NCBI GenBank assembly: GCA_946811185.2 | Contig: OX328096.1 | Coordinates: forward strand, 51,536,252 to 51,600,251 | Reading direction: 5' to 3' | Length of the DNA stretch: 64,000 nucleotides | Source: Hippopus hippopus | Taxonomy: Eukaryota > Mollusca > Bivalvia > Cardiida > Cardiidae | Shown here: positions 1-64,000 of the stretch, in pieces | How the letters are laid out: the number at the start of each line of letters is the position of its first letter | Position numbering within the stretch: position 1 is the first letter of the stretch | The notes under the pieces: generated by a model | What the model was told of the DNA's origin: nothing | The model's input: only the letters and a program-made list of their open reading frames with translations | The model's database searches: none | Program-made: the position numbers and the translations under genes

Positions 1-82
1 ACTGAAATTTAAATTACAACTAGAAATGTTCTTTTTTTGTGTCATCAATATCAAAGACTCAGTCCTAAAATGCTGAAACTAT

Positions 83-350
83 ATGGCCTGCAACATGCGA
101 AAAGGGGCATTTGAAGATTTGCGTAAAGTGTCGTCTCGGATCAGCCTGCCCTGTCTGCGCAGGTTAATCCGAAACAACATGTTCTGTTTTTATGTAATTT
201 TCTGTTTTGCACAAGTCTACTGTAGCACAAATTCTAATGTAGTAGTAAAGTGCTGTCTCGGATTAGCCTGCGCAGACTACGCAGGCTGATCCAAGACAAC
301 ACTCTACGCAAATGTCGGAATGTCCCTTTTCGAATGTTGCAATCCATATG
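83..350. mobile_element. MITE-4 copy in cadherin-like intron
   Basis: Starts GGCCTGCAACATGCG and ends with its inverted counterpart near 350 (gaatgttgcaatcc). It has two internal inverted blocks built on GGATCAGCCTGCGC-type palindromes. Older than the copies at 46069 and 54520, since it has more mismatches. Confidence 0.7.
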
Positions 351-395
351 ACTTTCTTTACACCTATTTATCAAATATTTTATTAATTATTTCAG

Positions 396-482
396 GTCTG
401 ATTTGACATTTGTTCTGGCAGATCCAGCTAATGACACATTCTTCTTCCCACTCATTGTCAATGAAGATGCACAAGCAAGACC
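396..482 (+). CDS. Cadherin-like gene, exon encoding membrane-proximal ectodomain
   Basis: An acceptor (tatttcag) precedes the exon and a GTAAGT donor follows. It enters in phase 2 and leaves in phase 2 (87 nt). The peptide begins SDLTFVLADPAND and ends NEDAQARP. It has beta-strand-like alternation and an NDT glycosylation sequon, as expected for an extracellular segment. The assignment rests on the open frame joining exactly to the next exon. Confidence 0.7.
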
Positions 483-3400
483 GTAAGTCTTATTAAAGTT
501 ACTACTAGTTTCTTTGTGTTTTTCATCAAACTTGTCTTGACTCCATGCAAAAGGATGAAAGTTCAGACTTGTCTAAACTGAAACCATTTGCAGGCAGTAA
601 ATTGATCTAGTTTTAATGATTGGATTTGTCCTTGAAAGGGTACAAATCATTGTGACAAAAGAAAAAATGCTGGTTGTCAATATTTTCTCTTCTCACAATG
701 TTTGCAAAGGCTTATTTTCATGGGGTTGTTAAAACTTGGAATTATTAACCAAAGGGTTAAAATTTTTACTTGCTGAAAACATTGTGGGAAAAGGGGAAAA
801 ATGCTTATGACTAGCATTTTGTCTGTTTTCCATAATGTTTGCTACCCTTTTAAAGACCAGTTCCAACAATTAAGCCGTTCTTGATTTGTCATCTGCAAGT
901 GCTTTCAAATTCTGGTACAGAGTTGACCTCCTCTTGCTACAGGGCTAGAAATTGATGGATCTTGACCCCAAGCTTGGTAATGCTTTTGTCAGTGATTGAT
1001 GACTGACATTGCTAGGGCACACATTCTCCTGTTTTAACCCTTTACCACACGACCAATTTTAGACCGGTCCGAATTGAAAGCATTTGCAGAGGACAGTTTC
1101 AATGTGGATCATACGAAATGAATTTTCTTTGATAGGGTAGAAAACATTGTGGGAAAAGGAGAAAATGCTGGTTACCAGCATTTTCTCCTTTTCCCACAAT
1201 GTTTTCAAAAGCCTTCTCTATCAGGGGTGTCAAAAGTCGTCATTGTGTGGTAAAGGGTTAATGCAAAGTTGTTTCAATGATATTTTTACTCGAAAGCTGC
1301 AATGGCTTTGAGTGTTATACAAAAACAAAAGTAAAAGCGATTCTGAGAATGCATTGAAAGGTGAACTGGTTGCGCAGATATGACTAAAATAAACTTGAAA
1401 ATGGCTTTTACTCTTTACCAGAAGAAAAAAATTGAAGATTTGTCCAAATTAAAATCACGTGCAGACTACAAACTAAATGTTGCCTAAATTTAAAGATTTG
1501 TCTTTGAGTTGGAAAAAAAAAGGGGGGGGGGGAGGAGAAAATGATGGATACTACTATTTGCTCCTTTTCCCAACATTTTTTTTCAAAAGCCCTTTTTCCA
1601 AGGGTCATTCAAATAGGAGATGTGCTTTTTACCCTTTACCACAAAATCCTCAGTTTCAACCAATCTGAGGAAAGTAGCTTTTTGAAAGCCTTGCTGGAAC
1701 AGGAGAAAATTGCAGATAACCAGCATTTTTCAACCCTACTACAGAAAAATAACATCATGTGAATTACATTTAATGTGCTGTCAGCAAGTGCTTCGAATTC
1801 CAACTAATCCAAAGTCTGGTGAAGATTTAACCCTTTACCAAACAATCCCTGGGGAAGACATCTTTTGAAAACATTCTTGGGAAAAGGAGAAAATGATGGT
1901 GACCAGTTTTTTATCCTTTGGCCATAATAATGTTTTCTACTCTTTCTAAGGCAAATTCCAACATTTTGACTGCAATTAATTTGTTGTTTACCAATGCTTT
2001 CAATTTGGACTAGTCTTAGTTTTGTTGTTTAGTGAGGAATTAAATGGTTAAACACCAAAAAAACATACAAACCTCTTTCTCAGTTAATTCTTTACCAACA
2101 ACAAGATTTACTCCAGGAAAGCATGGATAGGTGCACTGGTCACTGTGATATAACTGAAATAATGTTTAAAATGGCATTAAACACCATACATTCATTCGAT
2201 AATTGAAAAGATATAAAACATTGTCGGAAAAGGAGAAAATGCTGGCTAGCAGCATTTTCTCCTTTTCCCACAATGTTTTCAAAAGCCTTCAAAACTGGGG
2301 ATTGTGTGGTAAAGGCTTAATCTTGCTATTGTTCACACAAATATATGCTATGTTTTTTTTTTAACAGGCTCTTCACTGGTGAGCTAGATGTCAGAATCAC
2401 GAACGAATTAAACGTCCCAGTACAAGATATCATTGTTCCATCCTCTGGCCTCCTGCAGAGGGAAACTGTGCTCACAAAGTCATACATCTGGTGGACTGAT
2501 GACCCATGGGCACCTCTGATAGCCATTGTCGCAATTTCCATCTTACTGGCCTTTGTTGGAATCGTTGTGATCATCTTTACTCATTCAAGGTAATTTTGCT
2601 TTGAACTTGCTGATCATTGTTTTTAGCATTGTTACTGGAAGGCAGCCAGTGGCTTGGGAAGAATATTGTGCAAAGTACTGGTAAAAGAAACCCTAGTATA
2701 GCATAGATAGGTATACTGGCTGCTGTGATATAACTTAAATAATGTCAAAAACAGTATTAAACAGCACACTGACATTTTGAACTCAGACTGTGTTTTTATA
2801 TATATTTCTGTCAATCCTTCACCAGATTGTGACATTTTATCTTTGAAATCATTTGCAGACAACAAACTGAAATAATGGAATTAATTCTAATAAAAGGGAA
2901 AAACACATAGAAAAAAGGAGAAAACGTTTCTCACCATCATTTTCTCGAATTTCTGTAATGTTTTCTAAGTTTGTTTTATAGTTATATCATGGTAACAGGT
3001 CACTTGTTCACGTTTCTTTCATTCATTTCACAAGTACATGTACTATGCTAGGGCTTTGCAGGTCCTTGCTGAAGGATACTTCCATGTTGAGCAGCTCTCC
3101 TAGCACAATGAATTTTTATGCCTCTATTTCTAAAGCTTATACTAATTAGACTTGTTTTTATTAATAACATGACATAAAAATGTTCTTTATTCCTCAGAAA
3201 TGTGTCTTACACTTTATCAGGAAACATTTTTAGATAAGAAACACTGATACCTTTTCAAATATAGGTAATAAAGTGCCTAATAGTTAACTGTTTACCAAAC
3301 AATAAAAGTTTAGTCTTCCCCAAATTGAAAGCATTTACAAATGACAAATGATATGACTCAAAAATTGAAATTTGCTTTGAGAAAAGTAGAAGACATTGTA

Positions 3401-6400
3401 GAAAAAGCAGAAAATGCTGGTTACCAGCATTTTCTCCTTATTCCATATTATTTTTAAAAATTTTCCATTTTAGGGTTGTAAAAACTTGGAACTGTTTTGT
3501 AAAGTGTTAAAACAAGAACTTTTCAATGAATAGATGAGACCCAAAACTGTCTAGATATATATATCATGCTTGTGTTGATTAGAATACATCACAAAATACC
3601 AGTTTTGATCAAAAACTGAGCACAGGTAGTGCAGCTGGTAGCAAACAGGACTTGAGTACAGGGGGTTGCTGGCTCAAAGCTTGGCAAATCTGTTTCTGAG
3701 AATAGATGATAGTCATTGTGACCGGATTCATTCCTCTCTTACTGCTGATCATATTTTTGATGATGGTTATGTTGAATATGATCCAGTGGCTAGGAAAGAA
3801 TATTGTGCTAAGTATTGGTAAACGAAACTCCAGAAAACCATGGATAGGTGTACTAGCTGCGACAATATACCTGCAATAATGTTGAAAGGCATTAAACACC
3901 ATACAATCAATCAATTTAGATCCAAGGTCAGACTATTCTTTGTGCTCTGATCTTGATCTCCTCTGCTTGTAAAAAGACTTTTAGTTGTGATCCGTATTCT
4001 TATGGCTGACTGTGACTGATGTTTCAGGTACATCAAGTATATCAACAACTATAGAATATACCAGCAGACATACCATGCCCCAGACTTTGTGGAACCACCT
4101 AGTTTCCTCAGGGAATACGAAACTCAGGTAAGGTCAAATACTGACATAATGTTACATTAACTCTTTCCCAACCAACAAATAGTTTTACAGTCCAGTTTCT
4201 TTATTTTACTCTTCCAAATTGAAAGTTACTGAAGACAGCAAATTGGAAATTGATATAAATGAACTGCAGTTCTCTAACAGAGTATAAAACATTGTGCAAA
4301 AAGGGGAAAATGCTGGTTTCTAGTATTTTCTCCTATTCCTGAAATTTGTTCAAAGTCCTTCTTTCCAAGGGTCTTGAAAACTCTGGATTGTATGGTTAAG
4401 GGTCAACCTTTATCTTGCAGAATTAAAATCAACCGAAGATAGTGAAGGACACCTTCATAGATCTTTAAGGAAGTTATTAATACTTAAATGGGCCCTTTTA
4501 GATATTTTTGCTTTTGGTTTGTAAAACACAATTATAACTACAAAATATACTTTTCCTTGCAAAAAATAAAGAAACTGGATTGTTACATGCAGTAAAGTGG
4601 TGCAAATTTGGTATTAACTCTTTACCACATCATACTGAGTGTTAACGACCCTGAAAGAGAAGGCATTTGAAAACATTGCAGGAAAAGGAGAAAATGATGG
4701 TAACCAGCATTTTCTCCTTTTCCCAAAAGGCTTTCTACCCTGTCAAAGATAGAAATAATCATTTAAGCTACACTGAATTTGTCGGCTGCAAATGCTTTCA
4801 ACTTGGTCCATTTCAAAATTTTGTCGGTAAAGACTTGAAAGGGTGGACTGGTCATTTTTCAATTGGTAACTCTGTCCATCTATATGAGATCAAATATGCA
4901 GTCATCTTTTTGAATACAATCCCACATAATTGATAATTGACATTTCCACAAATGTAAGAAATTCTGGTGTGATATCTAATCATATCTGAGGCGACTACAT
5001 TCCTAGCTCATTTAGGAAATACCATAGAATTTTTTCTTTTTCTTACATTTATTCTTCTTCAGTCTTCACTGATTGTTTGCCAGCTAATACCTTACTTAAT
5101 TAAGTAATGAATCATTTTTTAATTTTTCTAAAATCAAGCCTGTACCACACAATCCCTGAGGTACAATGCTTATGAGAACCTTGTCGGAAAAGGAGAAAAA
5201 TGGTGGTAACCAGTATTTTCTCCTTTTTCTACAAGGTGTTTTACCCTATCAAGACAGAAATCATCAGAAAAAATTCTTAATAGCTCCTTTAACCCTTTAC
5301 CACACAATCCCGAGTTTCAATGACCCTGAGAAAGATGCCTTTAGAAAATATTTTAGGAAAAGGAGGAAATGTTGGTAACCAGCATTTTCTCCTTTTTCCA
5401 CAATGTTTTCTATCATATCAAAGAAAAATTCCATCGTTTGAGCCACATTTAAAATGTTTTCAGCAAATGGTTTCAATTTGGACAAGTGTACATTTTTTGT
5501 TGTATGGTGAAGAGTTCAAAGGTTAATAGCAATAACACTACTTTATCATGGAAATGCGTAGAAAGCTGCAACCAATTTTTATTTTTTAATATTTCAGAGC
5601 CTCAACATGTATGTTCCACCAGATGAGGCCATGGGCCCAGGAGGAGAAGTGCAGATGGACTTTTCAGCAGAGGGTATTTCAGATGTTGAGATCCAAGGAC
5701 AAGCTGCCATTAATCCAGTCTATATTGTGTAAGCGAACCCATTTAACACATTATCTCATATTTTTGAGACCCTGAGGAAAAGAGTTTTTTGAAAACACTA
5801 TGAGAAAAGGAGAAATTGCTTACCACAACCAGCATTTTCTCTTTTGCTTGTAAAATTTTCTATTCTTACAAGGACCAATTCCATTACATGAGCCACAGAT
5901 AATTTGTTGTCTGAAAATGCTTCCAATAAGGAGAACTCAAAAATCTTTTTATTTCGTTGAAAGCTCGACACTCTTACTTGTTTTCAGTTTATTCACTTAT
6001 TTACATATAATTATGTTAACCCCTTACCACATAATCCCGACTTTTGACGACCCAAAGAAAGTACACTTCTAAAAACAAAGTGGGAAAAGGAGAAAATGCT
6101 GGTAACCAGTATTTTCTCCTTTTCCCACAATGTTTTCTACCATTCTCAAAACAAGTTTCAATTTTTGAGTCACATGTATTTTTTGGTCTGCAAATGCTTT
6201 CAATTTGGACAATTCTAGAATTTTGTCGTTTGGTAAATAGTTAAGGGTCAGTCAGTATTCAGCTCTCATACATAAACAAGCCATATCATTATAAACTGAA
6301 TTATCTTTTAAGTTGCAATATGTCCAAGGGGTCCTGCAGGGTTCAGTGGTCAAGTAATTTGATTGGTAATTAAGAGGTCCCGGGTTCCACCCTAACCTAA

Positions 6401-7620
6401 GAGTTCTTTATGGGAGCCTTTTAACCCTTTACCAAATGACTAAAATTTTAGACTCGTCCGAATGGAAAGCATTTGCAGACAACAAAATAAATATGACTGG
6501 AAAATTGAAATTTGTTTGGGGAAGGGTAGAAAACATTGTGGGAAAAGGAGAAAACACTGGTTACCAGCATTTTCTCCTTTTCCCTCCATGTTTTCAAAAG
6601 GCTTCTTTCTCGGGGTCGTTTAAAGTCAGGATTATGAGGTGATGGATTAAAGCACAGTAGTTCCCCAGTCTTGTACTGGTGAACCCAAAGAAGTACATGA
6701 CAGTGTGATATAACTGAAATATTGTTGAAAGTTAATACATCAATCAAAAATGCAGTTTTTCCAATTATTCACATACACTGTATTAATTTGTATTCAGGGT
6801 TATTTATTACACGCTCCTTTCCCATAAAATTGTATCTGGAACATTTTTGACCCAAACATATGAGAAGCACTCTGGCAAAAGGGGGTTTAATGCATTTCCT
6901 TGGTGCTTATACCAAGCCAGTCATCACATAACTATGGATGCATAAAATCTAGTTTATCTGATAACTGACTGAATCATGATGTAGAATGGTCCTTGTACAT
7001 GTAAAAAAATTGACCAATAGCAAACAGTTTTGACCCATGTCAGCTTGCTCAGGCCAACATGGTTTGATACTTTCCGGTATTGCAGATGCATCAAACCCCC
7101 TGTTCACATAGCATGGCTCTTATGCATTGCTGAAAGATGTACCAGTTGAGATGATTACCAATATTTAGATCGAACAGATTACAAACAAACTGTAAGCATT
7201 GTTGCAAAAAGAGTTACAAGTAGTTTCTGCTGTTGCCATTTTTTTTATCAAGCGTAGTCTGCAGCAAGTGCAAAATGAAAATTAAAGCAGAGGTTGAGTG
7301 ATGACACTGTATTAAACCCTTTACTACACAATCCCGACCTTTAACAACCCTAAAAAAGAAAGCTTTTGAAAACATTATAGGAAAAGGAGAAAATGCTGGT
7401 AACCAGCATTTTCTCCTTTTCCCTCAGTGTTTTCTACCCTTTCCAAAACAAATTTCAATTTTTGAGAGACATTTATTTTGTCCTCTGCAAATGCTTTCAA
7501 ATTGGACCAGTCTAAGATTTTGTCGTTTGGTAAAGAGTTAACACTGTATGTTTTTCTATATACAGAGATGATGAACCTCCAGCTATGACAACCTATGTGC
7601 AAGACACAACTCTCTTGTAA
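396..7620 (+). CDS. C-terminal part of a single-pass membrane protein, probably cadherin superfamily (5 exons, 5' truncated)
   Basis: Five exons (396-482, 2368-2589, 4028-4127, 5598-5728, 7566-7620) join in frame with GT-AG introns and matching phases (2, 2, 0, 2) to give about 198 residues and a TAA stop. Seen: a juxtamembrane ectodomain, Trp/Asp-rich residues (WWTDDPW) just outside one hydrophobic helix of about 22 residues, a basic stop-transfer end (THSRYIKY), then an acidic, Tyr- and Pro-rich cytoplasmic tail ending TTLL. The architecture and general look of the tail fit cadherin-23/Cad87A-like cadherins, but no complete cadherin repeat with its calcium motifs (DXD, LDRE, DXNDN) lies in the window, so the family is inferred. 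Upstream exons must lie before position 1. It converges on the glutamate receptor gene, with about 12.4 kb between the two stops. Confidence 0.7.
483..2367. other. Cadherin-like intron filled with MITE-1 copies
   Basis: Contains degraded MITE-1 sequence at about 600-765 and 766-940, an intact copy at 1038-1257, three degraded copies between about 1390 and 2075, a SINE fragment at about 2090-2200 and a MITE-1 half at about 2200-2320. No further exon is seen. Confidence 0.6.
1038..1257. mobile_element. MITE-1, reference copy (220 bp, TTAA flanks)
   Basis: The element is bounded by TTAA at 1034-1037 and 1258-1261. Terminal inverted repeats read CCCTTTACCACAC. At its centre is a perfect 65-nt palindrome: arms 1141-1172 and 1174-1205 around one T. 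TTAA target plus CCC...GGG ends is the signature of piggyBac-type transposition. There is no transposase, so it is non-autonomous. Confidence 0.85.
2368..2589 (+). CDS. Cadherin-like gene, transmembrane exon
   Basis: A 222-nt exon between a T-rich acceptor (ttttttttaacag) and a GTAATT donor. It codes for the last ectodomain stretch (FTGELDVRITNEL...), the WWTDDPWAP motif, and a hydrophobic helix from LIAIV to VVIIF followed by THSR. The charge pattern (acidic outside, basic inside) predicts type I topology. Confidence 0.8.
3288..3506. mobile_element. MITE-1 copy with both TTAA duplications
   Basis: TTAA at 3284-3287 and 3507-3510. The central palindrome around GCTGGTTACCAGC is kept while the flanking parts have diverged. 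Confidence 0.75.
3625..3915 (+). mobile_element. SINE, near full length
   Basis: A head of about 60 nt with tRNA-promoter-like A and B box remnants (gcagctggtagc ... gggttgctggctc), a body reading 'ccagtggctaggaaagaatattgtgc' style sequence (shared with eight other places in the window), and a tail of short repeats (caatcaatcaat). A tRNA-type head plus simple-repeat tail is SINE structure. Other copies: about 2090-2200, 2636-2780, 6655-6750, 17830-18110, 22470-22575, 36868-37030, 50425-50600, 53412-53590, 53640-53790, 56010-56265. Confidence 0.65.
4028..4127 (+). CDS. Cadherin-like gene, cytoplasmic tail exon 1
   Basis: A 100-nt exon flanked by gatgtttcag and GTAAGG. It completes the split Arg codon and encodes a Tyr-rich juxtamembrane segment beginning YIKYINNYRIYQQTY and ending FLREYETQ. 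The next exon begins in phase 0. Confidence 0.75.
4128..5597. other. Cadherin-like intron with four MITE-1 copies
   Basis: MITE-1 copies at 4161-4401, 4618-4835, about 5135-5280 (truncated) and 5293-5514 take up about half of the intron. The 4840-5100 stretch holds nothing recognised. Confidence 0.55.
5598..5728 (+). CDS. Cadherin-like gene, cytoplasmic tail exon 2
   Basis: A 131-nt exon after atatttcag, ending at GTAAGC. The peptide starts SLNMYVPPDEAMGPGG and is acidic throughout. The MYVPPDE run resembles tail motifs I associate with cadherin-23/Cad87A-like proteins, which is a recollection and not a search result. Confidence 0.75.
6020..6240. mobile_element. MITE-1 copy with both TTAA duplications
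   Basis: TTAA at 6016-6019 and 6241-6244, ends CCCCTTACCACA and TTTGGTAAATAG. A palindromic core is present. A degraded copy precedes it at about 5740-5960. Confidence 0.8.
6425..6646. mobile_element. MITE-1 copy with both TTAA duplications
   Basis: TTAA at 6421-6424 and 6647-6650. It is in the opposite orientation to the copy at 6020 by its internal order (the GTCCGAATGGAAAGCATTTG arm comes first). A SINE tail fragment follows at about 6655-6750. Confidence 0.8.
6859..7121. mobile_element. MITE-3 copy
   Basis: Begins near gagaagcactctggcaaaag and ends agcatggctctta, in inverted relation. Contains the inner palindrome remnant 'tgacccatgtcagc...ggccaacatgg'. No transposase. It lies in the last intron of the cadherin-like gene. 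Confidence 0.65.
7316..7537. mobile_element. MITE-1 copy 28 bp upstream of the last cadherin-like exon
   Basis: TTAA at 7312-7315 and 7538-7541. The element ends 28 bp before the exon at 7566, so the acceptor's polypyrimidine tract lies immediately after the TTAA. The core palindrome is intact. Confidence 0.8.
7566..7620 (+). CDS. Cadherin-like gene, terminal coding exon with stop
   Basis: After a tatatacag acceptor, the split Val codon is completed and the frame runs DDEPPAMTTYVQDTTLL to a TAA stop. The final Thr-Leu-Leu fits a class I PDZ ligand (S/T at -2, hydrophobic at 0). Confidence 0.8.
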
Positions 7621-7950
7621 ACCTGGACCAATGTTCAACTGCTTCAACTTGCCAAAACAGAAACAAGAGACTGTAGAATACCGTTAATTCCAGATATCAA
7701 CAAGAATTGAAAAAATATGTGAAGCAGAGAGACTATAATAAAATGTGCTATGAGTACCAATCTAAATGAGCAAAAGACACAAAGAAATTCATATATTTCC
7801 TCTTGATGGTGTGCTAAATCTTTGTATAAACTTTTGAATCCTTATAAAGTTCAGATAGAGCTTGTGAATAAACTTCAGTAATTATTTTAGTATGGTGTGA
7901 TCTTTTTGCTTTGTAAGAAAAGAAAACTGGCAGTCAAAATAAAGTGATGA
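7621..7950 (+). terminator. 3' UTR of the cadherin-like gene with AATAAA signals
   Basis: AT-rich sequence after the stop with AATAAA at 7737-7742, 7867-7872 and 7938-7943. Any could direct polyadenylation, so the true end is not decidable here. The region is free of the repeat families that fill the introns, as expected for transcribed 3' UTR. Confidence 0.5.
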
Positions 7951-8560
7951 CTCATTATTTGTTGCTTGCAACTTGCAATCAGAGAAGAATCCATGTGATT
8001 AAGAGTTCTGTTAAATTACTGAAATATTAACAACTTTCCTTATAGCATTATTTTGAAAAATGATAGAAATATGTGAGTTCATAAGCACTTTTATCCATCT
8101 GCCATGACAGATAAACAGCACTTTGTTAAAATGATTAGGACAGAATTAGCATGCTTATATGAAGTATACTCGGTTTTAATTATAATCAAAAACCTTTGTC
8201 TAGCTTATCATGCTTTGAACTAACTGAAGTTGGTCCTTGAGCTAGAAATTTCAATACAAAGTTGATTTGTAATGTTTACTTTGAGTTAGCAGATCTATAG
8301 ACAGATCCACAAAACTTCCAACAAAACTTATTAGTGCTACGAGTTAAAGCTTTAGAAGGTTTTTTTTTTATGTTGTGTAAAATATACACAAAGTTAAAGA
8401 TTCATATGAAAAGTTAAGTATGAAATTAAGAGCATATTTTTTTAAATCAGTTTAAAGTTATCAAATTAATAAGAAATTGAAGAAAAAAAAAAAGAGGAAA
8501 AAAAAATTCATAAAAAAAAAATTCATTACTTCCTTTGTTATCAATATTTCCTATATCTTT
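7951..8560. other. AT-rich spacer without recognised elements
   Basis: Low-complexity A/T runs (notably 8480-8520) and no open frame of interest. Nothing else seen. Confidence 0.4.
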
Positions 8561-8911
8561 TGATAATAATCTTTAGTAAATATTTGAAAGCTCTTGTCAT
8601 TGATGAAACTGAAAATAGGGAATGTAAATTAATAGCAACTACTTTTTGTTGTATTTGTATAGAGACTTGTATTTTTTTACGAATAAAATATGCTTTTATA
8701 TACTTTGTAGTCTTGTTACAAATCTGTGCGGTCTACCTCCTAGTCCCCAATTTCAGCACCATCTTTTCACCAGACGACACAGTTCTAGGCTTGCCCAAAT
8801 TTAAAGCATTTGCAGACAGTAAACTTAAAGTGACTTTTATGACAGAGTTTGTCTTTGAAAGGGTAGAAAACATTGTGGGAAAAGGAGAAAATGTTGGTTA
8901 CCAGCATTTTA

Positions 8912-9971
8912 GCTCCACTGGCCGAAGGCCAGCGGGCTTATGTCATGGCCCGGTGTGCGTGCGTGCATCCGTGCGTGCGTGCGTGCATTAACTTTTATTT
9001 CAAACATCTTCTCTGAAACTACCCATCCAATTTTGATGAAACTTCACAGAAATGATCCTGCCATGGTCCTCTTCAGAATTTCTTGAAAGAATGTGATTCC
9101 TTCAAAAACTCTGGTTACCATGGCAACAAAACTTAAAAATGATGGAAATCTTTGAAAATCTTCTTGTCTGATACCATAAGGCCTAGGGCTACCAAATTTG
9201 GCATGTAGCTTTATCTAGTAGACCTCTATCAAGTTTCTTCAAATTACAGGCTTGGGGTCAAAATTGGCCCCACCCCGGGGATCACAAGTTTTACATGGGC
9301 TTATATAGAGAAAACTTTAGAAATCTTCCTTTACCTAGCCTTAAAGCCTAGGGTTACCAGATTTTGCATGTGGCTTTATCTAGTGGGCCTCTACCAAGAG
9401 TGCCCAAATTATAGCCCTGGGGTCAAATTTGACCCTGCCCTGGGGGTCACAACTTTTACATGGGCTTATATAGAGAAAACTTTAGAAGTCTCCCTGCACC
9501 TAGCCATAAGGCCTAGGGTTACCAAATTTTGCATGTGGCTTTATCTAGTGGGCCTCTACGAAGAGTGCCCAAATTATAGCCCTGGGGTTGAAATTGGCCC
9601 CGCCCCGAGGGTCACAAGTTTACATGGACTTATATAGTGAAAACTGTAGAAATCTCCCTGTACTTGGTCATAAAGCCTAGGGCTACCAAATTTTGCATGT
9701 AGCTTTATCTAGTGGGCCTTTACCAAGAGTGCCCAAATTACAGCCCTAGGATAGAATTTGATCCCAGGGGGTCAGAAGTTTTACATGAGCTTATATAGTG
9801 AAAACTTTAGAAATCTTGTTACTAACCTTTACTAGGGCTACCAATTTTAGTCCTGTCTCAGGGATCTCATGTTCAAAACCAATTTGCCAAGTATTTTAAT
9901 GTTTTGCATGTACTGTTTTTACTTATTAGCCAGTGGAGCAATACAGGGCCGTCATGGCTCTCTTGTTCAAC
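8912..9971 (-). mobile_element. Pearl/Helentron-like element A, inserted in a MITE-1 copy
   Basis: Read on the - strand: 5' end near 9971 (TTGAACAAGAGAGCCATGAC), then a tandem core of about 164-bp units (boundaries near 9670, 9509, 9341, 9177; four units), a GTGC-rich microsatellite (8956-8987), and a 3' hairpin CTGGCCTTCGGCCAG at about 8917-8932. Subterminal sequence GCTCCACTGGC occurs near the 5' end and again in the hairpin. The MITE-1 sequence stops at 8911 and resumes at 9972. A tandem core plus a 3' hairpin is what is known from bivalve pearl elements; the Helentron label is inference. Confidence 0.6.
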
Positions 9972-10252
9972 TTTTCCTACAACATTTTAAAAAGCCCTCT
10001 TCTTCAGGTTCGTTAAAACATGGGATTGGTAAAAGGGTAACATGCAATTTTAGATATGACTAGTAGGAAAGGAAACAAAAGGAGAAAGGAAAGAAAAAAT
10101 GTTTTGTTTACCGATATAGAAATTTCCTGAAAAACGAGCCAAGAAATTGTAAAACAACGTTTTCACAAGTTGGTCCATAGACAAAATAAATATTTGCAGA
10201 TATCATTTTTAAAGTGTTTGAAGTAAAAGTGAATAAAATCTTTAAACTTAAT

Positions 10253-11880
10253 CCTTTACCACACTATCCCGAGTTCAAATGACCCTGATAGAGGCCTTTG
10301 ACAACATTTTGGGCCAAGTATTTTCTCATGACATTTGTTAATCCGTTACCACACAATCCCGAGTTTTGACGACCCTAACAGACCGCCTTTTGAAAACAAA
10401 GTGGGGAAAGTAGAAAATGCTGGCAAGCAGTATGATTTAAATTTAAATGATTTACTTTTGGCAGCTATTGTTACTTTAAGGGGAAAATGAGAAAAAGCTG
10501 GTTACCAGCATTTTCTCCTTTTTATGCCCCCGCCATGAAATGGCGGAAGGGCATATAGAGTTACCTGTGTCCGTCTGTGTGTGCGTTAGTGTGTGTGTCC
10601 CATTCTTGTCCGGAACATAACTTCTACATGTATCAATGGATTTCAAAATAATTTTGCATACTTGTTCTCCTAACAAGTACTAGTGTCATGCGGAAAGTTT
10701 GTTTCGATACGCCCAATGTCAAGGTCACAGTTGAAGGTCAAATGTTTAAATTGACCATGTCCGGAGCATAACTTCTACATTTATCAATGGATTTCAAAAA
10801 AATTTCGCACACTTGTTCTCCTTAACAAGTACTAGTGTCATGCGAAAAGTTTGTTTTGATACGCCCAAGGTCAAGATCACAGTTGAAGGTCAAATGTTTA
10901 AATTGACCTTGTCCGGAGCATAACTCCTACATTTATCAATGGATTTCAAAAAAAATTTCGCACACTTGTTCTCCTAAACAAGTACTAGTGTCATGCGAAA
11001 AGTTTGTTTCGATACGCCCAAGGTCAAGGTCACAGTTGAAGGTCAAATGTTTAAATTGACCTTGTGCGGAGCATAACTTCTACATTTATCAATGGATTTC
11101 AAAAAAAAAACTTCGCACACTTGTTCTCCTTAACAAGTACTAGTGTCATGCGAAAAGTTTGTTTCGATACGTCCAAGGTCAAGATCACAGTTGAAGGTCA
11201 AATGTTTAAATTGACTGTTCAACCCAGTTTTACATCCTGCTCAGCAGAATTGTGATATGAAGATACAGTTTTGGTTTTTAAAAAGACTCATCCAAAGAAC
11301 TATGCCAGAGAATATTAAGGCTGCAACCTACCCTTCAACTATAGTCCAGTGTGATAATATTCGATCCAATTTGTTCCTGTCTCATAGAGGAAGTCCAACA
11401 AAGTAATTATTATTGCTATATTTCTCATTCTCATTCCTCAAGTTAAGATCTTGATAATCCTGAGTATAAGTAACTCTCAGTTGAAAGATTAAGGAAAAAG
11501 GCTGAATAAAAAGAAGTTAATGCTCAAAACCAGCATTTTCTTTTTCTCACAAAGTTTTCTACCATATGTAATACAAACCATACAATTTATTGTCTGCATA
11601 TTGCTTTCAACTTGGACCAGTCCTCAATTTTGTTATCAGGTATAAATAATCTTTTATCTGCTTGGCTATATATATAACAAACCTTCTTAACCCTGTCTAA
11701 GCTGTTATCCAAAACAACAATTTTCTGTAATACCTACTGATTCTCTCATATGACATATCTGTGACCAATACCATTTAGCGGGGGCACCCGTGTCTCTGAC
11801 ACACCTATTTCTAGTCCACAATGTTTTCAAAGCTTTCTACGTCAGGATTAATAAACTCAGGATTGTGTAGTAAAGGGTGA
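10253..11880. mobile_element. MITE-1 remnants interrupted by element B
   Basis: A degraded MITE-1 at about 10253-10430 is followed by a second whose palindromic core begins at about 10478, stops at 10521 and resumes at 11816 (ccacaatgttttcaaagc) to about 11880. The gap is filled by pearl-like element B. Confidence 0.6.
10522..11815 (-). mobile_element. Pearl/Helentron-like element B, inserted in a MITE-1 core
   Basis: On the - strand: a 5' end near 11815 with GGTGCCCCCGC, a nonrepetitive part, then a tandem core of about 152-bp units (near 11061, 10908, 10757, 10607; four units), a GT-rich stretch (10566-10600), and a terminal hairpin pairing the two copies of GCCCCCGCCAT/ATGGCGG at 10523-10555. 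The layout matches element A with unrelated core sequence. Confidence 0.6.
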
Positions 11881-12568
11881 AGCCATTTTTAAAGTGAAAT
11901 AATGCAGAAGAATTGCCTTGATTACTAGCCCCAGTATGGGCTTACACAGATGGTTTGAAAGATGGCACTTGGTGACTACAAAATGATTACCAAACAAGTT
12001 TTCAGCCTCATCTGTGCTAAAAGCACATGTAGACGACAAATTAAGTGTGGCGCAAATGTTGGGATTTATCCTTTAAAAGATGGAAAAGATAGTGGGAAAA
12101 TGGAGAAAATGCTGATCAGTTAATACATAAATCATATTTAAATATATCTTACAGAAAAGCACTTTAAACTGAGAGGGGAGTTGGGGAGGAAGGAGAATTC
12201 GACACCTTAAGCTCTTTTTTCGTTATAGTTGTTTTTCTTTTTCATCTGGCACTTTCACTTCCCTTTTAATTTCTGTATAACTGAATTTATGATCATATCT
12301 GATTATCAAAATTTAGTAGCGGCCAAACTTTCTGACATGCGAAACGCCGCAGCAGTAGCAACATCAACAACATTAACGACATGCATGTATTTTCTCAGTT
12401 TACTAGTATAAGTATTTATTTATAAATAATGTTAGCAGTTAAGTTACAAAGTCAGTATTTACAAATCTTTTGAACAGAGATGACCTTATAATGGACCATT
12501 TGGAACATAACACATTCACGAACATACACATACAAACTGGATAAGTTGTACAATTTATTACTCCATAT

Positions 12569-15500
12569 CGCCTCAGCCAAGATCAGATTCCAATTTTATC
12601 CCTGCCTTATGTTATATACCTGTATCTGGTATAATTCAACCATATAGTACAGATTACTTTTGCTGGTGAAAGCTTAAAGTCATGGTTACATGTTCCGAAA
12701 AAAAAATCAGTGATATCTTTCACTGAAATTCTTCAGTCGCGGTATAAGTGGTCAAAAAATGGCAAATAAATAGCGTTATGCTGTAACATTTCAAAATGGG
12801 ATGGTTTTCAATTAGAAATTTCTCTTTTCAGATATGATTAACATAAGTCATACTTTGCTAAATGTATGCATGATTTTGTACCTTTTCTTTTGAAGGTTGT
12901 TTGAGCAAAATCCATCAACAATGACCCGAGAAATAAATAAAATACTGAAACCACCCAATCGTTATGCGTTTTGTACTTTTTGTGATTTGAAATTTAAAGA
13001 TACCACCATAAAATTTAGTTTTACATAAATCTTTGTGATTTTTGCAGTTATAAATAGTTGAACACCACTATGAACGAATAAAACCCACCTGGAACCAACT
13101 TGCATTTGGAAATTTTCTTGACAGCGATTTTTATATATTGAGAAAAATGTCCCACTAAATCTGTCCTGTCCGTAGACCACCCTGTTTTCTAGGATAAATA
13201 TCTAAAACCAATATAATCATTTTATCCTGAATAGACCTCTGTCTACTGATCAAATCTATTGAAGAGGTTTTGAATTTACAATGCTTACCAACAATTCACA
13301 GCTCAAAAAGTACCAAATGTCTTGTCCGTAGAAAGATGTCTTGTCCGTAGATCTCTAATCTTTGTTATAAATATCAATATTAATTCATAATTTGACTTGT
13401 TAACATTTATTTCGGACTTGAATTTTAATTGTTACGATGTCAGTATACCATAAAAACTTCATTTAAATTTCAATTTAAATAAAACAATTTAAACTTGATT
13501 TAAAACGTTTTAACATTGAAAAAAAGAAAAATATTTGAATCATACTTTGGAAATTTTTGATATATGAAATGGGCACATTCTACATCTTTTTATATTCACT
13601 GGGGTTCAGTGAAAAACAAACAAGTAAAGCAGAGTATTTCTTTTGGTTTTGGTTAATGGATTGCGTATTTGAATTCTCAAAAGAAATGATCTACGGACAG
13701 AACAAACGCAAGTATGTTAATGAGTAAGTGAGCTCGCTGCGAGTAAGTCTATCACGTCCGAAACAGTAATGAGATTCTTCGTACTCTCATCCACACGATT
13801 GGACTGTGGCGACAATTCAAGACATACATGAATACACCATCGGATGTAGCTTCTGCACTTTCGTTTCGACATAAGCCATCCAATGTGTATACCACGCGTT
13901 GCAAACTACTCTCTCTATCTCTGATTGTCCATGTCTCTGTCTGTCTGTCTGCCGGTCTGTCTGTCCCCCCCTCTCTCTCTAACCCCCTTATTTTTACTAT
14001 TGCACAATTGTTCTTTTCTACTCTCACACCGTGTTACAACGAAAATATTGTATAACCTTTGTATTTTTTTATTATATCTAAAATGTTTGTATATCAGAAT
14101 TAATCTCTGTAAAGAGGAAATAAAAAGAATAATAATATAATAATAATGCCTTTCAGTTTATTGAATGGTTAAAATGGAAAAGGCATTTCCATACAATAAA
14201 ATTTAAGAAATGTTTTTGACTGTTAAGATGTCTTGTCTGTAGATGACTTAAATTACAAGTCAGTCAAATGAGATTACAATTAATCATGACTTTAACCCTT
14301 TCCTAAACAATGTCTGGTACTGACAACCCTATCAGGGAAAAGTTTGGTCAACATTATTGATCTGTTCAATTGGAAAAAGACGGTTAACATCTAATGATGC
14401 GATCGACGGAATGCAATGGTGATAGATAGTTGATATTCGGCATAGTCGGTTGATCATCATACGGCAAACGTCGTTTGATCCGGTGATCAAGTTAGATGTA
14501 CATACGGAATCGGCCGAGTTGTGACGAATGAGATAATTGAGTGTTGTCCATTACCTTTCAACTTTCCGATGAATTTTTCAATCGATCTTTTGAGTAAAAA
14601 CAATTAATTAAGAACAATGTTCCATGAAAATCATATCTCCTTTTTACCTTTACTGGACTATATCTCGTACATTGTATATGTGCTTGATATTATCGGATAA
14701 ACACATTCCAAAATGAAGAAATTTCTGGGGACTGAAAGGAAAGCTCCAGATCAGCCTAGTGATCAGACTTGTGTGAAAGTGGAATTTAAAAAAAAAAAAA
14801 AAAAAAAAAAACTGGAAGAAAAAATAGAGACAAGTGGTTTCAAATTGGGACAAGACTTTTATTGGATTTAGAAATTGGATGCTTATGGCCAAGTGAAAGC
14901 TATGTGTACATCTACTGCAGTACATGTACTTGGTGTTTGAATACAAATTTATATTTGTAAATCAAAATTTACAGTTTATAGATGTTTATTGCTTGTGTAT
15001 GAAAATTCATCCTGACTGTATGGAATCCAACTTCTGCAGGCTGGAATCCAACTTTTCAGTTTGGAATCCAATTTTTTCCTGAGTTGGATTCCTGGAATCC
15101 AACTTTCAAAATCCTGGTGAGAACACTGGTATAATTTTGTTCTTTGGGAAAGGGTTAATGGACTGAATGTACAGGTTGATGCATTGAAATTCGTAAGACA
15201 AACAATGTTACATGTTTGCAATTGATATTTACTCACACTGGGCTTATTGATTTGATTTCCATTCATATCAACCCTTAAACAGACAACAAAATTTTAGACT
15301 GGTCCAATTTGAAAGCCATTGCAGACAACAAAATAAATGTAACTTAAATCGAGGGAAAAGGAGAAAATGCTGGTTAGCAACATTTTCTTCTTTTCCCTCA
15401 ATGTTTTCAAAAGCTTTCCACCTTAGGGTTATGAAAACCCGTCATTGTTTTGGAAAGGGTTTGACATTTGCTTATCATTGTAACTAATTGTATTGCTCTT

Positions 15501-16527
15501 ACAATGCACGATGAATTATGACTTATTATTACTGAACATGTTTTGTAAGACTGAGAAACTAAATAAGTAGCAAAACTTCGACATTTTCTAAAATTTATTT
15601 TTAAAACCAGAAAAATGTCCTGTCCGTAGATTTTGTTAACCTTGATTATTTTACTCCATTAAGGAATAAAAATCTGTGAAATTTTAAGTTTAAATGTATT
15701 ATTCAGCATAGCAAACATGCACAAATGCATAAAGATTCACAACTAGCACTGTATTTGGTATAATATCTGTTTTCAGTTGCTCTTTGTATATATTCCAGTT
15801 ACATTTCTTGTTGGAAATTGCATATTCTTTACATTTTTGGAGTGCAAATTATGTTTTCTTGTTCTACATAATCATATCTGTTCCATTTGTTTGTGTAACA
15901 TGGAAAAACATGGCAAAACAAAGGGCTAAAATGTGTTTGATGATGATGATATATACAAAATGTCCTGTCTGTTGAAAATTTGGTTTCGTTTCTATGTGAA
16001 ATTTTATGAACACATAAGTTCATGAATAATCAGCAATTACTGGAAAACTATATATCATTGGAATCGTATTTTTTTTTTATAGTTTATCATAAGATCTATC
16101 ATTTTCCACTCATGTTAACTGTATTTTAGACATTGCAAACAATATGAAGTAAGATAAAAAATATCTCATGAAAAAAGGAATAAACCAGGGCAAAAATTTT
16201 TTTTCAATGATTTTCACAGTTAAATGCTTGTAAATAAGGCAGTTAAATACAAGATCTTTCAATTAAAAGTTTAAAATTTTATGTTTCTGTTAAATAGCAT
16301 TGAAAATGAAGCTTTAAAAAGCATATGTGTATTTCATATTTTTACTCCAGTTTTGAGAATAATTGTGGAAGCAACTTCTTAGCAAATAAGTTTCTACTTA
16401 CAAAATATGTAAATTATGAAACCTTGAACCATACTGGAATAGAAAACGATGAAAAACAGTCGAAAAACATACTTTGAAAATTTGAGTAAAATGTTACACA
16501 AATTGGCATCTGATCTTGGCTGAGGCG
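12569..16527. repeat. 3.96-kb interval bounded by 27-bp inverted repeats and carrying a recurrent motif
   Basis: CGCCTCAGCCAAGATCAGAT begins at 12569. Its inverted copy ends at 16527, and the match extends to about 27 bp with one mismatch. Between them the motif TGTCYTGTCCGTAGA recurs (about 13160, 13318, 13337, 13690 inverted, 14229, 15614, 15960 partial). The interval also has CT and A/T simple repeats (13920-13985, 14785-14812), a degraded MITE-1 (15269-15463), and no coding frame I recognise. It could be one non-autonomous transposon or two independent small repeats. Confidence 0.35.
15020..15118. repeat. Short tandem repeat of 'ggaatccaac'
   Basis: About six copies of a 20-25 bp unit containing TGGAATCCAACTT, with palindromic variants, at about 15020-15118. 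No coding significance is seen. Confidence 0.5.
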
Positions 16528-16547
16528 TATATTTGTATATAATCTGT

Positions 16548-16690
16548 GACCCGTCACGCCAAAAAGGGACCATTTGGGAACTGCGAGAAGTGTCGACCCT
16601 GATCAGACTGCGCGGATTGCGCAGGCTGACCAGGGTCGACGCTTTTCGCTTTTATGATATTTTCTGTATGAAAAGTGGTCATTCTACCTT
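16548..16690. repeat. Inverted-repeat hairpin (GTCGACCCTGATCAG family)
   Basis: AAGTGTCGACCCTGATCAGA and its inverted copy GACCAGGGTCGACGCTTTTC surround a short GC-rich palindrome (ctgcgcggattgcgcag). It is related in layout to MITE-3 and MITE-4, but shorter. Confidence 0.55.
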
Positions 16691-16815
16691 ACTATACAAT
16701 CATTTTTGAACTATCAACTTAAATTGACCTGCACTATCTTTGATCTGTTTTCATCTAAGAGATGTACTGAATTCCCAGATTGTCCCTTTTTTTTGATTAT
16801 TATTATGTAAAGTTC

Positions 16816-17079
16816 ATATGAGCCATGCTTTGTGAAAAAGGGGGCTAAATGCATCTGCAGAAAGTATCGACCCATGTCAGCCTGTGCAGCAGGCTGACAT
16901 ATGTCGAATCTTTTCGCCATTTGTGAATTTTCTACATGTCAAAGGACCATTCTACCCCCAGACCCAGTCGATTGTGACACTAAATGAATTTTATGGACTC
17001 ATAATTATGTGATGACTTGCTTGGTATGATGCATTGCAGAGATGCATATAAACCCGGCCCCTTTTTCCGGAGCATGGTT
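16816..17079. mobile_element. MITE-3 copy
   Basis: Ends TATGAGCCATGCTTTGTG and ccggagcatggtttgta in inverted orientation. Internal arms GTATCGACCCATGTCAGCCT and inverse are present. Confidence 0.7.
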
Positions 17080-17225
17080 TGTATTTATACATAAACTCAT
17101 ATGTCTATCTTACATATTATTTACACGGTTGTCTCCAGGGGCTTATTCACCAACCATTTACCAATAAATTCCATTCTTGTTCTACTCGAAAGAGTTTTCT
17201 AGATTGTAAATGAACGCAATTTCTG

Positions 17226-17561
17226 ATGGCTAACCAGAAACTGTGTAACTCTTTAAACCACTTTAAATTTAGACTAATAGTGCTATTTGTAATGGTTGCT
17301 GAACATGCAACAAGATACTTCTTTTATAACGCATGTTTCTTGTACTTGCTTACGGGAGCAATAATCACAGAAATGGTCTACGAGAATAACAGATCTGCGT
17401 CCTCATTCATACGTAGTTTTAAAAATTTCCAAGTTATCGCTTTAATATGGCTTTTTTCCGCCCGTGCAATAGATTTTTCAACTGAAAGGGAAAAAGAGCT
17501 ATTGCTTATTACAATTGGATCTTACTACACAGTATTTCTGTTTTGCTGTAAAAGGGACTGA
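17226..17561 (+). other. Unrecognised 111-codon open frame
   Basis: An ATG-started frame in the spacer between the two genes, hydrophobic in two stretches (FRLIVLFVMVAEH; ACFLYLLTGAIITEMVY) with a TGA stop. There is no family I recognise, no clear splice signals, and SINE sequence begins nearby. It may be noncoding. Listed because it is among the longest non-repeat frames in the spacer. Confidence 0.15.
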
Positions 17562-17829
17562 CGTTTCTGCAAAAGATTTCTCCGTTATGTCACATGTACA
17601 GTATGTACTTTGAAAGAGGATTTTCGCCGCTTTCATCAGTTCTTCAGTCATATCCCAGCGACAGCTACCCCATCCTATTTGTTCCTTGGGTTCACAAAGT
17701 TCTACATAATTATACCGGGCTGAGATGTTACCTCTCCGATGTGACCGTTTTTTTGTGAATATTTCAGTCGTTTCCTGGCGACAGCTCTGGTGGCGAAATG
17801 ACGCCACACTCTTTGCCATGGATATTGAG

Positions 17830-18110
17830 GGCTATAGGTTTGTGTGCCGTTAAACATCGTTTTTAACATCATTTCAGTTATAGCGCGAAAACCAGTGCAC
17901 CTATCCATGCTTTCCTGGAGGTGTTTTGTTTTTTGTTTTTTCTCTTTTTTAACCAGTGCTTTGCATATATTCTTCCAAAGGCACTGGCTGCTTTCCCACT
18001 AAACTTTCACCGAAACAATGAAACAGCGGTAAAAAGAGGAATGAATCCTGTTACAATGACTAGATCATCAATCCTCGGAAAGAAGTTGACAAGCCTCTTA
18101 GGTAGTCTTT
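17830..18110 (-). mobile_element. SINE fragment, reverse orientation
   Basis: Shows 'gccgttaaacatcg..ttcagttat', 'ccagtgcacctatccatgctttcctgg' and 'ccaaaggcactggctgctttccc' style blocks, all reverse complements of the SINE body seen at 3625-3915. Confidence 0.6.
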
Positions 18111-18176
18111 GACAAATCAGTTGTATTTCAGTATTTATTACATACCATTGAAGAGTCCTCAAAACTTAACCTTTAA

Positions 18177-18397
18177 CTCATTACCAAACGACAAAATTTT
18201 AGGTTTGTCAAAATCGAAAGCATTTGCAGACGACAAAATAAAAGTGACTGAAAATTTGAAGTTTGTTTTGTGAAGGGTAGAAAACATTGTGGGAAAAGGA
18301 GAAAATGCTGGTAACCAGCATTTTCTCATTTTCCCACAATGTTTTCTAAAGGCTTCTTTCTCAGTGTCGTCAAAAGTCGGAATTGTGTGGTAAAGAG
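18177..18397. mobile_element. MITE-1 copy with both TTAA duplications
   Basis: TTAA at 18173-18176 and 18398-18401. The palindromic centre (about 18280-18345) is nearly perfect. A MITE-2 copy follows directly at about 18410-18601 and a degraded MITE-1 at about 18770-18990. Confidence 0.8.
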
Positions 18398-18409
18398 TTA
18401 AGCTTCTAA

Positions 18410-18601
18410 ATAAACGAAGCGAAAAATTCCACTCAATAGTAAAAATCCAAATATTGCGTTTTCAAAGTTGACTTCAAACGGGAAAAAAATACCGTATCGG
18501 ACAGTGTAGATCCAAGATCAGACTGCACGTTCTATGCAGTCTGATCTTAATCTAAACTGTCTGGAAAAGCGCCCGAGTAGCACCTGGCTGCCTAAGGGTT
18601 A
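18410..18601. mobile_element. MITE-2 copy
   Basis: The hairpin ACAGTGTAGATCCAAGATCA / TGATCTTAATCTAAACTGT lies at about 18500-18565. The end TGCCTAAGGGTTAA shows the TTAA boundary. Confidence 0.6.
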
Positions 18602-19438
18602 ATTTTGGTCCTGGTTATTCAGAATAAGGATATCAGCAATGGTTTATTTCATTGTACTTATGGATATAAGGCTGATCGCAGTCCACACTCTTCTTGCAGG
18701 AAACCGCAGGCCGCCAAACACAGTATCGTAGTTCTTTGAAAGACAAAATCAAAGTTAAGAAAGTATCTTACTCCTTATCATACGACGACAGCTAAGACTT
18801 GACCAAATTGAAAACTGGCAGACGAAACATTGAATTAAACTCAAGTGATGAGATTTATCTTTAAAAAGGTAGAAACAGTGCAGGGAAAGGATAAAACGCT
18901 GGTTACCAGCAATTTCTCCTTTTCAAACGACGTTTTCAGAAGCCTACTTGGTGATCCTTAAAGCTTGAGATTGTTTGGTAAAGGGTTTGACCAATGTTGT
19001 CTGTGAATTTTGTCTAAATTCAATTTACAACTAACTTTTAATCCTTGCAGACGACATTACTTGGTCTTTATGATGAACAAATTATGACCAAAGAAACAAC
19101 TGCTCCATACAAGCAATTCGTTGCATGTTCCAAATCTCAGTTCATGTTGATCATTGATCTTTATACAGGTTATCAACTGTCGTCCAGTACAAAAACGTTC
19201 GAGGATAATGCGTGAAAAAAAAAAACTTTCCCTTTTACAAGTTCTACTTTTCACGGCTGAAACAGATTTTAATTGAACGTCGTAACAGTGCTGGCCTTTA
19301 TTGGCCGAGGAAAACCTTATGCATACAAACAAGTCAATACTTGCAGCACAAGGTTTTGGAATTATAGATATGAAATATGAATAATGAACATCAATTAAAT
19401 AAAGTTTGAGACATGGAGTGAAACACTGTGGCTAAAAC

Positions 19439-19709
19439 ATATGAGCCATGCTCTGGCAAAAAGGGGCTTAATGCATCACCGTGCTACATGATACCGGCCC
19501 AATCATCACATAATTATGGATCCATAATAGCCACTTTTTTCAATAAACGACTTAACCATGAGGTAGACTGGTCCTTTGACAAACACAAAATTGACCAATA
19601 GCGGAAAGTTGCGGCTCAGGTCAGCCTGCACGGACTGCGCAGGCTGATCTGGGTCGATACTTTTCGCAGATGCATTAAGCCCCCTTTTCACAGAGCATGG
19701 CTCATATAT
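19439..19709. mobile_element. MITE-3 copy at the NMDAR2 3' end
   Basis: Both ends are clear: TATGAGCCATGCTCTGGC and AGAGCATGGCTCATATA, with TA flanks. Inner arms are present (GGTCAGCCTGCACGG and inverse). It lies just past the predicted polyadenylation site. Confidence 0.75.
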
Positions 19710-19824
19710 TAATGCTCCTAGTAAAAAAATGGCTGTTTTTGCCCTTATGTTTCCAAAAGCAAAATAAATCGGCTACATCCTCCAAAAAGTGGTAATGTAT
19801 AGTTGTCTGTCTAGAAAACTTAAG

Positions 19825-19994
19825 TTTATTATTCTTACACCCTTCTTGTCTATAAAACCATGTTTCCTCCTTTTTGGTGAAGGTAGATCTCTGTAAGAGA
19901 GCATATAGTTAATGATATCGAAAACATGGTTCTATTGATGGATATTATTTGTATTTACAGATGTTTAGAATGTAACATAAAAGGTACACAGATA
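19825..19994 (-). terminator. NMDAR2 3' UTR with polyadenylation hexamer
   Basis: Downstream of the TGA, an AATAAA on the - strand lies at 19825-19830, about 165 nt past the stop. A MITE-3 copy begins beyond it at 19709. The site of cleavage is not visible. Confidence 0.4.
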
Positions 19995-20577
19995 TCACAA
20001 TGCACTTTCATCGTTATCGCCTGCTACTCCTACATAATACTTCCCGTCATAGAACCTAGTCCTTGTGTTCTGTTTGGGTGACTCTGCCGAGGGACTCAGC
20101 GAGTCGAGGACCGGTGATTGTTCTACGGCCTGAGAGTATGATGGACAACGTTTCGGACTTGCGTCCTCAGGTTTAGTACTATTAACTGATTGAGATTTTG
20201 TAGAACTATTGGCTTCTTTACCGTCACTGTCTGTTGACATTGCATTGGTATAGCTGGGTGACCTCCTGAACTGTGAACGTCGCTTGTCCAGTTCGGACAG
20301 TTCTGTTGAATCACTGAATGGATTTGTAAGTACAGCAGATTTTAAGTTTGTATCTGAGATGTCTCTATCTTTAAGAGATTGTTCTAGCGAGTTACTGTTA
20401 CCTATATGATTTTGAAATCGATGTCTGTTTTTAGCGGTATCTGATATTTCCTTGTCTAAATCTTTTTCCTCGTCTAGATACTGTGTTACCGATGTTCCAT
20501 TGAGTTCTGCTGGTTTAATGTTGTAATCAACGGTTAGCGTTGTTTTATTGTCTATATCATCTATATCGTCAAGGGTG
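19995..20577 (-). CDS. Nmdar2: NMDAR2 exon 17: distal cytoplasmic tail and stop
   Basis: A 583-nt terminal exon after gatattacag. The tail is Ser/Thr/Asp-rich and low in hydrophobics. It contains basophilic phosphorylation-type sites ([17 protein letters not shown]) and ends [17 protein letters not shown] before TGA. The last three residues (S-A-L) fit a class I PDZ ligand, as in GluN2 tails that bind PSD-95-type scaffolds. Confidence 0.9.
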
Positions 20578-23500
20578 CTGTAATATCAAAACAAGGAAAT
20601 GAACGTTCGGCCTAAACTTTTGCGCTCTAAATGAAACAGGGTGGACTTTGCAAACTAATAAAAAATATACCTTTTGTACTTTTTCTTATAATTATATCTA
20701 TCAACCCTTTAAGTACCTTTCACAACTTTAGCCGTCCTTGTGGCTAATACAGATCACGCTTATACTGGATAAAACGTGCAGTCTGGTATTCGATCTACAC
20801 TGTTCACCCTGCCGAGACATTGTAGAGAAAAGCAACCTTGATATTGCTCTTATTTGAGACTCAACTCTACACCATACTTGTCCATTTCGCTACAACATTG
20901 ACGTAAGCCCTTTATCACACAATGCCGACTTTCAACGTCCACGAAAGAAAACAACTTGTCCTGGGTCTGTACCCATCAACCATTCTTAATCCTTATCCTG
21001 CTAAATAACTAAAATGAAATTTTCATTCCGATTGTTAAAAACCCAAATACTGCTATTTCAAAATTATGTTTTCGGGAATAATATCTTCTTATTGGACAGT
21101 GTAGATCCAAGATCAGGCTGCACGTTCTGTGCAGTCTGATCTTGATCTACAATGTCCGCAAAAGGTCAGTGAGTCGTGCTTAGCAGCCTGGGGGTTAAGA
21201 ATATTCTTACTCGAGAACTTTCTAAATTTGAAAATAACACAACTTCTGATTGGCTAAACCACTTACATTAGCCATTAAGAAGTTGTGTTTCTTCAAACTC
21301 AGAAAATCTCAGATATAAAAACTAAGAATGTTCTTAAGAATGGTTGTTGAGTACAGCTCACTGGACTTCGAACTGGTACTGGTCAAGAGTGCGGCTTTTA
21401 CGTACACCTGCCCGTTTGGGCACCAGAAAAATAGACACTTGTTTTCAGTCTGGAAAAAAGACCAAGTTTTATATTGTTTAGGGTGTCTCAGCAAAGCAGT
21501 TAGTAACATCAAAGATCAGACTGTATGTTTAGTGCAGTTTGATCATGTTCTTAAGTAGTCATTAAGGCAGCTATAATTTTGATAAAGCATAGAGATAAAA
21601 TATAACTAAGAACGTAATCTTTTCCCTTTTCAATGCAAACAGATGTCTTTAATGGTTTTTAAGATAAACTGTGTGTAAACACTAAATTGGTCACTACGGC
21701 AACTATATAGTTTTGATTAGGCATAGAAATAAAACATAAATAGAAATAACCTTTATAATTTTCAATGCTTAAAAATGGGTTTCAGATAAATTTTGTACAC
21801 ATAAACTGGTCACTTAGGCAACTACGAGTATAGTCTTGATTAAGCAATAGAGCTAAAACATAGACAGAAATAACGTTTATCCTTTTCAACGCAAAAAAGA
21901 TAAACTGTGTACACTGGTATATCGAACTTTATCTCTTTAGCGATGAATCCGGCTGTATTGGCTTTTGCAGACCACGTAGATCAAAATCAGACTATATGTC
22001 CATGCAGTCTGATTTCTGTCGTCTGCCAAAGCTAATATAGCGACCTGAACATGCAGTCTGACCCTAGATTTAGTCTGTCAGCGGCCTCGCCAGAAATTCT
22101 GTAAAAAGATAGCCTAGAGTTTGCCATTTATGCATGCCGGTATTTTGTACTGACCGAGAATGCCCATTCCTTTTATCAAGCACAATAAGAAGGTAACATT
22201 TCTAGTGTAAAATGACTTACGACAACTCTTCCCTAAGTCTTTCTATTTTCAGTAACGCTAGATCGAGCTCGTGTTTAGCTTTCCAAAGCTGCGTCTCACA
22301 CAGCGGATCTTTACATCTGTGACGTTTATGAAAGTCTATTGCGTCGATGACTGACTGTTCGAATGTTAAAGATTTCCCCATACTCTGGAAATAAAAGCAA
22401 ATAATTTAAACTCTGTCCCCGTTATGTATAGCTTTACTGCATACAAATGAGTTTAACTGGTACTCATAAATATGTGAGCTGTCGCCGTGATATATCTGGG
22501 GTAATGTTAAAAGCGACCAGGGATCGTATATACACATCCCTGAAGCGACGTAAGACAGCGTTCAATCAATCAACCGCTATAAATTATCAAAGGTATTTTG
22601 CAATGGTCAAATGTCCATGACCTACGCTAGCGCATGCGTGACTCAGCACAAAATTGAAACAGGCGGTGCCCTTGTCATTTTAGAGAGTGATGTCATTCTC
22701 GTAATTTTTTTTTCAGATGAGAAACCCTGTATTGTAACTACCCTGAGAAAGAAGGTTTTTGAAAATCTTGTGGAAAAAGAAGGAAATGCAGGTTAACAGC
22801 ATTTTCTTTTTTTCCCGCAATGTTTTCTACCCTTTCAAAGACAGACAGCATCATTTTGAGCCATATTTAACCCTTTACCACACAATCCCTACTTTTAACG
22901 ACCCTGAGAAAGAAGCCTTTAGAAAACATTGTGGGAAAACGAGAAAATGCTGGTAACCAGCATTTTCTCCTTTTCCCACAATGTTTTCTACCCTTTCCAA
23001 AACAAATTCCAAATTTTCAGTAACTGCAGCCTTGATTCTATAATCCTGTTTACGCCCCTGTTTGAAAGTAGACGCTGGTTACCAGCATTTTCTTCTTTTT
23101 CAACAATGTTTCAGACCTAGTTTCTCTTGGGTCTTGGAAAAACGTGACCATGTGGTAAGGGTAAAAAAAAAAATGGAATTGGTTTTATATGATACCTACC
23201 AAACTTACTAACGAACAGCAACCACATTTGTCGTATTTCTTTAAACATTTCCGCCCAAATTTGAAGTAACAATGTTCTAGCAATAACAATATAGTTCCTA
23301 ATAACACACCACTTGCTAACAGAATAAAAGCGCTCGTGAAATTCAAAATTCCTATATCATGACTAGATTTGTCTTTTTTGTCCTTCAGCGCATGACAGGC
23401 GCCTGCCAGCCAGAACTTCTGTAATCTCTCAAGTTCTCCTGAAAAGAACAACAAAAATGGAGAATCAAATGAACTAGCTACAATAGATTAAACATATTTG

Positions 23501-26500
23501 TTTTAAGAATGTTTTTGACACAAGTTCTGCAACGTATATCAATTCCGTGATGATGGCTTTCTGGAAACCCAAACCTTGCTTGGGTTGTATTCGCTAATTC
23601 AAGGTTACATTCTTAGTCTAACTCTCAAGAATGTTACCCAGGGTAAGGTTGACCCGGCCAATCGCAAAATTCGAAACAACGACCTCTGACTCATGAGGCC
23701 GACGCTTTTTCCTCAAAATATGGATGTGAACCAGTTATTTATTTCATACTTTTCGGTAGTTTATCGAGAAATAATGGTAGATTACGGTTTGATATTTCAC
23801 GGTAACGACCAGTGAAAAATACTAATGTCATATTTTCTAATTCTTCAATTGAAGGCGGAAACAGTAGTTCCCGTACACTAGTTGCCTAGGTAAACAGCGC
23901 GTGCCATTCAACCAGAGGGAAATATGACGTGATTTACGCGCATTTACCCTACATTTTTCGCGCTTTACGCAATATTATAATGCATTGCTAAGTGGGGAGG
24001 TACGCCACGGGGAATAACCGTGCTGGATTTTGATGAAAATCCCAACAAAAAAGGGGTTAGAAGCATAAAATAAACAAAATATATTTTTGTTCAGTAAAGA
24101 TCGAAATCTGTTTCACTTTACGTTTATATCATAATATCAATCAGTCTGATACAGACAATAACATGTGCATACACATAGCTAGTACTTACATTGTCACTAA
24201 TGAAAATATTACCGATGATGTTCACCCGATGAAAAAATTTTGATCTTTCACCGAAAAAAACTAATATCCTCTATATACTCGGATACATCTAAAGGAAGAA
24301 TCTCTAAGTGATATCATCGTTTGTATTCAGATGTAAAATTTTCAGTCATTATTTTCAATATAACTATGGTTAGAATAGCAAAGCAACTACCCTCTAGCTA
24401 AAACTTTGACTCGCTGTTTTGTCCAACTGCATAATCTTTCAGCGGCATCGGAAACTTAGGCTGTTTTCCAAACAATGTAGATCATCATCAGACCGCATAG
24501 TTTGTGCAGTCTGATCTTGCATCTACATTATCAGATATTTGGGACAATTTTCCCCCCAATAAAATCGATGGATGATTTGATAATGAGAATATACCTAGCT
24601 CAACAGTTGGTTAATGCTGAATCAGACGTCAAGATATAAACGTATGTAACTTTCGCATGAGAATCTTCATTTATAAAACAACTTATGTTGTGGGTGTTTA
24701 TTTAAATAGCTTAGATGAGTCAATTTACATGGATGCCAAAACCATAGATTTTTGTCAAGACCGTGATGTAGCCCATTAGACTTCCGCAGCCCTGAGATTC
24801 CAAACCAAGTAAACTTACCATTAGTTTGCAATTCCAGCAATATTTTGTTTACTTCTTCTATATGTGGCGATCCTTTGGGGAAACCAACACCGTATCCTGT
24901 CATGGCGTACCATTTACCCACAGTAATTAAATCACAGTCTTTGTCCCGGCCCGCATTGTATTCCAAAACTGTGGCATCGTATATAAACGCATGAATCTCC
25001 CTGAAACAATATGCTAAAAGTAATCCTCCATCTTTGATACAAATGACAAAAAAAAAACCCCTGGAATCTTATGTATCAAAGTGCATAATATCGACCTCCC
25101 TCTCTGGTACAGATAAAAAAAGGCCAGTTTCATGCAACGATAAAAACAATTTCAACCACTCTTTCTGATACAGACAATAACATGTGCATACAGCTTGACT
25201 GATATCAAATAATGTCTCACCATTCACATTCTTCCTGATACAGATGTATGTCCATAATATCAACAGCTCTCCTTAATACAGATGTGCAAAGTATCAAAAA
25301 CAAGAAAACGTATGAAAAAGGACTAGTTCCTTTTATCTACGTGCATAATATCAACCTCCCTCTCTCGTACAGATGAAACTATAAAACCCATCTTACCTCA
25401 TGTGACAATGTAAGTACTAGCTATATGTATAATAATAACCATTCTTTTCTTGTTACAGACGAGCATGAAATCAACAACTATACAGATGTGCAAAACAATA
25501 TCTGATACAAGTAGGCATAATATCAACTACTGTCTCTGATGCAGGTGTGCATAGTATCAATCATTCTTTCTGATACAGCTGTACGTAATATCAGCCATTC
25601 TCTTTGATACATTCCTGAATAACGTCAATAAATATCTCTGATACAGATGCACATAAAACACGTATCAACCACCCTCTATGATACAGATGTGTGTAACATC
25701 AGTCACTTTCTGTGATATAGATGGGCATGTTATCAGTGACTTTCGCTGAATACAAATTTGAATTATATCAACCTCTTTCTTATACAGATGAAAAAAAACC
25801 GCTAACTTCATGGAACGATGTACATAATATCTACCACACCCTCAGATACAGATGCCCGTAATATTAATCACTCTGATACAGATATGCATAATATCGCCGC
25901 TCCAGTAAAACGGAGTTAAATGCATGTTCGTGATGTATTATACAAAGCAAGTCGTCACATAATATTGATCCATTTTGTCCAGAAAACGACTGAATAATAA
26001 AGTAGAATTGTCTTTTGACTAGTAGAAACTTTACTAATAGTAAACAATTTCGACGAAAGTCATTCTGCGCGGACTGGACAAGCTGACATGAGTCGATACT
26101 TTCTGCAGATGCATGAAACATTTTTTTCAAGAACATGTCTCACGTCATTTTCTCTGTTAAAGATGAAAAACTGGAAAGGTACATGTATATGCATCTTCAT
26201 GTAAAGATGTAAATTGGAGTATATACAGGCGATCTGAAAAACCTGGCTGAAACATGCCTCCCGAATTAGTGTGGAGCAGTTCTAATTCCTCGTGAGGGCC
26301 ATGTCATTCGAGATGAATCATTGGTAAATCATTCATAAACCAATCCATATTAAGTAAGAAATATTTTCGAACATGATGCAATTATAGCAATAGTTACAGG
26401 CTAAAATTTTTGTCGCACATGTGTAAGCCACACATAATCGGACTCTTACCCTCTCTTTAATGTCGCAATGCCTTCCTCAACGCCTGATTTGTTGTATTTC

Positions 26501-29500
26501 TGCATATACCGGTGCATTCTGGGATAGTTCTTTTTCAGGTTGTCTTCGGTGCTGCCCCCGGGAACTGTCGCAAACCGGAAATGGGGTGTCATTGAAGTCG
26601 GGTTAGTCAACTGAAATCGATTTCCGTTTTTAATAACAAGTTAAATTATTTCACCACATATTAGTAAGGATTACTTTATAAAAATGACATTATTTTTTCC
26701 GGCAATGTCTAATAGTAGTAATAAGGTACAATAACGGATTTTATATGGAAAAGACTACCATGATGGTAGCGAAATCGTTTTCCATTAACCGGTCAGTACC
26801 GTATACATAGCCTCTATAAATCAATGAAAACTTTCACATCTGGATGGGAACTATTCTTAACACCTGGAGCTGTATTCACCAACCATTCTTGATAACATTC
26901 TTAGTCTTTATATCTGTAATTTTCTATATTTGAAAGTAACACATCTTCTGATGGTTTAGCCAATCATAAGTTATGTTACGTTCAAATTTAGAAAATTCTG
27001 GGGAACAAGACTAAAGAATGTTCCTAAAAAGTCTGGTGAATACCGACCCAGGGTTACAATTAAGACAAACTTTGTAGTTGATTCTAATTACAGGAATTTA
27101 AATGGTTTTCATTTTATTTTATTTGTCATACAAAACATCAAAGATCTAGATGTAGGCATTATGGTTCCAGGCTAGTAAAACTTTCATACTTCTCTGGGGG
27201 CAACCAACGTGTGTAACACAATGATATAAATACCATCTCCAGACATTTCTATTTCCCCATTTTATGTACAATCGTGAGCATGCATGCTAAATTGTGATTT
27301 TGGTGGGAAAATTCAAAAACCAGAAATTGGAGGTTTGACCGTTTATAAAATTTCGGTAATCGGACATTACCGATTTCGATATAACCCAAAGAGTTTTATC
27401 TTCACCAGACGACCAACTTTTAGATTTGTCCATACTGAAGGAATTTTTCGGGGAGGAAGGGGGGTGCATATTGACTCTTTGTCAGACAACAAAATTTTTT
27501 AACCGGCCAAACTGAAACCATGTGCAAACGACATGTTAGATGCAGTCAAATGATGGATTTTGTCAATGAAAGGTTAGCAAACATTTTGGGAAATAGAAAT
27601 AATTTTTGGTTCCGAGCATTTTTTCTTTTTACTCCACAATTTTTTAAAAGCCTTGTGTCCCAGAGTCGTTACACGGGATTGCTTGGTAAATGGTTAAATG
27701 TGGTTCGAAGAATAGAAATTATCTTTAAATGGCTAGTTCCCAGTATGTTCTCCTTTTTCTCGGCTTCCAAAGATTCGTTAAACGCTTAATCCCGAGTATT
27801 AACTATCCCAAGGAAAAGAGCTTTTGAAAACAATGTTGCAAAAGGAGAAAATGCCGGTAACCAGTATTTTCTCCTTCTCCCACAATGTCTTTTACCCTTT
27901 CAGGAAAAAAACCCTAATTTTTGCCACACTTAGTTTTCTTTTGCAAATGCTTTTAAATTGGACCAGTCTAAAATTTTGTCGTTTAAGCGTTAAACACGCG
28001 ATCGTTTGTAAAGGATCAAATAACCTAATCATAATTCAATAGATATTCTTACCCTCCAATCTTGGATACCACTAAGGTCAAAATATTCCTCTATAGTAAT
28101 CATAAACGCAGCCAGGTTAGCTGTGTAGCTAGCCAAGAACACAAGAGCAAACAAAGCCCACACATTGGCCAAGAACCGGCTTGACATTCCACGTGGATTG
28201 TCCGTCGAGACCGAGGCCCCGAATAACATTGCCCAAATCAACCAGAACGATCGAAAGAGGGAAAATTTGTGTTCTGAAAACGAGAAAAATTGGTTGTTGA
28301 AAAAAAATGCGACAAGGGTTTTTCCATCATAAAAAGAAAATAGTTACTATTTTAGCCAATTAAGAACGATAAATATCTAAGAAATATTAAGTTTTTCTAT
28401 GGAAAGAAGCTAGAACAAGAAAATAACGTGACCATTTAAACAATGTTTTTTTTTTTTAATCCACTGATACGGGAGATCACTCCCTTCTTACTGCATAGCT
28501 TCTTCCCGTTTAAAATTAATACCTATCGGCCACGTTGGAAAAAATTCTCTTTGGCTCTATGGTTAAGGTGTTGGTCTTGTGAACCTCAATAAACGACGAT
28601 TGTTTCCGCACGGGTTCGAATCCCGCCAGGTGCGTTTTGTATTTGAGCTATGCATTCGTTGCTAACTTTCATAATCGTAAGACCACACAGAGAAACTTGT
28701 AGATATGCAGTTACTCAGAAGTAATTAAACAGACTTTAATTCACTGCATAGCGTAAAGATTATTAATTATTTTCAGAAAAAAATATTATTATACGTGGGA
28801 CTTGCTCTGTGAATAGGGGGCTTAAGGCATTTGTAAAAAGTATAGACTCTAGTCAGCCTGCGAAGTCTGCACAGGCTGATCCGGGCCGAAACTGTTTGCT
28901 TTTGGTCAATTTTCTGTTTGTCAAAGGACCAGTTTACCTCATGGTTCAGTCAATTGTTTGATAAAATAGACTGCATGAATCCATAATTATGTAATGACTT
29001 GCTTGGTACAATGTATCACTGAGATGCATTAAACCCCCTTCCGCCAGAGTCCTGCTCTTATGGTATCTGTTCATGTTTTTACTGTTGGACTATTTACAAG
29101 TACCTATTCTGCGATTTGTAATCTCTGTTGTCCTTTGCGAAGAGTTCAGACAAAGATCAGTCTGCCGAACCGTACAATCTGATTTTGATCTGCGCTCTGC
29201 GATACCTAATTATTTCTTAAAGCTTACCAGTCTGTAAACAGTGAATAGTTCCGATTCGTTGATTTGTTTGATACTTAAGTTAAAAGCCTAATGAAAGCTA
29301 GAAAAAGTAATAGAAAACAACAGAAAAATATAACATTTTGAAAAAAAAAAGCAAATAATCGCATATAAACTGCTCCATTTCAAGCCTTTGAATGATCAAT
29401 AAAAATCAAAAAGAAGACTGGTATTCTAAGGAAAAGTTAACTTTACTTATGAATTTTCCTAAGTGTTAAACAGTCGTAAGAACTAACATGTCTGGAGTGG

Positions 29501-32500
29501 AAAAATGAAAGCATATGCAAATGATTTGATCAAGCTAAAATATGTCATAGTCAAAAATTATCTGACTTGAAAGAACAGACGTAGAATAGACAGATAATTT
29601 TTTTGTTATCCACGAGACGAAATAAAACATGCATGCCGAGCACCATGATTTGAAAAAAAAAAAAGCTAAACTTTTAGAAAATAATTTGTTTTTATAACAT
29701 TCAAAATGTACAAGATCACAATTCATATTAAATTACTAATTCCGAGAAAATTCATGCATATCATTAACTTTAACACTGAAATTATCGAAATGCAAAGCCA
29801 TTGGCTTATAAAGCCTTTATGCAATCCATTTTTTTTTTAATTAATGACATGAGATTGACCGTCTCTAAAATTTTATTTATCGATTTATATTTACTGTCCT
29901 TGACCTGGATTTACCTCCGGAAGTTACCTCTCAAGGATGTTTTTCCTTTGTCGAGTCCACTTGGGCTCAGCCATTCAAAGATAAATATAGATGCACCAGT
30001 AGCATGGACACTAAATACTAGGATTAAGCACCACGAGGGATAGTCGTACGGTTCTGAAAGCCAAAAATAGAACAAATGCCTAGATTTATCTGCTGCACAG
30101 CCGAGGTTCTTAGTCAACAAAGTGTAAATGTATTTGAATCATAGAGATGAAATTCAACATGTGCAAGCCATGAATGATCTATGGTACTTTTAGTTTGAAG
30201 AGTTTTTTGATCATTTATTTCTCCAAGATTCAAATACATTTATGCATATTTAAACTGACAGCTAAGGCCTTGAATAACTAGCCATCGAATCTTTGATCGC
30301 CAACTGCACGAATGTATCTTGAATAACAAATACTGATACAAATTCTACAAAGAGGACAACAAGTGATACACGAAGCTGGTACGGTATTCACACATAATTG
30401 AAAAGTTTCTAAGACAGAAAGACTGCATGAGCGTCGGTTTTGAAGAGCAGTTTCCGTTATTGAGTGAGGGTCTGTACATAACGTCACCTGTAAACATTTG
30501 AGACCAGCCTGGTTCTCCGAGAGTTTTCGTTTCGCAAATCTATAGATGGATCTATTGTCGGAGTCACAAGCAGTAAATAAAAAGACAACTACGTACACGG
30601 CTTAAAAAGAAGTTACATAGGAGCCAATGTACCTGCAAACATCTCCGCTGAAGAAGGTAGTAGCTTTGATTCGATTGCAAAAGCCTCATGACGGGTGTTA
30701 TATAACATTTGATTCATCTTTCATTTCAACAAATACAAAAGAAAAACTTATATATCGACCAGCAACGTGTAGAAAAAAAAAGTAAACACGTGCATAATAC
30801 CACGTTCCACAAATCTTAACAAGATACAGTTGAATGCTTTTTCCATTAGCCAAATCCAAGATTTGATATAGAGTTTTCTGAGCGAAATGGAGAAACTGAA
30901 AGAGAAAGAAAATTTTAGAGCAATTAAACATGCCATCATTCTTGCCTTTCGGTAAAGTTTACAGGTCAGGATTTTAACTTTTCCAACGGCAAAATACTTA
31001 GTATGAAGTATTTTTGTCATTGTTCCAGGAATGGTTCAAGGGTGTCTTTCCCTTTTGTGCAGAGGCTGCATTCACCAGCCGTTTTGGATATTCTTTTGAT
31101 TATAATCTCCAAGAGGTTAAGAATTTGATTGTCTGAGACAGAACGTTTCTTCCAATCACATAGCTTAGAATTAAGGGTAAAGATGGTATTAAAATACGAT
31201 GCCTGGTCACTCAGCCAACCTAAGTTTGAGAAAAGTTGTTATAAAACCGTTTTTTAAGGACCTTTACGTCAAATCCACAGAACTTTTACGAAAGGATGAT
31301 CTCATTATCTCCATTTTTCCTCAAATTTGTGAAATAATACATATAATCAAGATGAATTAAGCCGTGCTTTATGAAAAGGGGGTGTAATGCGTTTGCAAAA
31401 AAGTATAGATCCAGATAGATATATTATCGGTTAAGATGGACCCGTGTACCGCAAGACGAGAAGTCATTAGAGGAGGTCCTGAGTTTAAACAAAATAAGAA
31501 AAGACAAACAATATCTAGGCCTTATTTCTTATACAGTCCACGACATTTATGAGGAAGAGGATACAAAACCCTTTACCAAACGATCCTATGTTTTGACCTT
31601 TCTCAGAAATAAACCTTCGAGGGAAAAGGAGAAAAGACCGGGAACCACAGTTTCCTCCCTTTCGAACATAAATTCTCATTTGAACCATTTCAATTTATCG
31701 TTTCCAAAATTGGCCTGCAACACGCAAAAAGGGACATTCGGACATCTGCGTAAAGTGTCGTCTCGGATCAGTCTGCGCAGTCCGCGCAGGCTAATCCGAG
31801 ACGGCACTTTCCGTTTTTATGTAATTTTCTGTTTTGCGCAAGTCTACTGTATCACAAAATCTAGCGTAGTCGTAAAATGCCGTCTCGGATTAGCCTGCGC
31901 GGACTGGGCAGGCTGATCCGAGACGACACTTTAAGCAAATGTCCGAATGCCCCTTTTCGCGTGGTGCAAGCCATTAATGCTTTCAGTATGGACAAGTCGA
32001 AAATTCAATCGTTTGGTAAAGAGTTAAAAGAGTGCAGAAAATGCTGACTTGAGGCTCTACACATGTAAAAGTAAGATAAGGGAAGGTCATGACTGAATCA
32101 TGCAAAATATTTGTCACCAGAAGTTCGGGTCTGGAATACAACCTTCAAATGAGTTTCCCATATTGAGCCCAACGGGACTAAACCACTCGGTCGTAAAGAT
32201 GGCCGAGGCCACAACAGGTATACAAAGAAGCATGATGAGGAACCAGGAAAACATATCAAACGGTTCTGTAAGCAACAGGCAAAAGGCATATAAAGTGATG
32301 AAATTCTATAGAAGTCTTTAACGCAAATACCATGCATGAAAATATAGGATGTGACAGAGGTTGACATTTAAAAGAAAAGGTTATTGCGCGAGCAATTTTA
32401 GTGAATGGGTTTGATAAAAGTTTATTTAAAAAGATAACAAATGTCAGATTCTGTTTATCACATAATTGAATCTCACAAAAAAATACTGCCATGTTATGAG

Positions 32501-35500
32501 ATGGCCATGTTGAAATTTACATATAGCCATTACCAGTTTTCTTATTTTACACGTGTTTGACAGAAACAATAAGTTACATCATCCGTAAACACAAAGTACT
32601 GGAATATCTACGGGATATATATTCAAAACACGGCTTGCCGATATTTTGCTGTCAGCTATATTTTCATGATGACCTTGGTACAGCTAAAATTTAATTTATT
32701 ATTAAACTTCAAATCAAAGAATCAATAGGTAGGTTTCTTTGGAACTTGTTTTTATCCTGGGGGGATAAAAAAGCTAGTAAGTCGGTCTCATTCATGTAAA
32801 ATTTAACACATATAGCTCGTATACATACTAAACGGAAAAAAAAAACGCAGGGTAAACATTTTATAGACTGAAATGAAAACTCTTCAACTGTTTTATTCAA
32901 TACTAAGTTTACTGCTGGGCATAACTTTTTTTTGATAAATGGCCAAAATTTCATTACAATATAACTAGTTGTAGAGTTATTAAACAATATCCCGACGGCA
33001 ACCCCAATATTTTATCGTGAGCGGTTTGGCACTTGTGGCATAAAATGTTTAGCCTGCGTTTCTTTTTCCGATTAGCATATTTAGATTTTCACTTATAATA
33101 GCGAAATCGTAAGATGCAGTTATATGTGATAAACGTATCTAACATTCGTTGGTCTTTAATGTAAAATTCTCGCATAACAGGTTTGCTTACTAACAACTTT
33201 CCAGAATCTTTTAAATCTTTTCAGATGCCAACTTTTGTCACATCCTGCATTTCTTTCTTAAATTGACGAAGAGAGTTTGCTCTATATTCAGCCGTTGTCT
33301 TTAAATCTGTCATACATGTATATTGCAGTACCTTCACAACATTTTCGTCTTCTAGCAACTGTTTCGAATGAATTGACTCCATTCTACGTAGATTGACCAT
33401 TTCGTTTTCGCTTTTAGCAGAAATTATGAAAATGAATACGTGTATGTTAGAGATTTTTTTCCTTCAAAAGTACTCGTAAATTTATATTTGTCCAATTTGT
33501 TCGCCTAAACGGATAAGGGCTTACCCGTGTTGGTTATTTCTAAAAACTGTTTAAGAGATAGAAATTAGTCATGCTCTGTAAAGAAATGGTTCAATGCATC
33601 TGCAAAAGGTATCGACACATATCAGCCTGCGCAATACGCAGGCTGACCTGGATCGAAAAGTGTTGTTTTTGGTATTTTCTTTTGCACGTCAACCCCATCA
33701 TTCAGTTGGTTGTGAGACAAGATTTTAAGGATCCATAATTATGTGATGACCTACTTGGTATAATGCATCACGCAGATGCATTAAACCCCCTTTTGTCAGC
33801 GCGCTATTCAAATTAAAGCAGCAGATCTAAAGTTGATATTTACATGTATTTCATGCAGACTCTCTTGTCGTTTTTTATGAATTTTAAATATCCACAATTT
33901 TACCCTTTCATCGCAGTTGGCAAAACAAGTAACATTCGTTGATGTGGGTAGATCGAAAATCAGACTGTACGTTTTGTGTGTTCTGATCTTGAATCTACAC
34001 CATCGGATACTTGAGTATAAACTATAAACTTAAAGTCCTGTTCATTTGCAGTCTACTGTATTTCGAAAGAAAATGAACTGATTTACATGTAGGTGAAAGG
34101 ATATCGAAGCTACAACTATAAATCTTATGACAGTATGTGAAACCCGTAAGACTCCATCAAATCACAGCCTCTGATGAGAGTGTTTTGTTTGTTTTTCTAT
34201 GGACTGAATTGAAAAAAAAAACCGAAACAAAAAAGTAGACAATTCTGGCGATTTTCAAAAGTTTTCTGGGTATTAGAGCTTGCTTTTGACCAATAAAACA
34301 GCAGGCTTAAGGCCCAAAAACGCTGATCCGACAAACCCTATCTCTAGCCCTTTCCCGATTCTGTTATTTGTTTTGACCAAAAACAAAAGAAGTATATAAA
34401 AATACAACGCCCAACACTTTCATTTATTCCATAATTAGTTTTAATTTCAATCTGGCAATCTTTAAACAGACAGACTTACTCTTACTTAAGTAAACTAAGC
34501 TAAAACACACTTTTTTTAAGATTCAACAATAGAGTAAAACGGGTTTCGCATAGATTTTTTTTTGGTTGGTGGGGCGGGGGGGGGGGGGGTAGAGGCAGAA
34601 TAAACCTTTTCCCAAACAATCTTTTTTTCCAATCCTGAGGAGAAAGACGTTTAAACATGGTGGAAAATTGCAGTTTCTCCATATACAATGTTTTCAATGT
34701 TACAGTTTCATTTCAACGACAAATCCCATCATTTGAGGAATATATAGTTTGTCGTCAACAAATGCTTTAAAAACGAAGTGGTAATTTTTCGTCTGGTAAA
34801 GAAGTACAGGTAAAATCTCCACCCACTACTATACACGATAGGTTTTTTACAACTTTTACTTGTACAATTGACACAACTTCAGAGAAATATACGAAGATAA
34901 AATAAGATTATCTCTGTCAAATTGAATAGAAAACATTGGCGGAAAATTGTCCACCGCCCCTTAAAAAATGTAACATTTTCGAAAAGGGTTTTCTCTGGAC
35001 TTTCTGGTGCATGGGTCATTTGACCCCCTTTAAATGAATAAAAGAAGGTACAGATATATAAAGTTTGGGGGTCATTTTGAAAATTTGAGGGTCAAAGTTC
35101 AAAGAAACTGGTGGTCAAGGAAAACCCTGTCGAACAATGTAGTCTTCAGAGGATTTTTTACCGCCTCACATAGTTTTGAAATCATTGTGTCAAAAGAAAA
35201 AGAATTGCTCGTGACAGATGATTTTTCTTTTTGCCACAGTATATTTCACATGTCTTGGTGTATTAGACTTAAATTTAAGTCTATTGCACACATTTTATAT
35301 ATTTTTTCTTTTTTTTCAAAGTTGTCTGTTTCAAGGAGAATCTGTGCAGTTAAAGCATCAGCTCTCATATAGCAACAACCCGGTATTTGCCACTGGAAAA
35401 CCTTTCTTAATATTCCGTTACCCTTTACTAATCAGTTTGGGTTTTAAAGACCTTGAGAAACGAGAAGGCCTCTGGAAAAAAAGGAGGGAAAAAGAGAAAA

Positions 35501-38500
35501 TGCTGGTTTTCAGCGTTTTCTTTTTTCCAGAATGGTTTCTACCCTTTAAGTGAGAAACCATATTGTATGAGACATACATAATTTGTCGCTTACAAATGCT
35601 TAAAGTAACAATAAAGCCCAAAAGTAAACAAAGCGGGTGTTTAAATGCATTTGAATTCATATCATACCATTAAAAAGTATTGAAATTATCGTGCAGATGA
35701 CAAATTGTCATTGTACGGTCGGTCCAAGTGTTAGTTGCTGACAGAGAAATTAATTTTAAAACTAGGTTAAAACCTGCCAGGTAGCTGTGTCTTTTGTTTA
35801 CTTTTTGCCTGATTTTAAAATGCTTTTTTTCTGCCAGCGACTAACATATGGCCCGACCACACGATAACAGACTGTCATCTCCACAAAATTTTTCATACTT
35901 TTAAATGGTATGATTTAAATTTAAATGTATTATGACACCTGATTTGAAATTTTGGCCTTTGCTGGGCCTTTAAATTTTGACAATACTAGAGTTTTTTTCG
36001 TCTGGTAGAGTTAAACGACCAATGATTATTTAGTTATTTTACAATTCAAATCCTCGACAGGCACTGTAACACCATTTAATATACTCAACAAACAAACACG
36101 AAATCGGTAAAAGGCACCAACTGAAAATCGTAACTGTTCAATTGTAAAAAGAATGATAGAGTTATAAGGATTTAAATGGAAATTTTAAGTCAATAGTATA
36201 AAGCCAAATATTGCCATTTTAAAATTTTTCGAGGGAAAATCAAAAGGCTGGACGTTTCGGACAGTGTAGATGCAAGATCAGCCTTCACAGTCTGCACAAT
36301 CTGATCTTGATCTGCGTTTTCTGCAGAGGTGCGTTGAGTCCCACTTAGCAGCTAAAGCGGATTAAGAAGGCAACGCTCTCTACGTTCAGTATCATAAATA
36401 ATGTTTTGTGCTCTCAAAGTGGCAAATTATACAGGCACCAAAACATTGGTTTTGACAAAGAATCGCTGATTTTACTAGGATAATAAGTATTTCCTCTTTT
36501 ATCTAGAATTTTGATATCTCAACCCGAATCGATCCCGCTAACTTTTTACAACCATGAGCCAAGCTTGCTGAAAAGTTATGCCTTATCCTGCTAAATAACT
36601 TAAATGAAACGTTGAAGCCGATAGTAAAAAAAACCCAAATGTTGCTATTTCAAAGTTATGCAGAGTGGGGAAATATCTCCTTATAGGACAGTGTAGATCA
36701 AAGATTAGACTGCACCTTCTGTGCAGTCTGATCTTGATCTACACTGTCCGCAAAAGGTCCTTGAGTTGCACATAGCAGCCTAAGAGTTAAGGTGTATGGA
36801 ATTCACTGGACAAAAATTTAAGTAGCTTCTTTGGCTAGTGAAGATTATGACAAGAATCTGCAGATTTGTCTATGTAGCGTTAAACGCCGTTTTCAACATT
36901 ATATCAGTCATATCCTAGCGGCCAGAGCACCTATCCATGCTTTCCATGAGCTCCGTTTTACAAGGACTTCGCTAAGTTTTCTTCCCAAACCACAGGCTGC
37001 TTTCCCACAGAACGTTCAGTTTGATTTTGAAACTTGGCAGCCAAATATTATGTGAGATAATCAGGCACTTAACAGCCTTAACAGGGAAATATCTGAATCT
37101 TTAATCAGATTATATTTCTAGCTGATGACAAATTTCTTTCGCCTTGCATTTGACCACTTTTAAAGTCATTGTGAAAAGCAGAAATATTTGGATGTAACGG
37201 GTAACTCTCCTTTAGCCAAATAGTTTTTAACATTTAGGTATTATCAAACCATGGTTACTGATACTGAGCCCTTTACCAAACAATCTCGTGTTTAAACGAC
37301 CTCGAAGGTGAGTTTTTGACAAAAATGCTGGTAATCACCATTTTTTCCCTGTCCCACATTTTTATCTACCCTTTCAAACATAGTTGTCATCATTTGAGTG
37401 ACATGAAATTTTTCGTCTGAACGGCTTTCAACCTAGACGAGTCTACAATTTTGTCGTTTGGTTCAGAGTTTAAAGCTGTTTTTCAAAGTTGGCTGTTACA
37501 ACTGTGTTTTATGAAGCAGCGGTTTGAAAAGTTCATCTCATTTACTTTATTTATCAAATAAAATAAAATGCTTAACCAGCTTCAGACCTAGAAAATAAAC
37601 GAGGAAATAGATATGTACCTAAAAAGGCGGTTGCAGATATAGCTCCCTTTCGCAGAGCGACCATAATTGTGATACCAGTTTCCAGAAAAGGGGTGGAAAA
37701 GTCCATGGCTGTAGCACGTTGTTGATTGATTTTGATAGATGTGATTACCATATCGGCTTTCTTTAACAGCATTTCTTTGATGAGCCCTGTCCATTCTCCG
37801 TCGTCCTGTATAGTGAATATAAGTAATTGAGCCATGCTCTGTGAAAAGAGGGCTTAATGCATCTGCAAAAAGTATCGACCCATGTGAGCCTACGCAGTCC
37901 ACGCAGGCTGACATGGGTCGGAACTTTTTTTCTTTTTGTCAATTGTTTGCATGTCAAGGTACCAGTCTAACTCATAATTCAGTCGTTTGTTAGACAAAAT
38001 AGATTTTGTGGATGCATGATTATGTGATGACTTGATTGGTACTTGACTTGAAAGACAGACAGACCCACCGAAGAAGAATAAAAGAAAGACAAAAAGAAAT
38101 AAATAAATAAAGAAATAAATATAGAAAGAAAGAAATACAGAAAGAAATACAGGAAGAAAGAAAGAAAGAAAGAAAGAAAGGAAGAAAGGAAGGAAGGAAG
38201 GAAGGAAGGAAGGAAGGAAGGAAGGAAGGAAGGAAGGAAGGAAGGAAGGAAGGAAGGAAGGAAGATTTGTAAATTTAAATGAAATAAGGTAAACCATGTA
38301 TACAATCGACGCTGAAATCACCCGTGACTTTTTTCTCGACCAAGCAAACAATTTAAAATCTCAATACCTGCCACCTGTCTCTCTATCTGTATGTTTGTTG
38401 TTTTTTTCTCGTTAAATTTTACAACCGGGCATGGTATAAACGTGTTTGAAAGCTACTTACTTTTTCGATTCCCCACTCTCCGTCTTCCACTTCATACATT

Positions 38501-41500
38501 TCAAAATCAAAGTTCATCCTACGACTTAGAATTTCCAGTAGATCCACACAAAGTCCGGTACAACAGTAATCTATCATACCTTTGCTGTTGACAGTATAGT
38601 TTCCCCTGAAAGTATACCAAATCCATATTTCATATCCATAATTATGCCGCTTGATTTATTTCATAAATTAAATTGATATCACTACTTAGCAGAAAAGAAC
38701 GCGCAAATACATTACCTGTAATAGCGTCGTTTTACAACATATTGGGCAGTGTAGTTCAAAGGTCAGACTATGCGTTACGGATCTTGATAAGAAAGATAGA
38801 CAGGATATTCATGCTAACTTTGAAGGGAAAAGAGAGAGAGAGAACCGCCCTTTCGTTTGGGGATAGATTGTTGATACATGACCATGATGCATTAAGATGA
38901 TAAATTTAATGCTCATTGTAGATTGATGTCTGTCCATGTATTAAGAACTAAGAATAATTTTTTTCTGTGTTGATTGTTGTTTGTAATATTATCAATTTTG
39001 AGTGAAAGCGATCGTGACGCGGTCTTACGATAAAAATAATTTTACAAGAACAATAACAACACAGCTTTATACTGCTAAGTATTGGCTTTGCAGGAAGAAA
39101 AAGACAAACTGCTTGGTAAATTCAGTTGATATGAAAGACTAAAACATTGGAAACATAGCAATTTCGTGGCTAAATGCCTTACGAAAGACATACTTTATGT
39201 ACTGAGTAGCATTTTGTCGTCTGCAATTACTTTCAGTTTGAACAAGGCTAAAATTTGTCTTCTGGTAAAGATTTAAATTGTTAAGACTTGTATATGCTAC
39301 ATGCACATCTTCTACCGCAGATGTCACAGTAAGAACGTCAGGGACTGTATGTGCCATCGAGAATGACAGATCTTGTAGAGCACATTTGGTAACCTTAAGG
39401 TTTATTTTCCTGCATTGTGCACTGCATGTCCTTTAACAAACACGTACTTTCTGTAAAACAAAACCACAGAATTTAGCTAAAATATGACAGCAAATCTTTG
39501 TGGACTGTCAGGTGTAATTATAGTCACATCGTTTGCCCAATAGAATACGTCAGTTTTGACACCAAGAAGAAAACACTCAGATTTCCGGGCTGGGTCAAAA
39601 TCTGTTCCAGGATTCGAGAAAGAATAGCAACGCGAATATTCGAAAAAAAAAAAGTCTAAATGGTGTCTACGTCCATAAATTCATAGTCTATATCCACTTA
39701 TTTATAACCATGCATAATATGTAAACTAAGGAGACTCTTGTCAATACGCCAGTTAAAGCATCTCCTTCCTATAAGAACATGTAATGAAGTAAATAGCTAC
39801 ACCACCACCATCACAACAACAACAACAACAACAACAACAACATTCCTGCTAACTACTAACAAGTAAAACATCGCTTAGAAGGAGAATCTGCTTCTACTTT
39901 TTCCCAAATGGTTTCAAATTTATTTTGAAGCAAGATTAAAGAAGTCGTCTGCAGGTAGCGCATCGTGTTATGTTCTTTATTCTGTCTCTTTTTTTCCTTT
40001 TTGGGATAATATGCTACTAAATGTGCAGGGTGCTGATGACGGAAAGAACTGGTTTACTAGATCGAGGACGAGGAAAAAAAAGGCTAAGTAAATAAACCCT
40101 GTTACGATCTTCTAAATTAAAATCGCTAAAACAAATTAACTGTAGAAAATGAAATTCGCTTGCTCAAGCAGTCGGTAAATCGTGATTCCTGATAGAACAA
40201 ATATTTGCGCTGTTTTTTATGCATTGGAACTAGCTTTTTGCAGAGAATCAATTTCAATTTTCATGCTGTAATCAAAATCGTCCGTGTTTTTCCCCGCCAC
40301 GCATGCGTGTTCAGTAATTGGTAATACGTTTTGCATCAAGTATCGTAATGGTTCACTGTTTCTGGGACACTACAGAAATTCTATCCTTGCAGTCTTTGAC
40401 AATATCTCTATTATTTCTTACCCTCAACTGACTGAATTTTACAGACCGACCAAAAACTGCACATAAGCATGTCACAAATCTTACGTAGAGGCAATTTTTT
40501 TCGGAAAATGAAAATGTCATTGTTCGGTTAAAGTTTAGGAACATCTTTAGAAAAGGATTACCTGCATGCAAGTTTTTGTTGCATTTCCTCGTTTTTTTTT
40601 CAACAATACTAAGAAAAAAAAAAAATGAAAAACATTCACATCTTTTCTCTTTAGTGTCAACAAGTCTTCTACTGGATTTAGATTGGTCTAACCATAGTTT
40701 AAAGTAATTGGTAAAAGGAAAAACACCTTAGAGAGATGTCGAGAACTTTTTTAAAGATTACATCTGTTAAGCGAAGGGCTGAACATTTAGGCGCCAACTT
40801 AAAGTGTTCTAATCAGTTGGTGAAAAGACCCTGAAACCCCAACCTCAAGGATTCTTGGGTTAACCTATCTGTCACAATGTTGCATACTGTAGATCAATAC
40901 CACATAACATGTTCTATAGTCTAATCTAAATCTACATTTTCCCAAAAGAACCTACGCCCCAACTGAAATACAGTACATGTAATTGACTTCTATGTGTCAA
41001 CCGTATGTGTAATAACGAGTTAACCCTTTACCACACAATCACGTGTTTTGACCTGAGAAAGAAGGCTTTTGAAAACACTGTGGAAAAAGGAGAAAATGCT
41101 GGTTACCAGCATTTTCTCCTTTTCCCACGTTTTCTACCATTCAACAGACAAATCCCATTGTTTGAGTCATATGTGATATGTCGTCTGCAACTGCTTTCAA
41201 TTTGGACAATTCTAAAATTTTTGCCGTTGGTAATGTGTTAAACACGGAGGTGTTTGAAAGTCAATATGCGCGCGTTAAATGTGATCTTAGCCAGGACTTT
41301 TTCGAGAGAAACTTGATTCGGTAATTATTTGCGTGACATTGTGACAAGCCGGAGCCCTGCGAAACACTACAGCATTATCTTGTCAAATGGATTTCACAAG
41401 TTTCTTTTAAAAGAAAAAAAAATATTTAATCACATAGTTGTAAAACTAACAAAGCTATTAGAGTTTTTTGTTTTCCCAGAGAAAAATATCATTTTCCGAA

Positions 41501-44500
41501 ATAGCAAGAATTTGTTGTTGTGTTATTTCATTTTGTTACGTTAGTGATTAGAAGTGCCAAAATAGAATTGTTAGTTTTGAATTATCAAATCCATGAATAA
41601 GTTCGAGATAATTGAGCCACACTCTGGCAAAAGAGGGCTTAATGCATCTCCGTGATGCATGATACCAATTGAGTCATCACACAATTATGAATGTATAAAA
41701 TCCATTTTGTCTAACAACCTTCTGAACCATTAGGTAGTATGGTCCTTTGACTGCGCAGGCTGACCTGAATCTATACTTTTTGCAGATGCATTAAGCCCCT
41801 TTTAACAGAGCATGGCTCATATATATATATTAGCACCAACCAGTGTAAATATGGATCTAATGGCCCAGACAGAACGCCTCTGATGAATCCGCTGCCTAGT
41901 CCTGAGCTGCTCTCTAAGACTGAATTTAGAATGATTGGTGATTACAACCAAGAATACGAGCAACAACAACGTGCACACCATAAAGATGAAAAAGCCCATG
42001 TAGTTGGTCAAATACAGCAAATAATCCAAGTAAATTAAGTAGGACAGCGTCGGCAGTTGTTATATTGACAACACCAACTGTCAAGATTGCCGACTACGTT
42101 TTTCGGTATACTTACGGTAAGTCTGGATTGTTGTTTTTGTACAGTTTACAAGGCACTGCATGTAAGCGACACCTGCCTGTTTCGAACTCTGGCGGTTCGT
42201 ATATTATATATGGTAACTCCTGCAAGGAGTGAAAGAAACAATCGTAAGATACTCATTCAATTATTTCTTTGTGAATTAGCTCTGAAGTTTTCTGGTTAAG
42301 TTTAGTGGTCTTACATTTAAGAGAATCGGCCTTTAGATGCTTTTATTCACACAATGTTGGTCCAAATTAAGACTGCACAGAACATACAGTGTGATTTTGG
42401 ATCTACAGTGCCCGATATTTTGTGACATACTTTCATTTGATAAAGCACTTACAAAGTTACTAGGGAAAAGATGTTTGAACTTAACTTAAACCTTGGCGAT
42501 TGCAAACAGACTTCTAGTACTTTATAATGGCGGATGTTTGTACCAGGCTCTGAGGAATCACAAACGATACAAAAGAAATGCACATCTAGAAATACACGTC
42601 ACAGTGGGCATATTCACTAACTAGTCTAGACCTTATTTTAAAGACTAGGTAGCTGATTGGTGGAGACTGTCCGTCTCAGTCAACCGATACCTGGTCTTTG
42701 AAATAAAAACATATATAATTTAGAAGAACTATCTGATATTTCACTGCGCAAAAAGAGTAAAACAAAACAGATGAAAAATATCGGTTCAGGCTTAATAAAA
42801 ATTAAATGCTGATATTACTTTCATTTTGTTCAAAACTTACTTTTAAAGTAACGATTCGGAAGAACCGCTTCTCTGGTTTACCTCTCGGCGGGGAAACTGC
42901 ATGACCTGGCCAAACTATCTCGTCCATCTCGACTCGCATTTCAAACTCACTTTCGGTTTTCACCGGCAGTATATTGCCGACCTGCAAAATACACATCAGA
43001 TCGTGTGTGTAAAGTGTAAGTTCAACTTTTTCATTCTGCTTGCAAAAGCGGGCGAGTTTTTATGATTATTTTTCTATGTTGAACTCTACTTAAATTTACT
43101 GAAACTAATGAGCACAGAAAATATTTTTTTTTCTTTTTTTGCCTGAGCCCTTTTAATTTTTAAAAGGAATTAAAGACGATGCTGACAGGAATCTCAAATC
43201 TATCATAGATGGGCCTAAGTCAGTTTTACTGGCTAGATACCTTGCACATTGGGAAATAGAATGTAGGACTATATATCGTTCCCTTTGGAAAACTTCAGTA
43301 GTATATTTCTTACTCACATGAGTCCAGGTATTCATTCGCCTGCGTGACGGTCGTCGACTCGAACTCGGCATTGGTCGTACATTGTAAACTTGTAAAGCAA
43401 CTTTCTCAATGATACCATTTTCGGTAAACTTTACCGGTGGATCTGTTAATTCTGCCGATCGCATTGCCCTGGAAAGATAAGTAAAAATATTGTCTGTTAG
43501 ATTGTGGTTCAACGTCTTTTTTAAAAACTATCTCAGAAATTTCGTTGCTGCCAAGCGTTTTTGAACCATTGTAACGCGCAAAAGTCTATTCAAGACTAGG
43601 GCTGTTTAGCACACAATTGGTCGATCATCGAACACCGTTACTCAAAATAGCAAATTTGTGAAACGCCTCTGAACTAAAAGTCAATAATCTTTGGAGAGAG
43701 TTCTGGCCGAGCTGAGATTCACGCTCACATTTCCCAGATTACTAGACTTGTTCGTTACCTCTGAGCTGCTGGGACTCTGCAAGTTGAACAAGAGCGGCAA
43801 ATAGTCGCATGATACGCCCGTCCCACCACCAGTTGTCGAGGGGGGATAATAATCGTAAAGGGCAGGTAGGGGAAAGTAGTAGTGCAGCAGAAATCATGTA
43901 AGTGATTGAAATATGCATGAATGTCTCCTCTAATGTTAAGGAAACATGCATATAAAGTTTCAGGTCATTCCAACATGAAAAGACAAAGTTATATTGTAGA
44001 GAAGCATGAAAAGCTGTAAAAAAAATAATGAATAGGGAATAACTCCAAAATGGCATTAGGTAAGGTTAGGGCTCCAGTGCAGTGCACTTTTCGTAACTGC
44101 AACAAACATGTTTACCAAGTCTCAAGTCAATTTGACTTGAGGTGACAAAGTTCCGTTCCGGGCAAGCAAGAAATACAGTAAAAATGAAGATCAAAGTGGA
44201 ATTACTCAAAATATGCGCTAGGTAGAGTTATTGTTCTTGCTCACTGTACTCCGAAATATTGCAACAAACACGCATGCCAATTTTGAAGTCGTTCTGAGTT
44301 GAAGTGACAAAGTTATATTCCGGACAAGCACTAAATACTGTAAAAATGACGATCAAAGGGAAATAACTCAAAGACAGCACGAGGTAGAGTTACAATTCTT
44401 GCGCACTGCACTTCCAAATATTGCAACAAATAAGCATACCATAGTTCAAGCCATTCCTACTTAAGATGACAAAGTTATGCTCCGGACAAGCAAAAAATTC

Positions 44501-47500
44501 TATAAAAATGAAGATCTAAGGGGGGATAACTCAAAATTCGTGCTAGGAAGAGTTATGGTTCTTGTGCACTGCACTCCGTAATTTTTCAACAATCATGCAT
44601 ACCATATTTGAAGATGTTCAGACTAGAGATGACAAAGTTATATTCCGGACAAGCAGAAAATGCTGTAAAAATGACGATCAAAGGGAAATAACTCAAAGAC
44701 AGCATGAGGTAGAGTTATGGTTCTTTCGCACTGCACTCCGTATTATTGCAACAAACACAAATGCCAAGTTTCAAGTCAATCGGACAAAGTTATGCTCCGG
44801 ACAAAGAACTGGACGCCGCCCGCCCGCCCGGACGCGCGTACGCCATGGGTGATCCTATAATACGTCCCGTCTTCGACGGGCGTATAAAAATTGATCATCA
44901 TGATATATTTCTCCTTTACAAATGTAAATATCGAAGTACCACAGAGGTCACAATATGTTCGCATCGATTAGCAGATTATTCCCTTTAGGAAAATAGAGCT
45001 GGCAGTTTTGAAATGTGCACTGTTTGCATATACCTGATGTACCAGGAAAAAGCAGCCATAATGTCTAATTTTCCTTCCTATAGTATAATGTATATATCAG
45101 AAACTTGGTAAATTGGCATTTATAACTGAAAGCCCACACACCTGACATTTAATAAAAACTCGTACTAATTAAACAAAGTACAAATAAAACATTTAATCCC
45201 TCTAAAATCATTTAAAGATGACCGCAAATACGTTTGCAGGTATGAATTAAATAACAGAATAGCAATCCGAAAAAAAAAATAAGATTTGTAATTGGATGAA
45301 ACGTCACAGCTTACACTGAATATAAAGTGAAAGGAAAATGAAGCTCCCCGGCGATTTATTGGTTCGTGCGTCTGTTAATCAACAAACAAATGCTCTGACA
45401 AAAAGGGGTTTATTGCATCTGCAAAAAGTATCGACTCATGTCAGCCTGCGCATTCCACGCAGGCTGACATGGGTTGATTTTTTTTTTTTGCGATTTGTAT
45501 CAAACTCAAAACCGCAGCGCTATTGCACCGTTTAATTAAAGTGATTCCGTCTAATCCTGTATATTCGAATGATTATACATTCATGAGTCATTCACTGTGA
45601 AAAGGTAGTCCAAAACATCTATATAAGCCGCTGCGCAGTCCGCACATGTCGAAGGAACATTGTACTGCATGATTTGTAGTACGTAGAAACAAGTCATACC
45701 TGTATAACTGTTCCCCTTCCTTCCAGAACTCCTGGATGGTAGAGTTACAGGAACTTGTGGGATACATTTTTAGGCGCCTAAGAACTTCCGGTGTTTGGGC
45801 AAGTTTTTCAAGGCCTTGTGCCCATATCTTTAAAGACGTTGTCATCGTTTCAACTATTTTCTCTTGTGTATCATTGTAGGATATACCTGTATAAACAGAA
45901 TATTTTTAACCATTGCAATGTCGAGAATTTTTAAGAAATAATATTAACACCTTAGCTTTGCAGAGGAAATTTTTCGTTTTGTAGCGAACTGTCTTCAAAA
46001 AGCTCATAGTAAAGATAAAATTACGTTTACGAGGGTAGTCCCAAAACAGCGTATGATCAGGAAATATGGCCTGCAACACGCGAAAAGGGGCACTCGGACA
46101 TTTGCGTAAAGCGTCCTCTCGGATCAACCTGCGCAGTCCGCGCAGGCTAATCCGAAACGGCACTTTCCGTTTTTATGTAATTTTCTGTTTTGCACATGTC
46201 TACTGAAGGACAAAATCTAATGCAGCCGTAAAGTGCCGTCTCGGATTAGCCTGCGCGGACTGCGCAGGCTGATCCGAGACGACACTTTACGCAAATGTCC
46301 GAATGCCCCTTTTCGCGTGTTGCAGGCCAATTATTATAAAAATGTTGTGGTTAAGGGGTTAAAGTATTACTCGACATATTCTGCTCCTAAACAAGAAAGT
46401 AGTATTATCAACCGTAACAACAGTATTTTGTTTGTCCCGATTCCTTCGATATTAATGTAAATGCATTTCTTCAAAACTGATTATTATTTATAGTGTGTAA
46501 GTTGAAAATATTTGGACTATTTTAGGCATTTGAATTTCTTCTTTTACGAGTCATCCCGCGATGGTTTGGGATTAGAGATACATGTATATACTTTCATGTA
46601 CTAACAGTACAATGTGTTAAACGATCGTGTTTCATTGCATTCAAACTATCACAATCAGTCGAAGAAACATTTCTTGATACAGATAAAATATTGTTTTCTA
46701 CTTTGCTGAAAAAAGAATTCTAGAACTGGATTTCACTTGCTAGAAGATCCCTATTCTGTACAAAAACAGAGAGAATCTCTATCCTCAAAATTTTAGGATT
46801 GTACAGATTGTTCAGAACATATACATTTTTAAAAGTTGATCTATAAATAGCACAAAATTTTTTGCTGTTTCATACCGAGAGAACCGATTGGATATGATCT
46901 TGAGGCCCTTGGACGGGTACCAAATATTCCACCAATAGAATTGGACGTAAGTAGCCACATGTATTTCTGCCCAGTGAGCTCCATGTCTTTAGCTTCGTCT
47001 AGTATATCTTTGGCATGAGAACTCCTGGAATGTAACAATAAAGAAAGTTAATTATTTGATTAAAATCCTGTAAATACTCGTAGGAGTATACGTAGTACCA
47101 ATGCTGGCACAATGCACGTGAAATGGAATATTCTGTACCTCTTCAACCTGATTGGGTCTTAATTAACCATTAACATAGAGCTTTCTGCCATAAGCTGTTA
47201 ACGCACACGACCATGTCTTTGAGGACTTGAAAACATTGTGGGAAAAGGAAAAAAAAGCTGGTTACCATTTTCTTATTTTCCTACAAGATTTTAAATCCAT
47301 TCACAGACGATGACCCTAATTTGAGCCACATTAAATTTGTCGTCTGCAAATGCTCACAATATTGACCAGTCTAAAATTTTGTCGCATGGTAAAGTGTTTA
47401 GACTCATGTTTTTGATACTATTTTATAACGATAAAGGATGCATTGCGGAAACATGAATGATTGAATGAAGGCCCTTCTGTACATCGAACTAACCCTGCAT

Positions 47501-49503
47501 GCAGTAGAATGACTCGTGACACTGTGCGGACTATGGTCTGCAATTCTGCTTTTATCTTTTTCTTCTTGATCTCATAATCGTCATAATCGCTGACGTCTAT
47601 CGACACAGTGGACAGAATGGTGAATCTGAAACGTAAATTGTAATCTTTGGGTTAAAGCTTTGTGTAGAAGGCTTTTGAAACAAAGGAGTGTGGAACCATG
47701 ATACTGGGATGGATACCATGGCAAACACCACCAACAACAAAACTAAAGATATAGTTCATGCAATTGTCGTCAGCGTGATCCATCTGTATTTAAAGCTTGA
47801 AATCAATAGCATTTATTTTTTGGAATTTATGATCAAGACAAAAAACCTAATGGAAAATGAACAACGGGCCTCAAAAAAATACCTCTAAAAGTACTGAAGA
47901 CAGAGTTACTGATTTTGTGCACTGCACAGTATAATTTATTTGAAGTTTGAAGTCAACATTTATATACCTTGAAATTTATTCTCTGGACAAAATTGTACCG
48001 AACGGTTGGGGCGACAAGGTGACTCCAGTTTACCTCCTAACTTCTTTTTCGGGGGTTTAGAGAGTATCTGCTCGCTAACACAATATTCGGACATTTGCGT
48101 GAAGTATCGTCTCGGATCAGCCTGTGCAGTCCGCGCAGGCTAATCCGAGACAGCATTTTACGACTTCATTAGATTTTGTGCTACAGTAGACTTGGGCAAA
48201 ACAGAAAATTACATAAAAACGGAGTGTCGTTTCGGATTAGCCTGCACGGACTGCACAGGCTGATCCGAGACGATACTTTACGCAAATGTCCGAATGTCCC
48301 TTTTCGCGTGTTGCAGGCTATATAATGTTTTGTTTTCTTAAGATTTGCGAAAAATCATACGTTGGAGACATCTCCCCTTTACAAAAATGTTTTTACGTGT
48401 ATTTTTGTGTCAAAAAGTAATGTTATCTAGCTAATTTAGCAAATGATATCTACAAAAAGCGTTTCCTGCAAATGATACTGTACCAGTGATAAAACCGACG
48501 TACTTTGGTTTAGTGCTATATCCCTGCCGAATACTGGTTCTCTTCACCATATCGACCATACAGGCAATAAAATCGTCATGGCTGGAGATCTTGGACGTGA
48601 CTATGGAGAAAGCAGTCCAGTTATAGCGGCTCAGTAGCAACGACATGGCCTGACATTGATGGTAAATTGTCGGAGCTATCTGTAACACTCGAGAGTCCTC
48701 CACACTCTAATAAAAAAGAAACAGGGGGTAAATTTCTCTCATAAAATGCACATTTCTGGTTATAACCCCCAAATTCAAAGAGCGTCACAGGGACAAGGCT
48801 TGGCAACGGTGGTAAATTGTGAAACAATATTTTACATCCAGTTCACTCCAGTTTCATCCTAGAAAGATAGAATTGACTTTTCTATGGAAAGGGAAAAAGC
48901 ACCTAGGCTCAGGTGTTCAGAGTGTTTCAATGGCCTGGCCTGGCAACGATTGTCAACTGTCATAGCTGTCTGTAACAGCAGAAATCTTTATACTTTACAT
49001 GAAACAACACGAAAGCTCATTTCAGATTTAGTTAACCCCTTTAGAAAGTTTGTCGTGTGAAATTGATTGAATAGAAAACAGTCACACATATTATACATAC
49101 TTGTTATGGGTGTCTTAGATGAATGAACTGGTAGTAACGGTAAGGTGTGGGATCAATCGTAACACTTGGGAGTCATTCATGCTCAAAAATAGATAGCATA
49201 ATGGTTCATATCAGTTTTGTCTTATCTCTATCGAAGGCTTGATGAATTTTATGGATTTTTCTGCTCATAACAATGGCAGTTCATGCCATGGCTTAGCACT
49301 GATAATAAATTGTCGGAGCAATCTGAAGTCTTCGATTCTCTCCAAGAAATAACATGATGATTCAGTTCAGTTTAGTGCATGTCTAACTTTGAAGTTTTTT
49401 TTTCGTCAATTTGTGCTCCTGTACCCAAAAGATGTACATGTATTTCTTTTTGATTGCATCTCTCTCTCTCCCTCTCTCTCTCTCTATCTCTCTCTCTCCC
49501 CCC

Positions 49504-49538
<35 letters not shown>

Positions 49539-50153
49539 TCTATATACAGAGAAAACCTTCTAAGTTTTACGTCCCCAGGACAAACTGTGGTGCAATTTGA
49601 TATTGGCCCTACATTGGCAGCCATCAGAAGATACGCGTGTCAAAAGATATTATATGAGGGTCTTTTTCCTGACCGAAGATATTCTCGTTCCAGACTGCAC
49701 TCTTTGGATTGCTAATGGGATTTATTTTTACCTAAAAAAAAATTCTTTTTTTATGATTAGAATATCAAGTTATCAAATGCCCTTCAAAAATGACACTTAT
49801 TCTTCCCGTTCCGACAATAATTTTATTTAATAATAATGTAGCCGACATAAACTATGTTTCCGTAAGAGATTATGGCGGGCAAAATAAACACCAACAGAAA
49901 ATTCTCATCAAAGGCCAAAAACAACATGTTGGTGTTATGTGCTATTAACTAAACAACCAAATAATCCCACGGCTTTACGGCACTAAGAAAGTAAGTATTG
50001 AAAAAAGAAAACAAACCAAGATGTCTCTACTATACTTCTGTTCCAGTACTACTATGGTAACATTCCATATTGTAGACCTTATGATCAGGACGGGATATTT
50101 TGTTGACTGAGTTTAACCCATCTGTTTGTGTACGAAAGAAAGCAAGTTGCATG

Positions 50154-50192
<39 letters not shown>

Positions 50193-53100
50193 GAGGGAGA
50201 GAGAGAGGTTGATTGAAATTTGAAATATTTGAAGGGGGCTTAATACATCTATAAAAACCATCGACCAAGGTCAGCTTACGTAGTCCGCGCAGGCTGACAT
50301 TAGTCGAATAGTCGAAACTTTTTGTAACTGGTCATAGTTCTGAATGTCAAAAGACCAAATGAATTTTATGGATCCATAATTATGTGATGACTTGCTTCGT
50401 ATAATGCACTGAGGAGATGGATAAATGATTGATTGATTGATAGTATGGTGTTTAACGCCGTTTTCAACATTATTTCAGTTATAAGATAGGCCAGTGCACC
50501 TATCCATGCTTTCCTGGAGTCTCTTTTACCAGTACTCCGCACAATTTTCTTTCCAAGCCACTGGCTGCTTTCCCACATAATCATCGTCGAAAGAGGAGAT
50601 GCATAAACCTCCCCCTTTTATCATAGCATGGCTTTTATATACATGTATATGTATATTGATATCTTGAGTAGATAAAACTATATTTGGTCGTTTGTTTGGC
50701 GTTAACGCCATTTATAATATTGTTTCGGCAACCTTATTTGTAACAAAGCCAATATTTCCACAAATAAAATACATGTTTATGGCACATTTATATGTACGGA
50801 TTATAACTGTTCTAAGATGAAAGTCAATTATATTCTCCTGTTTTCTATCATTAATATTTACCAGAGATATTTCCTGTAAATAAACATCATAATGAAGTCC
50901 TGTCTTGCATAACCATATGTTTTTCCATATGCCCTATTTTTTTCCCAAAAGAATATGGCAAAGGGTTTACCTAATTAGCAGAGCGATTCCTTTGATTTTC
51001 TTTAATTATACTGAACAGAGTTGCCTGGATGTAGTTAACTCCTTCGGTGCCAAGCGCCGTAGGAGGAAACAGAGACTTTTGCGGATGGTATAGATCAAGA
51101 TCAGACTGCACAGAACGTGCAGTCTGATCTTGAACCTATACCGTCCGCTTGTTTAGTCAAGCCCATACGATAAAAAATCTTTCTAGGTTTTTAGTAGAAT
51201 GTTTTTCAGCCGTCGAAAGAGGTCGAGCAAAAGTATTTGACGCTGAATGGTTAAGTACAAAACTGAACAAGTTTGAAAGATTGACCCGTAAAAACTCCAT
51301 TAACAAGTTTGGTTGCTTTTTGTTAATAGTTAATCTTCGATCCATATTATTCGTCATTGTTGAGATATTCTAGCGATATTCTCGAACCAAACACCGGTTG
51401 CGCTGTCAATGGATCCGGAAAAAAAAACTCTAAGAGCCATATTACCTGTATTAGTTGACCAAATATAGAGTCCACATGACAGGAAGGTTTCTATTTAGAA
51501 GGCTAAGATAGGACTACACGTATCTACAGGCTAATCTGGGTCCGTATTCACCACTCATTCTTAAGAACATTCTTAGTCTTCTACAGAATAATCTGATTTT
51601 GAAAGTAACTTGACCTGTGATTGGCTAAACAATTTGGTTTAGCCAATCAGAAGTTGTGTTACTTTCAAATTTAGAAAATCTTGGAGAATAAGACTAAAAA
51701 TGTTCCTACAGTTGGTTGGTGAATAAAGACCTAACTCCCCTTCTTATTGCAAAGTAGGCTACATTGATGGTCGTGTACGACAGAATCGGGTTTCACAAGA
51801 CTAAAAGATAAGACATGCATTTCCTGTATTCTGTCCTTCGAATTCTAATTATTTACTTTTTGGTCAACCCCACCCCCTTTCAAGCGAGGACTTATATATG
51901 GCTTATATAACCATACCCTGCAATTTGAGCACTCCTTCCTCATGACGCCACTAACAACTTCCTCCCCTTCTCTCTTCCCCCCCCCCCTCCCGAAAAAAAA
52001 GGGGGCATGGATGAGTCACATCGTGTTCCTTGCTGTTCAATCTATATTTCATAGTTCCTTTGGGTCTCTAAAGATGTTAGGTCTATTGTAATACCATATT
52101 CGAAAATTAGTTTGGATAATTATAGACGAATACCGCATCTGCACTGAATTCACTTGTTTCATTTGAATACATTAATTCATAACCTCTTGTGGACGAATTT
52201 TTGCGTCTTGCAGCGGATCACAGCAAAATCATTGCAAAAAAAAAAAATACAAAAAAAAAAAGGGGAGAAAATGATGCTCACATTTTTTTTGAAAATGGAA
52301 ATATCCATTTAACTTGTTCGGCGTTTAAGAGGCTAAAAAGCAGGCCAAAGGAAAGTCATATTTTGGTTCATTACATCAATGAATGGTGGAAGGACTTTAC
52401 CTTTCAATGCGGTAATAGGGTTTGTTGACTGCATACACCATGTACTTCCGGTCGAATGTCGTAATATTACAATAGAATGCCAGAACTTTACTAAAAACGA
52501 TACATCAATTCAAACTTTTTTGTTATCTTTTCCAGCATATTATAACCGGATGAGTGCGAGAGTAGACAGGGTAAACAGATAATTCAATAAAACTCGAGGG
52601 GTTTTCTTACTGAAGTTGTAATTACATTTTGATATAAGGCCTTCATAAATTCGATATTAATAACGTAATTCCCGATAGATTTCCCTCTATTAAATTCTGA
52701 TACAGAATTCTTAATATCTCAATTTCGTTATGTTATATATCATTTGTACAAATAAGTTTAATCTTTTTGTGCCGTTCGTAATCTATCCGCGAATTGAAAT
52801 CCGTTGTGTCTCGACAAACTGCGTTCCATATAGGCAGACTGAATAAATAGGAATAGAGTAAAACATACAACGTTCAGTGTAATCTAATCTTGACCTAGAG
52901 TGTGTGCTGTAAGGCAAGGTTAACTCTTTACCAGACGACAAAATTTTTGATCTGGTAACTTTGAAAACATTTGAGCCATGCTCTGGCAAAAGGCGACTTG
53001 ATGCATCTCCTTGATGCATTATACCATGCGAGTCATAGCATAATTATTGATTCCATTAAAATCAATTTTGTATAAAAACCGACTGAATCATGAGATGGAC

Positions 53101-56100
53101 TGGTCCTTTGACATGCAGAAAATTTACCAAAAGCAAAAAGTTTCGGCCCATGGCGGCCTGCGCAGGCTGAACTGGGTCGATACTTTTTGCAGATGCATAA
53201 AGTTCCCTTTTCACAAAGCAGGGCTCATTTTTAGACGACAAACTATGTGTGATTAGAAATATTAGAATTTGTCTTTGAGAGGATCGACACTATTTAGGGA
53301 AAAGGAGAAATGTTTGAGACCAGCATTTTTTCTTTTTGCCCGCATTGTTTTCAAACGCTCCCTACTGTAGGTTAATTGAAACTCGGGATGCTTTGGTAAA
53401 GGGTTAATTTGTTCGTATGGTGTTTTATGTCATTTTCAAAATATGTCAGTTGTATATCAGCGGCCAGTGCTCATATCCATGATTTTCATGCGTTTCCTTT
53501 ACTAGTTCTTTGCTTAATGTTTTACCCTAGCCACAGGCTGCTTTTCCACATGACCGTCTTTGACACAATATTCAGCTGTGAGAGAGGAACGTAAAGAATT
53601 AAAGGAGTATGCAAGCGTACTTTAATTGATGATAGTTATTGCAATCATTGTTTCGACGATGAATATGTAAGAAAGCAGCCAGCGGCTTTGGGAGAATATT
53701 GTGCGAAGAACTGGTTAAAAGAAGTCCAGGAGAGCATGGCTTGGTGCACTGGCCACCTTGATATAAGTTAAATAATGTTGCAAACAGCTGTAAAGACCGA
53801 CCGACCCACCGACCAACCAACCCAACAAACAACCCAACAACCAACCAACCAACCAACCAACCAAACAAACAAACAAACAAACAAACAAACAAACAAACAA
53901 ACAAACAAACAAACAAACAAACAAACTCTTTGAAAAATCTTACACCATAAATCCGGTTGAGAACAAAATATTAGAAAAAAAAAACCTCCAATAATTTCAC
54001 AGACAATGTTGTTACCATTTAAGATTGACTTTAATCGCCCAACAAATTTTTCAGACAACAAACATAATTCAATACAATTAGAAAAGATTACTTGGTCCAA
54101 AATGTACTGAGCGCCCCTTAATGGTCGATTGACATATTATCGAATAGTCCAGTTATTTTACGACCCTGATAGAGAAAAAGTCTTTTTAAATCACAGTGGA
54201 AAAAGAAAAAATACTGGTAACTAGCAATTTTCGTTTTTCTTCAGTGTTTTCTACGCTATCTGTGACAAGTCCATTCATTTGATCCACGTTCAATTTATCG
54301 TCTGCAAATGCGTTCAATTTTGGTAAGTTTTAGTTTACGTATATTCCGTCTGGTTAGGACTTAACATTTCACGTAAAGAAAACTTTTTCTTTGTGTTACA
54401 GCAGACAACTTTTTTCAGCAGACCACTTTCGGAAATACTGTGACAAAAGCAGAAATTGTCTGTAACTTACAATGTTACCTTTTTTAGACAATATTCTCAA
54501 AGCAGTTCCATGTACTATATGGCTTGTAACACACGAAAAGGGGCATTCGGACAATTGAATAAAGTGTCGTCTCGGAACAGCCTGCGCAGTCCGCGCAGGC
54601 TAATCCGAGACGGCACTTTACGACTACATTAGATTTTGTGCTACAGTAGACTTGCGCAAAACAGAAAATTACATAAAAACGGAAAGTATCGTCTCGGATT
54701 AGCCTGCGCGGACCGCGCAGGCTGATCCGAGAGGACACTTTACGCAAATGTCCGGATGCCTCTTTTCGCGTGTTGCAAGCCATATCATATATTTCATGTT
54801 GATCAATCATAGTTTACAAGGAGGTTTTGAAAACGTCTGCAGGAAATTCGTTTAACCCTTTACAACACAATCCCGAGCTTTCACGACCATGAGAAAGAAA
54901 CCTTTTAGAACATGGTTGGAAAAGCAGAAAATGCGGGTAACCAGTATTTTCTCCTTTTTTCCCCCACAATGTTTTCTACCCTATAAAAGACAGAAATCAT
55001 TTGGGCTACGTTTAATTTGTCTTCTGCAAGCGCTTTCAATTTGCGCTTGTCTTAAATTTTGTTGTCTGGTAAAGAGTTAAGGGGGAATTGCTTCACTAAA
55101 ATTTAGCAGACGAAAATTTTTTTGGAAGACAGAGTTAGATTTTGTTCAAGCCGAGATTTTCAATCGGTATGGATACTGTTCACAACGTGGGCGTTATTGC
55201 TGACATGACGATGTAAGAAAGGATCGGTCTACACGAGATGTGCTATCTGACCTGAGTTTTTTTTAGCGATTCAGACAAACTGAAACAAATACCCAAATAT
55301 CATTACATCTACAACTCTTTATGCCCTTGTACCACACAGCTCAATCACCCTTTGCTAAAAAGTTTCTTGTTTTACTGAGGAAATAGCCTTATGTAAACAG
55401 ACAGAAAAGGAGAAAACGCTGTTGACCAGCATTTTCTCTTTTCCAACATTTTTTTCTAACCTTTCAAGTTTCCATGGCACATCTCGTTATTTGAAACAAA
55501 CTGAATTTGGACAAGTCTTTTACTTTGTTGCCTGGTTGTGAGAGATATTCCAGCCAAACTGCCCAGAACGCTTGCCCCGTTATCATTACAAATACAGCTT
55601 TTTTTACGCCCTTGCATAAACGGCTCCTTGAAACTTTGTTAAAAACAGATCGTCTTTTATTTAGGAATATTATCATATTTCATGTTTTCTTGATTATGTA
55701 GGTTAGTGTATACAATACTTATTGTAGGTAATGGTTATAGAGAAGAAATTGTGAAGGGACGGAGTAATTGATAAGATGACTCGGTATGTAACTTCAATGA
55801 CTTGACGCGTCACAATGCTTGATACCATCAACGAAATTGACACATGTTCATTTCACACTAGAATTGTCAATTTCACGTCCTGTTACCCGCTTAGAAACCT
55901 TTATCTAAACTTTGATCGGACTCGATTTGTTACCGGAAACTTTCGTCAATATTGTGCTCCCGTGTCTCTAGGTGCGCATGTGAAACTAATAAAGCTCGGT
56001 TTTAGCAATCAGGGCTTGAAATCATGATGTCGATGGTGCGATTCCTAGCTCGCCCAACTTCTTTCCGAGAATTGATCATAATCAATGCAAGATGATTCAT

Positions 56101-59100
56101 TCCTCTCTCACCGCTGAACACTGTTTTTCACACTGACGTTTAAGCAGAAAAGCACCCAGTGGTTTTGAAAACATGCTGTGCGAAGTACTGATAAAAAAAA
56201 AACATCCAGAAAAGCATAGATAGGTGCAATAAAACGATGTTAGGAATGGCGTTAAACGCACAGAAAAACTAACTGTCTGTGTACCTGGCTATCTGTGTAG
56301 CCCTCTCTCTCGCTTTCTCTGTCTCCAGCCCCCCCCCCCCCATTTCTGTCTCTCTCCTTTACAAAGATTAAATACACAAGTATCAAGTCTCAAAGAAAAA
56401 ACTTTAAATACCCCTGTAACGATTTCACTGCAAATAAATATTTTCGGGCGGCCTGAAAGACAAATCCATTGCAAATTCAAAGATTTCATGGTCATTGATT
56501 AGAATCGAGTGTTAATCGAAGACCAATACCTAATGCATATTCCGTGCATACATGTGCACATATCGTCAAAAAACTAGTTTTTTCGTTTATGGCAATGACA
56601 GAAAAGGGAAAGAAAAAATCTGGAAAATGAAGATGGTCAATTTTGCCCTCCTCAACTCCCATTTTTACAAAACCTAGTACTGCTATGTTTCACGAATTCA
56701 GGCACATACAAATTCATGTACATTTTTTAACTTTTGTAAATTTGTACAAAAAAAAAAAAAAAAAACCACCTGACTAACAGGAGCTTAGACAATTTCTGCA
56801 ACCATGAGGCAGGACCAACAGCTCAAAATACTATTTTTCTTTTCTAAACTCAGCATTTAGCCCATCATTTGGCCGAGATAACATCTCTCGGCGAACCAAT
56901 GTCCAGGTTTACCAATCATTATTAATACCATTCTTAGTCTAATAATCAGGAATTTTCTAAAGTTAAATGTAACGAAAATCGTGGTTTAGCCAATCAGAAA
57001 TCGTGCTACTTTCTGAAATAACAATATGACCGAATATGCAGTGAAGAATGGGTGGTGAATACAAGCTCTGGTTGCTGGTATTCGTTATTCAGAATTAGAT
57101 TTTAATTCAGACTTGTAATGGATTAGAACTCTTATGTTGCTCGAATGACGTGTTACCCTAGAAAGATGAAGCCACGGATCTTATACATGTGTATATACGA
57201 TCCCTGATGAAGCTTAGGATGGTACAACACAAGGAATATCTGTATAGACATACCAGCAGCTTGTAACAGAATCAAGAAGAATAGTTATTTGAGGGAGACT
57301 CCAGAGATGATCCAGAACTCTTGTATAATAATCTTTCGAAGAAGCAAAATATTCTTTACACAAAGATTATAAGAATTACAAAGTTCTTTCAAACGGAAGT
57401 TAAACAATTTGAAATGCGCATGTCAAAACTTGGTTGCCTGGTGATCGACTCGTGGGACCTGCGCAGGAAACCAGACTGAATAGGAATGATTACCAGTCAA
57501 AATGGATTATTTTCTCTACCAAGAATGAGAGCATTCCCTGGGGACCCACAAAGCAGACAATATGTTGTCGCAGGTTTGTCATACGATCCAAGAAAAATCC
57601 CTCTGTCTCTGGAGTAAATGGCACTGCCCACAAATAAACTCTATATCCAATAATTTGTAATCTGTTGTTTATCAACACCGGAAGGGTTTTTATCCGATGG
57701 CATTTTGTCGTTGATGAACCCATTTGCACTGCTAAGTGGCGTAGGTGTCGAGTTTGAGACCCTTTTTGTCACGTTCAAGATCCATATCAAGTTCGATCTA
57801 CTCTTTACACACACAAAATAAAAGCAAGTGTGTTTACGACCCCGGTGAAAAAAGGCTTTTAAAAGGAAATTTGAGATCGCAACATTTATTTTTTTTTCTA
57901 TTACCCAGGAATTCATATTTAAATGAATTTAATCTAGATCCAGACGCTTAAGGGTGAAAGGCCCAAACTAGCAACCAAACGAAATCAATTCTGTACATAA
58001 AATACAGTTGAGTTTCATTTATACCGATTAAGAGTATGGCGATTATAATAAGTCTTACAATCTGTTGAATTACACTTGGTCAGATACATGTATGTGGGTC
58101 ACATTAAAGGCACACTAGCGGCCACAACTAAACAATTCAGCAGTCAAATTCAATTCATACCATTTAAAAGTATAAATATTATCTGGTCAGACAATGTGTT
58201 ACTGTGCAATCTGTGAAAGTTCCAGTCACTGGCAGTAAAGTGTATCGTAAAGCTTGAACAAAAGTTGGTAACTTTCTAGTCTCACAAAACATTTTTCTAC
58301 AAGCACCTAAACTTTGACAGATTGTGCTGTAACATCATAATGATATCCATAACTTTAAATGGTGTGAATTAAATTCTCTGCATTTTGACCCCTCCACAAT
58401 TATTTATAGTTGGCAGTTAGATTTAATATTTATTTTTCTGCAAGTGACTGGAACGTTGGCAGTCTGCAAATGCTTTTTTAATGAACCATTCTAAGCGTTA
58501 AGCTTGCCTAGACGTGTAGTTCTTTAACAAGGAAAGGCTCATATCTCCCAGTGGAGTTTTTGCATTTCCCTATTATAATGTAATCAAATTCATATTCAAA
58601 TTTACAACAAGCACAAAAACTCGTGCAAACACTGTGGCAAAGGGAAAATTTGCTTGTTTCGAGCAATTTTTCTTTTTGTCATAATGTTTTTAAAAAGCAG
58701 TCTTCTGCAGTACTGGAAAAATAAAGTCTGCAAATAATGAAGGCTCAAAGTAAGCACATATAATTACGGACCCTTTCTCTGTCTATCCTGGAAGAACAAG
58801 GTCCCTTTGAGACAAAAGCATTTTGCCAGTTTTAAACCCTTTACAACGACATGCCTTTATACTCTACACAGAAGGTGAAATGTTTTGTTGAAAACATTAT
58901 GGGAAAAGGAGAAAATGCTGGAGACCAGCATTTTCTCCTTTTCCCACAAAGTTTTTAACCCTTTCAATTCCATTTTATATAATTTTTAAATCAAAATTTG
59001 ACATGAGGTCTGCACATGCTTTAAGTATGAAGAAAGCCTATTATTTAGTCTGGAAAAGCGTCAAGTTTTATGCTTACAGAGACGTGTAGATCTTAAACAA

Positions 59101-62100
59101 GGAGAAGTTTACATCTCCCAGCTGAGCTATTTGTATTTCTGTATTATAATATATAATCAAATTTATTGATCTCCTTTTTGGCTTCTGAGATAAAACATCG
59201 TTGGTGTTTTGTCTCTATTCCATTGTAAAATGACGCATTTTGTAAGATATTGGTACTTACTCCTCTGAACAAAAAATATTTTGAAGAAAAGAAAAATTTC
59301 ATTCTTGATACAGGACAAGTGTGAAAATGACTTTTGATTACAAAATACATATACGCTTTGTTCCACAAAGTAGCTTTAAAGCTATGCACTGATATGCAAC
59401 ACAAGGTGAAACAAGTTTGTTGCAGACGCTGCTTAAACCTTTTCCACACAATCCCTAGTGTTAATGATCTAACAGAAGGCGTTTAAAAACATTGTGGAAA
59501 AAGGACCAAATTCTGGAAAGCAGCAGTTTCTCTGTTTCTCACAATCTTTTCTACTTTTTCAAGAAAAATGTCATCAATTGCAACTTATTTGATTCGTCGT
59601 CTGCATATACTTTTAATTTAGACAAGTCTACAATTTTGTCGTTTGGTAAAGAGTTAAGCACCCTTGACACATATTCATAATCCACATGAGATTAAATATA
59701 TGAATAGATCCACATGAAACATTTAACTCTTTACCAAACAAGCCCTGGTTTTCACGACCCTGGGAAGAAAAGCTTTCGAAAACCTTGTGGGAAAAGGAGA
59801 AAATGCTGGTAACCAGCATTTTCTCCTTTTCCCACAAGGTTTTCTATCCTTTAAGAGACCAATTTTATAAATTGAGACACTTTTAATTTTGTCGTCTGCA
59901 AATGCTTTCAATATGGACCAGTCTAACATTTTGTCGTTTGGTAAAGAGTTAAGCCAGGGATCCTATATATATGTGTATATACGATCCCTGGTTAAGCGTA
60001 AGGAGAAGTTGGTTTTTTAGAGCAATCTTTTACTACAATGTTTTCAAAAGTGATCTGCTGCAAGATTGAAGAAGGCAGTATACAGCACGTAATGATTGTA
60101 TGAGGGTATATGAGCAATGCTTTCGAAAAAAGGGGTTTAATACATCTCCGTGATACATTATACCAAGCAAGTCATCTCATAACTATGGATCAATAAAATC
60201 GTCCATTTTGTCTTATAGGTAGAATGGTCTTTTGACATGCAAAAGATTGACCAAAAGCAAAAAGTTTCGACTCATGTCATCCTGCGCGGATTGCGCAGGC
60301 TGACATGAATCGGTACTTTTTGTAGATCCATTAAACCCCCTTTTCACAAAGCATGGCCCATATCACCTCAGATATCGGGAAAGTACTTTATTCTGGCAAA
60401 AACGTCTAAACTTGACAGTTGACAATTCGCTCTTATAGCATATTCAATTCGAATTGGCAGCCAGCTGACAGTTGACAGTTTGCTTTAAGTGTTTAGAAAA
60501 TTGAACTGGCAGCTGGATGAAAAATTTGAATAGGCAGCCACGTGTGAAGTTAGCTGACAGTTGCCAGCTGACAATTGAATTGTCAACCGTCAACTGTCAA
60601 CTGGCAGCTAACTTCACGAACGTCTAAAGTTACTACGATAATACCTACAGTTCACGAGACCATTCCCTTCCTTTCGTCCTTAACCTTTCGGCTGGTCTCT
60701 TTACCCATTACCAGTTGTTTCTAATGTATCTGTGATTAACTTTTGCCATACGATCCCAAATCTTAATGACCTTGAGGAAAATGGCCTTTTAAAATATCGT
60801 GGGAAAAGGAGAAAGTGCTGGTAACCAGCATTTTCTCCTTTTTCCAAACTATTTTCTGCCCTTCCAAACATAAGTTCATTTTTTTTCCACAATATTTTTC
60901 TATCCGTAAAAGCTTTAAGTCAATTTTGTACTCCTATTTACTTTGTTGTCTGCAATTGCTTTCAGTTTGGACGATTCTTAAACTTTGCCTTTTGGTAAAG
61001 AGTTAAGAAGGCAGATTCATAAAGCGGTGGTTCTGGGTCAGAATCCTATGGTGGCCGTATTTCTGCCACGAGATACGAGATAGCTATCATGATAATTTAA
61101 GAAAACTATCGGGATAACTTCAGGTTTCCTGAAAATTTTATCGAGATAGTAAAAAGTTTCCTGAAAAAAATCTCACGATAAACTTAATATTTTAACTCAA
61201 AATTTCTCAATGGTGCACGAAGCTGACATTCGAGATAAAATTATCGTGATAGTTCTATCCGTTGCTCGATATCTATAAAAACAGAAAATTCACCATTTGG
61301 ATGAGCTTGGTAGTTTTTGACTTTACAAGATTGCAGTAAGTAGAAATTCGAATTATTATCAGTTGTAGAATAATTGGTAAATTTTGACAAGACCCGAAAT
61401 AAACAGAAAATCACAGAGACGACTGGAAACGCCTCCTACAAACAACTTTAAAATCATTCAGGGAAAAGGCAAATTCATAAGGTTGTAGACGAAGATGTTC
61501 CGAAACCGTATCTAATTATAGATACCGTGAATGTCAGTTGTGGGCACGAAAGCAAAATAAATCATGATAACAGTTTGAATTATCGCGATATTTTTATCGT
61601 GAAAACTTTTATTATCTAGATAATATTTCCAGGAAACTTTGTTTTATCACGATAGTTCTCTGAAATTATCGCAATAGGTATCTCGTATCTCGTGGCAAAA
61701 ATATGCCACCATAGAATCCTGTAGGCAATGTGGTCGTGTGATGCTAGTGTCCTTTAGCAAGATACTGCAAAGCCTTGGCCTAGTGCTGATTAAAACTAGG
61801 AAACACAAGTATATGTGAGATGCTGCTGGGATAAAAGTTAAATACTATTGAAAGCAGCGGGCTTTACGGTGCCTTGTCCAAAGGACAACCCACGAAAAAC
61901 GATTGCCTCGTGTGAGTATCGAAAGTCATATTTATTTTGACCTAGGAAATTATGCAAATGACTTAACTCTTTCCCAAACAATCACGGCTTTGACGACCAT
62001 GGGGAAGAAGCCTTTTGAAAACAATTGTGGGAAAAAGAGAAAATGCTGGTTAGCATTTGTTTCCTAATGTTTCCTAACCTATCAAAGACAAATTCAATCG

Positions 62101-62870
62101 TTTGACCCATAATTTATTCGTAGTCTTCAAATGCTTTCAGTTTGGACTTGTACACAATTTTGTCGTTGGGTAAAGAGTTATTCCTTATGCTGCTAAGCGC
62201 GACTCAATGACCTTTTGCGAACAGTGTAGATCAAGATCAGACTGCACAACGTGCAGTTTGATCTTGGATCTACACCGTCCGACAAGGAGATATTTCTCTT
62301 CCCTAAAATACCTTTGAAAAAGCAATATTTTGGTTTTTACTATCTAATTAAAAGTTTCATTTCAGTTATTAAGCAGGTCAAAGTTAAAAGCACTTGACTT
62401 ACCTGTAGGGCCCCGGGATAATTTGGATCCCAGCTGATGACTGGATACCCCAGATGTTGAGCAAGCTGCATGATATAATTATAAGAGGACGGTGAAGCCA
62501 TTGCGTATTTGATCAAGGTGATGGTGTTCACATTCTTGGTGAATATCCCTGTACAAAACAGTGATAAGATCTCGGAGGGACTCGCCGTCTCTGTAAAATT
62601 TAACCAGGAATTGATCACAAAATGGTCCCGCAGGTGCTTGTATGTGGGATCCCAGCCACGGTTGATTTTTTCTTTCGTTAGGACGTGAGCGGTGTCATAA
62701 ACATGTTCTGTTGAAGATTGGAATTGTGTGATGATTTGTATGACAACATCTTGTTTAATGACAGGCTGTGTAAAACATTGCCAGCCCGGCCATAAAAACA
62801 CACTTATTACTAGAAAATGTAAACTGTACTTTGAATAGGACGGTATGTTCAACATTGCGTAAAGCCGCAT
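19995..62870 (-). CDS. Nmdar2: NMDA-type ionotropic glutamate receptor subunit, GluN2 class (17 coding exons plus one alternative exon)
   Basis: Glutamate-gated cation channel subunit of the synaptic membrane, expected to co-assemble with GluN1. Joining exons at GT-AG sites gives 3531 nt, 1176 residues plus stop, with every splice phase matching. Order: signal peptide (about 1-32), amino-terminal domain (about 33-430), S1 (about 470-620), M1 (about 629-650), M2 pore loop (about 671-690), M3 with [11 protein letters not shown] (712-722), S2 (about 738-880), M4 (about 885-905), cytoplasmic tail 906-1176. GluN2 identity rests on [10 protein letters not shown], the [14 protein letters not shown] block, [16 protein letters not shown] and the S1 Cys pattern. 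These differ from GluN1 and GluN3. Ligand residues seen: E478, S583, R590, S757, T758, D799. The M4 region resembles insect NMDAR2 more than vertebrate GluN2. The M1 exon is duplicated. Tail length is between insect and vertebrate forms. Confidence 0.93.
20960..21353. mobile_element. MITE-5 interrupted by a MITE-2 insertion
   Basis: MITE-5 begins near 'tacccatcaaccattcttaa', is interrupted after TTAA (20986-20989), and resumes at TTAA (21195-21198) with 'gaatattcttactcgag', ending near 21353. Its inner arms are ACACAACTTCTGATTGGCTA and inverse. Other copies: 26868-27052, 51539-51735, 56905-57068. Confidence 0.75.
20990..21194. mobile_element. MITE-2, dated copy with TTAA target duplication
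   Basis: A 205-bp element starting TCCTTATCCTGCTAAATAAC and ending GCTTAGCAGCCTGGGGG. It contains the hairpin GTGTAGATCCAAGATCAGGC / CAGTCTGATCTTGATCTACA. TTAA is present on both sides inside MITE-5, whose intact copies have a single TTAA here. Confidence 0.85.
21557..21925. repeat. Three degenerate tandem units of about 120-133 bp
   Basis: Units start near 21557, 21690 and 21809 with GTCACTAYGGCAACTA-type sequence and continue with 'ttttgattaagcatagaaataaaacataa' and 'aaataacgtttatccttttcaa' style blocks. They lie in NMDAR2 intron 16. A MITE-2-like hairpin follows at about 21960-22030. Confidence 0.55.
22221..22384 (-). CDS. Nmdar2: NMDAR2 exon 16: cytoplasmic tail, predicted coiled coil
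   Basis: A 164-nt exon from gcttttatttccag to GTAAGT, phase 0 to 2. It encodes [18 protein letters not shown], a Cys pair (RCKDPLCE), then [19 protein letters not shown]. That last stretch is heptad-like and charged, suggesting a short coiled coil. The function is inferred only from composition. Confidence 0.88.
22385..23208. other. NMDAR2 intron 15 with SINE and MITE-1 copies
   Basis: A SINE fragment (about 22470-22575) carries the short palindrome GGGATCGTATATACACATCC. MITE-1 remnants lie at about 22738-22860, a copy starts at 22871 after TTAA (22867-22870), and another core fragment occupies 23060-23165. Confidence 0.55.
23209..23438 (-). CDS. Nmdar2: NMDAR2 exon 15: end of S2 and M4
   Basis: A 230-nt exon from gttcttttcag to a GTAAGT donor in phase 0. 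It encodes [15 protein letters not shown] (the 'LETLWLTGIC' block), M4 from [12 protein letters not shown] to TILLLLEH, and a Cys/Lys-rich start of the tail ([17 protein letters not shown]). The open frame runs on past the donor, but only this donor joins exon 16 in phase. Confidence 0.94.
23439..24818. other. NMDAR2 intron 14
   Basis: A MITE-5 fragment at about 23565-23650 and a MITE-2 hairpin at about 24470-24540 (ATGTAGATCATCATCAGACC and inverse). The 23690-24410 stretch appears unique and shows no exon. Confidence 0.5.
24819..25000 (-). CDS. Nmdar2: NMDAR2 exon 14: S2
   Basis: A 182-nt exon between attgtttcag and GTAAGT. It encodes [20 protein letters not shown], then [20 protein letters not shown] and [15 protein letters not shown]799 equals Asp731 of GluN2A, the residue binding the ligand amino group. 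[10 protein letters not shown] is, as I recall it, characteristic of protostome NMDAR2. Confidence 0.96.
25075..25890. repeat. Degenerate minisatellite in NMDAR2 intron 13
   Basis: About twenty diverged units of roughly 35-45 bp built on TCTGATACAGATGTGCATAA followed by 'tatcaaccactc'. Isolated related units occur at 24138-24175, suggesting the array once reached further or was duplicated. There is no open frame through it. Confidence 0.7.
25895..26140. mobile_element. MITE-3 copy, diverged
   Basis: Recognised by 'cgtgatgtattatacaaagcaagtcgtcacat' style sequence and by tgacatgagtcgatactttc near the right end. Both termini are degraded. Confidence 0.5.
26450..26610 (-). CDS. Nmdar2: NMDAR2 exon 13: S2
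   Basis: A 161-nt exon from gatttcag to GTAAGA, phase 0 to 2. It contains [20 protein letters not shown] and [16 protein letters not shown], very close to GluN2 'FRFGTVPNGSTE.NI..NYP.MH.YM.K'. S757 and T758 correspond to the Ser-Thr pair contacting the glutamate gamma-carboxylate. Confidence 0.96.
26868..27052. mobile_element. MITE-5 copy
   Basis: Inverted ends GTATTCACCAACCATTCTTG and CTGGTGAATACCGAC, inner arms around 'gatggtttagccaatca'. It lies in NMDAR2 intron 12. Degraded MITE-1 fragments follow at about 27395-27700 and 27785-28000. Confidence 0.7.
28053..28273 (-). CDS. Nmdar2: NMDAR2 exon 12: M2 pore loop and M3
   Basis: A 221-nt exon between ctcgttttcag and GTAAGA. It encodes the pore loop [16 protein letters not shown], then M3 ending [17 protein letters not shown], then [22 protein letters not shown] is the gating motif of the iGluR family. 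At the vertebrate GluN2 'FNNS' pore tip this protein reads FGAS (G682, A683). Confidence 0.96.
28545..28630 (+). tRNA. tRNA-like sequence (pseudo-tRNA or SINE head)
   Basis: Contains an A-box-like TGGCTCTATGGTTAAGG and a full B box GGTTCGAATCC inside a good T-stem (CGGGTTCGAATCCCG). Between them is GGTCTTGTGAACC, with only three convincing anticodon-stem pairs, and a long variable region. The 5' and 3' acceptor strands do not pair. It is therefore probably a tRNA-derived remnant, not a working gene. Lies in NMDAR2 intron 11. Confidence 0.4.
28795..29062. mobile_element. MITE-3 copy
   Basis: Inner arms 'gtcagcctgcgaagtctgcacaggctgat' style palindrome and the block 'ccataattatgtaatgacttgcttggta' place it in MITE-3. 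The ends are diverged. Confidence 0.6.
29928..30053 (-). CDS. Nmdar2: NMDAR2 exon 11b: second version of the M1 exon
   Basis: A 126-nt exon from ttttggctttcag to GTAACT, with the same phases as 11a. The peptide begins [14 protein letters not shown], forms a helix with a His ([11 protein letters not shown]) and ends [17 protein letters not shown]. The two helices share few residues beyond the frame EP.D..SW.LI...ASIF..EW.SP.GL. There is no stop or indel damage, so both copies appear functional. Confidence 0.92.
30054..32142. other. Intron between the two alternative M1 exons
   Basis: A 2.09-kb intron. It contains a MITE-1 (about 31568-32027) that is itself interrupted by a MITE-4 (31712-31973), lying about 170 nt downstream of exon 11a's donor, and a MITE-5-like degraded block (about 31060-31260). 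The stretch 30054-31050 is largely unique and may hold splicing control elements; none is recognisable by eye. Confidence 0.5.
31712..31973. mobile_element. MITE-4 nested in MITE-1
   Basis: Starts TGGCCTGCAACACGC and ends GCGTGGTGCAAGCCA. Two internal palindromes built on GATCAGTCTGCGCAGTCCGC and TTAGCCTGCGCGGACTG. Host MITE-1 sequence (caatttatcg ... aatgctttcag) is found on both sides. Confidence 0.75.
32143..32265 (-). CDS. Nmdar2: NMDAR2 exon 11a: first version of the M1 exon
   Basis: A 123-nt exon from tgttgcttacag to a GTTGTA donor, phase 1 to 1. The peptide begins [14 protein letters not shown], forms a membrane helix and ends [20 protein letters not shown]..., the helix and EWFSPVG match the GluN2 'EPF...M1...EYFSPVGY' block. 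Past the donor the frame soon meets a stop, supporting that splice. It lies 2.1 kb upstream of a second version. Confidence 0.92.
35650..35935. mobile_element. Inverted-repeat element (CATACCATTTAAAAGTAT family)
   Basis: Left arm ATCATACCATTAAAAAGTAT and right arm ATACTTTTAAATGGTATGAT are inverted, with inner arms ACGGTCGGTCCAAGTGTTAG and its inverse around 35820-35870. A related copy lies at about 58130-58480. Confidence 0.6.
36581..36788. mobile_element. MITE-2 copy
   Basis: Starts CCTTATCCTGCTAAATAACT and ends TAGCAGCCTAAGAGTTAA. The hairpin at about 36690-36750 pairs GACAGTGTAGATCAAAGATT with AATCTTGATC-type sequence in the opposite arm. Confidence 0.7.
37619..37805 (-). CDS. Nmdar2: NMDAR2 exon 10: S1 ligand site
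   Basis: A 187-nt exon, phase 0 to 1. It encodes [13 protein letters not shown], then TSIKINQQR, then [15 protein letters not shown] and ends ATAFL. S583 and R590 align with Ser511 and Arg518 of GluN2A. K585 stands where GluN2A has Thr513. The final split codon (G|AA) can join either M1 exon, or exon 12 directly, to give Glu. Confidence 0.95.
37832..38041. mobile_element. MITE-3, right end replaced by a GGAA microsatellite
   Basis: Left end GAGCCATGCTCTGTGAAAAG and inner arms CCCATGTGAGCCTACGCAGT / inverse are clear. The element stops at 'gacttgattggta', where the simple repeat region begins. Confidence 0.65.
38085..38265. repeat. (GAAA)n-(GGAA)n microsatellite
   Basis: GAAA-type tetranucleotides from about 38085 grade into about 25 nearly perfect GGAA/AAGG units up to 38263. 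It lies in NMDAR2 intron 9, and long frames seen on either strand here are artefacts of the repeat. Confidence 0.9.
38461..38605 (-). CDS. Nmdar2: NMDAR2 exon 9: S1
   Basis: A 145-nt exon from ctttcag to GTAAGT. It encodes [20 protein letters not shown] and [20 protein letters not shown], matching the GluN2 'KKCCKGFCIDILKKIS..FTYDLY' stretch, including the CC..C triplet involved in S1 disulfides. The segment where GluN2A has His485 is shorter and acidic here. Confidence 0.93.
39820..39843. repeat. (CAA)n microsatellite
   Basis: About seven to eight CAA units in NMDAR2 intron 8. Confidence 0.8.
41024..41237. mobile_element. MITE-1 copy with both TTAA duplications
   Basis: TTAA at 41020-41023 and 41238-41241. 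Core GAGAAAATGCTGGTTACCAG with its inverse. Lies in NMDAR2 intron 8. Confidence 0.8.
41611..41820. mobile_element. MITE-3 copy with internal deletion
   Basis: Ends TTGAGCCACACTCTGGC and AGAGCATGGCTCATATA. The central palindrome has lost its left half. It abuts the channel-like fragment at 41826. Confidence 0.65.
41826..42056 (-). pseudogene. Possible fragment of a pentameric ligand-gated channel (M2-M3 region), inside NMDAR2 intron 8
   Basis: An open frame 60 nt downstream of exon 8 starts after a TAA and reads [16 protein letters not shown], then a helix [16 protein letters not shown], then a basic loop ([11 protein letters not shown]). LP.LSY...D followed by a helix resembles the M2-M3 linker and M3 of Cys-loop receptors. 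Just upstream in another frame is [10 protein letters not shown], which looks like an M2 end, so a frameshift is suspected. The frame is cut by a MITE-3 end at about 41820. Weakly supported; chance hydrophobic sequence is possible. Confidence 0.25.
42116..42219 (-). CDS. Nmdar2: NMDAR2 exon 8: S1 loop with conserved cysteines
   Basis: A 104-nt exon too short to stand out as an ORF. It was found by looking for the missing piece between exons 7 and 9. The acceptor ctccttgcag precedes [20 protein letters not shown], then [15 protein letters not shown] and a GTAAGT donor in phase 2. The pattern E-x-P-(Y/F)..E....G.C....VPC is the GluN2 S1 start. E478 corresponds to the glutamate-site Glu413 of GluN2A. 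Confidence 0.93.
42841..42981 (-). CDS. Nmdar2: NMDAR2 exon 7: linker and start of S1
   Basis: A 141-nt exon from attttgcag to GTAAGT, phase 0 to 0. It holds [19 protein letters not shown], the 'VWP' linker, and FRIVTLK, the first beta-strand of the ligand-binding domain equivalent to 'LRIVTLEE' in GluN2. Confidence 0.92.
43318..43468 (-). CDS. Nmdar2: NMDAR2 exon 6: end of amino-terminal domain
   Basis: A 151-nt exon from atctttccag to [26 protein letters not shown] corresponds to the 'F.E.GY.V.P.L.V..LN' strand of GluN2. An Arg-rich insert ([10 protein letters not shown]) precedes TWTH, which continues into VG in the next exon like 'W..VGKW' of GluN2. Confidence 0.9.
43787..44886 (+). mobile_element. 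Pearl/Helentron-like element C in NMDAR2 intron 6
   Basis: The 5' end AACAAGAGCGGCAAATAGTC resembles the terminus of element A. Tandem units of about 155-165 bp follow (near 44149, 44308, 44471, 44636, 44790), then a GC-rich CCCG/CGCG tract (44815-44840) and a terminal hairpin CCCGTCTTCGACGGG (44866-44880). GATACGCCCGTCC near the 5' end matches the hairpin arm. Confidence 0.6.
45388..45500. mobile_element. MITE-3 fragment
   Basis: The left half only, with the inner palindrome GACTCATGTCAGCCTGCGCA / CGCAGGCTGACATGGGTTGA intact. Confidence 0.6.
45700..45886 (-). CDS. Nmdar2: NMDAR2 exon 5: amino-terminal domain
   Basis: A 187-nt exon between gtttatacag and GTATGA, phase 1 to 2. It encodes a helical segment with two sequons (NDT, NST) and a Cys ([19 protein letters not shown]) matching the lobe-2 helices of GluN2 that precede the linker. 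Confidence 0.9.
46069..46328. mobile_element. MITE-4, best-preserved copy
   Basis: Terminal inverted repeats GGCCTGCAACACGCGAAAAG are exact at both ends. Two inner palindromes (CGGATCAACCTGCGCAGTCC and GATTAGCCTGCGCGGACTGC with their inverses). About 260 bp, flanked by AT-rich DNA in NMDAR2 intron 4. Confidence 0.8.
46876..47024 (-). CDS. Nmdar2: NMDAR2 exon 4: amino-terminal domain
   Basis: A 149-nt exon from ttacattccag to GTATGA. The peptide runs [20 protein letters not shown] then [12 protein letters not shown], the 'LTG..YVWI..S' block conserved in GluN2 amino-terminal domains. It ends YPIGSLG, like the 'P.GLISV' region. Confidence 0.9.
47195..47400. mobile_element. MITE-1 copy, diverged
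   Basis: Left end degraded ('gttaacgcacacgacc'), right end 'gtcgcatggtaaagtgttta'. The palindrome is partly lost. NMDAR2 intron 3. Confidence 0.6.
47494..47625 (-). CDS. Nmdar2: NMDAR2 exon 3: amino-terminal domain
   Basis: A 132-nt exon from acgtttcag to GTTAGT, phase 2 to phase 2. It encodes a charged helix ([17 protein letters not shown]) followed by SRVILLHAG, corresponding to the 'PVILLYC' strand of vertebrate GluN2. Confidence 0.88.
48090..48321. mobile_element. MITE-4 copy, left end truncated
   Basis: Begins inside the element (TATTCGGACATTTGCGTGAA) and ends GCGTGTTGCAGGC. Both inner palindromes are present. It lies in intron 2, about 180 bp downstream of exon 2. Confidence 0.7.
48504..48706 (-). 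CDS. Nmdar2: NMDAR2 exon 2: amino-terminal domain
   Basis: The acceptor tttttattag is followed by [19 protein letters not shown] and then [13 protein letters not shown], the typical 'W..F.IVTS' strand of the LIVBP-like fold in NMDA receptors. The donor GTACGT was preferred because the resulting phase 2 joins exon 3 exactly. The open frame continues a little past it. The intron to exon 1 is 13.7 kb. Confidence 0.87.
49459..49540. repeat. (CT)n microsatellite
   Basis: About 80 bp of CT repeats with CCC interruptions in intron 1. Confidence 0.9.
50157..50210. repeat. (GA)n microsatellite
   Basis: About sixteen GA units then GGGGGAGGG, next to a MITE-3 copy. Confidence 0.85.
50231..50640. mobile_element. 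MITE-3 interrupted by a SINE
   Basis: MITE-3 runs from 50231 to about 50422 and resumes at about 50600 (gcataaacctcccccttt) to 50638. The direct repeat GAGGAGATG occurs at both junctions, marking a target-site duplication. Confidence 0.75.
50425..50600 (-). mobile_element. SINE with target-site duplication
   Basis: The reverse complement ends in an AATC-type tail (the + strand shows gattgattgattg). The body matches the SINE at 3625-3915 from the GTGGGAAAGCAGCCAGTGGC block on. The tRNA-like head is missing, so it is 5' truncated. Confidence 0.7.
51081..51148. repeat. MITE-2 hairpin
   Basis: GCGGATGGTATAGATCAAGA and TCTTGAACCTATACCGTCCG pair around GACTGCACAGAACGTGCAGT. Arms of about 30 nt with few mismatches. 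MITE-2 body remnants lie on both sides. Confidence 0.7.
51539..51735. mobile_element. MITE-5, well preserved
   Basis: Ends GTATTCACCACTCATTCTTA and TTGGTTGGTGAATAAAGAC. The inner arms GATTGGCTAAACAATTTGGT / inverse form a good hairpin. The junction TTAAGAACATTC is the site into which MITE-2 inserted in the copy at 20960. Confidence 0.75.
52971..53230. mobile_element. MITE-3 copy
   Basis: Ends GAGCCATGCTCTGGCAAAAG and tcacaaagcagggctca. Inner arms shortened. Inserted after a MITE-1 start (52919), whose other half resumes at about 53231-53405. Confidence 0.65.
53640..53928. repeat. SINE 3' part followed by an expanded (CCAA)n-(CAAA)n tail
   Basis: SINE sequence (about 53640-53790) runs into ACCGACC, then CCAA and about twenty CAAA units to 53925. 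The tetranucleotide array probably grew from the SINE's simple tail. A reverse SINE fragment lies at 53412-53590. Confidence 0.7.
54520..54783. mobile_element. MITE-4 copy with possible TA duplication
   Basis: Begins TATGGCTTGTAACACACGAA and ends TTGCAAGCCATAT, inverted. TA on both sides would fit a TA-targeting (Tc1/mariner-type) element. Confidence 0.75.
54856..55076. mobile_element. MITE-1 copy with both TTAA duplications
   Basis: TTAA at 54852-54855 and 55077-55080. A further degraded copy follows at about 55310-55545, and another precedes at about 54130-54365. Confidence 0.8.
56010..56265 (+). mobile_element. SINE copy with head
   Basis: A head of about 45 nt resembling a degenerate tRNA promoter (gatggtgcgattcctagctc), then the shared body to 'ggcgttaaacgcacag'. 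The tail has been lost. Confidence 0.55.
57070..58130. other. Intron 1 stretch without recognised repeats
   Basis: Apart from the short palindrome at 57190-57215 (ATACATGTGTATATACGATC type), nothing is recognised. Open frames at 57434-57729 on both strands overlap each other and resemble no family I know. Confidence 0.35.
58836..59060. mobile_element. MITE-1 copy
   Basis: TTAA at 58832-58835 on the left. The core GGAAAAGGAGAAAATGCTGG / inverse is perfect around 'agacca'. The right end is diverged. Degraded copies flank it at about 58500-58730 and 59436-59655. Confidence 0.7.
59727..59948. mobile_element. MITE-1 copy with both TTAA duplications
   Basis: TTAA at 59723-59726 and 59949-59952. 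The palindromic core is perfect over about 55 nt. Among the least diverged copies, so probably among the youngest. Followed directly by a short palindrome (59955-59995). Confidence 0.85.
60105..60362. mobile_element. MITE-3 copy
   Basis: Left end degraded (tgagcaatgctttcg), right end TCACAAAGCATGGCCCATAT. Inner palindrome TCATCCTGCGCGGATTGCGC and inverse are kept. Confidence 0.65.
60405..60620. repeat. Inverted-repeat cluster built on GACAGTTGACAGTT
   Basis: Repeated GACAGTTGACA and GGCAGCCAGCTGACAG units end in a long hairpin. GTGAAGTTAGCTGACAGTTG (from about 60546) pairs with the inverted sequence up to 60619 (CAACTGGCAGCTAACTTCAC). Confidence 0.7.
61047..61713. mobile_element. MITE-6, 667 bp with long inverted repeats and 6-bp target duplication
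   Basis: GAATCC lies at 61041-61046 and 61714-61719. The terminal inverted repeat starts TATGGTGGC and runs on as TGCCACGAGATACGAGATA, with weaker matching for about 100 bp on each side. The interior is A/T-rich with many GATAA motifs and no transposase frame. Confidence 0.75.
61967..62345. mobile_element. MITE-1 and MITE-2 side by side
   Basis: MITE-1 (about 61967-62176) begins after TTAA at 61963-61966. MITE-2 follows, with its hairpin at 62221-62281 (ACAGTGTAGATCAAGATCAG and inverse). The pair ends about 60 bp from the exon 1 donor. Confidence 0.6.
62403..62870 (-). CDS. Nmdar2: NMDAR2 exon 1: signal peptide and start of amino-terminal domain
   Basis: Open frame of 156 codons ending at a GTAAGT donor in phase 0. 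The first ATG at 62870 is chosen; the second at residue 6 is possible. Residues about 17-31 ([15 protein letters not shown]) form a signal-peptide core. The remainder is the first lobe of the LIVBP-like amino-terminal domain with an NFT sequon and ends [10 protein letters not shown]. Any 5' UTR exons upstream are not identifiable. Confidence 0.85.
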
Positions 62871-64000
62871 TGTATCGCTGGAATTCTACTTCACTTAAAC
62901 TCACACCGCTGCACCATCAAAGTATAAAAAATAGGCACCACACTATTTTTTCACTTAATGAAAATATTCTATCAATCATAGCATTCAATCCACATCATCA
63001 TGCACAAATTAGTCTTTTTCTAGCGACTTTTCACTAATAAACTTGTTGAAGAATTTTATTTTTGTTATTATTATTTTCACACGTAAAGCACAATTTTTTC
63101 CAGCCTGAAAATCACGAATGCATGTGTGTTCTGAACAATCTCAGAAAATCTGTGTTACGTTAGTTAAAACAATGATGTATCACATTATCTCCGATTTCGC
63201 CGAATCTGTTGACTTCATAACATCGTTTGTTTCCGGCATTTTCCGATATTTGTAGTCAATGAGCTATGGGAGACGACTACACTGTATCGGAGAAGTTAAC
63301 TACATCTAGAGCTACGTGGGAATTGATTCTCTCTTCCTCTTATCCCATCTGTTGTGAGTATGCCATCTGAAAAGGAAAAAGGAATATTCGCTTTTGACCG
63401 AAGTTCGAATAAAATAGGTCCCATTGATTTTGAAATAAAAATGAAGAAGGTATACATTTTCGGCCATATATATATTAATCATGACTTACAAGTTTCAGGT
63501 GATGAGCTTATTCCTTTCCTTTTTCAGTTGTTTCTCATGTGTTATAGTTATCTTTTTTTTTTCTAAATATGATACATGTATTTTGTTGATACACCACAGT
63601 TTCTGTTTTTTCCTTTATTCATTAATTCAAAGACGAGCAATCTGATTTGCTAAGACGGAACGGTTGGTCAATACAGCCGATTGACTCTATCATAAATAAA
63701 AAAAACCCCGACCACTTCTGGTCATGTAAACAGACCATTATATCAAAATTTCAAGAAACCTGATAATTAATCATCTGACATAATCTTTCAGGTTCAAAAT
63801 AGTCAGATCGTATTCAAAGATTTTTTCCCAAAGGAAGCACTCGAAATATTCACATCATAGGAGCCGACGCTCTGACGAAAAGGGGTTTAGTGTATCTCCG
63901 TGATGCATTATACGAAGGAATACCTTACATTATTGTGGATCGTTAAATCAATTTTGTCTAGCAAACAACTGAATAATGAGGTAGAGTGGTCCATAGAGAT
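62871..64000. other. Upstream region of NMDAR2
   Basis: Expected to hold the 5' UTR and possibly the promoter, but I see no diagnostic element. A MITE-3 copy starts at about 63850 and runs off the window end. Short A/T-rich open frames here are not convincing. Confidence 0.3.

Follow-up and report, generated by a model that had tools for sequence, protein, structure and literature searches.

The 64,000-nt window analyzed here (Hippopus hippopus contig OX328096.1; all coordinates are positions in this whole stretch) carries a receptor gene on its (-) strand, for which 16 coding positions were rebuilt from 62870 to 19995 by joining exons via reading frame and splice signals. The phases are consistent throughout and the introns are of the GT-AG type. 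The position coding for the first membrane helix, M1, is represented by two exons, 11a and 11b, and the isoform containing 11a has 1132 residues and the one containing 11b has 1133, both with zero internal stops. The exons of the gene are:

62403..62870, (-) strand: coding exon 1, start of the amino-terminal domain (ATD); a signal peptide is putative (assumed)
48504..48706, (-) strand: coding exon 2, from the gene model
46876..47024, (-) strand: coding exon 3, from the gene model and a match in a second GluN2 gene
45700..45886, (-) strand: coding exon 4, from the gene model
43318..43468, (-) strand: coding exon 5, from the gene model and a match in the second GluN2 gene
42841..42981, (-) strand: coding exon 6, from the gene model and a match in the second GluN2 gene
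42116..42219, (-) strand: coding exon 7, from a constrained scan, backed by the second GluN2 gene
38461..38605, (-) strand: coding exon 8, from the gene model and a match in the second GluN2 gene
37619..37805, (-) strand: exon upstream of the M1 pair, end of LBD S1 and pre-M1, phase 1 at its end
32143..32265, (-) strand: alternative M1 exon 11a, 41 residues, phase 1 on both sides, weak donor AAG|GTTGTA
29928..30053, (-) strand: alternative M1 exon 11b (canonical type), 42 residues, phase 1 on both sides, donor GAG|GTAACT
28053..28273, (-) strand: exon downstream of the M1 pair, M2 pore loop and M3, phase 1 at its start
26450..26610, (-) strand: coding exon after M3, LBD S2
24819..25000, (-) strand: coding exon, LBD S2
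23209..23438, (-) strand: coding exon, end of S2 and M4
22221..22384, (-) strand: coding exon, proximal cytoplasmic tail
19995..20577, (-) strand: last coding exon, including the stop codon

In the full isoform with 11a, Pfam detects ANF_receptor, Lig_chan-Glu_bd and Lig_chan in that order, the ANF_receptor match covering residues 125-196 only. For the piece reaching from exon 8 to M4 (412 or 413 residues), solved GluN2A chains are the best match with either M1 exon (E 3e-111 and 1.6e-109), and the best 60 of the 387 and 388 matched PDB chains are all GluN2/NR2 or chimeras, bar one labelled ‘Glutamate receptor’. Moreover, the flanking exons joined to 11a or 11b score 82 and 87.5 bits with Pfam Lig_chan (cut-off 30.8). 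These matches support the assignment of the gene to the GluN2-type NMDA receptor subunits, predicted to bind glutamate and to assemble with GluN1. The pore loop encoded by the M2 exon (28273-28053) reads LFGASV, compared to VFNNSV in GluN2A and LFGAAV in the second GluN2 gene, so that Gly-Ala takes the place of the Asn pair belonging to the selectivity/Mg2+ site in vertebrates. The ligand-contact stretch in exon 37805-37619 reads SIKINQQR, compared to SLTINEER in GluN2A and AFIVNQMR in the second GluN2 gene, so that Lys stands where GluN2A has a glutamate-contacting Thr. Across the whole window, neither a tRNA (ARAGORN) nor an Rfam family at gathering score was found; tandem arrays are present at 9174-9816, 10605-11215 and 44098-44785 with units of approximately 165, 153 and 162 nt.

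In the structure of ionotropic glutamate receptors, M1 lies ahead of the pore loop and packs against M3 and M4. The two exons encoding it measure 123 nt (11a) and 126 nt (11b), a length difference of one codon; they are preceded by the acceptors TTACAG and TTTCAG, respectively, both are followed by GT, and both frames are open. Using tblastn against the whole window, 11a identifies 11b at E 1.6e-8 with 41% identity over 39 residues (next match E 0.91) and 11b identifies 11a at E 1.7e-8 (next match E 0.19), and a third M1 copy was not found with either exon. The DNA identity amounts to 65/117, distributed over codon positions 1, 2 and 3 as 23, 27 and 15 of 39, dN is 0.46 and the pairwise dS is saturated; even at residues common to both exons, Met and Trp excluded, the codons differ in 8 of 14 cases. 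On the protein level, 20 of the 35 aligned M1 columns differ. In these, residues of the GluN1, GluN2A or GluN3 type are matched by 11a at 10 and by 11b at 8 columns, which is what would be expected for two old, constrained copies. A mid-helix residue is His in 11b, in the second GluN2 gene and in the animal’s own GluN1-like gene, and Pro in 11a. Furthermore, the M1-M2 linker is basic in 11b (DKGKTSLR) and neutral-to-acidic in 11a (NMGNSFE), and the mean core hydrophobicity is 1.93 for 11a and 1.68 for 11b.

Hence 11a and 11b are homologous, intact M1 exons in an otherwise complete GluN2 gene, and they show the anatomy of a mutually exclusive pair, i.e., adjacent homologous exons of similar length and the same phase, with open frames and flanked by AG and GT. 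The splice-site and frame reconstruction confirmed the lengths, the coordinates, the phase 1 on both sides and the open frames given for both exons in an earlier note on this DNA, and the shared frame EP.D..SW and EW.SP.GL and the linker residues are as claimed there. The junctions it had proposed (37619-32265, 37619-30053, 32143-28273 and 29928-28273) agree with the gene model. Its numbering had to be corrected, the M1 exon being the tenth coding exon in the gene model; the names 11a and 11b are kept as labels.

The animal’s own genome (1.07 Gb, 34 contigs) contains at least 34 Pfam Lig_chan matches, and the 23 loci examined take in 32 of the 34, i.e., all apart from the window’s own match and C6:37967910. 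The M2-M3 exon as a query matches 18 of the 23 loci, and one locus on contig C14 (L014) stands out with 89% identity. This second GluN2 gene has a matching exon for 13 of the 17 exon queries, with 11a and 11b matching one and the same exon; exons 1, 2, 4 and the last exon have no match in the 8 kb that were fetched. The exon layout and phase around M1 are as in the window gene, but a single M1 exon of the 11b type (126 nt, phase 1) is found instead of a pair, and no 11a-like exon was found between the exons flanking it. Its identity to 11b is 32/39 residues and to 11a 16/39. As a query against the whole genome, 11a yields four matches at E<=1, namely 11a itself, 11b, the C14 M1 exon and a GluN3-like exon. 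Because the C14 exon is near to 11b and far from 11a, 11b looks like the canonical form and 11a like a divergent alternative. Exons 6 and 7 are split in the window gene (42981-42116) and contiguous in the C14 gene (L014 704-922), which points to an intron having been gained or lost in one of the two GluN2 genes. Going by how the loci match the M2-M3 query, the genome seems to contain, as a minimum, two GluN2 genes, two GluN3-like genes and one GluN1-like gene; the labels GluN3-like for contig C4 (L012, L013) and GluN1-like for C6 (L017) are our assignments by motifs.

In a tree of the M1 exons, 11b and the C14 exon are joined (support 88) with 11a outside. This favors an order of events in which the exon duplication came before the gene duplication and the 11a-type exon was subsequently lost on C14. 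That the exon duplication is the older of the two events is favored and no more, because two alternative trees survive the AU test, one with 11a next to GluN2A (p 0.19) and one with 11a next to 11b (p 0.07). The identity to GluN2A over 33 columns is 14 for 11a, 10 for 11b and 9 for the C14 exon.

Judged from the sequence, it is probable that one GluN2 gene obtains its M1 helix and the cytoplasmic M1-M2 linker from either of two tandem exons, one per transcript, with 11b as the default and 11a as the regulated choice. The canonical and probable default form would be 11b, given its better donor and its match to the only M1 exon of the C14 gene, and 11a, whose 5' splice site is weak, would be an alternative included under regulation. 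Every transcript would be expected to contain exactly one M1 exon, since a subunit with none would have no M1 and a subunit with two would have its later parts on the reversed side of the membrane. The exchange would alter the 20 differing M1 columns, replace His by Pro (going from 11b to 11a) and convert a basic into a neutral-to-acidic linker, and it should thereby shift gating or modulation of the channel.

How the choice might be controlled is constrained by the reading frame. Both exons in series yield 1174 residues and skipping of both yields 1091 residues, in each case without a stop. As double inclusion and double skipping are in frame, nonsense-mediated decay (NMD) cannot enforce the choice and exclusion by frameshift/NMD is ruled out. 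Steric exclusion is ruled out by the 2089-nt intron between 11a and 11b. The GluN2 identity, the tandem M1 duplication and the likely alternative use proposed in the earlier note stand, whereas the mutual exclusivity it had considered probable does not follow from the exon structure, since series and skip transcripts both keep the frame.

A candidate for a regulatory element is the hexamer TGCATG (UGCAUG in the transcript), which we take to be an RBFOX-type site. It occurs 19 times between start and stop codon (42,876 nt), compared to 11 expected, and the following sites lie around the M1 pair:

32331..32336, (-) strand: TGCATG, 71 nt upstream of 11a
32099..32104, (-) strand: TGCATG, 39 nt downstream of the 11a donor
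29753..29758, (-) strand: TGCATG, 170 nt downstream of 11b
29628..29633, (-) strand: TGCATG, 295 nt downstream of 11b

Within 100 nt of the modelled exons the hexamer is found at 11a only, and there on both sides (-71 and +39), and of the 7 sites that lie no more than 300 nt from an exon, 4 flank the M1 pair. Assuming an even spread over the 32 exon flanks, the chance is 0.016 for the 100-nt and 0.006 for the 300-nt pattern, both values being post hoc because the motif was spotted by eye before it was counted. Two hexamers, TGCATG included, are private to 11a, occurring no more than 100 nt away from it on either side but not close to any other exon; hexamers private in this way number one to three each at four other exons and are absent at 11b. 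The fetched 8 kb of the C14 gene contain one TGCATG, 786 nt upstream of the M1 exon. RBFOX sites act as enhancers when they are located downstream of an exon. The site at +39 fits an exon with a weak donor in need of an enhancer, and a putative RBFOX-type factor binding to UGCAUG 39 nt past the 11a donor might plausibly turn 11a on. More tentatively, as a possibility that we place just short of probable, the pair might constitute a regulated and probably neuronal exclusive M1 swap, governed by UGCAUG and an RBFOX-type factor, that predates the split of the two GluN2 genes and provides two gating cores from one gene.

Docking and selector pairing of the RNA, as an alternative means of control, gave no clear selector among 12 region pairs and the local folds. 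The duplex tests resulted in z values from -3.27 to 1.44. The lowest value came from pairing the 11a-11b intron with the region downstream of 11a, a duplex that ends in a repeat-derived inverted repeat (31711-31973); pairing the region upstream of 11b with the last part of the next intron gave z -2.46. Local folds had z values of -1.67 upstream of 11b, -1.43 upstream of 11a and 0.81 across the 11a donor. The inverted repeat at 31711-31973, located in the 11a-11b intron, is 103 nt long and 90% complementary; its unit recurs in diverged form at 28834-28895, and the repeat is probably a short mobile element. Moreover, a 23-nt inverted repeat with 91% complementarity at 30125-30242 forms a hairpin approximately 70-190 nt upstream of 11b, around which the folding energy is ordinary (z -1.67).

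It is conceivable, although unlikely in our judgement, that 11a is a relic, i.e., an alternative M1 exon of old origin whose splicing has recently become inefficient, leaving 11b as the one used in practice. Of the 16 donors, none is weaker than that of 11a (AAG|GTTGTA), which agrees with the consensus at 4/9 positions compared to 5 to 9 for the other 15 and has a matrix score of -1.97, compared to 5.89 to 11.91 for 14 others; the matrix was trained on 13 of those 14, and 11b, left out of the training like 11a, scores 5.89. A U12-type donor, considered by eye, was rejected as a stop would arise at the junction. This weak donor, on which the earlier note is silent, is the chief reason to suspect that 11a may be seldom used or on its way to being lost, and the fact that the second GluN2 gene has an exon of the 11b type only points in the same direction. 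Furthermore, in a codon model of three sequences (11a, 11b and the C14 M1 exon; 39 saturated codons) a free omega for the 11a branch ends up at its upper bound and is indistinguishable from 1 (lnL -363.03 free, -363.38 at omega = 1). A single omega for all branches is worse (lnL -368.03), and for 11b omega = 1 is rejected (lnL -364.38 vs. -369.01). As omega = 1 survives for 11a, the codon data alone permit relaxed or positive selection; the model does not show purifying selection on 11a, and relaxed and adaptive change are inseparable in it. However, the frame, the length, the conserved residues and the acceptor of 11a are all intact. Of the 9 columns at which 11b, the second GluN2 gene and GluN2A all agree, it keeps 8, compared to 6 of the 19 other columns common to 11b and the second GluN2 gene (Fisher p 0.006). 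In simulations of neutral decay, 4000 from each of two starting points and stopped at the observed identity, only 0.05% and 0.15% of the copies keep at least 8 of the 9 conserved columns, and none of the 8000 is additionally free of stops and of charge in the core. Stop-free runs amount to 20% and 25%, a proportion that indels, which were left out, would reduce further, and the core hydrophobicity of 11a is attained in 3% of the runs. Neutral decay thus fits 11a poorly, and a relic would presumably need to be young.

Since both exon lengths are multiples of three and the series and skip forms are open, 11a might also be an optional cassette without strict exclusion, yielding two-M1 or no-M1 subunits as regulators or dominant negatives. 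We regard this as distinctly improbable, as two M1 helices in series would flip the membrane side of M2 and S2, and M1-type residues are kept in both copies. Duplicated exons can also arise as an artefact of assembly or haplotype, when alleles or paralogous fragments are set side by side, and for that reason this origin was considered; no support was found for it. An identity of 41% on the protein and 65/117 on the DNA level is far beyond alleles, and both copies are located inside one contig of a 34-contig assembly, making an artefact highly implausible. The alternative use of two tandem M1 exons is therefore retained as the preferred reading: 11a and 11b are probably functional alternative M1 exons of a GluN2 gene, and by using one or the other the animal can probably make two versions of its receptor channel.

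To our knowledge, the diversity of NMDA receptors is created by subunit genes and by splicing in the ATD and at the C-terminus, with the membrane core being fixed for each subunit. If two M1 exons are indeed used, this natural M1 swap would be a ready-made experiment on the control of gating, proton and modulator sensitivity and assembly by M1 and the linker, and it would represent an invertebrate path to a functional diversity that vertebrates obtained via four GluN2 genes. Alternative M1 exons are not described in the titles and abstract starts found on ionotropic glutamate receptor splicing, exon duplication and molluscs, a body of literature in which subscription journals are mostly outside coverage, and the words ‘splic’, ‘isoform’ and ‘exon’ are absent from the main text of a survey of metazoan ionotropic glutamate receptors (PMC6307864). 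Provisionally, an M1 exon swap would be new among the ionotropic glutamate receptors, although ion channels with exclusive exons as such are already known.

Ion channels are enriched for the substitution of tandem duplicated exons, which arose by convergence in vertebrates and invertebrates (PMC9741552). The mutually exclusive transmembrane exons of these channels resemble the pair in the window gene in being a tandem exon substitution. However, the channels named are mainly voltage-gated, and the word starts ‘GRIN’ and ‘GRIA’ and the term ‘glutamate receptor’ are absent from the main text of this source (PMC9741552). Vertebrate NMDA receptor subunits are likewise diversified through splicing. 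As summarized in PMC8257547, the main coding events in human GluN1 are an ATD cassette and C-terminal variants, GluN2A has a C-terminal exitron, GluN2C a 21-residue insertion in S2, and GluN2B no significant coding junction; unlike the putative swap in the window gene, none of these main human events exchanges M1. Within the ionotropic glutamate receptors, the likeness is to the AMPA receptor flip/flop exons (GRIA1-4), a mutually exclusive pair of homologous exons (PMC8257547), although for the pair described here exclusivity is a prediction. The flip/flop exons, which are 115 nt long, encode the S2-M4 linker together with the end of S2; they differ from one another in 8-10 residues, and their double inclusion shifts the frame (PMC8257547). 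The pair in the window gene is not of the flip/flop type, as it is located not at S2-M4 but at M1 and the M1-M2 linker, differs in more than half of its M1 columns (20/35) and stays in frame upon double inclusion.
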